A DNA stretch of 39,039 nucleotides, from assembly GCA_947581815.1 (NCBI GenBank), contig CANPVX010000005.1, forward strand, positions 1 through 39,039. Direction: 5' to 3'. This DNA comes from Candidatus Indicimonas acetifermentans. Its GTDB lineage: Bacteria; Gemmatimonadota; Gemmatimonadetes; Palauibacterales; KS3-K002. Positions 1 through 39,039 of the stretch are shown piece by piece (the stretch's first letter is position 1; each line of letters starts with the position of its first letter). The position numbers and the translations under genes are program-made. The notes under the pieces were generated by a model, which searched no databases, had not been told where the DNA came from, and was given only the letters and a program-made list of their open reading frames with translations.

Positions 1-337
1 TGACTATGGTCAGATCGCCGCCCGTCGTTGCGTCTCCCAGGGCCGTCTCGAACTTCTCGCTGCTGCGCGCGTAGCTCCCGGAAAGCCCGAGCGCTGTCGC
101 ACCGCCCACGCGGTACTCGACGCGGGCGCCGAACGCGGAGCCGTTGCTGAGATCCAGCGTGCGTCCGTCGGCCAGCTCTCCCAATGCTCCCCGGAACGTC
201 GCTTCGATATACGGCCCGAGCGCCCACTTGGGGATGGTGTCGGGTTCGTCGAACTGAGCCCAAACCGGCTGTGCGTAGAGAACGGCGCAGGCGAATACAA
301 CGCTAGCCCAGGTATGCCTCGGTAGTGAACGGAGCAC
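1..337 (-). CDS. Secreted beta-barrel-like protein, N-terminal part only
   Basis: The reading frame runs off the left edge of the window, so only about 112 N-terminal residues are visible. It appears to start at a GTG 4 bases after the etfA stop. It opens with a basic stretch and a hydrophobic run ending in QPVWAQ, which looks like a signal peptide with an AxA-like cleavage site. The mature part (WALGPYIEATF..., FGARVEYRVGG, ALGLSGSYARS) shows alternating hydrophobic/polar stretches with many aromatic and glycine residues, as in outer-membrane beta-barrel strands. No specific family is recognised. The tight spacing suggests it is read as the last visible gene of the etfBA transcript. The function is unknown. 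Confidence 0.6.
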   Translation of the reverse strand, partial: MLRSLPRHTWASVVFACAVLYAQPVWAQFDEPDTIPKWALGPYIEATFRGALGELADGRTLDLSNGSAFGARVEYRVGGATALGLSGSYARSSEKFETALGDATTGGDLTIV

Positions 338-341
338 GATC

Positions 342-1328
342 TCAGTCCTCGGAGCGGGCCGCCCTGATCTCTTCGGTCAGTCGCGGCAGAATTTCAAAGA
401 CATCACCAACGATTCCGTAGGTGGCGAGCTTGAAGATGGGAGCCTCCGCATCTCTGTTCACCGCCACTATGCACTTCGCGGTTCGCATCCCTGCCTGGTG
501 CTGGATGGCCCCGCTGATCCCGATGGCGAAATACACCTGCGGGGATACGACCTTGCCCGTTTGACCCACCTGCTCGGAGTGAGGACGCCAGCCAGCGTCC
601 ACCACCGCCCGGCTGGCGCCTAGCGCCGCGCTGGGGCCCAGAGCATCGACCAGGTCTTCCAGCAGCGTCCAGTTCTCCGGCCCCTGCATGCCGCGCCCGC
701 CCGACACGACGATATCCGCCTCGGCGACGTCGGGTCGCTCCGCGCTTTCGCCTTCCACCCGCCGAACCCGCATGCGCTGCCGGGCGGGATCGAGACCGAT
801 CGATAGTTCCTCCACGCGCGCTTCGCGCGGCTCCTCGATGGGAGGATACGCCTTCGGCCGGACGCTCAGCAGGGCCGGCTCAGCTGTGAATCCGATCCGG
901 GCGAACGCCTTACCGGCGTAAACGGGGCGAATCGCCTGCACCTGGCCGCCCTCCACGCTGATTTCGGTTACGTCCGTCGCGAGCCCTGCTTTGAGCCGCG
1001 CAGCTACGCGCGGGGATAGGTCCTTGCCCATAGCGCTCGCCGAAAACACCACGGCTTTCGGGCTTCCCTCCTCGATGACTTTGACCAACGCATCGGTCAT
1101 CCCCTCGGGCGCATACCCGGCGAACGCATCGGAACTCGCGACGACGACACGATCTGCGCCATAACGTCCCAGCTCGGCGGCTTGGTCCCGTACCCCTGGT
1201 GGTCCCAAGAGGACGGCGGTGAGCTCGCCGCCCAGTCCGTCCGTGATAACGCGACCCGCCGTGACTGCTTCGAGCGCTGTCTGGCGCAGCGCCCCTTCCC
1301 TCTGCTCTGCGAACACAATTACGCTCAT
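342..1328 (-). CDS. etfA: Electron transfer flavoprotein alpha subunit
   Basis: This 328-residue protein is the FAD-binding subunit of the soluble heterodimer that passes electrons from acyl-CoA and related dehydrogenases to the quinone pool through ETF-quinone oxidoreductase. The C-terminal FAD domain is clear: [41 protein letters not shown], then GAIQHQAGM and [14 protein letters not shown]. The length is normal for the family. It lies 6 bases downstream of etfB on the same strand, the usual order. No ETF dehydrogenase or acyl-CoA dehydrogenase is seen in the window, so the electron donor is not known from context. Confidence 0.96.
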
Positions 1329-1334
1329 GACTCG

Positions 1335-2084
1335 CTACAGCGCCTTCGCTTCTTCACGGAGCCTCCTAACCAACTCGGGGACCGCCGCCGGACCCTCGCC
1401 CAAGATCTCGCCCACCGCTCGCTCCGCTGGCGGCATCAATTCCTTGATCTCGACTCGAGCCGCCGCATCGCCCACCTCGACCTCTTCGAGCGGTTTCTTC
1501 TTGGCCATCATTATCCCCTTCAGGCTCGCGTAACGCGGCTCGTTCAATCCCTTTTGTGCGCTGATCACGCCGGGCAGATCGAACTCCGCCACTTCGTGGC
1601 CACCCTCGACCTCTCGCTTGGCCCGCACACGCTCGCCATCGATCTGCAGATCGACGACCACGGTAGCACATGGAAGGCCTAGCAACTCGGCCACCATCGC
1701 GGGCACTTGCAGGTTGTCATCGTCGATCCCCTGCTTCCCGAACAGGATCAGGTCGTATTCGCGGCCGCTGATCGCGTCAGCGAGCTTCTCGGCCGTGCCC
1801 AGTCCGTCCGGCGATGGCGCGCCTTTGAGGAGCACCGCTGTATCCGCACCCATGGCCAACGCGGTGCGGAGCGTCTCTTTCGCCTCTTCGCCGCCAAGGG
1901 TCATCACGGCGACCGTTCCGGCTCCGGCCCTCTCTTTGAGAACGAGAGCCTCCTCAATAGCGAACTCGTCATAGGGGTTTAACACGAACTTGACCCCGGC
2001 AGGATCGATCGAGACTCCGTCCTCGCTGATCTTGATCCGCGTTTCGCTATCGGGCACACGCTTGACGCAGACTATGATGTTCAT
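1335..2084 (-). CDS. etfB: Electron transfer flavoprotein beta subunit
   Basis: This 249-residue partner of EtfA binds AMP in the heterodimer. It starts MNIIVCVKRVPDSE, as in the family, and has NPYDEFAIEEAL, the loop LFGKQGIDDDNLQVPAM and the C-terminal signature region RYASLKGIMMAKKKPLEE. The ATG is preceded by GAGG at a spacing of 9. It begins the etfBA pair. A TATAAT hexamer lies only 10 bases upstream of the ATG and is listed separately as a weak promoter candidate. Confidence 0.96.
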   Translation of the reverse strand: MNIIVCVKRVPDSETRIKISEDGVSIDPAGVKFVLNPYDEFAIEEALVLKERAGAGTVAVMTLGGEEAKETLRTALAMGADTAVLLKGAPSPDGLGTAEKLADAISGREYDLILFGKQGIDDDNLQVPAMVAELLGLPCATVVVDLQIDGERVRAKREVEGGHEVAEFDLPGVISAQKGLNEPRYASLKGIMMAKKKPLEEVEVGDAAARVEIKELMPPAERAVGEILGEGPAAVPELVRRLREEAKAL

Positions 2085-2094
2085 TGGCCTCGAT

Positions 2095-2100
2095 ATTATA
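2095..2100 (-). promoter_or_regulatory. Possible -10 hexamer upstream of etfB
   Basis: On the minus strand the sequence reads ACATATAATATCG, containing a perfect TATAAT, within the most AT-rich stretch of this region. No convincing -35 hexamer is found 16-18 bases upstream. The predicted start of transcription would leave a leader of only a few bases that would cut into the GAGG ribosome site. It is therefore a weak candidate. Confidence 0.25.
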
Positions 2101-2131
2101 TGTAAAAAAACAAAGTTGGATTCGGCAGGAG

Positions 2132-2635
2132 CTAGTTGCGGGCGGCCTCTAGGCGCTCGATCTCTTGAGTGCTCAGGCCGCAGTAGCGGTGCAGCACTAG
2201 ATCGATTAGCCGGTCGGTTATATCGACATGCTTGGCCCGGCCGGTTGTGGTGCCGCCCGACTGGCCGGACCGGAGATCAAGCACGTTGAACTCCATCCAG
2301 TCGAGAAACGATGCAACGACGTCCCGGTGGCGCGCACCTTCGCCCTTCTCGTTCCGCTCGTGAGAGGTCACCAGCGCATCGATAAGCGCCAGGGTGCCCG
2401 GAAAAACGAGCTCCACGACCGCGCCCGATTCGGTGAATTCCTCGCCGGACTCATCCTCCCATGCCATCTCGTTCTCGTACAGCTCTTGAGCCTCTTCCAG
2501 CAGGTGGCGGTGCTGGTCCCCCGGCGTCTGGTCCATGGGAGGATGCGGAGGCATCTGGCGGCCCAACAGCCCTTCGATGCGGCGTACGCGGTCCGCGACC
2601 AGCTCCTGCGCCCGGGAGTTAGACCTACTATTCAT
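2132..2635 (-). CDS. Hypothetical acidic protein
   Basis: I do not recognise this family. The chosen ATG (MNSRSNSRAQEL...) is preceded by AAGGA at a short spacing. A 13-residue longer version starting at 2674 is possible but has no clear ribosome site. The 167-residue product is soluble, without a signal peptide or membrane segment. It has an N-terminal helix-like region (ADRVRRIEGLLGRQ), a proline-rich linker (MPPHPPMDQTPGDQ) and a very acidic middle (MAWEDESGEEFTESGAVVEL). Then come two helical stretches, GTLALIDALVTSHERN and VVASFLDWMEFNVLDL. It ends in IERLEAARN. It sits between nfo and etfB on the same strand, with 47 bases to etfB, so co-transcription is possible but not shown. Confidence 0.65.
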   Translation of the reverse strand: MNSRSNSRAQELVADRVRRIEGLLGRQMPPHPPMDQTPGDQHRHLLEEAQELYENEMAWEDESGEEFTESGAVVELVFPGTLALIDALVTSHERNEKGEGARHRDVVASFLDWMEFNVLDLRSGQSGGTTTGRAKHVDITDRLIDLVLHRYCGLSTQEIERLEAARN

Positions 2636-2719
2636 AGCGTCCTTGGTTACGGCTAGACCGTAGCACTCTTCCACTCGCGCTCAATCTAGGCTCCTCCGAC
2701 CGTCTGCGGAAAGTAGGGG

Positions 2720-3610
2720 TCAGGCACGGTTGGAACAACGCCGCAGAAACCTGAGATTTCTGCGGTCCGCGCGAACGACATCGTCACCTTTCGGGGTTTC
2801 GATCACCTTGGGGACTTCGGCGAAGCGAGCGTCTCGCATGAGGTGCCGGAACGCTTCGGCCCCCAACTCACCTTTTCCCAACTCCTCATGGCGGTCGACC
2901 CGACTACCGAGCGCGGTCTTCGAATCGTTCACGTGGAAGAGAAGCACCCGCTCGAGGCCCACAATTCGTTCCAGGCTCGCCATCACGCGATCGTAGTTAC
3001 GCGCGATATCGTAGCCCGCGGCGAAGACGTGAGCCGTGTCGATGCAGATGCCCAACCGGTCCTCGAAGGCGGGGCCGACCCGCTCTATTAGCTCCGCCAA
3101 CTCCTCGAAGCTGGCCCCCAGCGCCGTTCCCTGCCCAGCCGTCGCCTCCAGAAGGACGGGGGTTACACCCTCGACCTCCGAGAGCGCGCGACGAATCGCC
3201 TCAGCGTTGCGGCGCAGGCCGGCCCCCCGATCACCGTCCGTTGCGTTCCCGGGATGACTGACTAGAAAATCCAGCTCGAGAACGCGGCATCGCTCGAGCT
3301 CGTGGCAGAACGATCGATACGACTTCTGACGGAGCGCCGGGGCCGGGCTGGCCAGATTGATCAGATAGGAGTCGTGAGATCCTGCGATCCGAACGCCGTC
3401 GCGATCGCACGCCGCGCGAAAGGAGCTCGCGGTTTCTGCATCGATCTCACGCTCGGCCCAGCGGTTGACTTGTTTGGTAAATATCTGGATGACGTTCGCG
3501 CCGATAGCGGCTGCCCGGGCCGGTGCTTCGGCGACGCCGCCTGCAGTCGAAACGTGGGCCCCCAGCAGCGGCAGCGATCGAGATTTAGCGGAAGACAAAA
3601 CGCCGCGCAC
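2720..3610 (-). CDS. nfo: Deoxyribonuclease IV (endonuclease IV, AP endonuclease)
   Basis: This 296-residue zinc-dependent AP endonuclease cuts 5' to abasic sites and removes blocking 3' ends in base excision repair. Family signatures are in order: LLGAHVSTAGG near the start, SHDSYLINLASP, LDFLVSHPGNATD, VLLEATAGQG, LGICIDTAHVFAAGYD and HVNDSKTALGSRVDRHEELG. These supply the His, Glu and Asp ligands of the trinuclear metal site. It starts 9 bases after the Spy-like gene, so it looks like the last gene of the sigma/anti-sigma operon. The roughly 10-residue extension before LLGAHV is a little longer than usual. A perfect hairpin lies within its last codons. Confidence 0.96.
   Translation of the reverse strand: MRGVLSSAKSRSLPLLGAHVSTAGGVAEAPARAAAIGANVIQIFTKQVNRWAEREIDAETASSFRAACDRDGVRIAGSHDSYLINLASPAPALRQKSYRSFCHELERCRVLELDFLVSHPGNATDGDRGAGLRRNAEAIRRALSEVEGVTPVLLEATAGQGTALGASFEELAELIERVGPAFEDRLGICIDTAHVFAAGYDIARNYDRVMASLERIVGLERVLLFHVNDSKTALGSRVDRHEELGKGELGAEAFRHLMRDARFAEVPKVIETPKGDDVVRADRRNLRFLRRCSNRA
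2741..2765. repeat. Perfect 9-bp inverted repeat inside the 3' end of nfo
   Basis: The arms CCGCAGAAA and TTTCTGCGG are exact reverse complements separated by 7 bases. The repeat lies about 20 bases before the nfo stop codon and encodes part of its Arg/Asn/Phe-rich tail. No T-run follows on the minus strand, so it is not a standard intrinsic terminator. It could stabilise the transcript end or help Rho-dependent termination. Confidence 0.55.
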
Positions 3611-3619
3611 CCGCGAGTT

Positions 3620-4108
3620 TCAGCGCTGCCCTCTCCTCATCTCCTGGATGCGGCGGGCCAGCCTCTCCTGCAACAACATGAAGCGCAACGTTTGCCGAGG
3701 AGTTAGCACTTCGAGCACGCGATCACGCTGCCATTCCTGAATCTCCAACCCCTCATGCTGCAGAGTGAGGAAGCGCTCGGCCAGCCGGGTGAATTCGCTG
3801 GCTTCTGTCGTCGGGTCAGCCAACGCCTGCGAGATATCCCGCCTTAGCTGCATCTGCCGGCGTCCCAGCCCACGACGGCGCTCGGACGCTTCCTGCAGCA
3901 CCACTCCCAGCTGATCCCGCTGCTCCGCGGAGAGATTGAGCTCCGTCGTAGCGAGATCCAGAAATCGCTCGATAAGGCGTTCTTGATCGACCTCTTGCTG
4001 CCCCGCCCCGCCGCGCGGAGGGTTCCCCTGGGCCGAGGCCGTCGACGCTCCCAGCAGAACAGCGAAGCTACAGAGCGCGATCGCAAGTCGTATCGGACTC
4101 CCCATCAT
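3620..4108 (-). CDS. Spy/CpxP-like periplasmic protein
   Basis: This 162-residue protein has a signal peptide (MMGSPIRLAIALCSFAVLLG, then ASTASAQG). The mature part is almost entirely helical, charged and Arg/Gln/Glu-rich. It carries two LTxxQ-type motifs, LSAEQRDQL and LTPRQTLRF, as in the Spy/CpxP/ZraP/CnrX group of periplasmic chaperones and metal sensors. The start overlaps the anti-sigma stop by 4 bases. In known systems such proteins chaperone the periplasm or modulate an anti-sigma factor. A sensing role with the upstream pair is an inference from position. Confidence 0.75.
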   Translation of the reverse strand: MMGSPIRLAIALCSFAVLLGASTASAQGNPPRGGAGQQEVDQERLIERFLDLATTELNLSAEQRDQLGVVLQEASERRRGLGRRQMQLRRDISQALADPTTEASEFTRLAERFLTLQHEGLEIQEWQRDRVLEVLTPRQTLRFMLLQERLARRIQEMRRGQR

Positions 4109-4608
4109 GTCCGTCCCACCTCCTTGACGAGCTGATCTAATTCCTCGTCGCTGATCCCGCTTTCACCTAGCCCGGCCATCCCGAGCGGCTCGATGCCGGC
4201 GGTCCAGGCAGCCGCCTCGAGCTCCGGCAACACCGCCACGTCTCTCGCCAGACTATCGATCCCGTTTACGCCGCGCGGGCCAGGCCCGTTCGGGCGACCC
4301 CAGTAGAGGGTCCCGACCACCACAATTACGAGTACGGCCGCCGCGGCCGAAAGCCAGCTCGGGATCCCCCGCTTCTTCTTGTGTTTCGTCTGCTCGACGA
4401 CACCCGCCACGAAACCCTCCCAGCGACCGGGGTCGGGAACGGGCACCGGCGTCTGCTGCAGGAGGCTAACCGCGTTGGCGCGGTCCCGGCATTCGCCGCA
4501 ACTCGCCAGATGCGCACGTACGCGCTCGCGCTCGGCCTCGGTGAGCCTCCCGGCCAGGAATTCCGGGATGACGTCGATGACCCATGAGCAGTCGTCGGTG
4601 TTAGTCAT
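4105..4608 (-). CDS. Zinc-finger anti-sigma factor, membrane anchored
   Basis: This 167-residue product has an N-terminal zinc-binding anti-sigma (ZAS/zf-HC2) domain with HLASCGEC, the H-x3-C-x2-C motif that holds the ECF sigma factor inactive. A membrane segment follows (WLSAAAAVLVIVVVGTLYWG). The short extracytoplasmic tail is acidic and ends ISDEELDQLVKEVG. It overlaps the sigma gene by 4 bases and the Spy-like gene by 4 bases. The layout is cytoplasmic sigma binding, one membrane pass and a periplasmic tail that could meet the Spy-like protein. Confidence 0.88.
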   Translation of the reverse strand: MTNTDDCSWVIDVIPEFLAGRLTEAERERVRAHLASCGECRDRANAVSLLQQTPVPVPDPGRWEGFVAGVVEQTKHKKKRGIPSWLSAAAAVLVIVVVGTLYWGRPNGPGPRGVNGIDSLARDVAVLPELEAAAWTAGIEPLGMAGLGESGISDEELDQLVKEVGRT

Positions 4609-5132
4609 GTCAGCATCTCTCTCAGCTTCTGGATCCCATGATGATAGTTGACCCGCGCCGATGCCTCAGAGCAACCGATGATCTCCCCTATCTCGCGGAA
4701 GCTGAGGCCTTCGTAGATGCGAAGGGTCACGGCTCCCCGCTGCTTCTCCGGCAAGCTGGCCAACTCCCGCGCCGCGCGGGCGAACGCCTCCGCCCTCGCC
4801 GCTTTGGCATCGGGCGGCGTCCGCAAATCCGGAAAGTTCGCGGCGATATCCAGGTTCACTTCTCCGCGGCGTTTCTTCCGGCGCGCCGCCGACCGGGCGG
4901 CGTTTAACGTGATCGAGAAGAGCCAGGTTCGGAATCGACCTTCGCCGCGGTAGTTCTCCAACCCGTCGAAGGCGCGGACGAATACATCTTGAGCGATATC
5001 CAACGCTTGATCCGGATCGGCGACCCAGCGCGCAGCAAACCGGTAGACGGCATCGCGATGATGCTTTACCAGTTCACCAAACGCTGCCCGATCTCCAGCG
5101 CGGGCCTTGTCGATTAGACCGTTCTCGTCCAT
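4605..5132 (-). CDS. ECF RNA polymerase sigma factor
   Basis: The 175-residue protein has sigma region 2 (RDAVYRFAARWVADPDQALD, then IAQDVFVRAFDGL and FRTWLFSITLNAARS). Region 4 follows (LPEKQRGAVTLRIYEGLSFR, then EIGEIIGCSEASARVNYHHG), with the helix-turn-helix that reads the -35 element. There is no region 1 or 3, so it is an extracytoplasmic-function sigma. It heads a four-gene operon with its anti-sigma, a Spy-like protein and nfo. I see no clear GGAAC-type -35 element just upstream, so autoregulation is not shown. Confidence 0.93.
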   Translation of the reverse strand: MDENGLIDKARAGDRAAFGELVKHHRDAVYRFAARWVADPDQALDIAQDVFVRAFDGLENYRGEGRFRTWLFSITLNAARSAARRKKRRGEVNLDIAANFPDLRTPPDAKAARAEAFARAARELASLPEKQRGAVTLRIYEGLSFREIGEIIGCSEASARVNYHHGIQKLREMLT

Positions 5133-5190
5133 CCCTTAGTGAGACGTCGAATTCGTCCGCATCGTTAAGAGCCCTCTCGATATCAAATAG

Positions 5191-5204
5191 CCCCCCCGCC
5201 CCCC
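5191..5204. repeat. C7-G-C6 tract in a divergent intergenic region
   Basis: The + strand reads seven C, one G, six C between the ECF sigma gene and the divergent beta-barrel-like gene. The surrounding 172-base gap holds this tract and a candidate promoter for the rightward gene. I see nothing else in it. Confidence 0.6.
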
Positions 5205-5224
5205 ATCGATCGCCCGGGTACCCC

Positions 5225-5255
5225 TTGTATCTGGCGGCCTCACTCCCAATATAAA
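5225..5255 (+). promoter_or_regulatory. Candidate promoter for the 5305 beta-barrel-like gene
   Basis: TTGTAT and TATAAA hexamers are separated by 19 bases, slightly long for a sigma70 promoter. Transcription would start near 5262, leaving a leader of about 40 bases with GGGAGG just before the ATG. Confidence 0.35.
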
Positions 5256-5304
5256 GCCTGGAGTCAGGGTGGATGGCGCTAGATCGCCGGTGAAGGGAGG
5301 AGCG

Positions 5305-5949
5305 ATGAATCCAGTACGGAGAATATCGGCGGCGACCGTCCTCGCGGGCGCCCTTCTTTTTGCAGGGCACGACAGCAGCCAGGCCCAGGTCGTCCCCGAG
5401 CCCGCCATGCTCACGGCTCGCGTGCCAATCACTGAAACGTTCCAGGCGTACGTCGCCTTCCCCGACAACTCCTTCGTGATGGGAGGGATGATCCGGTTTC
5501 CTATAACCCGCGACGCCGATCTCGGCGGGCGCGCGGGGCTGTGGATAATCGACGATGCCAGCGACACACCTTTCGCCGGCGCCGATCTTCGCTACGGGCT
5601 CCTCGGCCGACCGCTCAAACCCGGGGGCGGCGAGCTCAGCCTCGCCCTGAACTTCGGGGTCGGGGTCAGCGATCCGGGACGCACGACCTGGAAGTTCCCT
5701 TTCGGCTTCATCGTCGGCATCGACTTCGGACTCGGTCCCGGAGATGCCGAGCTCTTCGCCAACCCGCGCCTCGAGCTGGGCGTCAGGTCCAACCCCTCGG
5801 GCTCTGACGCGGCACTACTCCTGGACGTCGGAGCGCTTTTTCCGATCGCTCAGTCTCTGGGGGCCAACGTCAGCATCCGCTTCGGCGACGGGTTATTCGA
5901 CGAAGGCGATCAGATCGTCGTCGGTCTAGGAGCCACCTGGCAGCTCTAG
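5305..5949 (+). CDS. Small secreted beta-barrel-like protein
   Basis: The ATG preceded by GGGAGG at a spacing of 4 gives a 214-residue protein. It has a signal peptide (MNPVRRISAATVLAGALLFA ending SSQAQ). The rest is made of alternating beta strands rich in Gly, Phe and Leu (LSLALNFGVGVSD, FPFGFIVGIDFGLG, NPRLELGVRSN, LLLDVGALFPIA, GANVSIRFGDGL). It finishes at QIVVGLGATWQL, an outer-membrane-barrel-like end. No family is recognised. It is divergent from the ECF operon. Its 3' end overlaps the convergent cupin gene by 24 bases. Confidence 0.75.
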   Translation: MNPVRRISAATVLAGALLFAGHDSSQAQVVPEPAMLTARVPITETFQAYVAFPDNSFVMGGMIRFPITRDADLGGRAGLWIIDDASDTPFAGADLRYGLLGRPLKPGGGELSLALNFGVGVSDPGRTTWKFPFGFIVGIDFGLGPGDAELFANPRLELGVRSNPSGSDAALLLDVGALFPIAQSLGANVSIRFGDGLFDEGDQIVVGLGATWQL

Positions 5950-6411
5950 AGCGCCCGAGGGCGGTCGAGGGCGGTCGCGGTTCGCATCGACAACGCAGAG
6001 AAACCCGAAAGGCGCGTCACCCACCGTACGGAACTGGTGGGGATCGTTGGGCGCCACGTAGACCACATCGCCAAACCCGACCTGCTGCCAGCGCTCGCCC
6101 AGCAGTACCTCCCCCCGCCCGCGCAACACGACGACCGCGTGCTGGTGCGCGTGCTTTTCGTGGCTCGTGTAGCCGCCGGGCTCGATCTCGAAGTAGCGCA
6201 GCTGGAAAGGCGTAGCCTCCCCCGAATCGCCGATGAGAAGATGGCGATCGACGCCGTGCCAGGTCGCTGCCGGGGCAACTTTTTTATAGGATCGGGCCTC
6301 GACACCCTCCCAGTTGAAATCCCCAAAGCGGACGACTTTGCTGCTCTCTCGAGCTTCGCCAGCTTCCGTCGCCTGCGTCTCGCCCGATGGGGCTGGCTTC
6401 CCTTGACTCAT
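5926..6411 (-). CDS. Cupin-domain protein
   Basis: This 161-residue protein has a single small-barrel cupin domain. The first motif region is GGYTSHEKHAHQHAVVVLRG, with several His as metal ligands. The second region, FGDVVYVAPNDPHQF, supplies the last His. The N-terminal part (FGDFNWEGVEARSYKKVAP) precedes the barrel. It overlaps the upstream dehydrogenase stop by 4 bases, so it is translated together with the two MDR enzymes. It could be a small-molecule isomerase, a dioxygenase-like enzyme or a ligand-binding protein; the sequence does not decide. Confidence 0.85.
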   Translation of the reverse strand: MSQGKPAPSGETQATEAGEARESSKVVRFGDFNWEGVEARSYKKVAPAATWHGVDRHLLIGDSGEATPFQLRYFEIEPGGYTSHEKHAHQHAVVVLRGRGEVLLGERWQQVGFGDVVYVAPNDPHQFRTVGDAPFGFLCVVDANRDRPRPPSGALELPGGS

Positions 6412-7484
6412 ATCGCCTTGACCTTGACGCCGAGGCCTCCAGGGTAGATCACCGAGCGAAGCGACTCACCGTAGTGCTTGACGAGCTGAAGAGCCTCTCC
6501 GACACCTTCTAAGCCGAAGCGATCGGTCACAAGATCCTCGACCTCGATTGCACCGCCGGCAAGCAGTTCGAGCGCCTCGCGCGTATCGGTCGGTCCGGCC
6601 GAGTAGCTGTGTGTGATCGTGACCTCTTTGAAGTAGAGATCGTGCGGACGATAATCGACGGAGGCCTCAGGCGATGTGGGCGTGAAGACGAGCACAGTCG
6701 CGCCAGGTGCTACGTGGGCCAGCGTGCTCTCGATCGCCGCGGCGGAACCCGGCCCGACGATTACGTTCTCGGGGCCCCAACCATCGGTCGCCTCCGCCAG
6801 CTTGTCCCCAAAATCCGCCGCGCTAGGGTCGAGCGCCAGATCGGCGCCCGTTCGCTGCGCGTAGTCCCGCCGCACCGCCACGGGGTCGCTGGCGATGATC
6901 GGTTGAGCGCCAAAGTGACGGGCGAGGCGGATGTTGAGCAGCCCCATCGGGCCGGCACCGAGAACCCACATGCTCTCACCCGGATCGAGGGCGAGTTTCC
7001 CGAAAGCTCGCAGGCTACAGGCAAGCGGCTCGATGAAAACGCCCGCCTCATCGGAGATCTCGTCGGGCAGCTTGAGCACGTCGAGCCGAACGATCTCCGC
7101 CGGCACGCGCGCGAACTCGGCGAAACCGCCGGGGTCCAGAGCGGTCTCGCGGAAACGTCGGCACGAGGTGTAGAAGCCGCGCTGGCAGGCCCTGCAATTC
7201 ATGCACGGAACGTGGTGATGGAAGAACACCCGATCTCCGACCTCTAGGTCGACTTCCATCTCTGGCGTCACAGTCTCGACAACGCCCACCGGCTCGTGGC
7301 CGAGCACCGCGGGGAGCTTGCGCTTCACGTACCAGCCCAGAGTGTCGCTCGAGCATACGCCGCACACGCTGATCCGCACTCCGATGTCGCCGGCGGATAG
7401 CTCTGGCACGGGCGCCTCTTCCACGCGTACATCGTCGAGAGCATAGGCTCGGGCCACACGCATGGTTCGAGGCTGAGAGCTCAT
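6408..7484 (-). CDS. Zinc-dependent medium-chain dehydrogenase (second of pair)
   Basis: This 358-residue MDR-family dehydrogenase has the catalytic-zinc Cys in VCGVCSSD, then GHEPVGVVE, and the structural-zinc lobe C-x2-C-x2-C-x7-C (CMNCRACQRGFYTSC). The nucleotide fold begins at WVLGAGPMGLLN, and IIASDPVAVRRDYAQ follows the second strand. MDR enzymes oxidise alcohols or polyols with NAD(P). It overlaps the upstream paralogue by 4 bases and the downstream cupin by 4 bases. The substrate is not recognisable. A sugar or polyol is likely from general similarity to sorbitol/threonine dehydrogenases. Confidence 0.9.
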   Translation of the reverse strand: MSSQPRTMRVARAYALDDVRVEEAPVPELSAGDIGVRISVCGVCSSDTLGWYVKRKLPAVLGHEPVGVVETVTPEMEVDLEVGDRVFFHHHVPCMNCRACQRGFYTSCRRFRETALDPGGFAEFARVPAEIVRLDVLKLPDEISDEAGVFIEPLACSLRAFGKLALDPGESMWVLGAGPMGLLNIRLARHFGAQPIIASDPVAVRRDYAQRTGADLALDPSAADFGDKLAEATDGWGPENVIVGPGSAAAIESTLAHVAPGATVLVFTPTSPEASVDYRPHDLYFKEVTITHSYSAGPTDTREALELLAGGAIEVEDLVTDRFGLEGVGEALQLVKHYGESLRSVIYPGGLGVKVKAI

Positions 7485-8503
7485 GGGACGATGGCGACTT
7501 TCACCGCTGCACGCCGCCGCACCAGATCGAAGGCGCCGGTGAGATCGTCAAGCGGCCTTCGGTGGGTGATCAGGGGGTGCGCATCGATCGCCCCGCCACA
7601 GATCAAGTCCCAGGCACGGCGAACCGTTGCCGGCGTGTAATGAAACGCTCCCTTCACGTCGATCTCATCGTAGTGAATGCGCTCGGTCTGAAACGAAACC
7701 GTCGCGTCCTTCTCACAGCCTCCGAAGAAGAGCACCTCTCCACCCCGGCGCGCCAGCGCTAACGCCTCATGCCACGCTTCCGGACGGCCTACACATTCCA
7801 CTACCGTGTCGGCGCCGAGACCGTCGGTCAGCGCCTCCACCGCGGAGCGAGGGTCGGACTCTCGCGAATCGATCACCGCGTCGGCGCCGAGAACACGTGC
7901 CGCCTCTAAGCGCCGGGGGTGTCGCCCGATGACGATCGTGCGCCCGGCGCCGCCCACGCGAGCGACCTGCAGGAAGAGAAGCGTGATCGGCCCGTCGCCC
8001 AAGAAGACGACCGTGCGGTCCCCAGACAGATCGACGCGGCCTGCGCCGTGGACCACGCAAGCCAGCGGTTCGAGAACCGCCGCCTGCGCATCGCTGACCG
8101 CTTCGGGGATGCGAAACGCGTTTCGCCTCACTATGTGGCGGGGGAGAAGCAGGTACTCCCCGTATGCTCCAAGAGCCACATCCTCGAAGAGGTGAAGGCA
8201 AAGACTCTCCTCGCGCTTCAGGCAGTAGACGCAGTCTCCGCACGGCGCCGTGGGCGTCGCCACGATCCGATTGCCGGTTTCGAACTCGCGCACTCCCTCT
8301 CCGACAGCCGCGACCCTCCCTGCCCATTCGTGACCGAACGGCCCGGACGGCAGTCGAGCGTGTCCCCGCTCCAGCATCTTGAGATCGGTCCCGCAGGTGA
8401 GCGCCAGGTTGACGCGCGCCAGCACCTCGCCAGTCGAGGGCTGCGGGATCGCCACCTCGCGCAGCTCGGTCTCGCCCACTCGAACGAGGTACTGGACCCG
8501 CAT
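7481..8503 (-). CDS. Zinc-dependent medium-chain dehydrogenase (first of pair)
   Basis: It has the catalytic-zinc motif LTCGTDLKM, GHEWAGRVAAVGEGV and the structural lobe C-x2-C-x2-C-x7-C (CGDCVYCLKREESLC). The nucleotide-binding glycines are FLGDGPITLLFLQ, slightly altered from GxGxxG. I chose the ATG giving MRVQYLVRVGE because this matches the usual family start. Longer versions from 8545 or 8593 are open, but none of the three has a good ribosome site. At about 340 residues the length is typical. It heads a three-gene overlapping operon with a second MDR enzyme and a cupin, probably a short oxidation pathway for one substrate. Confidence 0.88.
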   Translation of the reverse strand: MRVQYLVRVGETELREVAIPQPSTGEVLARVNLALTCGTDLKMLERGHARLPSGPFGHEWAGRVAAVGEGVREFETGNRIVATPTAPCGDCVYCLKREESLCLHLFEDVALGAYGEYLLLPRHIVRRNAFRIPEAVSDAQAAVLEPLACVVHGAGRVDLSGDRTVVFLGDGPITLLFLQVARVGGAGRTIVIGRHPRRLEAARVLGADAVIDSRESDPRSAVEALTDGLGADTVVECVGRPEAWHEALALARRGGEVLFFGGCEKDATVSFQTERIHYDEIDVKGAFHYTPATVRRAWDLICGGAIDAHPLITHRRPLDDLTGAFDLVRRRAAVKVAIVP

Positions 8504-8662
8504 CCTAGCGCGATCCACGGACGCCTCAGAATCCAAGTTGCCCATACCAGTCCAAGCTAGACTCCCGAGCACCGATCGTAAATCCAGGCTCATTCTGCAA
8601 AGCTAGGTACCGCTGCAACGGCTCGCGGCCAAGCGTCCCACAGACGAGGGATGAGCGGCCGC

Positions 8663-11227
8663 TCAAGGAACGCGCAGGTCGATCTTTCTGAGGCTGTTCG
8701 AGTTTCCCACCACCGTCACGGAGCTGAAGGCCATGGCTCCTTCGGCGATGGCCGGATGCAGAAAGCCCATCATTGCTAGCGGTATCGCGATGACGTTGTA
8801 GAAGTAAGCCCAGAAGAGGTTCTGGCGAATCTTGCGGAACGTAGCAACCGAAAGTTGGATCGCTCTTACGACCCCGCTCAGCTCCCCACCGACGAGGATG
8901 ATATCCCCCGCTTCGATCGCGACGTCGGTTCCCGTGCCGATGGCGATCCCCACGTTCGCCTGCTTCAGCGCCGCCGCATCGTTTATTCCGTCGCCCACCA
9001 TGGCCACGATGCGCCCGTCCGCCTGCAGTCTGCGGATCTGCTCTACCTTGTCGCCGGGGAGCACTCTGGCGATTACACGGTCGATACCCACATCTCGCGC
9101 AATCGCTCGCGCCGTGGACTCGTTGTCTCCGGTCAGCATGACCGTCTCCAGCCCCATGCCCTCGAGCGCGGCGATCGCCGACTTGGACTCCGCCTTCAGT
9201 CGATCCGCTACCGCTATCACGCCAGCCACTCGCCCGTCCACGGCAACGAATGCCGCCGTCTTCGCTTCGTTCTCGAGCCGTTCGATCGCACCGCTGAGCG
9301 CGCTGACATCGACGTTCGATTCTTCCATCAGACGCGTGTTGCCCACAACAATCGGGTGGCCGCCAACGCGGGCTCGAATGCCGAGACCGCTGACCGCCTC
9401 GAAGTCTGTGGCCGCCTCGAGCTCGATCCCCCGCTCACGGGCATGCGCCACAATCGCTTCTCCCAACGGGTGCTCGGAGCCCGACTCCGCGCCCGCAGCG
9501 TGACTCAACAGGACCTCCTGGTCCCACCCGGCCGCCGGGACCACATCGGTGACCCCGGGCTCGCCCCGGGTGATCGTACCGGTCTTATCCATCACTATGG
9601 TATCGACTTCTCGCAGCGTTTGAATCGCCTCGCCGCTTCGGATCAAGATCCCATTCGAGGCACCAATCCCCGTCCCCACCATGAGCGCCGTCGGAGTGGC
9701 GAGCCCGAGGGCGCAGGGGCAAGCGATCACCAAGACGGCGACTGCGGCGAAGATCGCCAGGGAGATGGGGCCCAAATCGGGATCGACCCATGGCAGGAAT
9801 CCTGAAGCCCATACCGCGATGCCATGGAAGGAGCTCGGGAAAGCGATCCAGGCCACCAGCGTGAGGGCCGCGAGCCCCAGGACAGCGGGCACGAAGACGG
9901 CGGTCACCCGCTCAGCGAACTCCTGGATGGGAACCTTGGTGCCCTGCGCTTCTTCGACCATGCGAATCACGTGGGCGAGGAACGTGTCTTCGCCGACTCC
10001 GGTGGCCCGCACTTTCAGGGCGCCATCCTTGTTGATCGTGGACCCGATCAGCGGATCACCGAGGCGTTTCAAGACGGGCATCGACTCACCGGTCGCTAAC
10101 GACTCGTCAACCATGCTGCGGCCATCGACCACCTCGCCATCGGTGGGGATCTTCTCGCCGGGCCGCACGATCATCACGTCGCCCACAACGATATCCTCCA
10201 AAGCCACCTCGATCTCTTTTCCATCCCGTTCTACTTGCGCCGTCTTCACCTCGAGCGACAGCAGTTTTTGGATCGCCTGCGAGGTGCGGCCGCGTGCCTT
10301 GGTTTCTACGTATCGACCGGTGAGGTGGAAGGCCATGATCATGGCCGCGACGCCCGAATAATTCAGCAACTTCGGCAGAACCCCCAGATCGTGCCCGACC
10401 GTCACGAAGCCCGTGATGAACGCGACCGACGCTCCCAGGGCGATGAGCGTGTCCATGGTAGGCGTGCGGCGGAGCAGGCTGCGATAGCCACTGGAGAGTG
10501 TCGGCCAACCCCAGATCAATACGACCGGGGCGGCGAGGAAGATGATGCCGAGGTCGAAGACGATATCGGAGGGCCACTTCCGACCGAACACCATTTCCGG
10601 GACCATCCATATCATGATCGGCAGCGTGAGCACCCACGACTGGAACATGCGGCGCTTCGCGTCGACTACTTTCAGCTGATCCCTTTCCAGCTTCTCCCTC
10701 TCACGCACACGGCGGTCCTGCGCGTCATCTAATAAGCCCCCCGTGACCTCGTAGCCCACTGCCTCGATCGCACGCTGGAATTCTTCGAAGTCTACCTGGC
10801 TCGGATCGTATTCCACGGTCGCCCGCCCGGCGGCAAGGTTCACACTCGCCTGCCGCACCCCGGAAAGCTCTTCCAGTGCACGCTCGACCGCGTTGACGCA
10901 CGAGGCGCAGTGCATCCCCTCCACTTCCAGCGTTCGCTTACGCGAGGCGCGGCGGGATGCTCCCGTCACCTCGTAACCGATCTCCCCTACAACGCGCTTG
11001 AATTCGTCGATCCCGACAAGTTTCGGGTCGTACTCGACCGTCGCCCGCTCCGTGGCCAAGTTCACGCTAGCCTCGCGCACCCCCGGCAGCCGCTTCAGCG
11101 CGCGCTCCACAGCAGTCACGCACGAGGCGCAATGCATCCCCTCGATTTCCAGCGCCTCTTTCGCTGGACCGGCCGAGCCGTCCTCGGCCGGTGCCACTGC
11201 GACGGTCCGATCACCGCGGTGCTTCAT
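8663..11227 (-). CDS. copA: Copper-translocating P1B-type ATPase
   Basis: The 854-residue ATP-driven Cu(I) exporter of the inner membrane has two N-terminal HMA domains, each with GMHCASC. These are followed by the membrane region and the actuator motif LATGESMPV. The metal-binding CPC is in VIACPCALGLATPTA (around residue 502), the phosphorylation site DKTGT is near 546, SEHPLGEAI follows, and VGDGINDAAAL is the hinge. The C-terminal helices carry YFYNVIAIPLAMMG and AMAFSSVTVVGNSNSLR, the Cu(I)-type residues. The start is preceded by AGGA. It lies 42 bases after csoR on the same strand, so it is very probably co-regulated by copper. Confidence 0.97.
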   Translation of the reverse strand: MKHRGDRTVAVAPAEDGSAGPAKEALEIEGMHCASCVTAVERALKRLPGVREASVNLATERATVEYDPKLVGIDEFKRVVGEIGYEVTGASRRASRKRTLEVEGMHCASCVNAVERALEELSGVRQASVNLAAGRATVEYDPSQVDFEEFQRAIEAVGYEVTGGLLDDAQDRRVREREKLERDQLKVVDAKRRMFQSWVLTLPIMIWMVPEMVFGRKWPSDIVFDLGIIFLAAPVVLIWGWPTLSSGYRSLLRRTPTMDTLIALGASVAFITGFVTVGHDLGVLPKLLNYSGVAAMIMAFHLTGRYVETKARGRTSQAIQKLLSLEVKTAQVERDGKEIEVALEDIVVGDVMIVRPGEKIPTDGEVVDGRSMVDESLATGESMPVLKRLGDPLIGSTINKDGALKVRATGVGEDTFLAHVIRMVEEAQGTKVPIQEFAERVTAVFVPAVLGLAALTLVAWIAFPSSFHGIAVWASGFLPWVDPDLGPISLAIFAAVAVLVIACPCALGLATPTALMVGTGIGASNGILIRSGEAIQTLREVDTIVMDKTGTITRGEPGVTDVVPAAGWDQEVLLSHAAGAESGSEHPLGEAIVAHARERGIELEAATDFEAVSGLGIRARVGGHPIVVGNTRLMEESNVDVSALSGAIERLENEAKTAAFVAVDGRVAGVIAVADRLKAESKSAIAALEGMGLETVMLTGDNESTARAIARDVGIDRVIARVLPGDKVEQIRRLQADGRIVAMVGDGINDAAALKQANVGIAIGTGTDVAIEAGDIILVGGELSGVVRAIQLSVATFRKIRQNLFWAYFYNVIAIPLAMMGFLHPAIAEGAMAFSSVTVVGNSNSLRKIDLRVP

Positions 11228-11269
11228 TCTTTCCTAGTCCTCGCTCTCCGGGAATCGTAGAGTCTTCGT

Positions 11270-11581
11270 CTAGCGCACATAGCGGTAAAGGAGGTCCAAT
11301 AGTTCCTGGCGAACGTCGGCCGACGCCTCGCCCCCCTCGGCGATGGCGTGTGCGGCGCAGCGCTCGAGGTGATTCGCCAGCAGCTCTTTCTCGGCGCCGC
11401 GCAGCGCCGAGTGCACAGCCGCGAACTGCTGCAGAATATCGGGGCAGTAGCGCTCATCTTCGACCATGCGCTGAATGCCCTCGACCTGGCCTCGTATGCG
11501 CGCCAGCCGCTTGAGGATGTCGTGTTTGGTCTTGTCGGCGATCCCCATGGCGTAGGGGATTTCATTCTTTGTGCGAGCCAA
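11270..11581 (-). CDS. csoR: CsoR-type copper-sensing repressor
   Basis: This 103-residue all-helical repressor of the CsoR/RcnR (DUF156) family has the signature RLARIRGQVEGIQRMVEDER. The Cu(I) ligands are Cys46, His71 and Cys75, with the same spacing as Cys36, His61 and Cys65 of M. tuberculosis CsoR. I chose the TTG start because it has GGGAGG 6 bases upstream; an ATG 11 codons in has no such site. A matching operator and promoter lie just upstream, and copA follows, so it should repress its own operon until Cu(I) binds. Confidence 0.95.
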   Translation of the reverse strand: MARTKNEIPYAMGIADKTKHDILKRLARIRGQVEGIQRMVEDERYCPDILQQFAAVHSALRGAEKELLANHLERCAAHAIAEGGEASADVRQELLDLLYRYVR

Positions 11582-11596
11582 TGGAGTCCTCCCTAA

Positions 11597-11616
11597 TACT
11601 GTACCGGGGTATAGTA
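11597..11616. promoter_or_regulatory. CsoR-type operator
   Basis: TACTGTACCGGGGTATAGTA is an imperfect palindrome that closely resembles the B. subtilis copZA CsoR operator (TACCC-type arms around a G-rich centre ending in GGTA-like bases). It overlaps the -10 element of the csoR promoter by 4 bases and lies just upstream of the ribosome site, as expected for a repressor that blocks RNA polymerase. Confidence 0.75.
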
Positions 11617-11641
11617 TAACGCGCCCCTAACACCTCGTCAA
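11613..11641 (-). promoter_or_regulatory. Sigma70-type promoter of csoR-copA
   Basis: On the minus strand TTGACG and TATACT are separated by exactly 17 bases. The predicted start falls inside the CsoR operator, giving a leader of about 25 bases to the TTG start. Confidence 0.75.
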
Positions 11642-11672
11642 GGCCCTCACCTCCACCATGTTGCCTAAAACG

Positions 11673-12230
11673 TCAGAGCGCAGATGAAGGTCGACGACTC
11701 GCCATCGAGGCTGCCACCGTATAGTCCACGATGGCAATACCCCCGGAGACGCCCACAGCCACGACGCAGTAATCGATCAGATCGGGCGCGAAGAGCAAAA
11801 CGAAGAGGGTGACCATTTGCAGGAACGTCACGACCTTCCCGCCCAACCTGGCCCGGTCCGGCAAATTGACGTTCGCGATCTTGGCGAAGATGAACGCGGC
11901 CCCCACGTACACATCCCGAGCCATCAGGATCGCGAACTGCGTCCACCCGAGGTAGGGTCCAGGAATAAACGATGCCATCACCACCAGGATGAAGAGCTTG
12001 TCGAAAAGCGGATCGATGACGGCGCCTGATTTGGTTCCAAGGCCGAAACGGCGCGCCACCCAGCCGTCGAGGGCATCCGTCATCGCGCCGGCCGAGAGCA
12101 GAACGCCCCGCCAGACTTGCCCATCGACGACAAGGAATGCGGCGGCGATCGGGAGTCGCAGCATCGAGATCATGTTAGGCAGGAAAACGAAAAGGCTCTT
12201 GTACGTTTTTCCCTGCGAGCTCCGATCCAT
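11673..12230 (-). CDS. CDP-alcohol phosphatidyltransferase family protein
   Basis: This integral membrane enzyme of phospholipid synthesis transfers the phosphatidyl group of CDP-diacylglycerol, or a related headgroup, to an alcohol. The family motif D-x2-D-G-x2-A-R-x8-G-x3-D-x3-D is complete: TDALDGWVARRFGLGTKSGA, then VIDPLFDK. Five or six membrane segments follow (LFILVVMASFIPG, VVTFLQMVTLFVLLFAP and others). I chose the ATG one base after the previous stop; a GTG 9 bases earlier is also possible. The length and motif fit PgsA-like enzymes, but the headgroup cannot be told. It is the last gene of the mqnA operon. Confidence 0.88.
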   Translation of the reverse strand: MDRSSQGKTYKSLFVFLPNMISMLRLPIAAAFLVVDGQVWRGVLLSAGAMTDALDGWVARRFGLGTKSGAVIDPLFDKLFILVVMASFIPGPYLGWTQFAILMARDVYVGAAFIFAKIANVNLPDRARLGGKVVTFLQMVTLFVLLFAPDLIDYCVVAVGVSGGIAIVDYTVAASMASRRPSSAL

Positions 12231-12231
12231 G

Positions 12232-13155
12232 CTAGCCACTCAACTCACGCACGATCGAGCGGAGCGAGTTGGGTTCGATGCCAAACGTATCGAGGAGCGC
12301 ATTGCCTTCGCCCCGAATCACATTCTCCTCGAGCAGCATGGCCAGTTGGTCAGAGTTGATGGGGGTCGGCAACCTCCAATTTGACGCAATATCGACCAGC
12401 GGCTGCACGAGCGTCAGCGGGACGTGGAACCGCGTACGATGAAAGCCGAGCTCCTCCGATATGATCTCGAGGATTCGGTTATAGGTAAGTTTGTGAGGAC
12501 CGGCGATCTCCCACGCCGCATCCGGGACGTTCTCTCGTTCTACGGCCAACCCAATCGCCTCGGCCACATCTCGAACATCGACCGGCTGCAATCGGTACTG
12601 ACCGTCGCCGATAACAGGCGTGAACGGAAGCATCCGAACCATACGCAACAGCATCCGCGTGAACTCACCGCCGAGCCCCAGGATCACCGATGGTCGCATG
12701 ATCGCGTACGAGATTCCCGAGCGCCGCACGGCCTCTTCCCCCTCGTACTTGGTTCTTTGATACGCCGTGCCATCCAGCCGGGCCCCCAGCGCGCTCATAT
12801 GAACGATGCGACGAACCCCCGCCTGGCGAGCAGCCTCCACCACCTGGATCGTCCCATGCGTGTGCACGCGCTCGAAGGTCACTTCCGGCGGCCTCTCCTT
12901 GATGATGCCCACCAGGTGCACCACCGTTTCGCAGTCGTCGAGCGCGCCTGCGATCGTCTGCTGCCGCGTTATGTCGCCTACGACCAGGTCCGCTCCAAGA
13001 TCACGCAGCCCAGCGGCACGCCCATCATCGCGATGGCGAACGAGCGCTCGCAACGCGTGCCCTCGCTCGGCCAGCCGCCGCGCGACGACCCGGCCCACAA
13101 ACCCGGTGCCGCCCGTTAGAAAGATTCGCTGGCGCTGCCCCCGCCTCCCGCTCAT
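12232..13155 (-). CDS. NDUFA9-like atypical SDR / NAD(P)-binding epimerase-family protein
   Basis: This 307-residue Rossmann-fold protein starts at the ATG just before RIFLTGGTGFVGRVVARRLA, the TGGTGFVG nucleotide-binding loop. Later features are LVVGDITRQQTIAGALDD, VVHLVGIIKER and the YxxxK-like YQRTKYEGEEAVRRSGI. The pattern, including RPSVILGLGGEFTRMLLRMV and the INSDQLAMLLEENV tail, fits the atypical SDR subgroup related to the complex I accessory subunit NDUFA9. A longer open frame upstream overlaps the Nudix gene and is not needed. The 14-base gap after the Nudix gene and one base before the next gene indicate an operon. The substrate is unknown. Confidence 0.85.
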   Translation of the reverse strand: MSGRRGQRQRIFLTGGTGFVGRVVARRLAERGHALRALVRHRDDGRAAGLRDLGADLVVGDITRQQTIAGALDDCETVVHLVGIIKERPPEVTFERVHTHGTIQVVEAARQAGVRRIVHMSALGARLDGTAYQRTKYEGEEAVRRSGISYAIMRPSVILGLGGEFTRMLLRMVRMLPFTPVIGDGQYRLQPVDVRDVAEAIGLAVERENVPDAAWEIAGPHKLTYNRILEIISEELGFHRTRFHVPLTLVQPLVDIASNWRLPTPINSDQLAMLLEENVIRGEGNALLDTFGIEPNSLRSIVRELSG

Positions 13156-13169
13156 GGTGAGACTCACTT

Positions 13170-13658
13170 TCAGCGGTCGTCGCGCGGATCCGGCGCCCCT
13201 CTCGAACCGGATGACCCGAGCTTTTCCGATAGGCGCTCGAGTCCCAGCTCGAGAATGTGCCGGGCATTCTCGTACGTGATTCGCCCGAGCGCCGCTTCCG
13301 GGCTCAGCCAAACGACCGATTGGATGCCTTCGCTCTCCTCCGGCGTCGCCCGCTCGTGCGGGTCAGCTTCAATCAAGAAGTAGTCGCAGTACTTATGGAC
13401 GAGCACCTCTTCGGAACGGAAGAACCAGTCAGTGGACCCCAAGCCATCCATTACCTGAAGTCGCTCGAGACCCGTCTCCTCCATGCACTCTCGCAAGGCC
13501 CCTCCCACCACCTCCTCGCCAGGCTCTACGTGCCCCTTGGGGAAACCCCAGTTGCCGTAGCCGTCCTGTATCAGCAGGATCTGCTCGCCAGCCGCGGCGC
13601 GCCGAAAGATCACGCCACCAGCGCTCCGCTCTATTCTGCTGGGCTGTTGAGCGTCCAC
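13170..13658 (-). CDS. Nudix hydrolase
   Basis: The 162-residue protein carries a full Nudix box, G-x5-E-x7-R-E-U-x-E-E-x-G-U, seen as KGHVEPGEE followed by ALRECMEETGLE. These Glu residues bind Mg2+ for pyrophosphate hydrolysis. The start SAGGVIFRRAAAGEQILLIQ and the GYGNWGFPKGH stretch resemble diadenosine-polyphosphate/NUDT2-like hydrolases. It starts at GTG with GGAG 7 bases upstream, directly adjoining the mqnA stop. The C-terminal tail (GSSGSRGAPDPRDDR) is low complexity. The likely substrate is a nucleoside di- or polyphosphate, but this is not proven. Confidence 0.92.
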   Translation of the reverse strand: MDAQQPSRIERSAGGVIFRRAAAGEQILLIQDGYGNWGFPKGHVEPGEEVVGGALRECMEETGLERLQVMDGLGSTDWFFRSEEVLVHKYCDYFLIEADPHERATPEESEGIQSVVWLSPEAALGRITYENARHILELGLERLSEKLGSSGSRGAPDPRDDR

Positions 13659-14477
13659 TCAGAGCTCCAAGAAGACGGGGGACGGCGCCGTCGGTAGCTC
13701 ACCCAGCTCGACGGCGCGGCGATAGAACTGGTCGAGCCCCGCCGCCAACTCCGCGTCCCATCCGTAGCTGAGACTCCTCCAGTAACGAAGCAGCCCCTCG
13801 GGCGACCAGCCGAACGCTGGAGCGTGCTTGCTTGCGAGCTCGGACAAGTGCGTGAACGCCCACTCGCGTGAGGCAGTGATGGCCGAGGTCAGCTCACGCA
13901 ACTCTTCGTCCCGCTCTGGCCCGGCGTTAGTCTGCCAGAGCGCGAACACGAAAGGGAGTCCCGTCCAGTCATGCCACTCCGTGCCCAGGTCGTAGGAGCG
14001 GGCGTCGGTCTGCTCCAATCGCTCCCGCGCTATATCTCCGATATAGAGAGCCGCATCAACATCCTCCGCGAGCTCACCGGTGGTTTCCTGGACGAACCAG
14101 AAGTATCGCGGCCTAATGCCCAGCCGTTGCTCCAGTATTATCTTGAGCAGTACCACCGAGGTCGCCGAAGCCGTCGGCAGCGCTACGAGCGAGCCATCGG
14201 CAAGTTCCTCGAGGGGCTTCTTGGTTAGCAGCTGAATCGTCTCCACCGGGCCGGATGATGAGATCGAGAGGCCGGGCAGTACGCGATAGCTATTCACGTG
14301 CCGCGGGTACTCGACGCACGAGGCGGGGGCCACATCAATCTCCCCGCTCGCTAGCTTCGCGTTGAGCTCACCCGGCACCCCGTACTCGACCTCGACTCCA
14401 GGAGGGAGGCCGCATTCGAACAAGCCCGCGTGGACCGGCAAACAGTTACTATAGCTTATGTGTCCGAGAGTGAGCAT
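13659..14477 (-). CDS. mqnA: Chorismate dehydratase of the futalosine menaquinone pathway
   Basis: MqnA converts chorismate to 3-[(1-carboxyvinyl)oxy]benzoate, the first step of the futalosine route to menaquinone. The 272-residue protein has a periplasmic-binding-protein-like fold with the family's stretches: LGHISYSNCLPVHAGL, GVPGELNAKLASGEIDVAPA, SCVEYPRH, LPGLSISSSGPVETIQLLTK and ALPTASATSVVLLKIIL. It heads the operon with Nudix, NDUFA9-like and CDP-alcohol transferase genes. The other futalosine genes (mqnB, mqnC, mqnD, mqnE) are not in the window. Confidence 0.93.
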   Translation of the reverse strand: MLTLGHISYSNCLPVHAGLFECGLPPGVEVEYGVPGELNAKLASGEIDVAPASCVEYPRHVNSYRVLPGLSISSSGPVETIQLLTKKPLEELADGSLVALPTASATSVVLLKIILEQRLGIRPRYFWFVQETTGELAEDVDAALYIGDIARERLEQTDARSYDLGTEWHDWTGLPFVFALWQTNAGPERDEELRELTSAITASREWAFTHLSELASKHAPAFGWSPEGLLRYWRSLSYGWDAELAAGLDQFYRRAVELGELPTAPSPVFLEL

Positions 14478-14525
14478 GGTGGGGCAAGCTAAGTTACAGC
14501 GGCCCGGACGGGCAACGCTCTAGCC

Positions 14526-15497
14526 GTGCCTGCCCGCCAGGGGATTCATTGGTCGCAACTCAGGCTCGGCCTGATGGTCGCCTCGGTCGCCACCACGCTG
14601 TCCGTATCCATCTTCTTCCTGGACGAAGTCCGGGACACGTTCAAGGCCCGCTACACCCTCTACTTCCATACCTACACGACTCAGGCGCTCCGGCCCCGTG
14701 CGCCCGTATGGCTGGCCGGCCAGCCGGTCGGCATCGTGCGTGATCTCGAGTTCTTGCCGCCCGGTCGGGAGGGCGGGGAGGGCGGGGAGCGTCTGCGTGT
14801 AGAGCTCAGGTTGGAGGCCAGGGTTCAGCCAATCATCATGGAAGGATCAGCGGCGCAGGTCATCACTTCAGGACTCGTAGGCGAAACGGTCGTCAACATC
14901 GTGCCGTCTAGTCGGCCCGGCGAGCCCTTACCCGATGGCGGTCAGCTTCCCACCGCCGAGGAGCTCGATCCTTTCGAGGTCACACGACGCCTGCGCTCGT
15001 TCAGCGATTCAATCGAGCCGGTCGCCGCCCGCTGGCGGTCCCTGAGGGATGTCGCCGTCAACGGCAACGGGACACTTGCCAGGTTCAGAAGAAACTCAGC
15101 CGAGCTGGATCTGCTGCGCGCTCGGCTCTCAGAGCTGGGAGCGATGCTCGACACCCTGGGCCTCGCAACAGGCGGGCTCGCCGATATGCTCAGCGACGAG
15201 GAAGTTCGGGCCGCGTTTCGCCGCCTAGGGCCGCGACTGGCCAGCCTTTCCGATCGAGTCAATGATAGCCCGCTCCGCCGAGCGGCGGAGAGGGGGGAGA
15301 TCGCCGCCAATTTCCGCGGAATCGCCGAACGGACTGCCACAATCCAGCGGCGTCTAGACGACGGGAACGGAACACTGGGCCGTCTGATGTACGATGAGGC
15401 GTTGCTCACCGAGCTGCGGCGAACTCGGGAGATGCTGGCACAACTGCGCGGCCAGCTGGGTCCCCGGGCCGGAGGGACTTCGGGCCCGGGCCGTTAG
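14526..15497 (+). CDS. MlaD/MCE-family lipid-transport protein
   Basis: This 323-residue protein is anchored by one N-terminal membrane segment (RLGLMVASVATTLSVSIFFL) and followed by an MCE domain: YTLYFHTYTTQALRPRAPVW, LAGQPVGIVRDLEF, then GLVGETVVNIVPSSRPGEPL. MCE proteins form periplasmic hexamers that carry phospholipids between membranes. The C-terminal half is helical and Arg/Leu-rich with repeated DDGNGTLGRL / VNGNGTLARF-like stretches, common in long MCE proteins. It starts at GTG. The permease and ATPase partners (MlaE, MlaF) are not nearby. It is divergent from mqnA, 48 bases away. Confidence 0.85.
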   Translation: MPARQGIHWSQLRLGLMVASVATTLSVSIFFLDEVRDTFKARYTLYFHTYTTQALRPRAPVWLAGQPVGIVRDLEFLPPGREGGEGGERLRVELRLEARVQPIIMEGSAAQVITSGLVGETVVNIVPSSRPGEPLPDGGQLPTAEELDPFEVTRRLRSFSDSIEPVAARWRSLRDVAVNGNGTLARFRRNSAELDLLRARLSELGAMLDTLGLATGGLADMLSDEEVRAAFRRLGPRLASLSDRVNDSPLRRAAERGEIAANFRGIAERTATIQRRLDDGNGTLGRLMYDEALLTELRRTREMLAQLRGQLGPRAGGTSGPGR

Positions 15498-15871
15498 CGC
15501 CGGCGGCGGCGACGCTTGCCGAAGTCGCCGGGAGCTGGCAGCGAGCCGTCGATCGTGAAGACGATGTCGCTCTTACCGTCCGCGGCCCGCGATGTCACCA
15601 CGACCTGATCCACACGGCTATCGGGGTCGCTCACCGTAACTTCGAAATCCAGCTTGCCGTCCGCAGACGTCACGCGAGTACGTATCTTGTGACCTGGCGA
15701 CCGCTCGGCGAAGGTGGCGGGGTTGCGGAAGAGAGTCTTGGTGGACTGTCGGTTGCTCCGAGAAAGGGCCCGCGAGATCTTGATCTGCCGCAACCAGTCG
15801 GGCTGGTAGCTCACCCTATAGCGCACGCCCTGTTGGTCCGTTCCTTCTCCCTCGCGATTATGCCGGGCCAT
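15494..15871 (-). CDS. Hypothetical small basic protein with Arg-rich tail
   Basis: I do not recognise this family. The 125-residue product has a basic N-terminal half (WLRQIKISRALSRSNRQSTK) and then a beta-rich acidic stretch (LDFEVTVSDPDSRVDQVVVT, SDIVFTIDGSLP). It ends in GDFGKRRRRRR. It has no signal peptide or membrane segment. Codon use fits the neighbours. Its stop overlaps the end of the convergent MCE gene by 4 bases. The Arg tail and basic start suggest nucleic-acid or membrane-surface contact, but that is only inference. Confidence 0.65.
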   Translation of the reverse strand: MARHNREGEGTDQQGVRYRVSYQPDWLRQIKISRALSRSNRQSTKTLFRNPATFAERSPGHKIRTRVTSADGKLDFEVTVSDPDSRVDQVVVTSRAADGKSDIVFTIDGSLPAPGDFGKRRRRRR

Positions 15872-16002
15872 GCAACACTCGTCCTCCCCGAGCTCGTGGG
15901 CTGAGTTTTGAAGAACCCCGGAAATGGGGACACCAATCTCCAGCAGAATAGTCCACCCGTCAAGTCATCGGGGCCGACGCCCGAGGACTCAGGCCGAGGC
16001 CC

Positions 16003-17160
16003 CTACAGACGAAATGGAACGGCCACGACGCAGAGAATGAAAACCAGCGCCGCGGCGAGCACGAGCGTCATGCCCGTGCGCGTGAGGCCTCTCTCTTTGT
16101 TGAAGACGGGTGGATGCCCAACGCGACCCCGCCCGACAATAAACACGACCGCAGCCCAGACCCACCAACCCGGCCACAAAAACCCGAGCGGAACGAGCAG
16201 GGCGAAGAAAACAAACGCCAGCTTCTGCTGCCGATCGCCCAGCAGGGAATACAGTATGTGTCCGCCGTCGAGCTGTGAGATCGGGAGCAGGTTGAGCGCG
16301 GTAACGAACAACCCGACCCAGCCCGCAAAGGCGACGGGGTGGAGAAGCAGCACCTCTCCGCCACCGCCGAAATCGAGAAGCAGTCGAACCATCCCGGAAA
16401 AGATTATGGACCCTCCAAGCCAAATCTCCTGGTCCATGAAGCGAATCAGGTAGGGACCCGGTATGCCGGGCGGCGCCGGCGAAATCACTCGACTATGGAG
16501 GAGACCCCACCACAGGACAGGAAGCGAGGCCAGGAAACTGGCCAGAGGACCGGCGACTCCCACCTCTAGAAGCGCACGCCGGTTCATCAGAGGAGACCTC
16601 AAACGAATGAACGCTCCCAGCGTGCCGATCACCGACACGTAAGGCGGGAACGGAATAAAGTAGGGTGGCGAGACGTTGATTCGGTGGTGCCTCGCTGTGA
16701 CGTAGTGCCCCGATTCGTGCAAGAAAAGTATCGCCACTAGCGCCACTCCGAACGGAGCTCCCAAGAGCAAGGCATCGAACCTCAGCGAAACCGGTATTGG
16801 CAGCGACCACCCCGTCCCGAGTGGCAGTGGAGCGAATCCGATCGGGTGCTGCCCCGCTAGCATGTCTCCAGCCAGGATCGTGCTCAGCAGGGTGACGATC
16901 AACAGCCCAACGTGGAGCCACCAACGCTCCCGGCGCTCCGCCGGTCGGTAGAGGAGGAGTTCCCAGGCGCCAGCCCGCCTCCTGCTCTCGTACGGCCCGG
17001 GCCAGCGGTCGAGTGCGTCGCGAACGGCTGGCGAGCTGGTATCGAGGCCGGGCAACAAGCGGCCGCTGACGATCTCACCGCCCCTGACCTTCTCAGAACG
17101 GTAGATATCGAACAATTGGGGCCAGTCAGCTAAGCCCTTGACCGGGGCGTCAGAGTGCAT
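16003..17160 (-). CDS. M50-family (site-2-type) membrane metalloprotease
   Basis: The 385-residue polytopic membrane protein has a zinc-protease motif HESGH at residues 148-152. The distal ligand motif LDGGH lies at 297-301 within ALNLLPISQLDGGH. This pairing defines site-2 proteases, which cut substrates within the membrane. The N-terminal 80 residues are soluble (LFDIYRSEKVRGGEIVSGRL) and the protein lacks a PDZ domain, resembling the EGY/S2P group with a cytosolic N-terminal domain. Eight or so hydrophobic segments are visible. It is not in an operon with an anti-sigma factor; the gene downstream on the same strand is the Arg-tailed hypothetical, 131 bases away. The substrate is unknown. 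Confidence 0.9.
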   Translation of the reverse strand: MHSDAPVKGLADWPQLFDIYRSEKVRGGEIVSGRLLPGLDTSSPAVRDALDRWPGPYESRRRAGAWELLLYRPAERRERWWLHVGLLIVTLLSTILAGDMLAGQHPIGFAPLPLGTGWSLPIPVSLRFDALLLGAPFGVALVAILFLHESGHYVTARHHRINVSPPYFIPFPPYVSVIGTLGAFIRLRSPLMNRRALLEVGVAGPLASFLASLPVLWWGLLHSRVISPAPPGIPGPYLIRFMDQEIWLGGSIIFSGMVRLLLDFGGGGEVLLLHPVAFAGWVGLFVTALNLLPISQLDGGHILYSLLGDRQQKLAFVFFALLVPLGFLWPGWWVWAAVVFIVGRGRVGHPPVFNKERGLTRTGMTLVLAAALVFILCVVAVPFRL

Positions 17161-17373
17161 TAGACTCGTATTTTACCAGCCAGTTGTCCGCGTTAAGCAC
17201 CACGAGTCAAACCACCTCAGCAGGCATAACAAGAGACCAGCAAGCAGCTGAAGCGCAAGGGAGATATACTGATCACGGCACGCCGCGGTTCGATCATCCG
17301 GACCGATAACGCGTCAAGGCACCCCGACCACGAAACTTCCCTAGAATAGAAAACTCAAACTGTACAGCATCCC

Positions 17374-18639
17374 ATGGCTACTACCTCTCTCGACATAGCC
17401 GAACTGAAGGCGAAGTCCGTCACGGATCTTCACGAAATGGCGGAGGAGCTCAACATCCAGAACTACTCCTCCCTCCGCAAGCAGGACCTCATCTTCAGAA
17501 TCGAACAGAACTTACTGGACTCCGACGTAATCCTTCGCGCCGAAGGCGTCCTGGAGATCCTACCGGAGGGATACGGTTTCCTCCGCAGTCAAGATTGGAA
17601 CTACCTCTACGGGCCGGATGACATATATGTGTCACCATCCCAGATCAAGAGGTTCGATCTGCGCACGGGTGACACAGTGCTGGGACAGGTCAGACCACCG
17701 AAAGAGGGTGAACGCTATCTCGCCCTGCTGAAGGTAGAGCTGGTCAACGGTGAGGATCCCGAGAAATCGAAGCACCGCATCAGCTTCGACAACCTGCGCC
17801 CGCGTTACCCAGAGGATCGTATCTTCCTCGAGCGGGAGAATGAGGATATCTCCAATCGAATTCTAGACCTGATCGCGCCCGTCGGAAAAGGCCAGCGCGG
17901 TCTGATCGTTTCGCCGCCCAAGGCGGGTAAGACTATCCTGCTGCAAAAGATCGCCAACGCGATCACCGAAAACCATCCTGAGTGTCACCTCATCGTTCTG
18001 CTGATCGACGAGCGGCCGGAAGAGGTGACGGATATGGAAGAGCACGTCGCAGCGGAGGTCATATCATCGACCTTCGACGAGCCTGCGGATCGCCACACAC
18101 AAGTTGCGGAGATGGTGATCGAGAAAGCGAAGCGGCTCGTCGAGCACAAGCGAGACGTCATCATCCTTCTCGACTCCATCACGCGCCTGGCGCGGGCCTA
18201 CAACGTCGTCGTGCCGCACTCCGGCAAGATTCTGTCGGGTGGTGTAGACGCCAACGCCCTCCACAAACCCAAGCGCTTCTTCGGCTCAGCCCGAAACCTC
18301 GAGGAGGGCGGCAGCTTGACAATCATCGCCACCGCCCTGATCGAGACCGGCTCTCGCATGGACGAAGTCATTTTCGAGGAATTCAAAGGCACTGGCAACA
18401 TGGAGATCGTGCTCGATCGGCACATCGCCGACAAGCGGATCTTCCCGTCCATCGACATCAACCGATCGGGCACACGCCGCGAGGAGCTTCTGCTCGACGA
18501 CAAGACACTCAATAGGATCTACTTGCTGAGAAACTTCCTGGCCGATATGCCGTCGGCCGAGGCGATCGAGTTCCTGATCGAGCGCCTCAAGCGGACCAAG
18601 GACAACGAGGAGTTCTTGAACAGCATGCAGGAGGGTTAG
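17374..18639 (+). CDS. rho: Transcription termination factor Rho
   Basis: The 421-residue hexameric RNA helicase ends transcription at C-rich, unstructured RNA. It has the N-terminal helical Rho domain ([20 protein letters not shown]) and the OB-fold RNA-binding motif GYGFLRS. The Walker A is SPPKAGKT, Walker B is [16 protein letters not shown], and the Q-loop/R-loop region includes [20 protein letters not shown] and [16 protein letters not shown]. The length is normal. The 213 bases upstream hold no ORF and no promoter I would defend, though a TATACT and a TAGAAT hexamer occur there without -35 partners. A long leader would fit known Rho autoregulation. Confidence 0.98.
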
Positions 18640-18661
18640 GGGGGGACGTTCCGTAGAGAAT

Positions 18662-19252
18662 CTACTCCGCCAACAGCTCTTCGTACTCCGGGTTGACCAC
18701 CAGCCGGCCGGATTCCAGAACCTCCCGATCCCAAGGAAAGATCACCGTACCTTGCGCCTCGATCGCAAAGTAATCCGGCTCGTAGCCGCCTCTGCGAATC
18801 AGCGATGTGGCAGTACGCACCTCCGTCGGAGACACGTCGCGCACCGCCGCCAGCGCCATTCGCATCGTCTCGCCACTGTCGCAGATCTCATCCACCAGGA
18901 GCACCCGACGGCCCGCTAGCTGCGGCGGCGCCGCCGACAGCACCTCCGGGCGCGCGCGTATCTTTTCACCGTCGCGACGACGCGTGATCTTGATGGAGTG
19001 GAACTCGCGTTGCAGCATCGCGGCGATCACGGCGGCTGGAATGACACCCGCCGCAGCGATACCCACAACCACCTCGGGATCGTAGTCACGCGCGACGCGC
19101 AGCGCCAAGACCCGGCACAGCTCGCCGAAAAGCTCCCAGGAGAGCTCCATCTTCTCTTCACTGACAACCTCGGGCGGTATCTCTGCCACTTCGTACGCTC
19201 CATGAGTTAAGTGCCTGATAGAAAGAAAGTACTTGCGCAGGCTACACGTCAC
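18662..19252 (-). CDS. Phosphoribosyltransferase family protein
   Basis: It has the PRPP-binding loop VLLVDEICDSGETMRMAL, preceded by VVVGIAAAGVIPAAVIAAML, and ends around GTVIFPWDREVLE. It matches type I phosphoribosyltransferases of the xanthine/hypoxanthine-like group, which salvage purine bases with PRPP. The 196-residue version starts at GTG. An ATG 34 codons in (MELSWELFGELC) would give 162 residues and also fits the family, so the start is uncertain. It converges on rho with a 22-base gap and is divergent from gyrA. The preferred base cannot be told. Confidence 0.88.
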   Translation of the reverse strand: MTCSLRKYFLSIRHLTHGAYEVAEIPPEVVSEEKMELSWELFGELCRVLALRVARDYDPEVVVGIAAAGVIPAAVIAAMLQREFHSIKITRRRDGEKIRARPEVLSAAPPQLAGRRVLLVDEICDSGETMRMALAAVRDVSPTEVRTATSLIRRGGYEPDYFAIEAQGTVIFPWDREVLESGRLVVNPEYEELLAE

Positions 19253-19284
19253 AAGCGACCTGTGCCGGTTCCCATTCTTCGTTC

Positions 19285-19313
19285 TTGAGGTCCGCCCAGA
19301 GGATGATTATGTT
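19285..19313 (+). promoter_or_regulatory. Candidate promoter of gyrA
   Basis: TTGAGG and TATGTT are separated by 17 bases, with a TG shortly before the -10. The predicted start lies about 45 bases before the GTG. Each hexamer matches consensus at four of six positions, so this is tentative. Confidence 0.35.
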
Positions 19314-19363
19314 GCCTGTAGATCTTCGGTATATCTTCGCTCCCAGCGAAAGGGGGAGGGGTC

Positions 19364-21823
19364 GTGGTGAAAGTGAAGAACCTGCAGCGCGAACGCATCG
19401 TTCTGCGCTATATAGAAGAAGAGATGCGCGAGTCGTTCATCGACTATTCGATGAGCGTCATCGTCCAGCGCGCGCTTCCTGACGCACGCGACGGGCTCAA
19501 ACCCGTCCAGCGGCGAATCCTTTACGCCATGCACGAGCTCGGTCTGGCACCCGAACGCGCCCACAAGAAGTGCGCTACCGTCGTCGGCGACGTTCTGGGT
19601 AAGTATCATCCCCACGGCGATGTAACCGTGTACGAGACTCTGGTGCGCATGGCGCAGAATTTCTCGATGCGCTATCCGCTCATCGATGGCCAGGGAAACT
19701 TCGGTTCGATCGATGGTGATCCCGCCGCCGCCTACCGTTATACCGAGGCTCGCCTCGCTCCCATCGCGACTGACCTGCTACGAGACATCGAGAAGCAAAC
19801 CGTCGACTTCCGACCGAACTTCGACGGCCGTCTCGATGAGCCGGTTGTGCTACCAACCGCCTTCCCTCAGCTCCTCGTTTGCGGCAGCGACGGCATCGCC
19901 GTGGGCATGGCGACAAAGATCCCGCCTCACAACCTGCGCGAGATCGCGACGGCCGCGGCCCAGCTCCTCTCGCGCCCCAATACCTCTGACAAGAAGTTGC
20001 TCGAGATCGTGCAGGGTCCGGATTTCCCCACCGGAGCCTATATCTGGGGACGCGCCGGCATCGAGGAGGCCTATCGTACCGGGCGCGGTCGGATCATCGT
20101 GCGTGCCTCCGCCCACGTCGAGCAAGGCAACTACGGAAAACCCTACCTGGTGATCAGCGAGCTTCCCTATCAGGTGAGCAAGCAGCGCATCATGGAGAGC
20201 ATCGTCCAGCTCGCCCGCAAGAACCAGCTGGAGGGCATCACAGACCTGAGGGACGAGAGCGACCGCGACGGTATCCGCATCGTGCTCGAGCTCAAGCGCG
20301 ACGCTGCGCCGCGCAAGATCTTGGAGAAGCTGTTCAAGAAAACCCAGCTGCAGACCACGTTCGGAGTCATCGCCCTCGCGCTGGTCGACGGCATACCCCG
20401 TCAGCTCGGCCTGAAGGATGCTCTCAGCATCTGGATCGAGCACCGGCTCGCCGTCGTCGTGCGGCGCGCCAGGTTCAATCTGTCGAAGGCTGAAGAACGG
20501 GCTCACATCCTGGAGGGTCTACAGGCCGCGCTGGAGCGAATCGATGAAGTCGTGCGGATCGTCCGCTCGAGCCGCACGCCCGAAACTGCCGCCAGCAAGC
20601 TTCGCTCCACTCTGAAGATCACCGCACTGCAGGCCGGGGCGATCCTGGCGATGCGCCTCGCCCGCCTGACCGGACTAGAGAGCCGCAAGCTTCGCGAAGA
20701 GCTCGAGGCCATGACCAAGCGCGCCAAGACTCTCAGAGTGCTCTTGTCCGACGAGAAGAAACGTCGCGAGCTGGTGCGGCGCGAACTGGCGGCCATCGCC
20801 GAGCGCTACGGCGACGCGCGTCGCACCGAGATCCTGCCCGACTCCAAGCGGTTCCCGCTACCCGCCGAGGGGGCGGAGCGCGACGTGCAAGTCCTCCTGA
20901 CGCACCTCGGCTACGTGAAGGCCATGCCCGCCCGGGGCCTCAAAGGGGGAGGGGACGCGATACTCGCCGCCGCAGAGAAACTCGAATCGCGGCGCGGTGA
21001 TTTCGTCACCCGCGTCTGGCTGTGCAAAGCGGATGAGCTCCTCCTCGCCTTCACGAGGGGCGGCCACGTGCACGCGCTGCGCGCCGGCGATCTGCCTCAA
21101 GGAACGCGATCATCGCGGGGACAGCGCTTGGCGGACGAGCTCGACCTGGACGATGAGTTGGTCGGAGTCGAACCAGTCAGGGATTTCTCAGCCGAGCATT
21201 TCGTCGTGACTGCGAGCCGCGAAGGGCGGATCAAGCGTACGCCACTCTCCGAATACGGGAACATAAGGAGCGCCGGGATCATCGCGGCCGGCGTCGATGA
21301 CGGCGATGAGATCATCGCAGTGCGCATCAGTGAGGGTACGGATCAAATCGTCCTCGCGACGCGAGACGGGCAAGCGATCCGCTTCGAGGAATCGGAGGTG
21401 CGCCCCATGGGCCGTACGGCGGCAGGTGTGAGGGGCATCGACCTGGCGCGTGGGGACGCGGTCGTTGCCTGCGCTTTGCCGCGCCGAAACACCAGCCTTC
21501 TGGCGGTGAGCGCCCGCGGGTTCGTGGCGCACAGCGGCCTCGAAGGGCTCAGGCGTCAATCGCGTGGGGGCAAGGGCCGGAACTTAGTGCCCAAGAAGCT
21601 CCAGGCAGGTGACGTTATTGGCCTTCTCGACCTATTTCCAGATGAATCGGTCGTCGCGGTGACCCGAGCGGGCGAGACCGTACCGATCGACATCGGCGCT
21701 CGAGAGAAAGGCTGGGCACGGCAGTTCAACCTCGACGGCCACACACTGAGCGCCCTCGAGCGCGCGCCCATCAGGCCGGCCAGCCTGGAGCCTGCGGAGT
21801 CCCAGATGAGCCTGCAGATCTAG
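19364..21823 (+). CDS. gyrA: DNA gyrase subunit A
   Basis: The 819-residue type IIA topoisomerase subunit cuts and rejoins DNA. The catalytic tyrosine is Tyr126 in [10 protein letters not shown] (Tyr122 in E. coli). The breakage core has [28 protein letters not shown] and [12 protein letters not shown], and the C-terminal beta-pinwheel follows. A GyrA-box-like QSRGGKG at residues 732-738 (E. coli QRRGGKG) favours gyrase over topoisomerase IV. The start is GTG with GGGAGG upstream. The quinolone-determining region reads [17 protein letters not shown], with Val87 and Glu91 where E. coli has Ser83 and Asp87. gyrB is not in the window. Confidence 0.93.
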
Positions 21824-21912
21824 ACGTCACCCTCGCAGCAGGTTGCGTCTAACTCCTGACCCGCAGCGAGTCCCCTTCTGTATCGGCCAGGCAATCTCGA
21901 CCTCTATCTGAA

Positions 21913-21948
21913 AAGGGAAAAGGGAAGAGGGAAGAGTAAGGAGAGATC
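21913..21948 (+). repeat. Polypurine GGGAAAA/GGGAAGA repeats
   Basis: The 125-base gap between the convergent gyrA and XdhC-domain genes ends in a purine-only stretch with short imperfect repeats of AAGGGAA and GAGGGAA. A weak inverted repeat (TAGACG...CGTCTA, 21821-21851) spans the gyrA stop. No convincing terminator is seen. Confidence 0.4.
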
Positions 21949-22278
21949 TTACTGGAGCGATCCCTCGGTTCGCTCGATGAAGATGTCCATCACACCGCCG
22001 CAGACGGCCGGGCTGAACGATTCGACATCATCGGTCAGCTCCACTCGGATGAGCTGTGGCACACCGGTATCGAGCACCTGGCGTGCCGTCTCTATCACAT
22101 CGGCCTCGCCGCAGCCGCCACCGATCGTGCCGACCTGCTCGCCATCGGCGCCGATGAGCATCTTGCTACCGACATCGCGTGGGGTCGAGCCCTTGACCTG
22201 CACAACCGTCGCAAGGGCGACCGGGCGCGCTTCTCTGGCCGCCGCCGCGGCCGCCTCCAGAATCTCTCGATCCTCCAT
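21949..22278 (-). CDS. Stand-alone XdhC/CoxI N-terminal-domain protein
   Basis: The 109-residue protein is only the XdhC/CoxI domain. It has VALATVVQVKGSTPRDVGSK, then the conserved cysteine motif GGGCGEADV and the second motif SPAVCGGVMDIFIE. XdhC-type chaperones bind molybdenum cofactor, help its sulfuration and insert it into xanthine-dehydrogenase-family enzymes. The Rossmann domain that usually follows is absent and is found in the next gene upstream. It starts 5 bases after the xdhC stop, so the two are co-translated. Its likely client is the molybdo-enzyme about 4 kb to the right. Confidence 0.85.
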   Translation of the reverse strand: MEDREILEAAAAAAREARPVALATVVQVKGSTPRDVGSKMLIGADGEQVGTIGGGCGEADVIETARQVLDTGVPQLIRVELTDDVESFSPAVCGGVMDIFIERTEGSLQ

Positions 22279-22283
22279 TCGGC

Positions 22284-23123
22284 TCAGCCAGCTCCCTTCT
22301 TCGATTCGTGCTTGCGTGCGACGCGGCGAAGCACGCGCTCACTCTCGGTGAGCGGGACCCCGCTACCTCCCCGGCGCCCAGCGATGATCTCCGCGGCTAT
22401 GGCAACGGCGATTTCTTCGGGGGTCTCCGCGGCGATGTCGAGGCCGATGGGGGCACGCACGTCGTCGAGGAGCCGCGGATCGATCCCGTCGCTCACCAGA
22501 GCCTCGAACGCCGCGCGGACGCGCCGCCGGCTACCGATCATTCCGAGGTAAGCGGGCCGCGCCGACATGCTCAGGAGCTCTCGAATACAATCGTAGTCGT
22601 ACTCGTGCGCCCGGGTAACCAACACGATATACGAATCCGGCCGGACATCTACGTCGCGGAAAGGATGCGCGAAGTCCACCACCGCGACCTTATCGGCATC
22701 GGGAAACCAGCGCTCGCTGGCGAACTCCGGCCGGTCATCGAGGACCGTGACGCGAAACCCGATCAGCGAACCGATGTGGGCCAGCGGCCGCGCGATGTGG
22801 CCCGCCCCGACGATCACCAACTCGGGTCTTGGATGCTGTGACTCCACGTAGATCTCCCACGTTGCATCACCGACCTCGAGGCTTCTGAGCCCGCGCCAGC
22901 GAGACTCCAGGGATTCGCGCGCGAGATCCACCGCCCAGGCATCGGCCTCGGACGACCCGAGACCGCCTCTGACGGAATCGCTCGTGACGATCAGCCTCTT
23001 GCCCGCCGCTCCGGGCTCCGGCCCGGCAATCACGGTCACGAGTGCGACGGACTCGCCCCGATTCGTGGCCTCGAGCGCCGCCGCCGCCGCCGCTGCCGCC
23101 GAGATGTTCGCGCTGCCCGTCAC
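22284..23123 (-). CDS. xdhC: XdhC-family molybdenum-enzyme maturation protein
   Basis: The 279-residue protein joins an N-terminal XdhC-like domain to the XdhC C-terminal Rossmann domain (ELVIVGAGHIARPLAHIGSL, FRVTVLDDRPEFAS, DSYIVLVTRAHEYDYDC, AYLGMIGSRRRVRAAFEAL). I chose the GTG whose last two bases begin the TGA stop of the upstream mocA gene (GTGA overlap). An ATG 8 codons earlier is open. The N-terminal domain reads GGLGSSEADAW where working XdhC proteins have a glycine-cysteine motif, so that cysteine is missing here but kept in the small neighbour. An alanine run (SAAAAAAAALEA) follows the start. Confidence 0.9.
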   Translation of the reverse strand: MTGSANISAAAAAAAALEATNRGESVALVTVIAGPEPGAAGKRLIVTSDSVRGGLGSSEADAWAVDLARESLESRWRGLRSLEVGDATWEIYVESQHPRPELVIVGAGHIARPLAHIGSLIGFRVTVLDDRPEFASERWFPDADKVAVVDFAHPFRDVDVRPDSYIVLVTRAHEYDYDCIRELLSMSARPAYLGMIGSRRRVRAAFEALVSDGIDPRLLDDVRAPIGLDIAAETPEEIAVAIAAEIIAGRRGGSGVPLTESERVLRRVARKHESKKGAG

Positions 23124-23746
23124 ACGCCGCCCCCGCCCCCGAGCCAACGCTCGTACTCTTCGGGAGTGTCCACGTCGATCAAGACTCCCTCGTCGTCCAC
23201 TTCCACGTCCGACACCGCGCCGGCGTGTGAGCGCACGACCGAACGCGCCCCCTCCGCCCCCTCCGCCCCCTCCGCCCCCTCAGGAGCCGCGCCGTGCAGC
23301 AACTCTCCGAACAGCGCTGCGCTGAAGAGCACGGGATGGCCGTGCTTTCCTTGAAAGGTCGGACGCACGATCAGCGCCTCCCCCCCCCCTTCCGCGAATG
23401 CGGCGATCAAGGCCGCGACCGTCTCCGGCCGTACCAACGGATGATCGACCGGCATGACCACCGCCGCTTCGGCCGACGCCGACGTGGCACGAAGGCCCGA
23501 GCGTAACGAGTCGATCTGCTCGGACCCGGGACCGGAACCGGCGGCGGAGCGGACGCCACCCTCGAACGCGCGCTCGGGGCCCGCAGGGTGATCGGGGTCG
23601 ATCACGATGACTACATCCGCACAGCCGCCTGCGATCAACGTGTTTACGGCGCGTTGCAGGAAGGTCTCCCCCTCGACCTCGAGCGATGCCTTCGGTCGCC
23701 CCATGCGCCGAGACTCCCCTCCTGCCAACACTATTCCGGCGATCAT
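23120..23746 (-). CDS. mocA: Molybdenum cofactor nucleotidyltransferase (MocA/MobA-like)
   Basis: The 208-residue protein starts MIAGIVLAGGESRRMGRPKA, the nucleotide-binding loop of the MobA/MocA family. It continues with DVVIVIDPDHP, VVMPVDHPLVRPETVAALIA and FQGKHGHPVLFSAALFGELL, and ends in VLIDVDTPEEYERWLGG. The pattern fits MocA, which adds CMP to molybdopterin to make the dinucleotide cofactor used by xanthine-dehydrogenase-family enzymes. The start chosen fits the family; a 31-residue extension upstream is not needed. Two odd features lie in the coding sequence: a G10 run giving EGGGE and four tandem EGA codon triplets. It heads the three-gene maturation operon. Confidence 0.88.
   Translation of the reverse strand: MIAGIVLAGGESRRMGRPKASLEVEGETFLQRAVNTLIAGGCADVVIVIDPDHPAGPERAFEGGVRSAAGSGPGSEQIDSLRSGLRATSASAEAAVVMPVDHPLVRPETVAALIAAFAEGGGEALIVRPTFQGKHGHPVLFSAALFGELLHGAAPEGAEGAEGAEGARSVVRSHAGAVSDVEVDDEGVLIDVDTPEEYERWLGGGGGV
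23247..23281. repeat. 9-base tandem repeat in mocA (GCCCCCTCC)
   Basis: Three perfect copies and a fourth near-complete copy of GCCCCCTCC on the + strand encode Glu-Gly-Ala four times in the mocA product. The repeat lies between the body of the enzyme and its C-terminal segment. Confidence 0.85.
23390..23399. repeat. C10/G10 homopolymer inside mocA
   Basis: There are ten C on the + strand, or ten G in the coding strand, read as GAA followed by three Gly codons and the first base of GAG. A one-base change would shift frame in the middle of the enzyme. Confidence 0.85.
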
Positions 23747-23899
23747 ATCTGGAAGATGAACCGGCGAGCTAGCCCAGTCAAAATTCGAGGCGGCCGCAAT
23801 CGCATGTAGCGGACGCCTCATCATCAGAGTGCAGCCCATGAGGCGAGGGGCGAGACCCTACCCGATCCCGCCCCTCTCTAGATTGTGCAGGGCCCGTTT

Positions 23900-24463
23900 C
23901 TATACCCGATCGTAAACCAGGCGGAATTCGACAACCTCGTCGCGATCGGGGTGTTGCATATTGTTGGTGACGAACAGCTGCTGGCCGTCATCGCTCGGCG
24001 TGAAGCTCTGCGTTGCCGTTGCTCCATCGCTGGAGGAGCGCTCCATCACGAGGACATCGCCGTCCAGCGACGCCGTGATTTCGACCTGTCCCCGCGCCGT
24101 CTCCCGAGTGACGGTGGATCCATCTGTTGGGAACGTTTGCGTCACGCTACCGCCCCTACCGCCCCTACCGCCCCTGCTGAACGTGACGCTCGATTCATCC
24201 TGCGTGATCACCAGCTCGCCGCCGCCCATCCGGCGGCGCGGCCCGCGACGCCGGCCCTGTCCGTCGTGCATCTGGCCGCCAGGCCCCTCGCTCTGTTCCC
24301 GGTTGAGCGTCCAGGTCCCGGATATGCCGGTCCCCTGCGACGCGCTGAGCGTCGTGCTGGCCTCCAGGTCCGAGGTCACCGGGTCATCGCACGCCGCAGC
24401 TACGGAGACGCACAGCACGGTAAGCGCTGTGGCCAAGAGTCTTAAGAACCTGCCCTCATTCAT
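23900..24463 (-). CDS. Putative lipoprotein with GRG repeats
   Basis: I chose the ATG with AGGAGGG upstream, giving 187 residues. The N-terminus is a signal sequence (MNEGRFLRLLATALTVLCVS, then VAAACDDP) ending at a cysteine, so it is probably a lipoprotein, although the lipobox has Ala rather than Leu at -3. The mature part has a start like SGTWTLNREQSEGPGG, which recurs in uncharacterised secreted beta-rich proteins. It also has a basic stretch (GRRRGPRRRMGG), a Gly-Arg repeat (SRGGRGGRGGS) and beta strands (ITASLDGDVLVMERSS, VVEFRLVYDRV). The function is unknown. It stands alone between mocA and the DinB-like gene. Confidence 0.72.
   Translation of the reverse strand: MNEGRFLRLLATALTVLCVSVAAACDDPVTSDLEASTTLSASQGTGISGTWTLNREQSEGPGGQMHDGQGRRRGPRRRMGGGELVITQDESSVTFSRGGRGGRGGSVTQTFPTDGSTVTRETARGQVEITASLDGDVLVMERSSSDGATATQSFTPSDDGQQLFVTNNMQHPDRDEVVEFRLVYDRV
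24148..24174. repeat. 9-base tandem repeat (TACCGCCCC) x3 in the lipoprotein gene
   Basis: Three perfect copies on the + strand encode the Gly-Arg-Gly repeat of the lipoprotein. The unit differs from the 9-base repeat in mocA. Confidence 0.85.
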
Positions 24464-24618
24464 GGGTCGCCCTCCTCGATTCGATCCTCTCCACACGACG
24501 TTGCGGCAGGCTGTGCCGCCCGGCCCCGGCCCAAGCCGCTCCCGGCAACGTTCGACTTTCGATTCAAGGACAGATTGAGTTGGGAAAGTGTTAGCCCGTG
24601 GTTGGGTGGGCCCCACCC

Positions 24619-25134
24619 TCAATCGGCGCCACGGATCCTGCGGGTCAGCGCCGGCTCGATCCCCATCAGCCTTTCATAGAGGGCGAGCTGCCCGCGGTGG
24701 TACATCTCCTGCGCGATTCCATGATTGAGCCAGGCGAGCCGGGTTCCTTGGGCGCCGTCGAACCTCGTGATCAGCTGAAGCATGGCGAGCTCGCCCGCTT
24801 CCCTGAATCTTGCCACGCCCTCGTCGAGGGACGATTTAAGGAGGGCAAGAAGCTCCGCTTTTCCGCGAGCTTCCTTGACGTGTGCCGCGTACTGGCCGAT
24901 GAGCTCCGGCCACGGAGCTCGGTGAAAGTTCGTGTCCGGGCGCGTCAGCTCGCCGGTCATGAGCTCAGCGACCTCGATGATGTGCTGGATCAACTCGGTC
25001 ACGCTCTTCACTTCGGGCGTCGGTCGGAAGTCGAAGCGCCTGTCGGGGATATTCTCGGCTTCCTCGATGATCCCCTGCCGCGCATCGACCCAGGCTTCCA
25101 GGGTCTCCTCCAGCAACGTCGTGAAAGTCATCAT
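24619..25134 (-). CDS. DinB/YfiT-family putative metal-dependent enzyme
   Basis: The 171-residue four-helix-bundle protein fits the DinB family: TLLEETLEAWVDARQGI at the start, VTELIQHIIEVAELM with His51, and LNHGIAQEMYHRGQLALYER near the end with His138 and His146. DinB-family proteins often bind a metal with three His and act as thiol transferases or have unknown roles. In most relatives a His lies four positions before the His of HRGQ; here that position is Gln142, so the usual metal site may be incomplete. It begins about 15 bases after a 44-codon small ORF. No ribosome site is evident. Confidence 0.85.
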   Translation of the reverse strand: MMTFTTLLEETLEAWVDARQGIIEEAENIPDRRFDFRPTPEVKSVTELIQHIIEVAELMTGELTRPDTNFHRAPWPELIGQYAAHVKEARGKAELLALLKSSLDEGVARFREAGELAMLQLITRFDGAQGTRLAWLNHGIAQEMYHRGQLALYERLMGIEPALTRRIRGAD

Positions 25135-25148
25135 AGGAAAAGAAAAGA

Positions 25149-25283
25149 TTACGCGCCGGCGGCCTCCGAAGGCCGGCCCCCCTGCCCCCGCTGCTGCCAG
25201 CTGCCGTCCTGATTCCGGCGCTGGACGTTGCCATTATGGTCCGCGTAGACGGGCCGTAATTTTTTGGGGCGTACTGACATCAT
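25149..25283 (-). CDS. Possible 44-residue small protein or gene remnant
   Basis: The frame begins ATGATG and codes MMSVRPKKLRPVYADHNGNV followed by QRRNQDGSWQQRGQGG and RPSEAAGA before a TAA. The YADHNGNVQRRNQDGSWQQR stretch resembles short tryptophan/glutamine repeats (xVYADxxGNVYRRxxxGWQQR-like) at the ends of uncharacterised secreted bacterial proteins. That similarity is from memory. No ribosome site precedes it. It is either a small gene between fprA and the DinB-like gene or a fragment of a lost longer gene. Confidence 0.35.
   Translation of the reverse strand: MMSVRPKKLRPVYADHNGNVQRRNQDGSWQQRGQGGRPSEAAGA
25155..25176 (-). terminator. Possible terminator downstream of fprA
   Basis: A CGGCCT/AGGCCG stem with a 4-base loop can form, followed on the minus strand after about a dozen bases by TCTTTTCTTTTCC. 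The distance to the T-rich stretch is long for an intrinsic terminator. It overlaps the last codons of the small ORF. Confidence 0.3.
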
Positions 25284-25306
25284 ACGCGCGGCCGGGGCAC
25301 CTCGCA

Positions 25307-26707
25307 CTACAGATCGGCCAGCATCTCTCCGACCGACGTGAACTTCACCCGCGGCCGCCCCTGATCCTTACCGCGACTCACCTCCAGATCGTTGATCCGT
25401 CGCCAGTCCTCGAGGGACACATACTCCGGCCTGCGCTCAGCGATCAGCTTTTCCACGGAGGATGGCTCGGGGTGGAGAGGATCCAGCACCGCGCCGGCCG
25501 CGACATCTTCCAGCATCGCAGCCACGGTCTCGCCAGCATCCGGTTTGTTCGTGCCGATCACCCCGGTCGGGCCGCGCTTTATCCAGCCGCTGACGTAGAC
25601 GCCCTCTACGCGCACATCGGTGTCGCAGTCGATCACCCGCCCCTTTTCGTTGGGCACTATACCGCGCCTCTCATCGAACGGGAGATCGGCGAGCGGCACG
25701 CCGTGATAACCGACGGATCGAAATACGAGTTGAACGGGAAGCTCTTCGTAGCGGTCTGTTGCCCCAGGGCGCAGGCTACCATCTTCTGATTCGTAGAGCT
25801 CGTTTTTCACGATACGCATGGCCACAACCTTCCCATCTTCGTCCCCTATCAACTCCACGGGAGAGACCAGAAAGCGGATCGTCAACTTCTTCCGCTTGCC
25901 TTGGTCGTCCCGGCCTGCAAAGCCCTGCAATATCTCGAGCTTCTTGAGAGTGGCCTTATCCTGGCCCTCATCGAGCTTGGCCTGGCTCAGCGCATCGAGC
26001 GTCACCTCCTCCAGCAAGACTTCGATGTCGGCCCCAGGCATCTCCCCCAGCTCTTTCACCTCGGGGTTGGTGAAGGCCGCCTGCACGGGCCCGCGGCGGC
26101 CCAGCATGTACACCTCTTTGATTCCACTGCCACTTATCGCCTCGAGGGCGTGGTCCGCGATATCGGTGCTCGCGAGCTCCTCCCGAGTTCGGCACAGCAT
26201 GCGAGCAACGTCTACGGCGACGTTCCCGACGCCGACGACGGCCACGCGCTCGACCTCGGACGAGAGGTCGAACTCGCAGTCGCGATAGTCAGGGTGGCTG
26301 TTGTACCAGGCCACGAACTCCGTCGCCGCATGGCTCCGATCGAGGTCCTCCCCCGGTATGCCCATCCGCCGGTCGGTCTGCGCTCCCGTCGCAAAACAGA
26401 TCTGATGGTAGTACTGCTGCAACTCAGCCAGCGAGACGTGTGCCCCTACATCCACGTTACCGAAGAAACGGAAGTTCGGTTTGGCCGATATCTTGTCGAA
26501 CACGCGTGTCACGTTCTTGATCTTCTCATGGTCCGGCGCGACGCCGAATCTCACCAGCCCGAAAGGTGTGGGAAGGCGATCGTACATGTCGATCTCGATA
26601 CTGAGGTCCTCCTCCTTCTGCAGCTTCTCAGCCACGTAGAAGCCAGCCGGGCCGGATCCGACGATTGCCACGCGTAGAGGCTGGGCCTCTGTGCCCAGTG
26701 GAGTCAT
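25307..26707 (-). CDS. fprA: Ferredoxin-NADP+ reductase, adrenodoxin-reductase type
   Basis: The 466-residue FAD enzyme moves electrons between NADPH and ferredoxin. It has the FAD-binding loop VAIVGSGPAGFYVAEKLQ, the family hallmark DRLPTPFGLVRFGVAPDHEK, and the NADPH-binding loop VAVVGVGNVAVDVARMLCRT. The C-terminal part has GVYVSGWIKRGPTGVIGTNK, as in M. tuberculosis FprA and mitochondrial adrenodoxin reductase. The length is normal. It is divergent from the three-gene molybdo-enzyme operon, with back-to-back promoters in the 242-base gap. It may therefore supply reduced ferredoxin to that enzyme; this is an inference from position. Confidence 0.95.
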   Translation of the reverse strand: MTPLGTEAQPLRVAIVGSGPAGFYVAEKLQKEEDLSIEIDMYDRLPTPFGLVRFGVAPDHEKIKNVTRVFDKISAKPNFRFFGNVDVGAHVSLAELQQYYHQICFATGAQTDRRMGIPGEDLDRSHAATEFVAWYNSHPDYRDCEFDLSSEVERVAVVGVGNVAVDVARMLCRTREELASTDIADHALEAISGSGIKEVYMLGRRGPVQAAFTNPEVKELGEMPGADIEVLLEEVTLDALSQAKLDEGQDKATLKKLEILQGFAGRDDQGKRKKLTIRFLVSPVELIGDEDGKVVAMRIVKNELYESEDGSLRPGATDRYEELPVQLVFRSVGYHGVPLADLPFDERRGIVPNEKGRVIDCDTDVRVEGVYVSGWIKRGPTGVIGTNKPDAGETVAAMLEDVAAGAVLDPLHPEPSSVEKLIAERRPEYVSLEDWRRINDLEVSRGKDQGRPRVKFTSVGEMLADL

Positions 26708-26794
26708 CAGCCACCCCTCGTCATCTCATTCGTCCCTTGCTCACCTTACGCTGCGGCCGCGTTGCCGAGATATGAGCGGCCTTCGCGAACGGTC

Positions 26795-26822
26795 TTTATG
26801 ATACAGAAGGCATCGCCGTCAA
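26795..26822 (-). promoter_or_regulatory. Candidate promoter of fprA
   Basis: On the minus strand TTGACG and CATAAA are separated by 16 bases. The leader to the ATG would be about 80 bases. It lies back to back with the promoter of the molybdo-enzyme operon, about 30 bases apart. Confidence 0.45.
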
Positions 26823-26850
26823 GCGACGGGGGTGTGAAGCGCGTCTTTGC

Positions 26851-26878
26851 TTGACTTCTAGGCCCCCCAGGTTACGAT
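26851..26878 (+). promoter_or_regulatory. Candidate promoter of the molybdo-enzyme operon
   Basis: TTGACT and TACGAT are separated by 16 bases, a good sigma70 match. The predicted start near 26885 falls on the palindrome just downstream. Confidence 0.55.
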
Positions 26879-26885
26879 GAAAACA

Positions 26886-26899
26886 GCGCAAAATTGCGC
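26886..26899. promoter_or_regulatory. Palindrome GCGCAA-AA-TTGCGC, candidate operator
   Basis: Perfect 6-base arms lie around a 2-base centre, at the predicted start of transcription of the molybdo-enzyme operon. A repressor bound here would block transcription. No regulator gene is adjacent, so the binding protein is unknown. Confidence 0.5.
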
Positions 26900-26938
26900 C
26901 CTGACTGCGTTCTGTGGGCGGCTCAGCAGCGCCGCAGC

Positions 26939-26944
26939 GGAGGT
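26939..26944 (+). promoter_or_regulatory. Ribosome binding site that fixes the small-subunit start at TTG
   Basis: GGAGGT lies 5 bases before TTG at 26950. A GTG 36 bases earlier is in the same frame but has no such site, and the extra residues (MGGSAAPQRRYH) are not family-like. Confidence 0.8.
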
Positions 26945-26949
26945 ATCAC

Positions 26950-27450
26950 TTGATCGAGGCCCTCAGGCTCACCGTCAACGGTGACACCCAGGAGATCGGC
27001 GTCCCCAGCCACTACACGTTGCTCGAAGCTCTGCGCTACGTACTCGGATACACCGGCTCGAAACAGGGGTGCGACAAGGGCGACTGCGGGGCGTGCACCG
27101 TTCTCCTCGACGGCCAGCCAGCTCTTTCCTGCATTCTGCCCGTCCAGGAAGCCATCGATCGCGAGGTCACGACGGTAGAGGGACTTGCGGGGCCCGACGG
27201 ACCTCACCCTCTACAGGATGCTTTCGACCTCACCGGCGCGGCGCAATGTGGTTTCTGCACGCCGGGCATCCTGATGTCGGCCGCCAGCCTGCTGCAGCGA
27301 AACCAGAGTCCGTCCAACCATGAGATCCGTGAGGCGCTATCCGGCAACCTCTGTCGCTGCACAGGCTACACTAAGATCTTCGATGCGGTGGAGATCGCCG
27401 CCCGCGCTTTGCGCGAGAACCGCCCCGCCGCGGAAGTGGTCAGAGCATGA
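26950..27450 (+). CDS. hcrC: Molybdo-enzyme [2Fe-2S] small subunit, 4-hydroxybenzoyl-CoA-reductase-like
   Basis: The 166-residue small subunit of a xanthine-dehydrogenase-family enzyme carries two [2Fe-2S] clusters. The plant-type one is in KQGCDKGDCGACTVLLDG and PALSC; the second is in QCGFCTPGILMSA and GNLCRCTGYTKIFDAV. It passes electrons between the FAD and molybdenum subunits. It starts at TTG, fixed by a strong ribosome site, and its stop overlaps the large-subunit ATG by 4 bases. The symbol follows the subunit naming of 4-hydroxybenzoyl-CoA reductase because of the cluster loop in the FAD subunit; the true substrate is not proven. Confidence 0.9.
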   Translation: MIEALRLTVNGDTQEIGVPSHYTLLEALRYVLGYTGSKQGCDKGDCGACTVLLDGQPALSCILPVQEAIDREVTTVEGLAGPDGPHPLQDAFDLTGAAQCGFCTPGILMSAASLLQRNQSPSNHEIREALSGNLCRCTGYTKIFDAVEIAARALRENRPAAEVVRA

Positions 27451-29885
27451 AGCTGGAAGACTTCAGAGGGCGGCAAGCCGATTCGGCGGCGAGCGAGGAG
27501 GAGCTGCGCGAGGCACTGGAGCGCGAGTTCCAAGTCATAGGTCGGCGCCTACGCCGGACGGACGGCATGTCCAAGTCCACCGGGCGAACGCTCTACGCCG
27601 ACGATATCACGCTCCCGGGGATGCTCCATGCCAAGATCCTGCGGAGCCCCCACGCTCATGCCCTCATCAAATCGATAGATGCATCTGCAGCACTCGAACT
27701 GCGTGGCGTGCACGCGGTAGTGACGGGCGCCGATATGCCCGTTCCCTACGGGATAATTCCGTGGACCCGCGACGAGTATCCGCTGTGCGTCGATAAGGTG
27801 CGCTACATCGGGGACGGCGTCGCCGCCGTCGCCGCCATCGATGAGGACACGGCTAACCGGGCCCTCGACTCGATCGAGGTCGAATATGAGGTGTTGCCCC
27901 ACTTTCTCGATCCCGAGGAAGCGTTGGAGAGGTCCGACACGCCGATCCACGAGCCGCACAAGCCGGGGCAGAACGGGAATATCTCCAAGAAGGTCCACCT
28001 CGAGTTCGAGGATGTAGAGAAGGGTTTGGCGGATTCGGACGTCGTGATCGAGGGTGAGTACTACTTCGAGGGGACGACCCACACCCCGATCGAGCCACAC
28101 TGCGCGATCGGCTACTTCGATCCTTCGGGCAAGCTCACCGTCTGGTCGGCGACCCAGGTGCCCCACTATCTGCACCGGGAGTTGGCCCGGGTGCTCGAGC
28201 TCGACGTCGCCAAAGTCAGGGTCATTCAGCCGCCGGTGGGCGGCGCCTTCGGCGGAAAGTCGGAGCCGTTCGACCTCGAGTTCTGTGTGGCAAAGCTCGC
28301 GATGATCACAGCGCGCCCGGTGAAGATCCTCTACACGCGCGAAGAGGTCTTCTACGCTCATCGCGGCCGGCACCCGATGCTCATGCATTACAAGACGGGC
28401 GCCGATCGTCATGGGCGAATCAAGGCCGTCGATGCTACGACGATCATCGATGGTGGGGCCTATTCATCCTTCGGCCTCGTCACCACCTACTATTCCGGGC
28501 AGCTGATCACCGCGCCCTACCAGATGGAGTCGTATCGCTTCGATTCCACGCGTGTCTATACGAACAAGCCCTGCTGCGGCCCAAAGCGAGGCCACGGCTC
28601 GGTGCAGCCTCGCTTCGCCATCGAAGTCCAGCTCGACAAGATCGCCGAAGCTCTGGACATCGACCCCATCGAGCTGCGGCGCCGCAACTTCATCGGCACC
28701 AACACGCGAACCATCAACGAGCTGCGCATCACTTCCAACGGCTTTCTCCAATGCCTCGAAGAGGTCGAGAGGGCCAGCGCCTGGAAGAGCAAGCACCGCA
28801 AGCTGGACTACGGCCGCGGGGTCGGCGTCGCCGGTTCGTGCTACATCTCGGGCACTAACTATCCCATCTACCCGAACGACATGCCGCAGTCGGCGGTCCA
28901 GCTCCAGGTCGATCGCTCGGGCCGCGTGGCAGTGTTCGCCGGCGCGTCGGAGATCGGCCAGGGTTCGGATTCAATGCTCGCCTACATCGTCGCCGAAGAG
29001 CTCGGCGTGCCGCTCGACTACATAAGAATCCTCTCGGCCGACACCGACCTGACACCGGTGGATCTGGGCGCCTACTCGTCACGCGTCACTTTCATGTGCG
29101 GCAACGCGTGTATCGATGCGGCCAGAAAGATCAAGAAGTTGGTCTGCGAAGCGGTGGCCGAGGCGTGGAATTGTAAGGCGAAAAGCATCATGCTCGCCGG
29201 CGGCTGGGCCTTCAAGGCAGAGGACACGGCCCAGAAGATGCCGATCTCGGAAGCGTTCAACTTGGCCGAGGCGAAGTTCGGCGCGTTGGGCGCCACCGGA
29301 TCCTACAACACCCCCAAGGACATCCACGGCACCTATCGCGGCGGCACGATCGGCTCTTCTCCCGCTTTCTCGTTCACCGCCCACGTGGCCGAAGTCGATG
29401 TGGACCCGGAGACGGGGTTCGTCGAGATCCACAAGATCTGGATCGCCCACGACTGCGGCCGCGCGCTCAATCCGCTGCTCGTGGAGGGGCAGATGGAGGG
29501 ATCCGTCTACATGGGGGCGGCGGAAGCCATAATGGAGGAGCACATCTTCAAGGAGACCGGCCTCCATAACGCACCGTCGCTGCTCGACTACAAGATACCG
29601 ACCAGCCTCGACACACCCGAGATGCAGTCCATCATAGTGGAATCCATCGATCCGGAGGGGCCCTACGGCGCCAAGGAGGCGGGCGAAGGTCCTCTGCACC
29701 CGTCCATCCCCGCCATAGCCTGCGCCATATACGACGCCGTCGGCGTGCGCCTGGACCGGCTGCCCTTCTCTCCGCCGCGGGTCTGGGCGGCGATTCGAGA
29801 ACGCGGGCGCCAAGAAGAGGCAGGCGAACTGTCGCCGTGGAAGAGTCCGCCGATCAGCGTGCCGCTCCCCGCCACGGGCGATTAA
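27447..29885 (+). CDS. hcrA: Molybdo-enzyme large (Mo-cofactor) subunit, 4-hydroxybenzoyl-CoA-reductase-like
   Basis: The 812-residue molybdopterin-binding subunit shows the family's domains in order: the N-terminal RTDGMSKSTGRTLYADD and GMLHAKILRSPHAHALIKSI, then PPVGGAFGGKSEPFDLEFC (about 260-280). KRGHGSVQPRFAIE follows at about 380, where xanthine and CO dehydrogenases have RGFG or related sequences, and GASEIGQGSDSML comes later. GAKEAGEGPLHPSIPA holds the likely catalytic Glu747. There is no CO-dehydrogenase active-site CSFR motif, so it is not a form I CO dehydrogenase. RGHG fits HcrA-type subunits as far as I recall them. The substrate is inferred from the FAD-subunit loop. Confidence 0.9.
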   Translation: MKLEDFRGRQADSAASEEELREALEREFQVIGRRLRRTDGMSKSTGRTLYADDITLPGMLHAKILRSPHAHALIKSIDASAALELRGVHAVVTGADMPVPYGIIPWTRDEYPLCVDKVRYIGDGVAAVAAIDEDTANRALDSIEVEYEVLPHFLDPEEALERSDTPIHEPHKPGQNGNISKKVHLEFEDVEKGLADSDVVIEGEYYFEGTTHTPIEPHCAIGYFDPSGKLTVWSATQVPHYLHRELARVLELDVAKVRVIQPPVGGAFGGKSEPFDLEFCVAKLAMITARPVKILYTREEVFYAHRGRHPMLMHYKTGADRHGRIKAVDATTIIDGGAYSSFGLVTTYYSGQLITAPYQMESYRFDSTRVYTNKPCCGPKRGHGSVQPRFAIEVQLDKIAEALDIDPIELRRRNFIGTNTRTINELRITSNGFLQCLEEVERASAWKSKHRKLDYGRGVGVAGSCYISGTNYPIYPNDMPQSAVQLQVDRSGRVAVFAGASEIGQGSDSMLAYIVAEELGVPLDYIRILSADTDLTPVDLGAYSSRVTFMCGNACIDAARKIKKLVCEAVAEAWNCKAKSIMLAGGWAFKAEDTAQKMPISEAFNLAEAKFGALGATGSYNTPKDIHGTYRGGTIGSSPAFSFTAHVAEVDVDPETGFVEIHKIWIAHDCGRALNPLLVEGQMEGSVYMGAAEAIMEEHIFKETGLHNAPSLLDYKIPTSLDTPEMQSIIVESIDPEGPYGAKEAGEGPLHPSIPAIACAIYDAVGVRLDRLPFSPPRVWAAIRERGRQEEAGELSPWKSPPISVPLPATGD

Positions 29886-29890
29886 GAAAC

Positions 29891-30892
29891 ATGCTGCGAC
29901 TACACCCCTATCGGTACCACAGGCCGAAAGAGCTGGGGGAAGCCCTCGAGCTGCTGAGGGAGCACCGCGGCGACTCGATGCCCATCGCGGGCGGCACGGA
30001 CCTCATGCCCAACATGAAGCACGGTCTCTACACACCGAGCCACCTGGTGGCGCTCAAAGGAGTCGAGGAGCTGCATGTAATTGAAGAGCGCGACGGCGAG
30101 CTCGTCATCGGCGCCGCCGAAACGCTGACGAGGGTCGCGAGCGATCCCCTGATCAAGCGGCGCCTGCCCGGATTGGCGCGGGCGGCGGAAGGTATCGCGC
30201 ACCCGATGATTCGCAACATCGGTACGATCGGTGGTAACGTCTGCCTGGATACGCGCTGCACGTACTACAATCAAACGTACTTCTGGCGTGAGGCTCTCGG
30301 GTTCTGCCTAAAGAAGGACGGCGACGTCTGCTACGTGGTCAAAGGCGGGAGCCGCTGCGTCGCGGCCCATTCGGCTGACACGCCCCCCATGCTCATGACG
30401 CTGGGTGCGACCGTGGACCTCGCCACCGCCGACGGCGCTCGTTCCGTGCCCTTGACGAAGTTTTTCACAGCAGACGGAATCTGGAACACCGTGCGCGAGC
30501 CCGACGAGCTCGTCATCAGGGTGAGAGTACCGATCCCCTCGCCGCGGCTCCGCACCAGCTACCAGAAGGTACGGGAGCGCAAGTCGGTGGACTTCCCTCT
30601 CTTGGGTATCGCTCTCGCAGTCGAGATCGACGATTCGCACTTGATCGAATCGATCTCGCTCGTGGTCGCTGGACTCGGCGCGAAACCACGCGTGGTCGGA
30701 GGGCTGGACAAAATCGCCGGCGGGCAGCGGCTGACACCCGACATCATAGAAGAGGTCGCGCGGCGAGCACACCGGCAGTGCAATCCGCTCGACAACCTCA
30801 TCGTCGACACCGACTGGCGCCACGCCATGGTAGCCGTTTACGTACGGCGTGCGTTCGAGGAAGTCCTGGGCCAGCCCCTGGCGGCAGCGTGA
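29891..30892 (+). CDS. hcrB: Molybdo-enzyme FAD subunit with extra [4Fe-4S] loop, HcrB-like
   Basis: The 333-residue FAD-binding subunit starts MLRLHPYRYHRPKELGEAL, then PIAGGTDLMPNMKHG (FAD-binding loop) and NIGTIGGNVCLDTRC. After the second FAD motif comes an insertion with Cys123, Cys139, Cys147 and Cys156. This is the same spacing (15, 7 and 8 residues between) as Cys122, 138, 146 and 155, which hold the extra [4Fe-4S] cluster in Thauera aromatica 4-hydroxybenzoyl-CoA reductase. Ordinary xanthine and CO dehydrogenases lack this loop. In that enzyme ferredoxin electrons enter there for a very low-potential reduction. The tail includes SYQKVRERKSVDFPLLGIAL. The ATG lies 5 bases after the large subunit. 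Confidence 0.92.
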   Translation: MLRLHPYRYHRPKELGEALELLREHRGDSMPIAGGTDLMPNMKHGLYTPSHLVALKGVEELHVIEERDGELVIGAAETLTRVASDPLIKRRLPGLARAAEGIAHPMIRNIGTIGGNVCLDTRCTYYNQTYFWREALGFCLKKDGDVCYVVKGGSRCVAAHSADTPPMLMTLGATVDLATADGARSVPLTKFFTADGIWNTVREPDELVIRVRVPIPSPRLRTSYQKVRERKSVDFPLLGIALAVEIDDSHLIESISLVVAGLGAKPRVVGGLDKIAGGQRLTPDIIEEVARRAHRQCNPLDNLIVDTDWRHAMVAVYVRRAFEEVLGQPLAAA

Positions 30893-31641
30893 AGGAGCCC
30901 CCGGCACGCGAGGCTCCCTTCTGGATCAGGCACAGCAACTTCGGATTCGCCCTGACGCTGGTCCTTGTGGCGCTCGGATTCCTCGTCTATCAGGTGATCG
31001 TCTGGCCACCGGTCGGCGCCCTGGCGACCGAACGCCCCGAAACCACCGCGTTCATCCAGCGTTTCGAAGCAAGCCAGCACGGCGCCGAGCACGCGAAGCC
31101 GCTCGAATGGATCTGGATCCCTTACGATAGCATCTCCATCGACCTCAAGAGGGCCGTCGTCGCCGCCGAGGATATCAGCTTCTTCTCACACAACGGCTTC
31201 GCCGTCGACGAGATCAGGGATGCGCTCAGCGACGCAGTGAGCGGCGGGGGCGGACTCCGCGGCGCCTCGACCATCACCCAGCAGGTGGCGAAGAACCTCT
31301 GGCTCACCCCCTCGCGGAATCCCCTTCGCAAGGTGAAAGAGGCCCTGCTGACTCGCCAGCTGGAGAAGCATCTGTCCAAGTGGCGCATCCTGGAGACCTA
31401 TCTGAACGTTGCCGAGCTCGGGACGGGCATCTACGGTGCGGAGGCGGCGGCGCGCCACTACTTCGACAAGAGCGCGGCTGAGCTCGACGAACACGAAGCC
31501 GCCCAGCTCGCGGCGTCGCTGCCCAGACCCGCGAGCTGGCATCCTGGGAGCGACAGCGACGGATACAGCTGGTACGTTGCGGAGATCGAGCGCCGCATGG
31601 AGCGGGCTACGTTCCTGCGGCGGCGCGTGTCCCCACCCTGA
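30889..31641 (+). CDS. mtgA: Monofunctional biosynthetic peptidoglycan glycosyltransferase
   Basis: The 250-residue enzyme polymerises lipid II into glycan strands. It has an N-terminal membrane anchor (FGFALTLVLVALGFLVYQVI) and a GT51 domain. The domain has VVAAEDISFFSHNGF with the catalytic Glu, then GASTITQQVAKNLWL, LEKHLSKWRILETYLNVAEL and GIYGAEAAARHYF. There is no transpeptidase domain. It starts at GTG overlapping the hcrB stop (GTGA), so it is probably read through from the molybdo-enzyme operon, an odd pairing. A stem-loop follows the gene. Confidence 0.94.
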   Translation: MKEPPAREAPFWIRHSNFGFALTLVLVALGFLVYQVIVWPPVGALATERPETTAFIQRFEASQHGAEHAKPLEWIWIPYDSISIDLKRAVVAAEDISFFSHNGFAVDEIRDALSDAVSGGGGLRGASTITQQVAKNLWLTPSRNPLRKVKEALLTRQLEKHLSKWRILETYLNVAELGTGIYGAEAAARHYFDKSAAELDEHEAAQLAASLPRPASWHPGSDSDGYSWYVAEIERRMERATFLRRRVSPP

Positions 31642-31669
31642 CGAAGGCCCTGAGGCCCAGGCATACAAA

Positions 31670-31697
31670 GCCACCGGGGAGAAAACACCCCGGCGGC
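31670..31697. terminator. Stem-loop between convergent mtgA and the PDZ gene
   Basis: GCCACCGGGG and CCCCGGCGGC form a 10-base stem with one A-C mismatch around the loop AGAAAACA. It is followed by TCTGTTCTC on the + strand and TTTGTATGCC on the minus strand. It could end both transcripts. The T-runs are weak. Confidence 0.6.
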
Positions 31698-31733
31698 TCT
31701 GTTCTCGGTTACGAACCGCTAGCGTTGCCCTGC

Positions 31734-32651
31734 TTAGTTGTCCCGCCCGCGAAATTCGAACGCCCGGGTGTGCATCTGCTCCGGCATCGTCCCCGTCACC
31801 GTCTGGTTCCGGTTCTGACGCCGAATCTCGAACGAGACTTCCTCGTCGACGTCATACGAGCGCAGTATGCGCATCGCATGGCTGGGGCTTCCAGCCTCGC
31901 GATCGTCGATCTTGAGGATGATGTCCCCCGCCTTCAATCCGAGACCGCTCTCCTCCGGGACGCTGACGACCAACACGCCCTCGTCGACTCCAAAGTACTC
32001 TCCCAGATCCGAATTCAGAGAGACCAGTTGCAGTCCGGGGAGAGCCGAGCCCACGCGCACCGCGAATGACTCCGGTCCGAGGAAGGTCAAGTCGGGCCCA
32101 TGAAGCTCAACCCGCGGCAGCTCGCGAAGCCGATCGACCAGAACCTCCACTCGCGGAACGCTGAAGACGTTGTCGAACTCGCCGGCCTCCACCTCGACGG
32201 TGAGCGTCTCCGAACCGCGACGCAACTCGACCGCCACCGTTTCGCCAACCTCAAGATCGCCGGCCCGCTCGAGCAATCTCATCGCGGGTCCCGACTCGTC
32301 CTCGTCGTAACTCTCGGAGCCGCGCAGCAGGCTCTCGCCATCCAGTGTCATGATGATGTCACCAACCTGAATCCCAGCCTTTTCGGCGGGTCCGCCCTCC
32401 ATCACTCTCCGAACGACCGCACCGATACCATCGGTTTTCGCGTCGGCTGCCGTATTGACCCATATCCCAAGCCGCGCGCGTCCACCGAACCAGACGTTGT
32501 CCGAAAATCTCCCCACCCTAAAACGTTCGGGGCCAAAAAAGCTATACTCGCTACATTTGCACTCTTTGTCGTCCTCGTCCTGCGCATACGCCGGCGAACT
32601 AGCGCCCAGCGCCGCCAAAGCGCCCAAGACCATCAGCGAACCCCACTTCAT
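31734..32651 (-). CDS. Secreted protein with two PDZ domains
   Basis: The 305-residue product has a signal peptide (MKWGSLMVLGALAALGASSP ending AYAQ). One PDZ domain follows around VVRRVMEGGPAEKAGIQVGD, then IIMTLDGESLL. A second lies around LVVSVPEESGLGLKAGDIIL, then KIDDREAGSP. No protease catalytic triad or zinc motif is visible, so it is PDZ-only. GAGGAGGAG precedes the ATG. It follows an anti-sigma gene on the same strand with a 95-base gap. PDZ domains bind C-terminal ends of unfolded envelope proteins; a sensing role with the upstream pair is speculative. Confidence 0.85.
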   Translation of the reverse strand: MKWGSLMVLGALAALGASSPAYAQDEDDKECKCSEYSFFGPERFRVGRFSDNVWFGGRARLGIWVNTAADAKTDGIGAVVRRVMEGGPAEKAGIQVGDIIMTLDGESLLRGSESYDEDESGPAMRLLERAGDLEVGETVAVELRRGSETLTVEVEAGEFDNVFSVPRVEVLVDRLRELPRVELHGPDLTFLGPESFAVRVGSALPGLQLVSLNSDLGEYFGVDEGVLVVSVPEESGLGLKAGDIILKIDDREAGSPSHAMRILRSYDVDEEVSFEIRRQNRNQTVTGTMPEQMHTRAFEFRGRDN

Positions 32652-32666
32652 CGAATCTCCTCCTCA

Positions 32667-32678
32667 GGTCGAACGACC
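32667..32678. repeat. Palindrome GGTCG-AA-CGACC upstream of the PDZ gene
   Basis: Perfect 5-base arms lie in the 95-base gap, just before the ribosome site of the PDZ gene. The minus strand also has TTGACA 7 bases further upstream, but no -10 hexamer at the right spacing. It may be a regulatory site or chance. Confidence 0.3.
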
Positions 32679-32746
32679 CAAAATTGTCAAACCTACCGCC
32701 TTTGCGTACTCGACCGACCTCTACCTGTACCTGGAGCGGCCTGCCC

Positions 32747-33388
32747 CTAGCGCCAGCCGTCGTCCTGTTGCCAGCCCTCCGCCTGCTGCCCCAGCTGTAC
32801 CCCCACCAACACTTCCAACGCTTCGACTCGCTGCTGCCACAGGTCACGCACGAGCCGCCCATCCACACCCCCAGCGCGGGTCTGCACCAACGCCTCGTCA
32901 ATTAACAGCAACCGCTCCTCCAGAACAGAAACCGCCAGCGCTTGACGCGCGCCGAGCACCTGACGCTCCGGTACGTACGTAGCAAGCAGCGACTCGAGTT
33001 CGCTCGAACGGTCGATCATCGGCGCCAGCTGCGCGCTCAACCGACCTTCTTGGCTCGGTTCCGCTACGACCGCCGGTCCAACTCCCTCTCCCGATCCGCG
33101 CAGCATCAGAATACTCCCCAGCGCCGCCGCCACCAACCACCCCGCGCCCATGCCAACCCAGCGTCGGCGCTGCCGCCAACGCAGCCTTCCCACGATCGCC
33201 GGCCAGAGATCGGTCTGGGGCCTCAACCCCGGAAGCCGACGCAACTGGTCACGGACCCTGCGGAGACGATCCAGTTCCCCGCGGCAACGATCGCACGACT
33301 CCACGTGGGACCGCGACGCGTCACCGCCCTCGCCATCTCGTACGGCGAGCAGCTCGCTCATCTCTAAGTGTCGAATCTCGTCCGTCAT
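32747..33388 (-). CDS. Zinc-finger anti-sigma factor (second pair)
   Basis: The 213-residue protein has a ZAS motif HVESCDRC (H-x3-C-x2-C) near residue 28 and a membrane segment (WVGMGAGWLVAAALGSILML) around residues 78-97. The long extracytoplasmic helical tail includes VLGARQALAVSVLEERLLLI and a Trp/Gln-rich end (QQAEGWQQDDGW). Its start overlaps the sigma stop by 4 bases. It should hold the upstream ECF sigma at the membrane until an envelope signal releases it. Confidence 0.85.
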   Translation of the reverse strand: MTDEIRHLEMSELLAVRDGEGGDASRSHVESCDRCRGELDRLRRVRDQLRRLPGLRPQTDLWPAIVGRLRWRQRRRWVGMGAGWLVAAALGSILMLRGSGEGVGPAVVAEPSQEGRLSAQLAPMIDRSSELESLLATYVPERQVLGARQALAVSVLEERLLLIDEALVQTRAGGVDGRLVRDLWQQRVEALEVLVGVQLGQQAEGWQQDDGWR

Positions 33389-33921
33389 GCGTGCAACTCC
33401 CGCAATCGCTGGTGAGCCCTCGAGAGTTGTGACTTCGAGAAACTCGCCGTTTTGCCCATCATCTCACCGATCTCCTGATGTGTATACCCTTCAACCTCAT
33501 GCAGCCACAGCACCGTGCGCGCTACCGGTGAAAGCTGCTCGAGAGCCGCCTCCAGCTCGACCGGCACCGTCGGCTCCGGCGGCGCCGTCGCCAGCGAGCC
33601 CACAGCGAAGCCATCGACGTCCAGCGACTTCGCAGCACGAACCCGCTCGCGCCGCAGGTGCATCAGCGCCTTGCTCACCGTCACCTGCCGGATCCAACCC
33701 CACAGCGACCCTTCTCCACGATACTTGGTGATCGAACGGCAGATTTCCAGGAATGTATCTTGCATCACATCCTGGGCGTCCGCCTCGTTCCGGCAGATCC
33801 GCCGCGCTAGCGTGAAAACAGCGCTCTCGTAGGAGCGGTAGACGAGTTCCAGCGCCTCCTCGTCTCCGTCTCCCGCACGCGAGACCACGGCGCTTCCAAG
33901 CGCCAAAGCATTCCCTCCCAT
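33385..33921 (-). CDS. ECF RNA polymerase sigma factor (second)
   Basis: The 178-residue ECF sigma factor has region 2 (LELVYRSYESAVFTLARRIC, DAQDVMQDTFLEICRSI, GSLWGWIRQVTVSKALMHLR) and region 4 (LEQLSPVARTVLWLHEVEGY, then THQEIGEMMGKTASFSKSQL). It is paired with a ZAS anti-sigma and probably a PDZ protein. A GGAAC stretch lies at 33968-33972 on the minus strand, but no partner -10 element is found at the usual spacing. The start chosen is the first ATG; no clear ribosome site precedes it. Confidence 0.93.
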   Translation of the reverse strand: MGGNALALGSAVVSRAGDGDEEALELVYRSYESAVFTLARRICRNEADAQDVMQDTFLEICRSITKYRGEGSLWGWIRQVTVSKALMHLRRERVRAAKSLDVDGFAVGSLATAPPEPTVPVELEAALEQLSPVARTVLWLHEVEGYTHQEIGEMMGKTASFSKSQLSRAHQRLRELHA

Positions 33922-34031
33922 TTCACTATCATAGATGCGCCAAGGGAGCCGAGCGTCGCAACGCGGCGTTCCCGGCGCCGGCCCAAGGCCAGTGACGCCG
34001 CGAAATCCCTGGTGGCTGCTGTTTACGGCGG

Positions 34032-34060
34032 TTGGGCTACCCGATAGCTTCCCGTATAAC
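34032..34060 (+). promoter_or_regulatory. Candidate promoter of the GCS2-CBS gene
   Basis: TTGGGC and TATAAC are separated by 17 bases. The -10 is a five-of-six match, the -35 only three of six. The gene then has AAAGGA 9 bases before its ATG. The rest of the 177-base divergent gap shows nothing else I can name. Confidence 0.4.
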
Positions 34061-34098
34061 GCCGTAGCCCAGGCCGTTTAATCTAAAGGACTGCTCCC

Positions 34099-36018
34099 AT
34101 GGGGCAGGAAGTTAAAGCCGAGCGCGAGCCAGAAGCGATCCGGGCCTTCACCCGAGCCATCCTGCAGGACCTCCACGCACTCGAGCGCATTCTCGCGGAC
34201 GGACTGATCGAGTCGGACGTTCGCCGAATCGGCGTCGAGCAGGAGCTATTCCTGGTGGACCGGAGCCGGGCGCCGGCCCCGCGCGCCATGGAGGTGCTGG
34301 AGCGGCTGAAGAAAGACAGCAGCTTCACCACGGAGCTGGCAAAGTTCAACCTGGAGATCAATCTAGAGCCTCTGAGGCTGGAGCGGGATTGTTTCCGGGT
34401 GCTGGAGGGCGCCGTCAGAAGCAAGGTTGAAGCGGCGCGCGCCGCGGCGAAGGCGGAAGATGCGGACGTCTTGCTCGCCGGCATCCTGCCCACGCTCAAC
34501 AAATCAGATCTTTCGCTCGACAACATCACGCCCAGGCAACGCTACTACGCGTTGAACGAAGCGGTGAACAGGATGAGAGGCGGGCCTGGGCGGCTTCGAA
34601 TCCAAGGGATCGATGAGCTTGACGTCGAATACAACTCCGTGATGTACGAAAGCTGCAATACCAGCTTTCAGGTTCACCTTCAGGCGGGGGCGGAAGAGTT
34701 CGCGCACATGTACAATGCCGCCCAGGCGGTGTCGGGACCGGTTCTGGCCTCCATGGTGAATTCCCCTCTCCTCTTTGGGCGACGTCTGTGGGCCGAGACA
34801 CGAATCGCACTGTTCCAGCAATCGGTCGATACTCGAGGAGCGATGCCGCATCTGAGGGAAAGAAGCCCGCGGGTGCGGTTCGGCGAGCACTGGGTAAACG
34901 GCTCGGTGTTGGAGCTGTTCCAAGAAGATCTGAGTCGCTTCTGGGTCCTGCTCAGTGCCGACGTGGAGGAGGATCCGTTCGCGAGGCTGGAAGCGGGGGA
35001 GATTCCGCTGCTCAGAGCCCTGCAGCTCCACAACGGCACCGTTTACAGATGGAATCGCCCCTGCTACGGGATCAGCGATGGGCGACCGCACCTCAGGATC
35101 GAATGCCGTTACATGCCGTCCGGACCGACGATCGTCGACGAGACGGCGAACGCCGCGTTTTGGGCGGGCTCGGTTCTGGGCCTTGCCCAGACATATAGGA
35201 ACATACCCGAGCTGATCGAGTTCGACGAGGTGAAGGGCAACTTCCTGGCGGCGGCACGCCACGGGCCGTCCGCGGCGTTCAGCTGGCTCGACGGCGAGAC
35301 GGTCGGTGCTAAGGAGTTGATCCTCGAGCGGCTGCTGCCGATCGCCCGCGAAGGACTGCAGGCGGCGAGCATCGACGACGCCGATATCGATCACTACTTG
35401 GGGATCATCGAGACACGGGTCGCGACCGGGCAGACGGGCTCGCAGTGGCTGTCTCGGTCGCTCGGTGGATTCAAGGACGAGGGTACCCGCGGCGAAAGGC
35501 TGGCCGCCCTCACCGGTGCGATGGTCGAACGCCAGAAGGATGGTAGGCCGGGTCACGAGTGGCCCTTGGCGAGGCTCGGGGAGGCCGGCGGGTGGCAGGA
35601 CAAATACCTGCGCGTCGAGGACTACATGACCACCGACCTCTTCACTGTTCACGAGGATGAGCTCGTGGACCTGGTGGCCTTCTTGATGGACCAGAAGCAC
35701 ATCCGCCACGTGTTGGTCGAGGACGATTCACACCGGATCGTGGGTCTCGTATCGTACCGCTCCCTGCTGAGGCTGCTGATTCGGGGCCGCGCGAGCGAAT
35801 CCGATACAGTGCCGGTAGGAGAGGTCATGGTGAGAGACCCCATCACGATCCCGCCAGAGACTTCGACGATCGAAGCCATCGAGCTCATGAGAGACAACCG
35901 GGTTTCCTGTCTCCCCGTCGTGAAGGACGGCAAACTGATCGGCATGGTGAGCGAACGCGACTTCCTGCCGATGGCGCGACAACTCTTAGAAGAAAGGTTG
36001 AAAACACGTGACACCTGA
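34099..36018 (+). CDS. GCS2-family carboxylate-amine ligase fused to a CBS pair
   Basis: The first 500 residues are a glutamate-cysteine-ligase-2-like domain: RRIGVEQELFLVDRS with the conserved Glu near the start, then FNLEINLEPLRLE, NTSFQVHLQAG and RIECRYMPSGPTIVDE. The last 135 residues are two CBS domains: DYMTTDLFTVHEDELVDLVA, HIRHVLVEDDSHRIVGLVSY, then VMVRDPITIPPETSTIEAIE and SCLPVVKDGKLIGMVSERDF. GCS2 enzymes join a carboxylate to an amine with ATP. CBS pairs bind adenosine nucleotides and often control an attached enzyme. The stop overlaps the next start (TGATG), so both are coupled. The substrate is unknown. Confidence 0.9.
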   Translation: MGQEVKAEREPEAIRAFTRAILQDLHALERILADGLIESDVRRIGVEQELFLVDRSRAPAPRAMEVLERLKKDSSFTTELAKFNLEINLEPLRLERDCFRVLEGAVRSKVEAARAAAKAEDADVLLAGILPTLNKSDLSLDNITPRQRYYALNEAVNRMRGGPGRLRIQGIDELDVEYNSVMYESCNTSFQVHLQAGAEEFAHMYNAAQAVSGPVLASMVNSPLLFGRRLWAETRIALFQQSVDTRGAMPHLRERSPRVRFGEHWVNGSVLELFQEDLSRFWVLLSADVEEDPFARLEAGEIPLLRALQLHNGTVYRWNRPCYGISDGRPHLRIECRYMPSGPTIVDETANAAFWAGSVLGLAQTYRNIPELIEFDEVKGNFLAAARHGPSAAFSWLDGETVGAKELILERLLPIAREGLQAASIDDADIDHYLGIIETRVATGQTGSQWLSRSLGGFKDEGTRGERLAALTGAMVERQKDGRPGHEWPLARLGEAGGWQDKYLRVEDYMTTDLFTVHEDELVDLVAFLMDQKHIRHVLVEDDSHRIVGLVSYRSLLRLLIRGRASESDTVPVGEVMVRDPITIPPETSTIEAIELMRDNRVSCLPVVKDGKLIGMVSERDFLPMARQLLEERLKTRDT

Positions 36019-37229
36019 TGCTGCTCGCTCTTGGGAGGCGATGGAAGAGGAGGAAGGGGGGGGGGGCACTAGAGCGCGTTATCGGTCGCTTCACGGATGA
36101 TGCCGCCGGCCCAACATTCATCTGCATAGCAGGGCTTCACGGAAACGAGCCTTCCGGAGTCCAGGGACTCAAGAGAGTTTTCAAGACGCTCCAGCAAGCG
36201 AAACCGTCTTTGAACGGTGAGTTCGTTGGCCTCGCTGGTAACCTCTCCGCCCTCGCCCAGCACCGACGCTTCATCGACTACGACCTGAATCGATGTTGGT
36301 CCGCAGCGACCGTCGAGGACCACGCTCCCGAGTCCGGCTTCGCTCCCACCACAGGCGTCGAGGCAAGAGAGCAGCGGGAGCTCTTGGCCGAACTAGAGCG
36401 CGTCTTCGATCGCGCGCGCGGCGAAGTCTACGTCCTGGACCTGCACTCCACCTCCGGCGACGGCGCCCCGTTCGCCGTGCTCAACGATACGCTTCGTAAC
36501 CGTGAATTCGCCCTCGCCTTCCGCGTGACCATAGTTCTCGGAGTCGCGGAGAACCTCGGCGGCACGCTCATGGACTACATCAACGACTTCGGGCATGTGA
36601 ACATCGGCTTTGAAGCCGGCAAGCACGACGATCCCGCCACGATCGATAACGCGGAAGCGGCGGTATGGGTCGGTCTGGCGGCGACCGGATGCGTTGCTAG
36701 CGGTCTGCCCGAAGTGCACCGCTCCAGGAGCCGTCTCACTCAAGCCAGAGGACCCCTGCCGCGCGTCGCCGAAGTCCGCTACCGCCACGCCATCGCGAGG
36801 GCAGACGGCTTCAGGATGGAGCCCGGTTTCTTAAACTTTCAGCGGATCACCACCGGCCAGCTGCTGGCGCGCGACCGCCGTGGCGAGATCCGTTCGCGCA
36901 AATCGGGGCGCATGTTGATGCCGCATTACCAAGAACTCGGGGAGGATGGCTTCTTCGTGATCCGGGAATTCCGACCACATTGGCTCGCCGCCTCAGCTCT
37001 GCTGCGACGACTGCGCTTCGACGCCATCGTTCATTGGCTTCCCGGCGTCAGGCGCCACCCTAAGTATCCCGGTACACTCATCATCGATCGCCGAATCGCT
37101 CGCTGGCGAGCCCTGGATCTCCTTCACCTGCTCGGCTTTCGAAAGCAGCGGGCAATAGGAAACGTTCTATTGATCAGCCGTCGCGCGCGACCCCGGCCAC
37201 CGAGGCCGAGGCGCAGACCAAGCGCATGA
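36018..37229 (+). CDS. AstE/AspA-family zinc deacylase
   Basis: This succinylglutamate-desuccinylase/aspartoacylase-type zinc carboxypeptidase has AGLHGNEPSG (His41 and Glu44 as zinc ligands), DYDLNRCW, VLDLHSTSGDG (third ligand, near 143) and IGFEAGKHDD, whose Glu is the likely general base. The 403-residue length exceeds AstE because of a C-terminal half without recognised motifs and an Arg/Pro tail. It is coupled to the GCS2-CBS gene. The start is uncertain: an 11-G run sits 38 bases after the ATG, and another ATG at 36041 would be in frame only if the run were one base shorter. Such enzymes cleave N-acyl amino acids. Confidence 0.85.
   Translation: MLLALGRRWKRRKGGGALERVIGRFTDDAAGPTFICIAGLHGNEPSGVQGLKRVFKTLQQAKPSLNGEFVGLAGNLSALAQHRRFIDYDLNRCWSAATVEDHAPESGFAPTTGVEAREQRELLAELERVFDRARGEVYVLDLHSTSGDGAPFAVLNDTLRNREFALAFRVTIVLGVAENLGGTLMDYINDFGHVNIGFEAGKHDDPATIDNAEAAVWVGLAATGCVASGLPEVHRSRSRLTQARGPLPRVAEVRYRHAIARADGFRMEPGFLNFQRITTGQLLARDRRGEIRSRKSGRMLMPHYQELGEDGFFVIREFRPHWLAASALLRRLRFDAIVHWLPGVRRHPKYPGTLIIDRRIARWRALDLLHLLGFRKQRAIGNVLLISRRARPRPPRPRRRPSA
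36056..36066 (+). repeat. G11 homopolymer near the start of the deacylase gene
   Basis: Eleven consecutive G encode Gly residues 14-16 of the product starting at 36018. The tract is preceded by GAGGAGGAA. Confidence 0.9.
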
Positions 37230-37247
37230 TGGGAGCCCGATTCGCCG

Positions 37248-37272
37248 CCCCCCCCGCCCCCCCGCCCCCCCG
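37248..37272. repeat. C8-G-C7-G-C7-G tract after the deacylase gene
   Basis: Three long C runs separated by single G lie 18 bases past the stop codon. The minus strand therefore has three long G runs with one-base spacers, which could fold as a G-quadruplex. The rest of the 228-base gap to the adaptor gene shows nothing else. Confidence 0.85.
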
Positions 37273-37457
37273 CCTCCGGTGAGGGGGACGTCCGCCTTCG
37301 GGATCCGCCATCCCACTAGCGAACAACATCCGGCCGTCGCTCCTCGGGATCGGAGTTTCCAAGTTGTTGCATGGCACAAACTTGGGCGCCATACGCGGCC
37401 TGGCACATTCCTTCCCTATCCAGAGGGCGACGGAGACTGCCATATTTAGCCGATTAA

Positions 37458-38726
37458 GTGAGCCAAGAGAGGCCTGAAGTGGATATACCGCGGGATACGA
37501 AGAGCAATAAGAATCGCCGCTGGCTCTATCTGGGGGGCGGGGTCACTGCCGTGGTGGTGATTACGGTGGCGCTGGGCCGGCTGGGACCGGCGGCGCCCTC
37601 GGTGGACAAGGCCACCACCTACACCGACGTGGTGAGGCGGGGTGAGATGGTGCGGCGCGTCCGGGGCCCGGGGACCCTGGTCTCGGAGCAGATCCGCTGG
37701 ATCGCGGCGCTGACCGCGGGCCGCGTCGAGCGCAAGCTGCTGGATCCGGGGGCGGAGGTGGACAGCGGCACAGTGCTGCTGATCCTGAGCAACCCGGACG
37801 TGGAGATCCAGGCGCTCGAGGCGCAGCGGCAGCTGACGGCGGCGCAGGCGCAGCTGGCGGATTTGAAGACGAACCTGGAGAACCAGCGGTTGAGCCAGGA
37901 GGGATTGGTGGTGACGGTGCGTTCGCAGTACCGGGAGGCGATGCGGAGCGTGGCGAACAGCGTGGAGCTGGCGGAGAAGGGACTGATCTCGGAGATCGAG
38001 CTACAGAATGCGCGGGACAAGGCGGAAGAGTTCGAGCAGCGGCTGGACATCGAGCGACGGCGACTGGCGGTGATGGAGAACGCGGTGGATTCGCAGCTGA
38101 CGGTGCAGCGGGCGCAGGTGGAACGTCTGCGGTCGATCGCGGAATTCCAGGAGCGGCGGGTGGGGTCGATGCGAGTGGTGGCGGGAGTGGAGGGGGTGCT
38201 GGCGGACCTGCCGCTGGAGGAAGGGCAGTGGGTGGCGCCGGGCGCGAATCTGGCGCGTGTGGTGAAGCCGGGGCGGCTGAAGGCGCAGCTGCGGATCCCG
38301 GAGACGCAGGCGCGGGACGTGGCGATCGGGCAGCTGGCGCTGATCGACACGCGGAGCGACACGATCCTGGGACGAGTGACCCGGATCGACCCGGCGGTGC
38401 AGAACGGGACGGTGACGGTGGACGTGCGTTTGGAGGGTCCGTTGCCGAAGGAGGCGCGGCCGGATCTGAGCGTAGACGGGACGATCGAGATCGAGCGACT
38501 CGAGGACGTGCTGTACGTGGGGCGACCGGCGTACGGTCAGGCGAACAGCACGGTGGGACTGTTCAAGATCGTGGAGGGCGGGGACGCGGCGGTGCGTGTG
38601 AACGTGCGGCTGGGGCGGAGCTCGGTGAACACGATCGAGGTGTTGAGCGGGCTTCAGGTAGCGGACGCGGTGATACTGAGCGACATGTCGGCGTGGGACG
38701 CGCACGACAGGGTCCGGCTGCGTTAA
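37458..38726 (+). CDS. Periplasmic adaptor (membrane fusion) protein, HlyD/MacA-like
   Basis: The 422-residue protein has a cytoplasmic start, one membrane segment (WLYLGGGVTAVVVITVALG) and a lipoyl/barrel-sandwich half (RGPGTLVSEQ, LTAGRVERKLLDPGAEVDSG). A long coiled-coil hairpin follows (ALEAQRQLTAAQAQLADLKT ... RRLAVMENAVDSQLTVQRAQ). The second half-motif is VEGVLADLPLEEGQWVAPGA, and the beta-barrel includes KAQLRIPETQARDVAIGQLA. Such adaptors link an inner-membrane pump to an outer-membrane channel. An ABC ATPase follows, so it belongs to a MacAB-like or LolCDE-like ABC exporter. It starts at GTG without a good ribosome site. Its codons end in G far more than its neighbours. Confidence 0.9.
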   Translation: MSQERPEVDIPRDTKSNKNRRWLYLGGGVTAVVVITVALGRLGPAAPSVDKATTYTDVVRRGEMVRRVRGPGTLVSEQIRWIAALTAGRVERKLLDPGAEVDSGTVLLILSNPDVEIQALEAQRQLTAAQAQLADLKTNLENQRLSQEGLVVTVRSQYREAMRSVANSVELAEKGLISEIELQNARDKAEEFEQRLDIERRRLAVMENAVDSQLTVQRAQVERLRSIAEFQERRVGSMRVVAGVEGVLADLPLEEGQWVAPGANLARVVKPGRLKAQLRIPETQARDVAIGQLALIDTRSDTILGRVTRIDPAVQNGTVTVDVRLEGPLPKEARPDLSVDGTIEIERLEDVLYVGRPAYGQANSTVGLFKIVEGGDAAVRVNVRLGRSSVNTIEVLSGLQVADAVILSDMSAWDAHDRVRLR

Positions 38727-38751
38727 GGGGGGGGATATGAGTCACAAGCAA

Positions 38752-38789
38752 GTCGGCGAGTGGGCAAGTCTGGTCGATCCGTCGCCGAC
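38752..38789. repeat. Inverted repeat GTCGGCGA ... TCGCCGAC
   Basis: Perfect 8-base arms lie around a 22-base loop, in the 150-base gap between the adaptor and the ABC ATPase gene. It has no T-run, so it is more likely a processing or attenuation structure than a terminator. Confidence 0.35.
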
Positions 38790-38876
38790 AAACCATACTA
38801 ATTGCTGATTACTGCCCAGAGACTACAGATCGCCGCAAACAGTCAACCACGATCTTAAACGAGAGCGGGACTAGCC

Positions 38877-39039
38877 ATGGCACAGGGAAACGGCGGCACT
38901 AACGACACTTTGATTCGGCTCGAGGGCGTGAAGAAGGTGTTTTACACAGAGGACGTCGAGACGCACGCATTGTCGGACATCCACCTGGATATCAAAGGGG
39001 GAGAGTTTGTGGCGATCGGGGGCCCCTCGGGGTGCGGCA
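38877..39039 (+). CDS. ABC transporter ATP-binding protein, N-terminal part only
   Basis: The gene is cut by the right edge after 54 codons. It has LIRLEGVKKVFYTEDVETHA, then LSDIHLDIKGGEFVAIGGPS and GCG, the start of the Walker A motif GxxGxGK(S/T). The style is of the MacB/LolD subfamily, which works with a permease and an adaptor to move lipids, peptides or drugs across the periplasm. It follows the adaptor gene on the same strand by 150 bases. Confidence 0.9.
   Translation, partial: MAQGNGGTNDTLIRLEGVKKVFYTEDVETHALSDIHLDIKGGEFVAIGGPSGCG

Follow-up and report, generated by a model that had tools for sequence, protein, structure and literature searches.

The window, a stretch of 39,039 nucleotides that forms one contig of a 2.39 Mb, 91.7% complete genome, carries three adjacent genes on the plus strand at 26950-30892. 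They encode a [2Fe-2S], a molybdenum and a FAD subunit and have the three-subunit architecture of the xanthine oxidase (XO) family (Mo / FAD / 2x[2Fe-2S]).

The trio and its neighbours

26950..27450, plus strand: small subunit with two [2Fe-2S] clusters (HcrC/gamma-like), 166 aa, TTG start (1RM6_C; Fer2_2 PF01799; TIGR03193)
27447..29885, plus strand: large molybdopterin subunit (HcrA/alpha-like), 812 aa (1RM6_A; TIGR03194; tree; residue mapping)
29891..30892, plus strand: FAD and [4Fe-4S] subunit (HcrB/beta-like), 333 aa, ATG at 29891 (1RM6_B by sequence and fold)
30257..30358, plus strand: loop with four putative [4Fe-4S] ligands, Cys123 to Cys156, C-X15-C-X7-C-X8-C (HcrB alignment)
25307..26707, minus strand: FprA/adrenodoxin-reductase-like ferredoxin-NADP reductase, divergent from the trio (Pyr_redox_2)
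23120..23839, minus strand: MocA-like molybdopterin cytidylyltransferase (NTP_transf_3 PF12804)
22284..23147, minus strand: XdhC-like maturation factor with XdhC_C Rossmann domain (PF13478 and PF02625)
21949..22278, minus strand: short XdhC_CoxI-domain protein, split XdhC (PF02625, 4.9e-27)

The TTG start of the small-subunit gene is immediately preceded by GGAGG. For all three subunits the nearest solved relative is the 4-hydroxybenzoyl-CoA reductase (HCR) of Thauera (1RM6), which gave the top PDB match for the small (1RM6_C, 1.7e-45), the large (1RM6_A, 1.6e-186; next family 4.6e-88) and the FAD subunit (1RM6_B, 7.7e-59 by phmmer). The HCR models of NCBIfam also rank top for each subunit, yet the scores stay under the equivalog cut-offs: with TIGR03193/4/5 we obtained 179 bits against 258 for the small, 881 against 995 for the large and 285 against 405 for the FAD subunit. 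The large subunit is 42% identical to Thauera HcrA, and we found no characterised enzyme that is at least 50% identical to the trio.

The neighbours on the opposite strand are the split XdhC, the MocA-like protein, an ORF without a Pfam match, a DinB protein and the FprA-like reductase, and we infer that the last may supply electrons to the trio enzyme. An XO-type enzyme would be expected to have XdhC and MocA as its maturation factors (PMC2997495). The split XdhC pair (short XdhC_CoxI plus longer XdhC_C, 21949-23147) recurs in two other loci (L034 and L052), and L034, from the window's family, has the same order, gyrA-xdhC-xdhC-mocA-fnr, divergent from the small (S), large (L) and FAD (F) subunit genes. 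In Eisenbacteria the genes form one operon, S-L-F-XdhC-MocA; indeed, a MocA gene lies directly 3' of the FAD or XdhC gene in both Eisenbacteria and Myxococcota homologues. Thiolase, BrxA-like, DUF1460-like, Zn-ADH and aminotransferase neighbours were considered as pathway clues and rejected as local synteny, because they are conserved only inside single Gemmatimonadota families, often on the opposite strand.

Additionally, we noted several features beside the main subject. The ORF between mocA and dinB (23900-24622) codes for 187-240 aa. At 34099-36018 a glutamate-cysteine-ligase-like (GCS2) domain is fused to CBS domains, which is an unusual fusion, and an AstE/AspA-like gene follows at 36018-37229. 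In relatives from family f6 (L041, L044, L049-L051, L060-L063, L065, L066, L119) a gene of about 270-390 aa, DUF1460-like by eye, separates the genes of the Mo and FAD subunits, and many of these loci also have a bacilliredoxin-like gene next to that of the small subunit.

Cysteine loop, phylogeny and active site

The FAD subunit has cysteines at positions 118, 123, 139, 147, 156 and 297. C123, C139, C147 and C156 align one to one with C122, C138, C146 and C155 of Thauera HcrB (phmmer alignment, 1RM6 chain B) and sit in an insertion of about 40 residues that CO dehydrogenase medium chains do not have. All four are invariant in the 28 aligned homologues (28/28), their C-X15-C-X7-C-X8-C spacing arose in only 4 of 200,000 shuffles of the FAD-subunit protein, and it is kept in every Gemmatimonadota FAD subunit of the compared clade whose loop was called intact. 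An AlphaFold2 model of the subunit (pLDDT 85) has its best fold match in 1RM6_B (TM 0.87; CO dehydrogenase 0.79). Because residues 124-155, which include two of the four Cys, have a pLDDT below 50, it is homology rather than the model that leads us to expect the four Cys to converge in space and bind a putative [4Fe-4S] cluster.

The loop by itself is no marker of 4-hydroxybenzoyl-CoA reductase (4-HBCR), because a [4Fe-4S] loop is present in PaoB, the FAD subunit of an E. coli aldehyde oxidoreductase, as well (PMC13404670). PaoABC, which is periplasmic (PMC3958847), shares with the window enzyme the XO family and the extra loop in the FAD subunit. In contrast, the Cys spacing is X9/X8/X18 in PaoB and X15/X7/X8 in the window, the large subunits are only 27% identical, and the two are distant in the tree. 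Of the features expected of a xanthine dehydrogenase, a FAD subunit without the Cys loop and a clade with XdhA, the window enzyme shows neither. The statement of an earlier note on this DNA, that the cluster sets 4-HBCR apart from ordinary xanthine dehydrogenases, has to be restricted in view of the cluster in PaoB. Other cysteine loops were seen elsewhere: a Myxococcota genome (G239, L236:9525-10520) encodes an HCR-type FAD subunit whose Cys loop is altered and longer (GGANAKPATGCLKCDSAGICHIAPKGK), and three loci of the window's family (L067, L068, L069) encode a second XO-type enzyme, whose FAD subunit has another Cys-rich loop (RPRCWYF...C...C...C). In the tree, L067 and L069 fall with PaoC by their large subunits, on long branches.

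The large-subunit tree comprised 55 rows and included one characterised HcrA, that of Thauera; a search of plasmids for true HCRs as further references found none. Every HCR-type homologue with the loop falls into a single group with Thauera HcrA (100/99), separate from E. coli XdhA, PaoC, an Ensifer XDH-like protein, quinoline oxidoreductase and CO dehydrogenase. The Gemmatimonadota copies of clade A are likewise one group (100/99), and the branch beside them (91/77) contains the myxobacterial L151.

Residue mapping places HcrA Tyr326 at Tyr349 of the window and the glutamate of GAKE at Glu744, and the large subunit carries the motifs YSSRVTFM and GAKEA, as HcrA does. The active-site loop of CODH (AYxCSFR, form I) is absent, with PKRGHGS at the corresponding position. 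The active-site segments, chosen by homology to xanthine dehydrogenase motifs and not from coordinates, are 72-82% identical to the non-Gemmatimonadota rows of clade A, 46% to HcrA and 24-38% to the oxidases. About half of the segment positions therefore differ from Thauera HcrA. Compared with homologues from benzoyl-CoA pathway loci, the Gemmatimonadota enzymes show no fixed active-site change; in the whole large subunit only two positions are fixed in 17 Gemmatimonadota rows and absent in 18 other rows, and neither lies in the active-site segments.

With Thauera aromatica HcrABC (1RM6/1SB3) the enzyme shares its three subunits, the spacing of the cluster ligands, the tyrosine equivalent to Tyr326, the motifs YSSRVTFM and GAKEA and the tree group. 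It differs in staying under the TIGR03193/4/5 cut-offs and in that no benzoyl-CoA pathway was found in its genome. From the letters of the DNA, the earlier note had proposed a 4-HBCR-type Mo enzyme; the PDB and NCBIfam matches, the tree and the motifs agree with this and not with a xanthine, CO, quinoline or aldehyde type. The genes and the HcrB alignment confirm the three subunits and the Cys loop that it had placed in this interval, with ligand spacing equal to that of Thauera, and the tree check that it had suggested, run for the large subunit, groups the window with Thauera HcrA (100/99) and not with the other classes.

Occurrence of the enzyme and of benzoyl-CoA genes

The relatives of the window are Gemmatimonadota, a largely uncultured group of soil and marine habitats, and its family includes Candidatus Kutchimonas denitrificans. 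We detected the clade A enzyme in 74 of 149 sampled Gemmatimonadota genomes, where membership means an identity of at least about 52%, the tree itself having placed only 17 rows. HGD-D (BcrB/C-like) was found in 31 of the 149, and the two do not co-occur (15/74 vs 16/75, p=1). In the Myxococcota sample (n=141), HGD-D was present in 25 of 49 genomes with an HCR-type FAD subunit versus 16 of 92 (p=7e-5, kinship ignored). Clade A also co-occurs with TIGR02262 ligases above cut-off (46/74 vs 13/75, p=2e-8; within family f6 p=0.03), which is a lead in which phylogeny and genome size act as confounders.

A clade A locus of Myxococcota (L230) is an apparent operon on one strand, S-L-F-MocA-BcrD-BcrA-BcrB-BcrC-Dch-Oah-Had, in which BcrB, BcrC, BcrD, Oah and Had exceed their curated cut-offs. 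Its Mo subunit reaches 856 bits on TIGR03194, below the 881 of the window, and its alpha and beta subunits are both under cut-off with lower scores than those of the window; that the window misses the TIGR03194/5 cut-offs is therefore a weak argument against a function as HCR in this lineage. Beside the myxobacterial L151, the homologue nearest to the Gemmatimonadota enzymes, lie BcrB and Had, which exceed their cut-offs, and BcrA and BcrD, which narrowly miss theirs. These two uncharacterised benzoyl-CoA clusters resemble the window in the large subunit (59-64%), the active-site segments (72-81%) and the loop; they sit with bcr and had (L230 also with dch and oah), whereas the Gemmatimonadota copies that we examined do not. 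A LeuA-like gene that adjoins the L151 trio, and in L164 is found close to a Bcr cluster, was discarded as a marker because homologues occur in 97 of 149 genomes.

Class I benzoyl-CoA-reductase-like pairs are present in about one fifth of the sampled Gemmatimonadota (L164, L167, L170 and others; 31/149). One genome (G016) has Oah-like, Dch-like and Had-like genes beside a Bcr-like pair, all well under curated cut-offs. In another of the same class (family f7, G127:C18, L173:8946-17311), a BcrC/B/A/D-like cluster precedes the genes of a different XO enzyme, whose FAD subunit has no [4Fe-4S] loop and whose [2Fe-2S] and Mo parts are fused in one protein of 948 aa.

We searched the 91.7% complete genome of the window for the pathway itself. 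Neither a class I (HGD-D, BcrB/C family) nor a class II benzoyl-CoA reductase (AFOR/BamB) gave a match, and BoxB gave only an 18-bit match that we consider noise, so that a Box-pathway sink for benzoyl-CoA was rejected. Haem-copper oxidases are encoded, as is a gene of the 2-oxoacid:ferredoxin oxidoreductase family (627 bits, cut-off 483), and the only MoCoBD_1 match above the reporting limit is the large subunit of the window. We identified no dedicated 4-hydroxybenzoate-CoA ligase in the genome. The single TIGR02262 ligase above cut-off (494 bits, cut-off 375) adjoins a protein of the bifunctional salicylyl-CoA 5-hydroxylase/oxidoreductase family (1155 bits, cut-off 1078), an architecture that we take to be also that of 2-aminobenzoyl-CoA monooxygenase/reductase. 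A kynureninase-like fragment beside the ligase was read by eye and has no NCBIfam match at the limit used. This benzoate-CoA ligase match was rejected as a 4-hydroxybenzoate ligase because it lies within a kynurenine/anthraniloyl-CoA-type cluster. The apparent cluster (L183, G000:C55:1-14081) comprises the aryl-CoA ligase, creatininase-like, SDR, RidA-like, crotonase, acyl-CoA dehydrogenase and bifunctional monooxygenase/OYE genes and the kynureninase-like fragment; related clusters of other genomes contain tryptophan-dioxygenase-like and kynureninase-like genes (by eye).

The observation in the earlier note that no CoA ligase, benzoyl-CoA reductase or ring-opening gene is seen here is correct for benzoyl-CoA pathway genes in the window. 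The genome search that it had proposed found neither a 4-hydroxybenzoate-CoA ligase nor benzoyl-CoA genes, the sole ligase above cut-off lying in the anthraniloyl-CoA-type cluster. The first of its two options, anaerobic degradation of phenolic acids by this organism, is unsupported, with no BcrB/C, AFOR/BamB or real BoxB in the 91.7% complete genome and with haem-copper oxidases present. The second, a related reductase with another substrate, we keep as a rival, although no fixed active-site change speaks for it.

Probable mechanism, alternatives and implications

Taken together, the sequence data make it probable that the trio forms a cytoplasmic alpha-beta-gamma enzyme of the HCR clade, which would reductively dehydroxylate an aromatic acyl-CoA with a hydroxyl in para position. 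The likeliest substrate is 4-hydroxybenzoyl-CoA or a close analogue. Ferredoxin would be reduced by a 2-oxoacid:ferredoxin oxidoreductase such as the genome's own, or by the adjacent FprA-like reductase with NADPH. From reduced ferredoxin, electrons would pass to the extra [4Fe-4S] cluster, to FAD, to the two [2Fe-2S] clusters and finally to the Mo-MCD centre, where the para-hydroxyl of the ring would leave as water. The MCD cofactor is expected to be matured by XdhC and MocA in this enzyme family. Such an electron path and reductive dehydroxylation were reportedly proposed for 4-HBCR by Unciuleac et al. in 2004, and the chemistry is probably familiar. It is similar to the published description of Ucdh, the urolithin C dehydroxylase of Enterocloster bolteae, a member of the XO family that takes off, reductively, a phenolic OH in para position to a carbonyl group; its closest characterised relative is HCR (32.7% identity to 4-HBCR), and it is driven by NADH in vitro (PMC12771579). 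The weak point of the mechanism is that no known benzoyl-CoA-consuming enzyme was seen in the 91.7% complete genome. The missing part of the genome, an unknown sink and another substrate are the candidates that could explain the fate of the product.

If the missing 8% of the genome held a Bcr cluster, the trio could be the authentic 4-hydroxybenzoyl-CoA reductase of a full anaerobic benzoyl-CoA pathway. Such a cluster is one block that can be lost in a single gap, BcrB/C-like pairs occur in some enzyme-bearing Gemmatimonadota, including G001, G004 and G006 of the same family, and G016 has its Bcr-like/Dch-like/Oah-like/Had-like cluster, though under curated cut-offs. We nevertheless consider this unlikely: Bcr is absent here and in Ca. 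Kutchimonas denitrificans (G003) of the same family, G034 is the only one of the many genus g7 genomes within the 31 with an HGD-D match, and there is no statistical co-occurrence in the class (p=1).

The trio may also be an HCR-type reductase whose specificity has shifted to a different hydroxylated aryl- or heteroaryl-CoA in aerobic metabolism, such as one connected with anthraniloyl-CoA/kynurenine or other aromatic amino acid breakdown. The spread of the enzyme in largely respiratory Gemmatimonadota would fit, as would its co-occurrence with TIGR02262 aryl-CoA ligases (p=2e-8), which in this genome lie in an anthraniloyl-CoA-type cluster. We regard this reading, too, as improbable, since the active site has no fixed change against the benzoyl-CoA-pathway homologues, the ligase co-occurrence is confounded as described, the trio and the ligase gene are not adjacent, and the anthraniloyl-CoA route introduces its hydroxyl at a position other than para to the thioester. 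Least of all do we expect an oxidative Mo hydroxylase or aldehyde dehydrogenase of the PaoABC kind, in which the [4Fe-4S] loop would serve another partner. PaoB does work oxidatively with such a loop (PMC13404670) and the host encodes haem-copper oxidases, but the Cys spacing and tree position are different, the CODH active-site motif is missing, and HcrABC is the best match for all three subunits.

4-HBCR counts as a hallmark of the anaerobic degradation of aromatic compounds. In our best reading, many Gemmatimonadota have an HCR-type dehydroxylase that is for the most part not coupled to ring reduction. It is a new lineage of a known enzyme type; unexpectedly, it is broadly distributed in Gemmatimonadota and shows no association with benzoyl-CoA reductase there. 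In Longimicrobium terrae, hcrABC and badA were reported, by annotation, as benzoyl-CoA pathway genes (PMC10936416); an hcrABC annotation should be used with caution as evidence of anaerobic aromatic degradation. More tentatively, a ferredoxin-dependent aryl-CoA dehydroxylase of the HCR type may act in Gemmatimonadota independently of the anaerobic benzoyl-CoA pathway, in cells that respire and have no known benzoyl-CoA-degrading enzyme. If this is true, there would be an undescribed sink for dehydroxylated aryl-CoA, or a new substrate. About half of the 149 sampled genomes, in a class that mostly encodes haem-copper oxidases, hold a close HCR relative that has kept its active-site segments, and in most cases a benzoyl-CoA reductase does not accompany it. 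Either dearomatisation has been overlooked in Gemmatimonadota, or the reductive dehydroxylation of phenols also serves another purpose that has so far gone unrecognised.

Follow-up and report, generated by a model that had tools for sequence, protein, structure and literature searches.

Two overlapping genes of the window, that is, of the whole 39,039-nucleotide stretch of Candidatus Indicimonas acetifermentans DNA analysed here, were predicted to encode a carboxylate-amine ligase of the GCS2 fold with a C-terminal CBS pair and a zinc amidohydrolase of the AstE/AspA type. The two genes recurred side by side in genomes of two phyla, and the residues expected of both active sites appeared intact. 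The pair is interpreted, with moderate confidence, as a small-molecule make-and-break module, in which a CBS-regulated gamma-glutamyl ligase would form a conjugate and the hydrolase would cleave it.

The open reading frame of the ligase (34099..36018, + strand) codes for a 639-aa protein with Pfam matches to GCS2 and CBS and with a homologue in 48 of the 200 genomes analysed from the window's phylum, Gemmatimonadota. The hydrolase reading frame (36018..37229, + strand) codes for a 403-aa protein assigned on the basis of Pfam PF24827 and of the PDB matches of its family profile. Both were located where the sequence-only reading had placed them, and the GCS2, CBS and AstE/AspA families that it had named were borne out by Pfam. 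The gene overlap that it had described was also present, the TGATG at 36016..36020 (+) comprising the ligase stop codon TGA (36016-36018) and the hydrolase start codon ATG (36018-36020). Divergently to the ligase, the region 31734-33921 (- strand) encodes an ECF sigma factor, a 213-aa protein without a match and a two-PDZ protein, and the unmatched protein beside the sigma factor could be an anti-sigma factor. Three genes in the region 26914-30892 (+ strand) encode the Fe-S, Mo and FAD subunits of a molybdenum hydroxylase, which was closest to 4-hydroxybenzoyl-CoA reductase, yet under the curated cut-offs.

The match of the ligase to the Pfam GCS2 model was modest (PF04107, E = 9.5e-7, 28.9 bits against a curated cut-off of 21), and a GCS2 match at E 0.001 was detected in 31 of 34 homologues; a CBS match was found in 30 of the 34. 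A profile built from these 34 homologues aligned with the YbdK-type GCS2 profile over 334 columns (profile-profile comparison, probability 96.8%, E = 2.2e-10); no significant match was obtained when E. coli YbdK alone was taken for the comparison. The same 34-homologue profile found no significant GCS2 structure in PDB for the GCS2 part, and because of this the family was considered a divergent GCS2 subfamily. Structure models of the window protein and of its relative from L016 (pLDDT 37 and 33) were too poor for a structure search. The fold, the GhExE and other motifs and the order of elements are common to the ligase and the YbdK-type enzymes, but the catalytic region is longer (about 495 aa versus about 370) and the CBS pair is an addition. 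As the protein scored far below every curated cut-off of the NCBIfam YbdK, EgtA and GshA models (best 33.1 bits versus 332), its substrate is not transferable from the known families.

The sequence-only reading had made its proposal depend on the retention of ATP- and metal-binding residues in the GCS2 domain, and these were found to be in place. In the GhExE signature, known as the Mg/ATP signature (PMC2588565), the residues G45, E47 and E49 of G45-V-E47-Q-E49 (34231..34245, +) were invariant in the 34 homologues and aligned with GIEEE of YbdK-type GCS2. Two other motifs, F-Q191-V-H193-L-Q (34666..34683, +; Q191 and H193 invariant) and L-R333-I-E335-C-R337 (35092..35109, +; R333, E335 and R337 invariant), aligned with HVHV and LEFRVCD of canonical GCS2, respectively, and N84 and E86 were likewise invariant in the homologue alignment.

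The CBS part of the ligase was recognized with high significance (PF00571, E = 1.5e-28) in two stretches corresponding to two repeats, and each was scored for the ribose motif Gxx(S/T)xxD. In repeat 1 (residues ~503-560; 35605..35778, +), identified by PDB CBS matches, the aspartate of this motif is replaced by Ser or Ala in most homologues. In repeat 2 (residues 573-623; 35815..35967, +), identified by Pfam, the motif reads GMVSERD and the aspartate was kept in 27 of the 30 CBS-bearing homologues. It is plausible from these sequences that at most one putative nucleotide site, the second CBS half-site, is intact. In a tree of 75 ligases, all CBS-fused proteins formed one group (support 100/99), so the fusion probably arose once.

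The hydrolase matched the Pfam AstE_AspA_cat model (PF24827, E = 3.8e-16), as did all of its 26 homologues, and the family profile matched succinylglutamate desuccinylase and aspartoacylase structures in PDB. It shares with AstE and AspA the catalytic signature HxxE...DLNR...DLH...E. By analogy with these enzymes, H41 and E44 of the motif H41-G-N-E44 (36138..36149, +) and H143 of the third-ligand motif D141-L-H143 (36438..36446, +) are putative zinc ligands. The motif D89-L-N91-R92 (36282..36293, +) presumably binds the substrate carboxylate, as we know it from AspA and AstE, and on the same grounds we take E199 (36612..36614, +), located in E-x-G-x-H, to be a candidate catalytic glutamate. 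The H41-G-N-E44 motif and the residues D89, N91, R92, D141, H143, E199, G201 and H203 were invariant in the 26 homologues. The protein did not reach the NCBIfam cut-offs for aspartoacylase (46.9/180) or for the two desuccinylase models (42.6/170 and, for the AstE equivalog of arginine catabolism, 33.0/305.65), and its partner is a ligase and not an arginine-degradation gene as for AstE.

A survey of co-occurrence had been proposed in the sequence-only reading, which took a pair rarely found together as evidence against itself. Of the 200 genomes analysed from the window's phylum, 48 carried the ligase-CBS protein, 48 the hydrolase subfamily and 40 both; the two genes were adjacent in 37 genomes of 18 genera, and in all 37 cases the matched regions lay about 150 bp apart or less. 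At the genus level (93 genera), the ligase was present in 23, the hydrolase in 22 and both in 20. The Fisher p values for this phylum (4.6e-26 over genomes and 3.5e-15 over genera) are indicative only due to the relatedness of the genomes. A second phylum was searched via L016, a Rhodothermia MAG and the only relative identified by name, which itself has no hydrolase gene; the label Rhodothermota came from the tree tool. In 148 Rhodothermota genomes, the ligase-CBS protein was found in 41, the hydrolase in 26 and both in 25, with the genes adjacent by coordinates in 23 (Fisher p = 1.7e-16 by genome, likewise only indicative given the kinship of the genomes). In both phyla, most of the paired genes were direct neighbours in the same orientation, and in the tree of the 75 ligases the pairing with the hydrolase was seen in several branches of the CBS-fused group. 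Both genes were present in 40 of the 48 ligase genomes of the window's phylum and in 25 of the 41 of Rhodothermota; the pairing is frequent, contrary to a rare association, and it is not due to chance.

The association was uneven. Only 9 of the 74 hydrolase genomes of both phyla lacked the ligase, a rarity which fits a hydrolase acting on something ligase-dependent. The ligase-CBS gene occurred without the hydrolase in 24 of 89 genomes (about 27%), and therefore a reversible cycle is not obligatory. The proposal of the sequence-only reading was upheld in part, namely in its families, operon-like overlap, catalytic residues and frequent pairing and in one CBS half-site whose ribose-binding motif is intact; cleavage of the ligase's own product by the hydrolase, ATP/AMP binding by the CBS pair and a storage role of the product are putative. 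In the neighbourhood comparison, no third gene accompanied the pair as widely; the next most widespread cluster of neighbours covered 7 genera and was not adjacent. Some lineage-restricted arrangements were also observed. In members of 4 genera, the hydrolase is followed downstream by a response regulator containing an HD domain (L018 9178-10356, L054 9035-10243); in 4 genera, the ligase is directly preceded by a nitroreductase-family gene in the same orientation (L018 4777-5937, L052 8023-9153); and in one genus (g5, L060-L063) the AstE subfamily is kept without the ligase-CBS gene.

Hydrolases were also encountered beside ligase relatives devoid of the CBS pair. In a separate Rhodothermota group of such ligases, a remote AstE_AspA_cat protein was encoded directly downstream in 9 of 10 genomes. 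In a third CBS-less group, family f4 of the window's phylum, a gene for Peptidase C26, which has the fold of gamma-glutamyl hydrolases, was located nearby in 4 of 5 loci. The presence of different amide hydrolases beside related ligases suggests a gamma-glutamyl-type amide product. A YbdK-type GCS2 gene was also present in two of the f4 loci with C26, and the peptidase may serve this neighbouring ligase instead. The clusters L043 1798-7434 and L044 3386-7446 (both + strand) hold a YbdK-type GCS2, a Peptidase C26 and a CBS-less ligase together. Matches on plasmids comprised three CBS-less actinobacterial ligases, one remote haloarchaeal match and, for the remainder, mostly CBS-only proteins, and in the two of the three actinobacterial loci that were examined, no hydrolase was found beside the ligase. 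The search of viral contigs revealed no relatives.

Known thiol pathways were considered as an explanation of the pair. Since gamma-glutamylcysteine ligases occur among GCS2 family members, the ligase could produce gamma-Glu-Cys, either as a step towards glutathione or as a bulk thiol in itself, with the hydrolase recycling it. This is very unlikely, as 195 of the phylum's 200 genomes, including that of the window, carry BshC of the bacillithiol pathway, and the glutathione-synthase ATP-grasp domain was absent from the window's genome, with strong matches limited to 5 of the 48 ligase genomes. A general glutathione or bulk-thiol role was rejected because of this near-universal BshC and rare glutathione synthase. 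A marginally fainter chance was given to the pair replacing EgtA and EgtC in ergothioneine biosynthesis, where it would form gamma-Glu-Cys and trim the sulfoxide intermediate. In L095 (G308; 4821-12319, - strand), EgtB, EgtD, two tandem ligase-CBS copies and AstE are encoded in one same-strand run. Moreover, a strong EgtD match was found in 20 of 41 ligase genomes of Rhodothermota versus 5 of 107 others, and of these 20 genomes 18 had no other GCS2 and none had EgtC over the cut-off. However, the EgtB proteins of two such genomes resembled the Chloracidobacterium type (485-487 bits) rather than the mycobacterial one (133-151 bits), and the Chloracidobacterium-type EgtB prefers cysteine (PMC10903977), so that gamma-Glu-Cys, EgtA and EgtC would not be needed. 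In the window's phylum, EgtD was not associated with the ligase (24/48 versus 53/152, p = 0.064), a canonical GCS2 adjoins EgtD, e.g., in G069, and the window's genome, which is about 92% complete, lacks EgtD. Ergothioneine biosynthesis was rejected as the general role on these grounds; for operons such as that of L095 alone it is possible. Tandem ligase copies also occur in G319.

The reading of the pair as a make-and-break module implies the following course of events. With ATP and Mg, the ligase would activate a carboxylate by phosphorylation, the gamma-carboxylate of glutamate being the most likely one, and would couple it to the amine of a small molecule, which is probably an amino acid. 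The zinc hydrolase of the AstE/AspA type, whose start overlaps the ligase stop and which may be co-transcribed with it, would cleave this conjugate, if the substrate is shared, or a later product in which the glutamyl group is retained. One adenine nucleotide is probably bound by the second half-site of the CBS pair, which would tune the ligase to the energy state in one direction or the other. In favour of this reading are the GCS2 fold and catalytic motifs of the ligase, the invariant zinc- and carboxylate-binding residues of the hydrolase, and the pairing in two phyla; the genomes in which the ligase occurs alone count against it. The broader proposal, namely a widespread gamma-glutamyl conjugate with a dedicated pair making and breaking it and with synthesis switched by CBS-bound adenine nucleotide, so that the conjugate would serve two or more bacterial phyla as an energy-gated signal or store, is more tentative and seems rather doubtful.

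The main rival of the make-and-break module is a pathway of capping and removal, in which glutamate would be placed on an amine by the ligase as a cap, the capped molecule would be modified by the products of genes located elsewhere, and the hydrolase would uncap it, unlike in a simple store or cycle. This possibility, rather unlikely at about one chance in four, has a precedent in EgtA/EgtC (PMC9103826) and agrees with partner hydrolases which vary by lineage while their amide-hydrolase role is constant; genomes with the ligase only could employ another hydrolase. However, a conserved middle enzyme was not found in the compared neighbourhoods. It is also conceivable, but improbable, that the two are housekeeping enzymes unrelated to each other, which have stayed in one operon through common descent and are not metabolically coupled. 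Gene order can persist by descent, the genomes are not independent, and in the Rhodothermota locus L097 the pair is located between priA and scpB, with the same gene-size pattern in L096 and L098-L101. Against such an explanation stand the correlated gain and loss of both genes over the 93 genera, the change of flanking genes between lineages while the pair stays together, and the remote CBS-less ligase relatives which also adjoin a hydrolase gene.

Ligases and hydrolases acting on the same type of bond are known from other systems. In putrescine utilization, PuuA, a gamma-glutamyl ligase of the glutamine-synthetase fold and type, acts together with the C26-type gamma-glutamyl hydrolase PuuD. 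The window pair is likewise an adjacent and co-occurring ligase and hydrolase, but is composed of GCS2-CBS and AstE. EgtA/EgtC also consists of a GCS2 ligase and a hydrolase removing gamma-glutamate (PMC9103826); EgtC is an Ntn-hydrolase, whereas the partner in the window is a zinc AstE/AspA enzyme, encoded in a genome without EgtD. The PafA/Dop system of Pup ligase and depupylase comprises a GS-fold amide ligase related to GCS2 and a partner reversing the bond (PMC2588565, PMC7947786); unlike the window pair, it has a protein substrate, Pup, and the same fold in both partners, with no CBS and no zinc hydrolase. In described neighbourhoods, uncharacterised carboxylate-amine ligases adjoin a thiol peptidase or an Aig2 cyclotransferase (PMC2588565), again a ligase beside an enzyme cleaving gamma-glutamyl bonds, but neither a fusion to CBS nor a partner of the AstE/AspA type is described there. 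The sequence-only reading had considered a reversible, energy-sensed modification or store of an amino-acid conjugate as not known to be described. The literature searched gave no description of the CBS-GCS2/AstE pair, a mention in the amidoligase survey of Iyer et al. 2009 being possible, but an amide ligase beside a hydrolase as such is described (PMC2588565; EgtA/EgtC, PMC9103826). The logic of the pair is already known; its novelty lies in the fusion of the ligase to CBS and in a partner of the AstE/AspA type.

The results suggest that AstE/AspA-type enzymes may partner gamma-glutamyl ligases, a role that was not found described. As a compact two-gene unit, the pair makes its substrate and any nucleotide control accessible with two purified proteins. 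The joint retention, in two phyla, of a zinc amidohydrolase and a ligase carrying its own CBS pair points to an unassigned small-molecule pathway.
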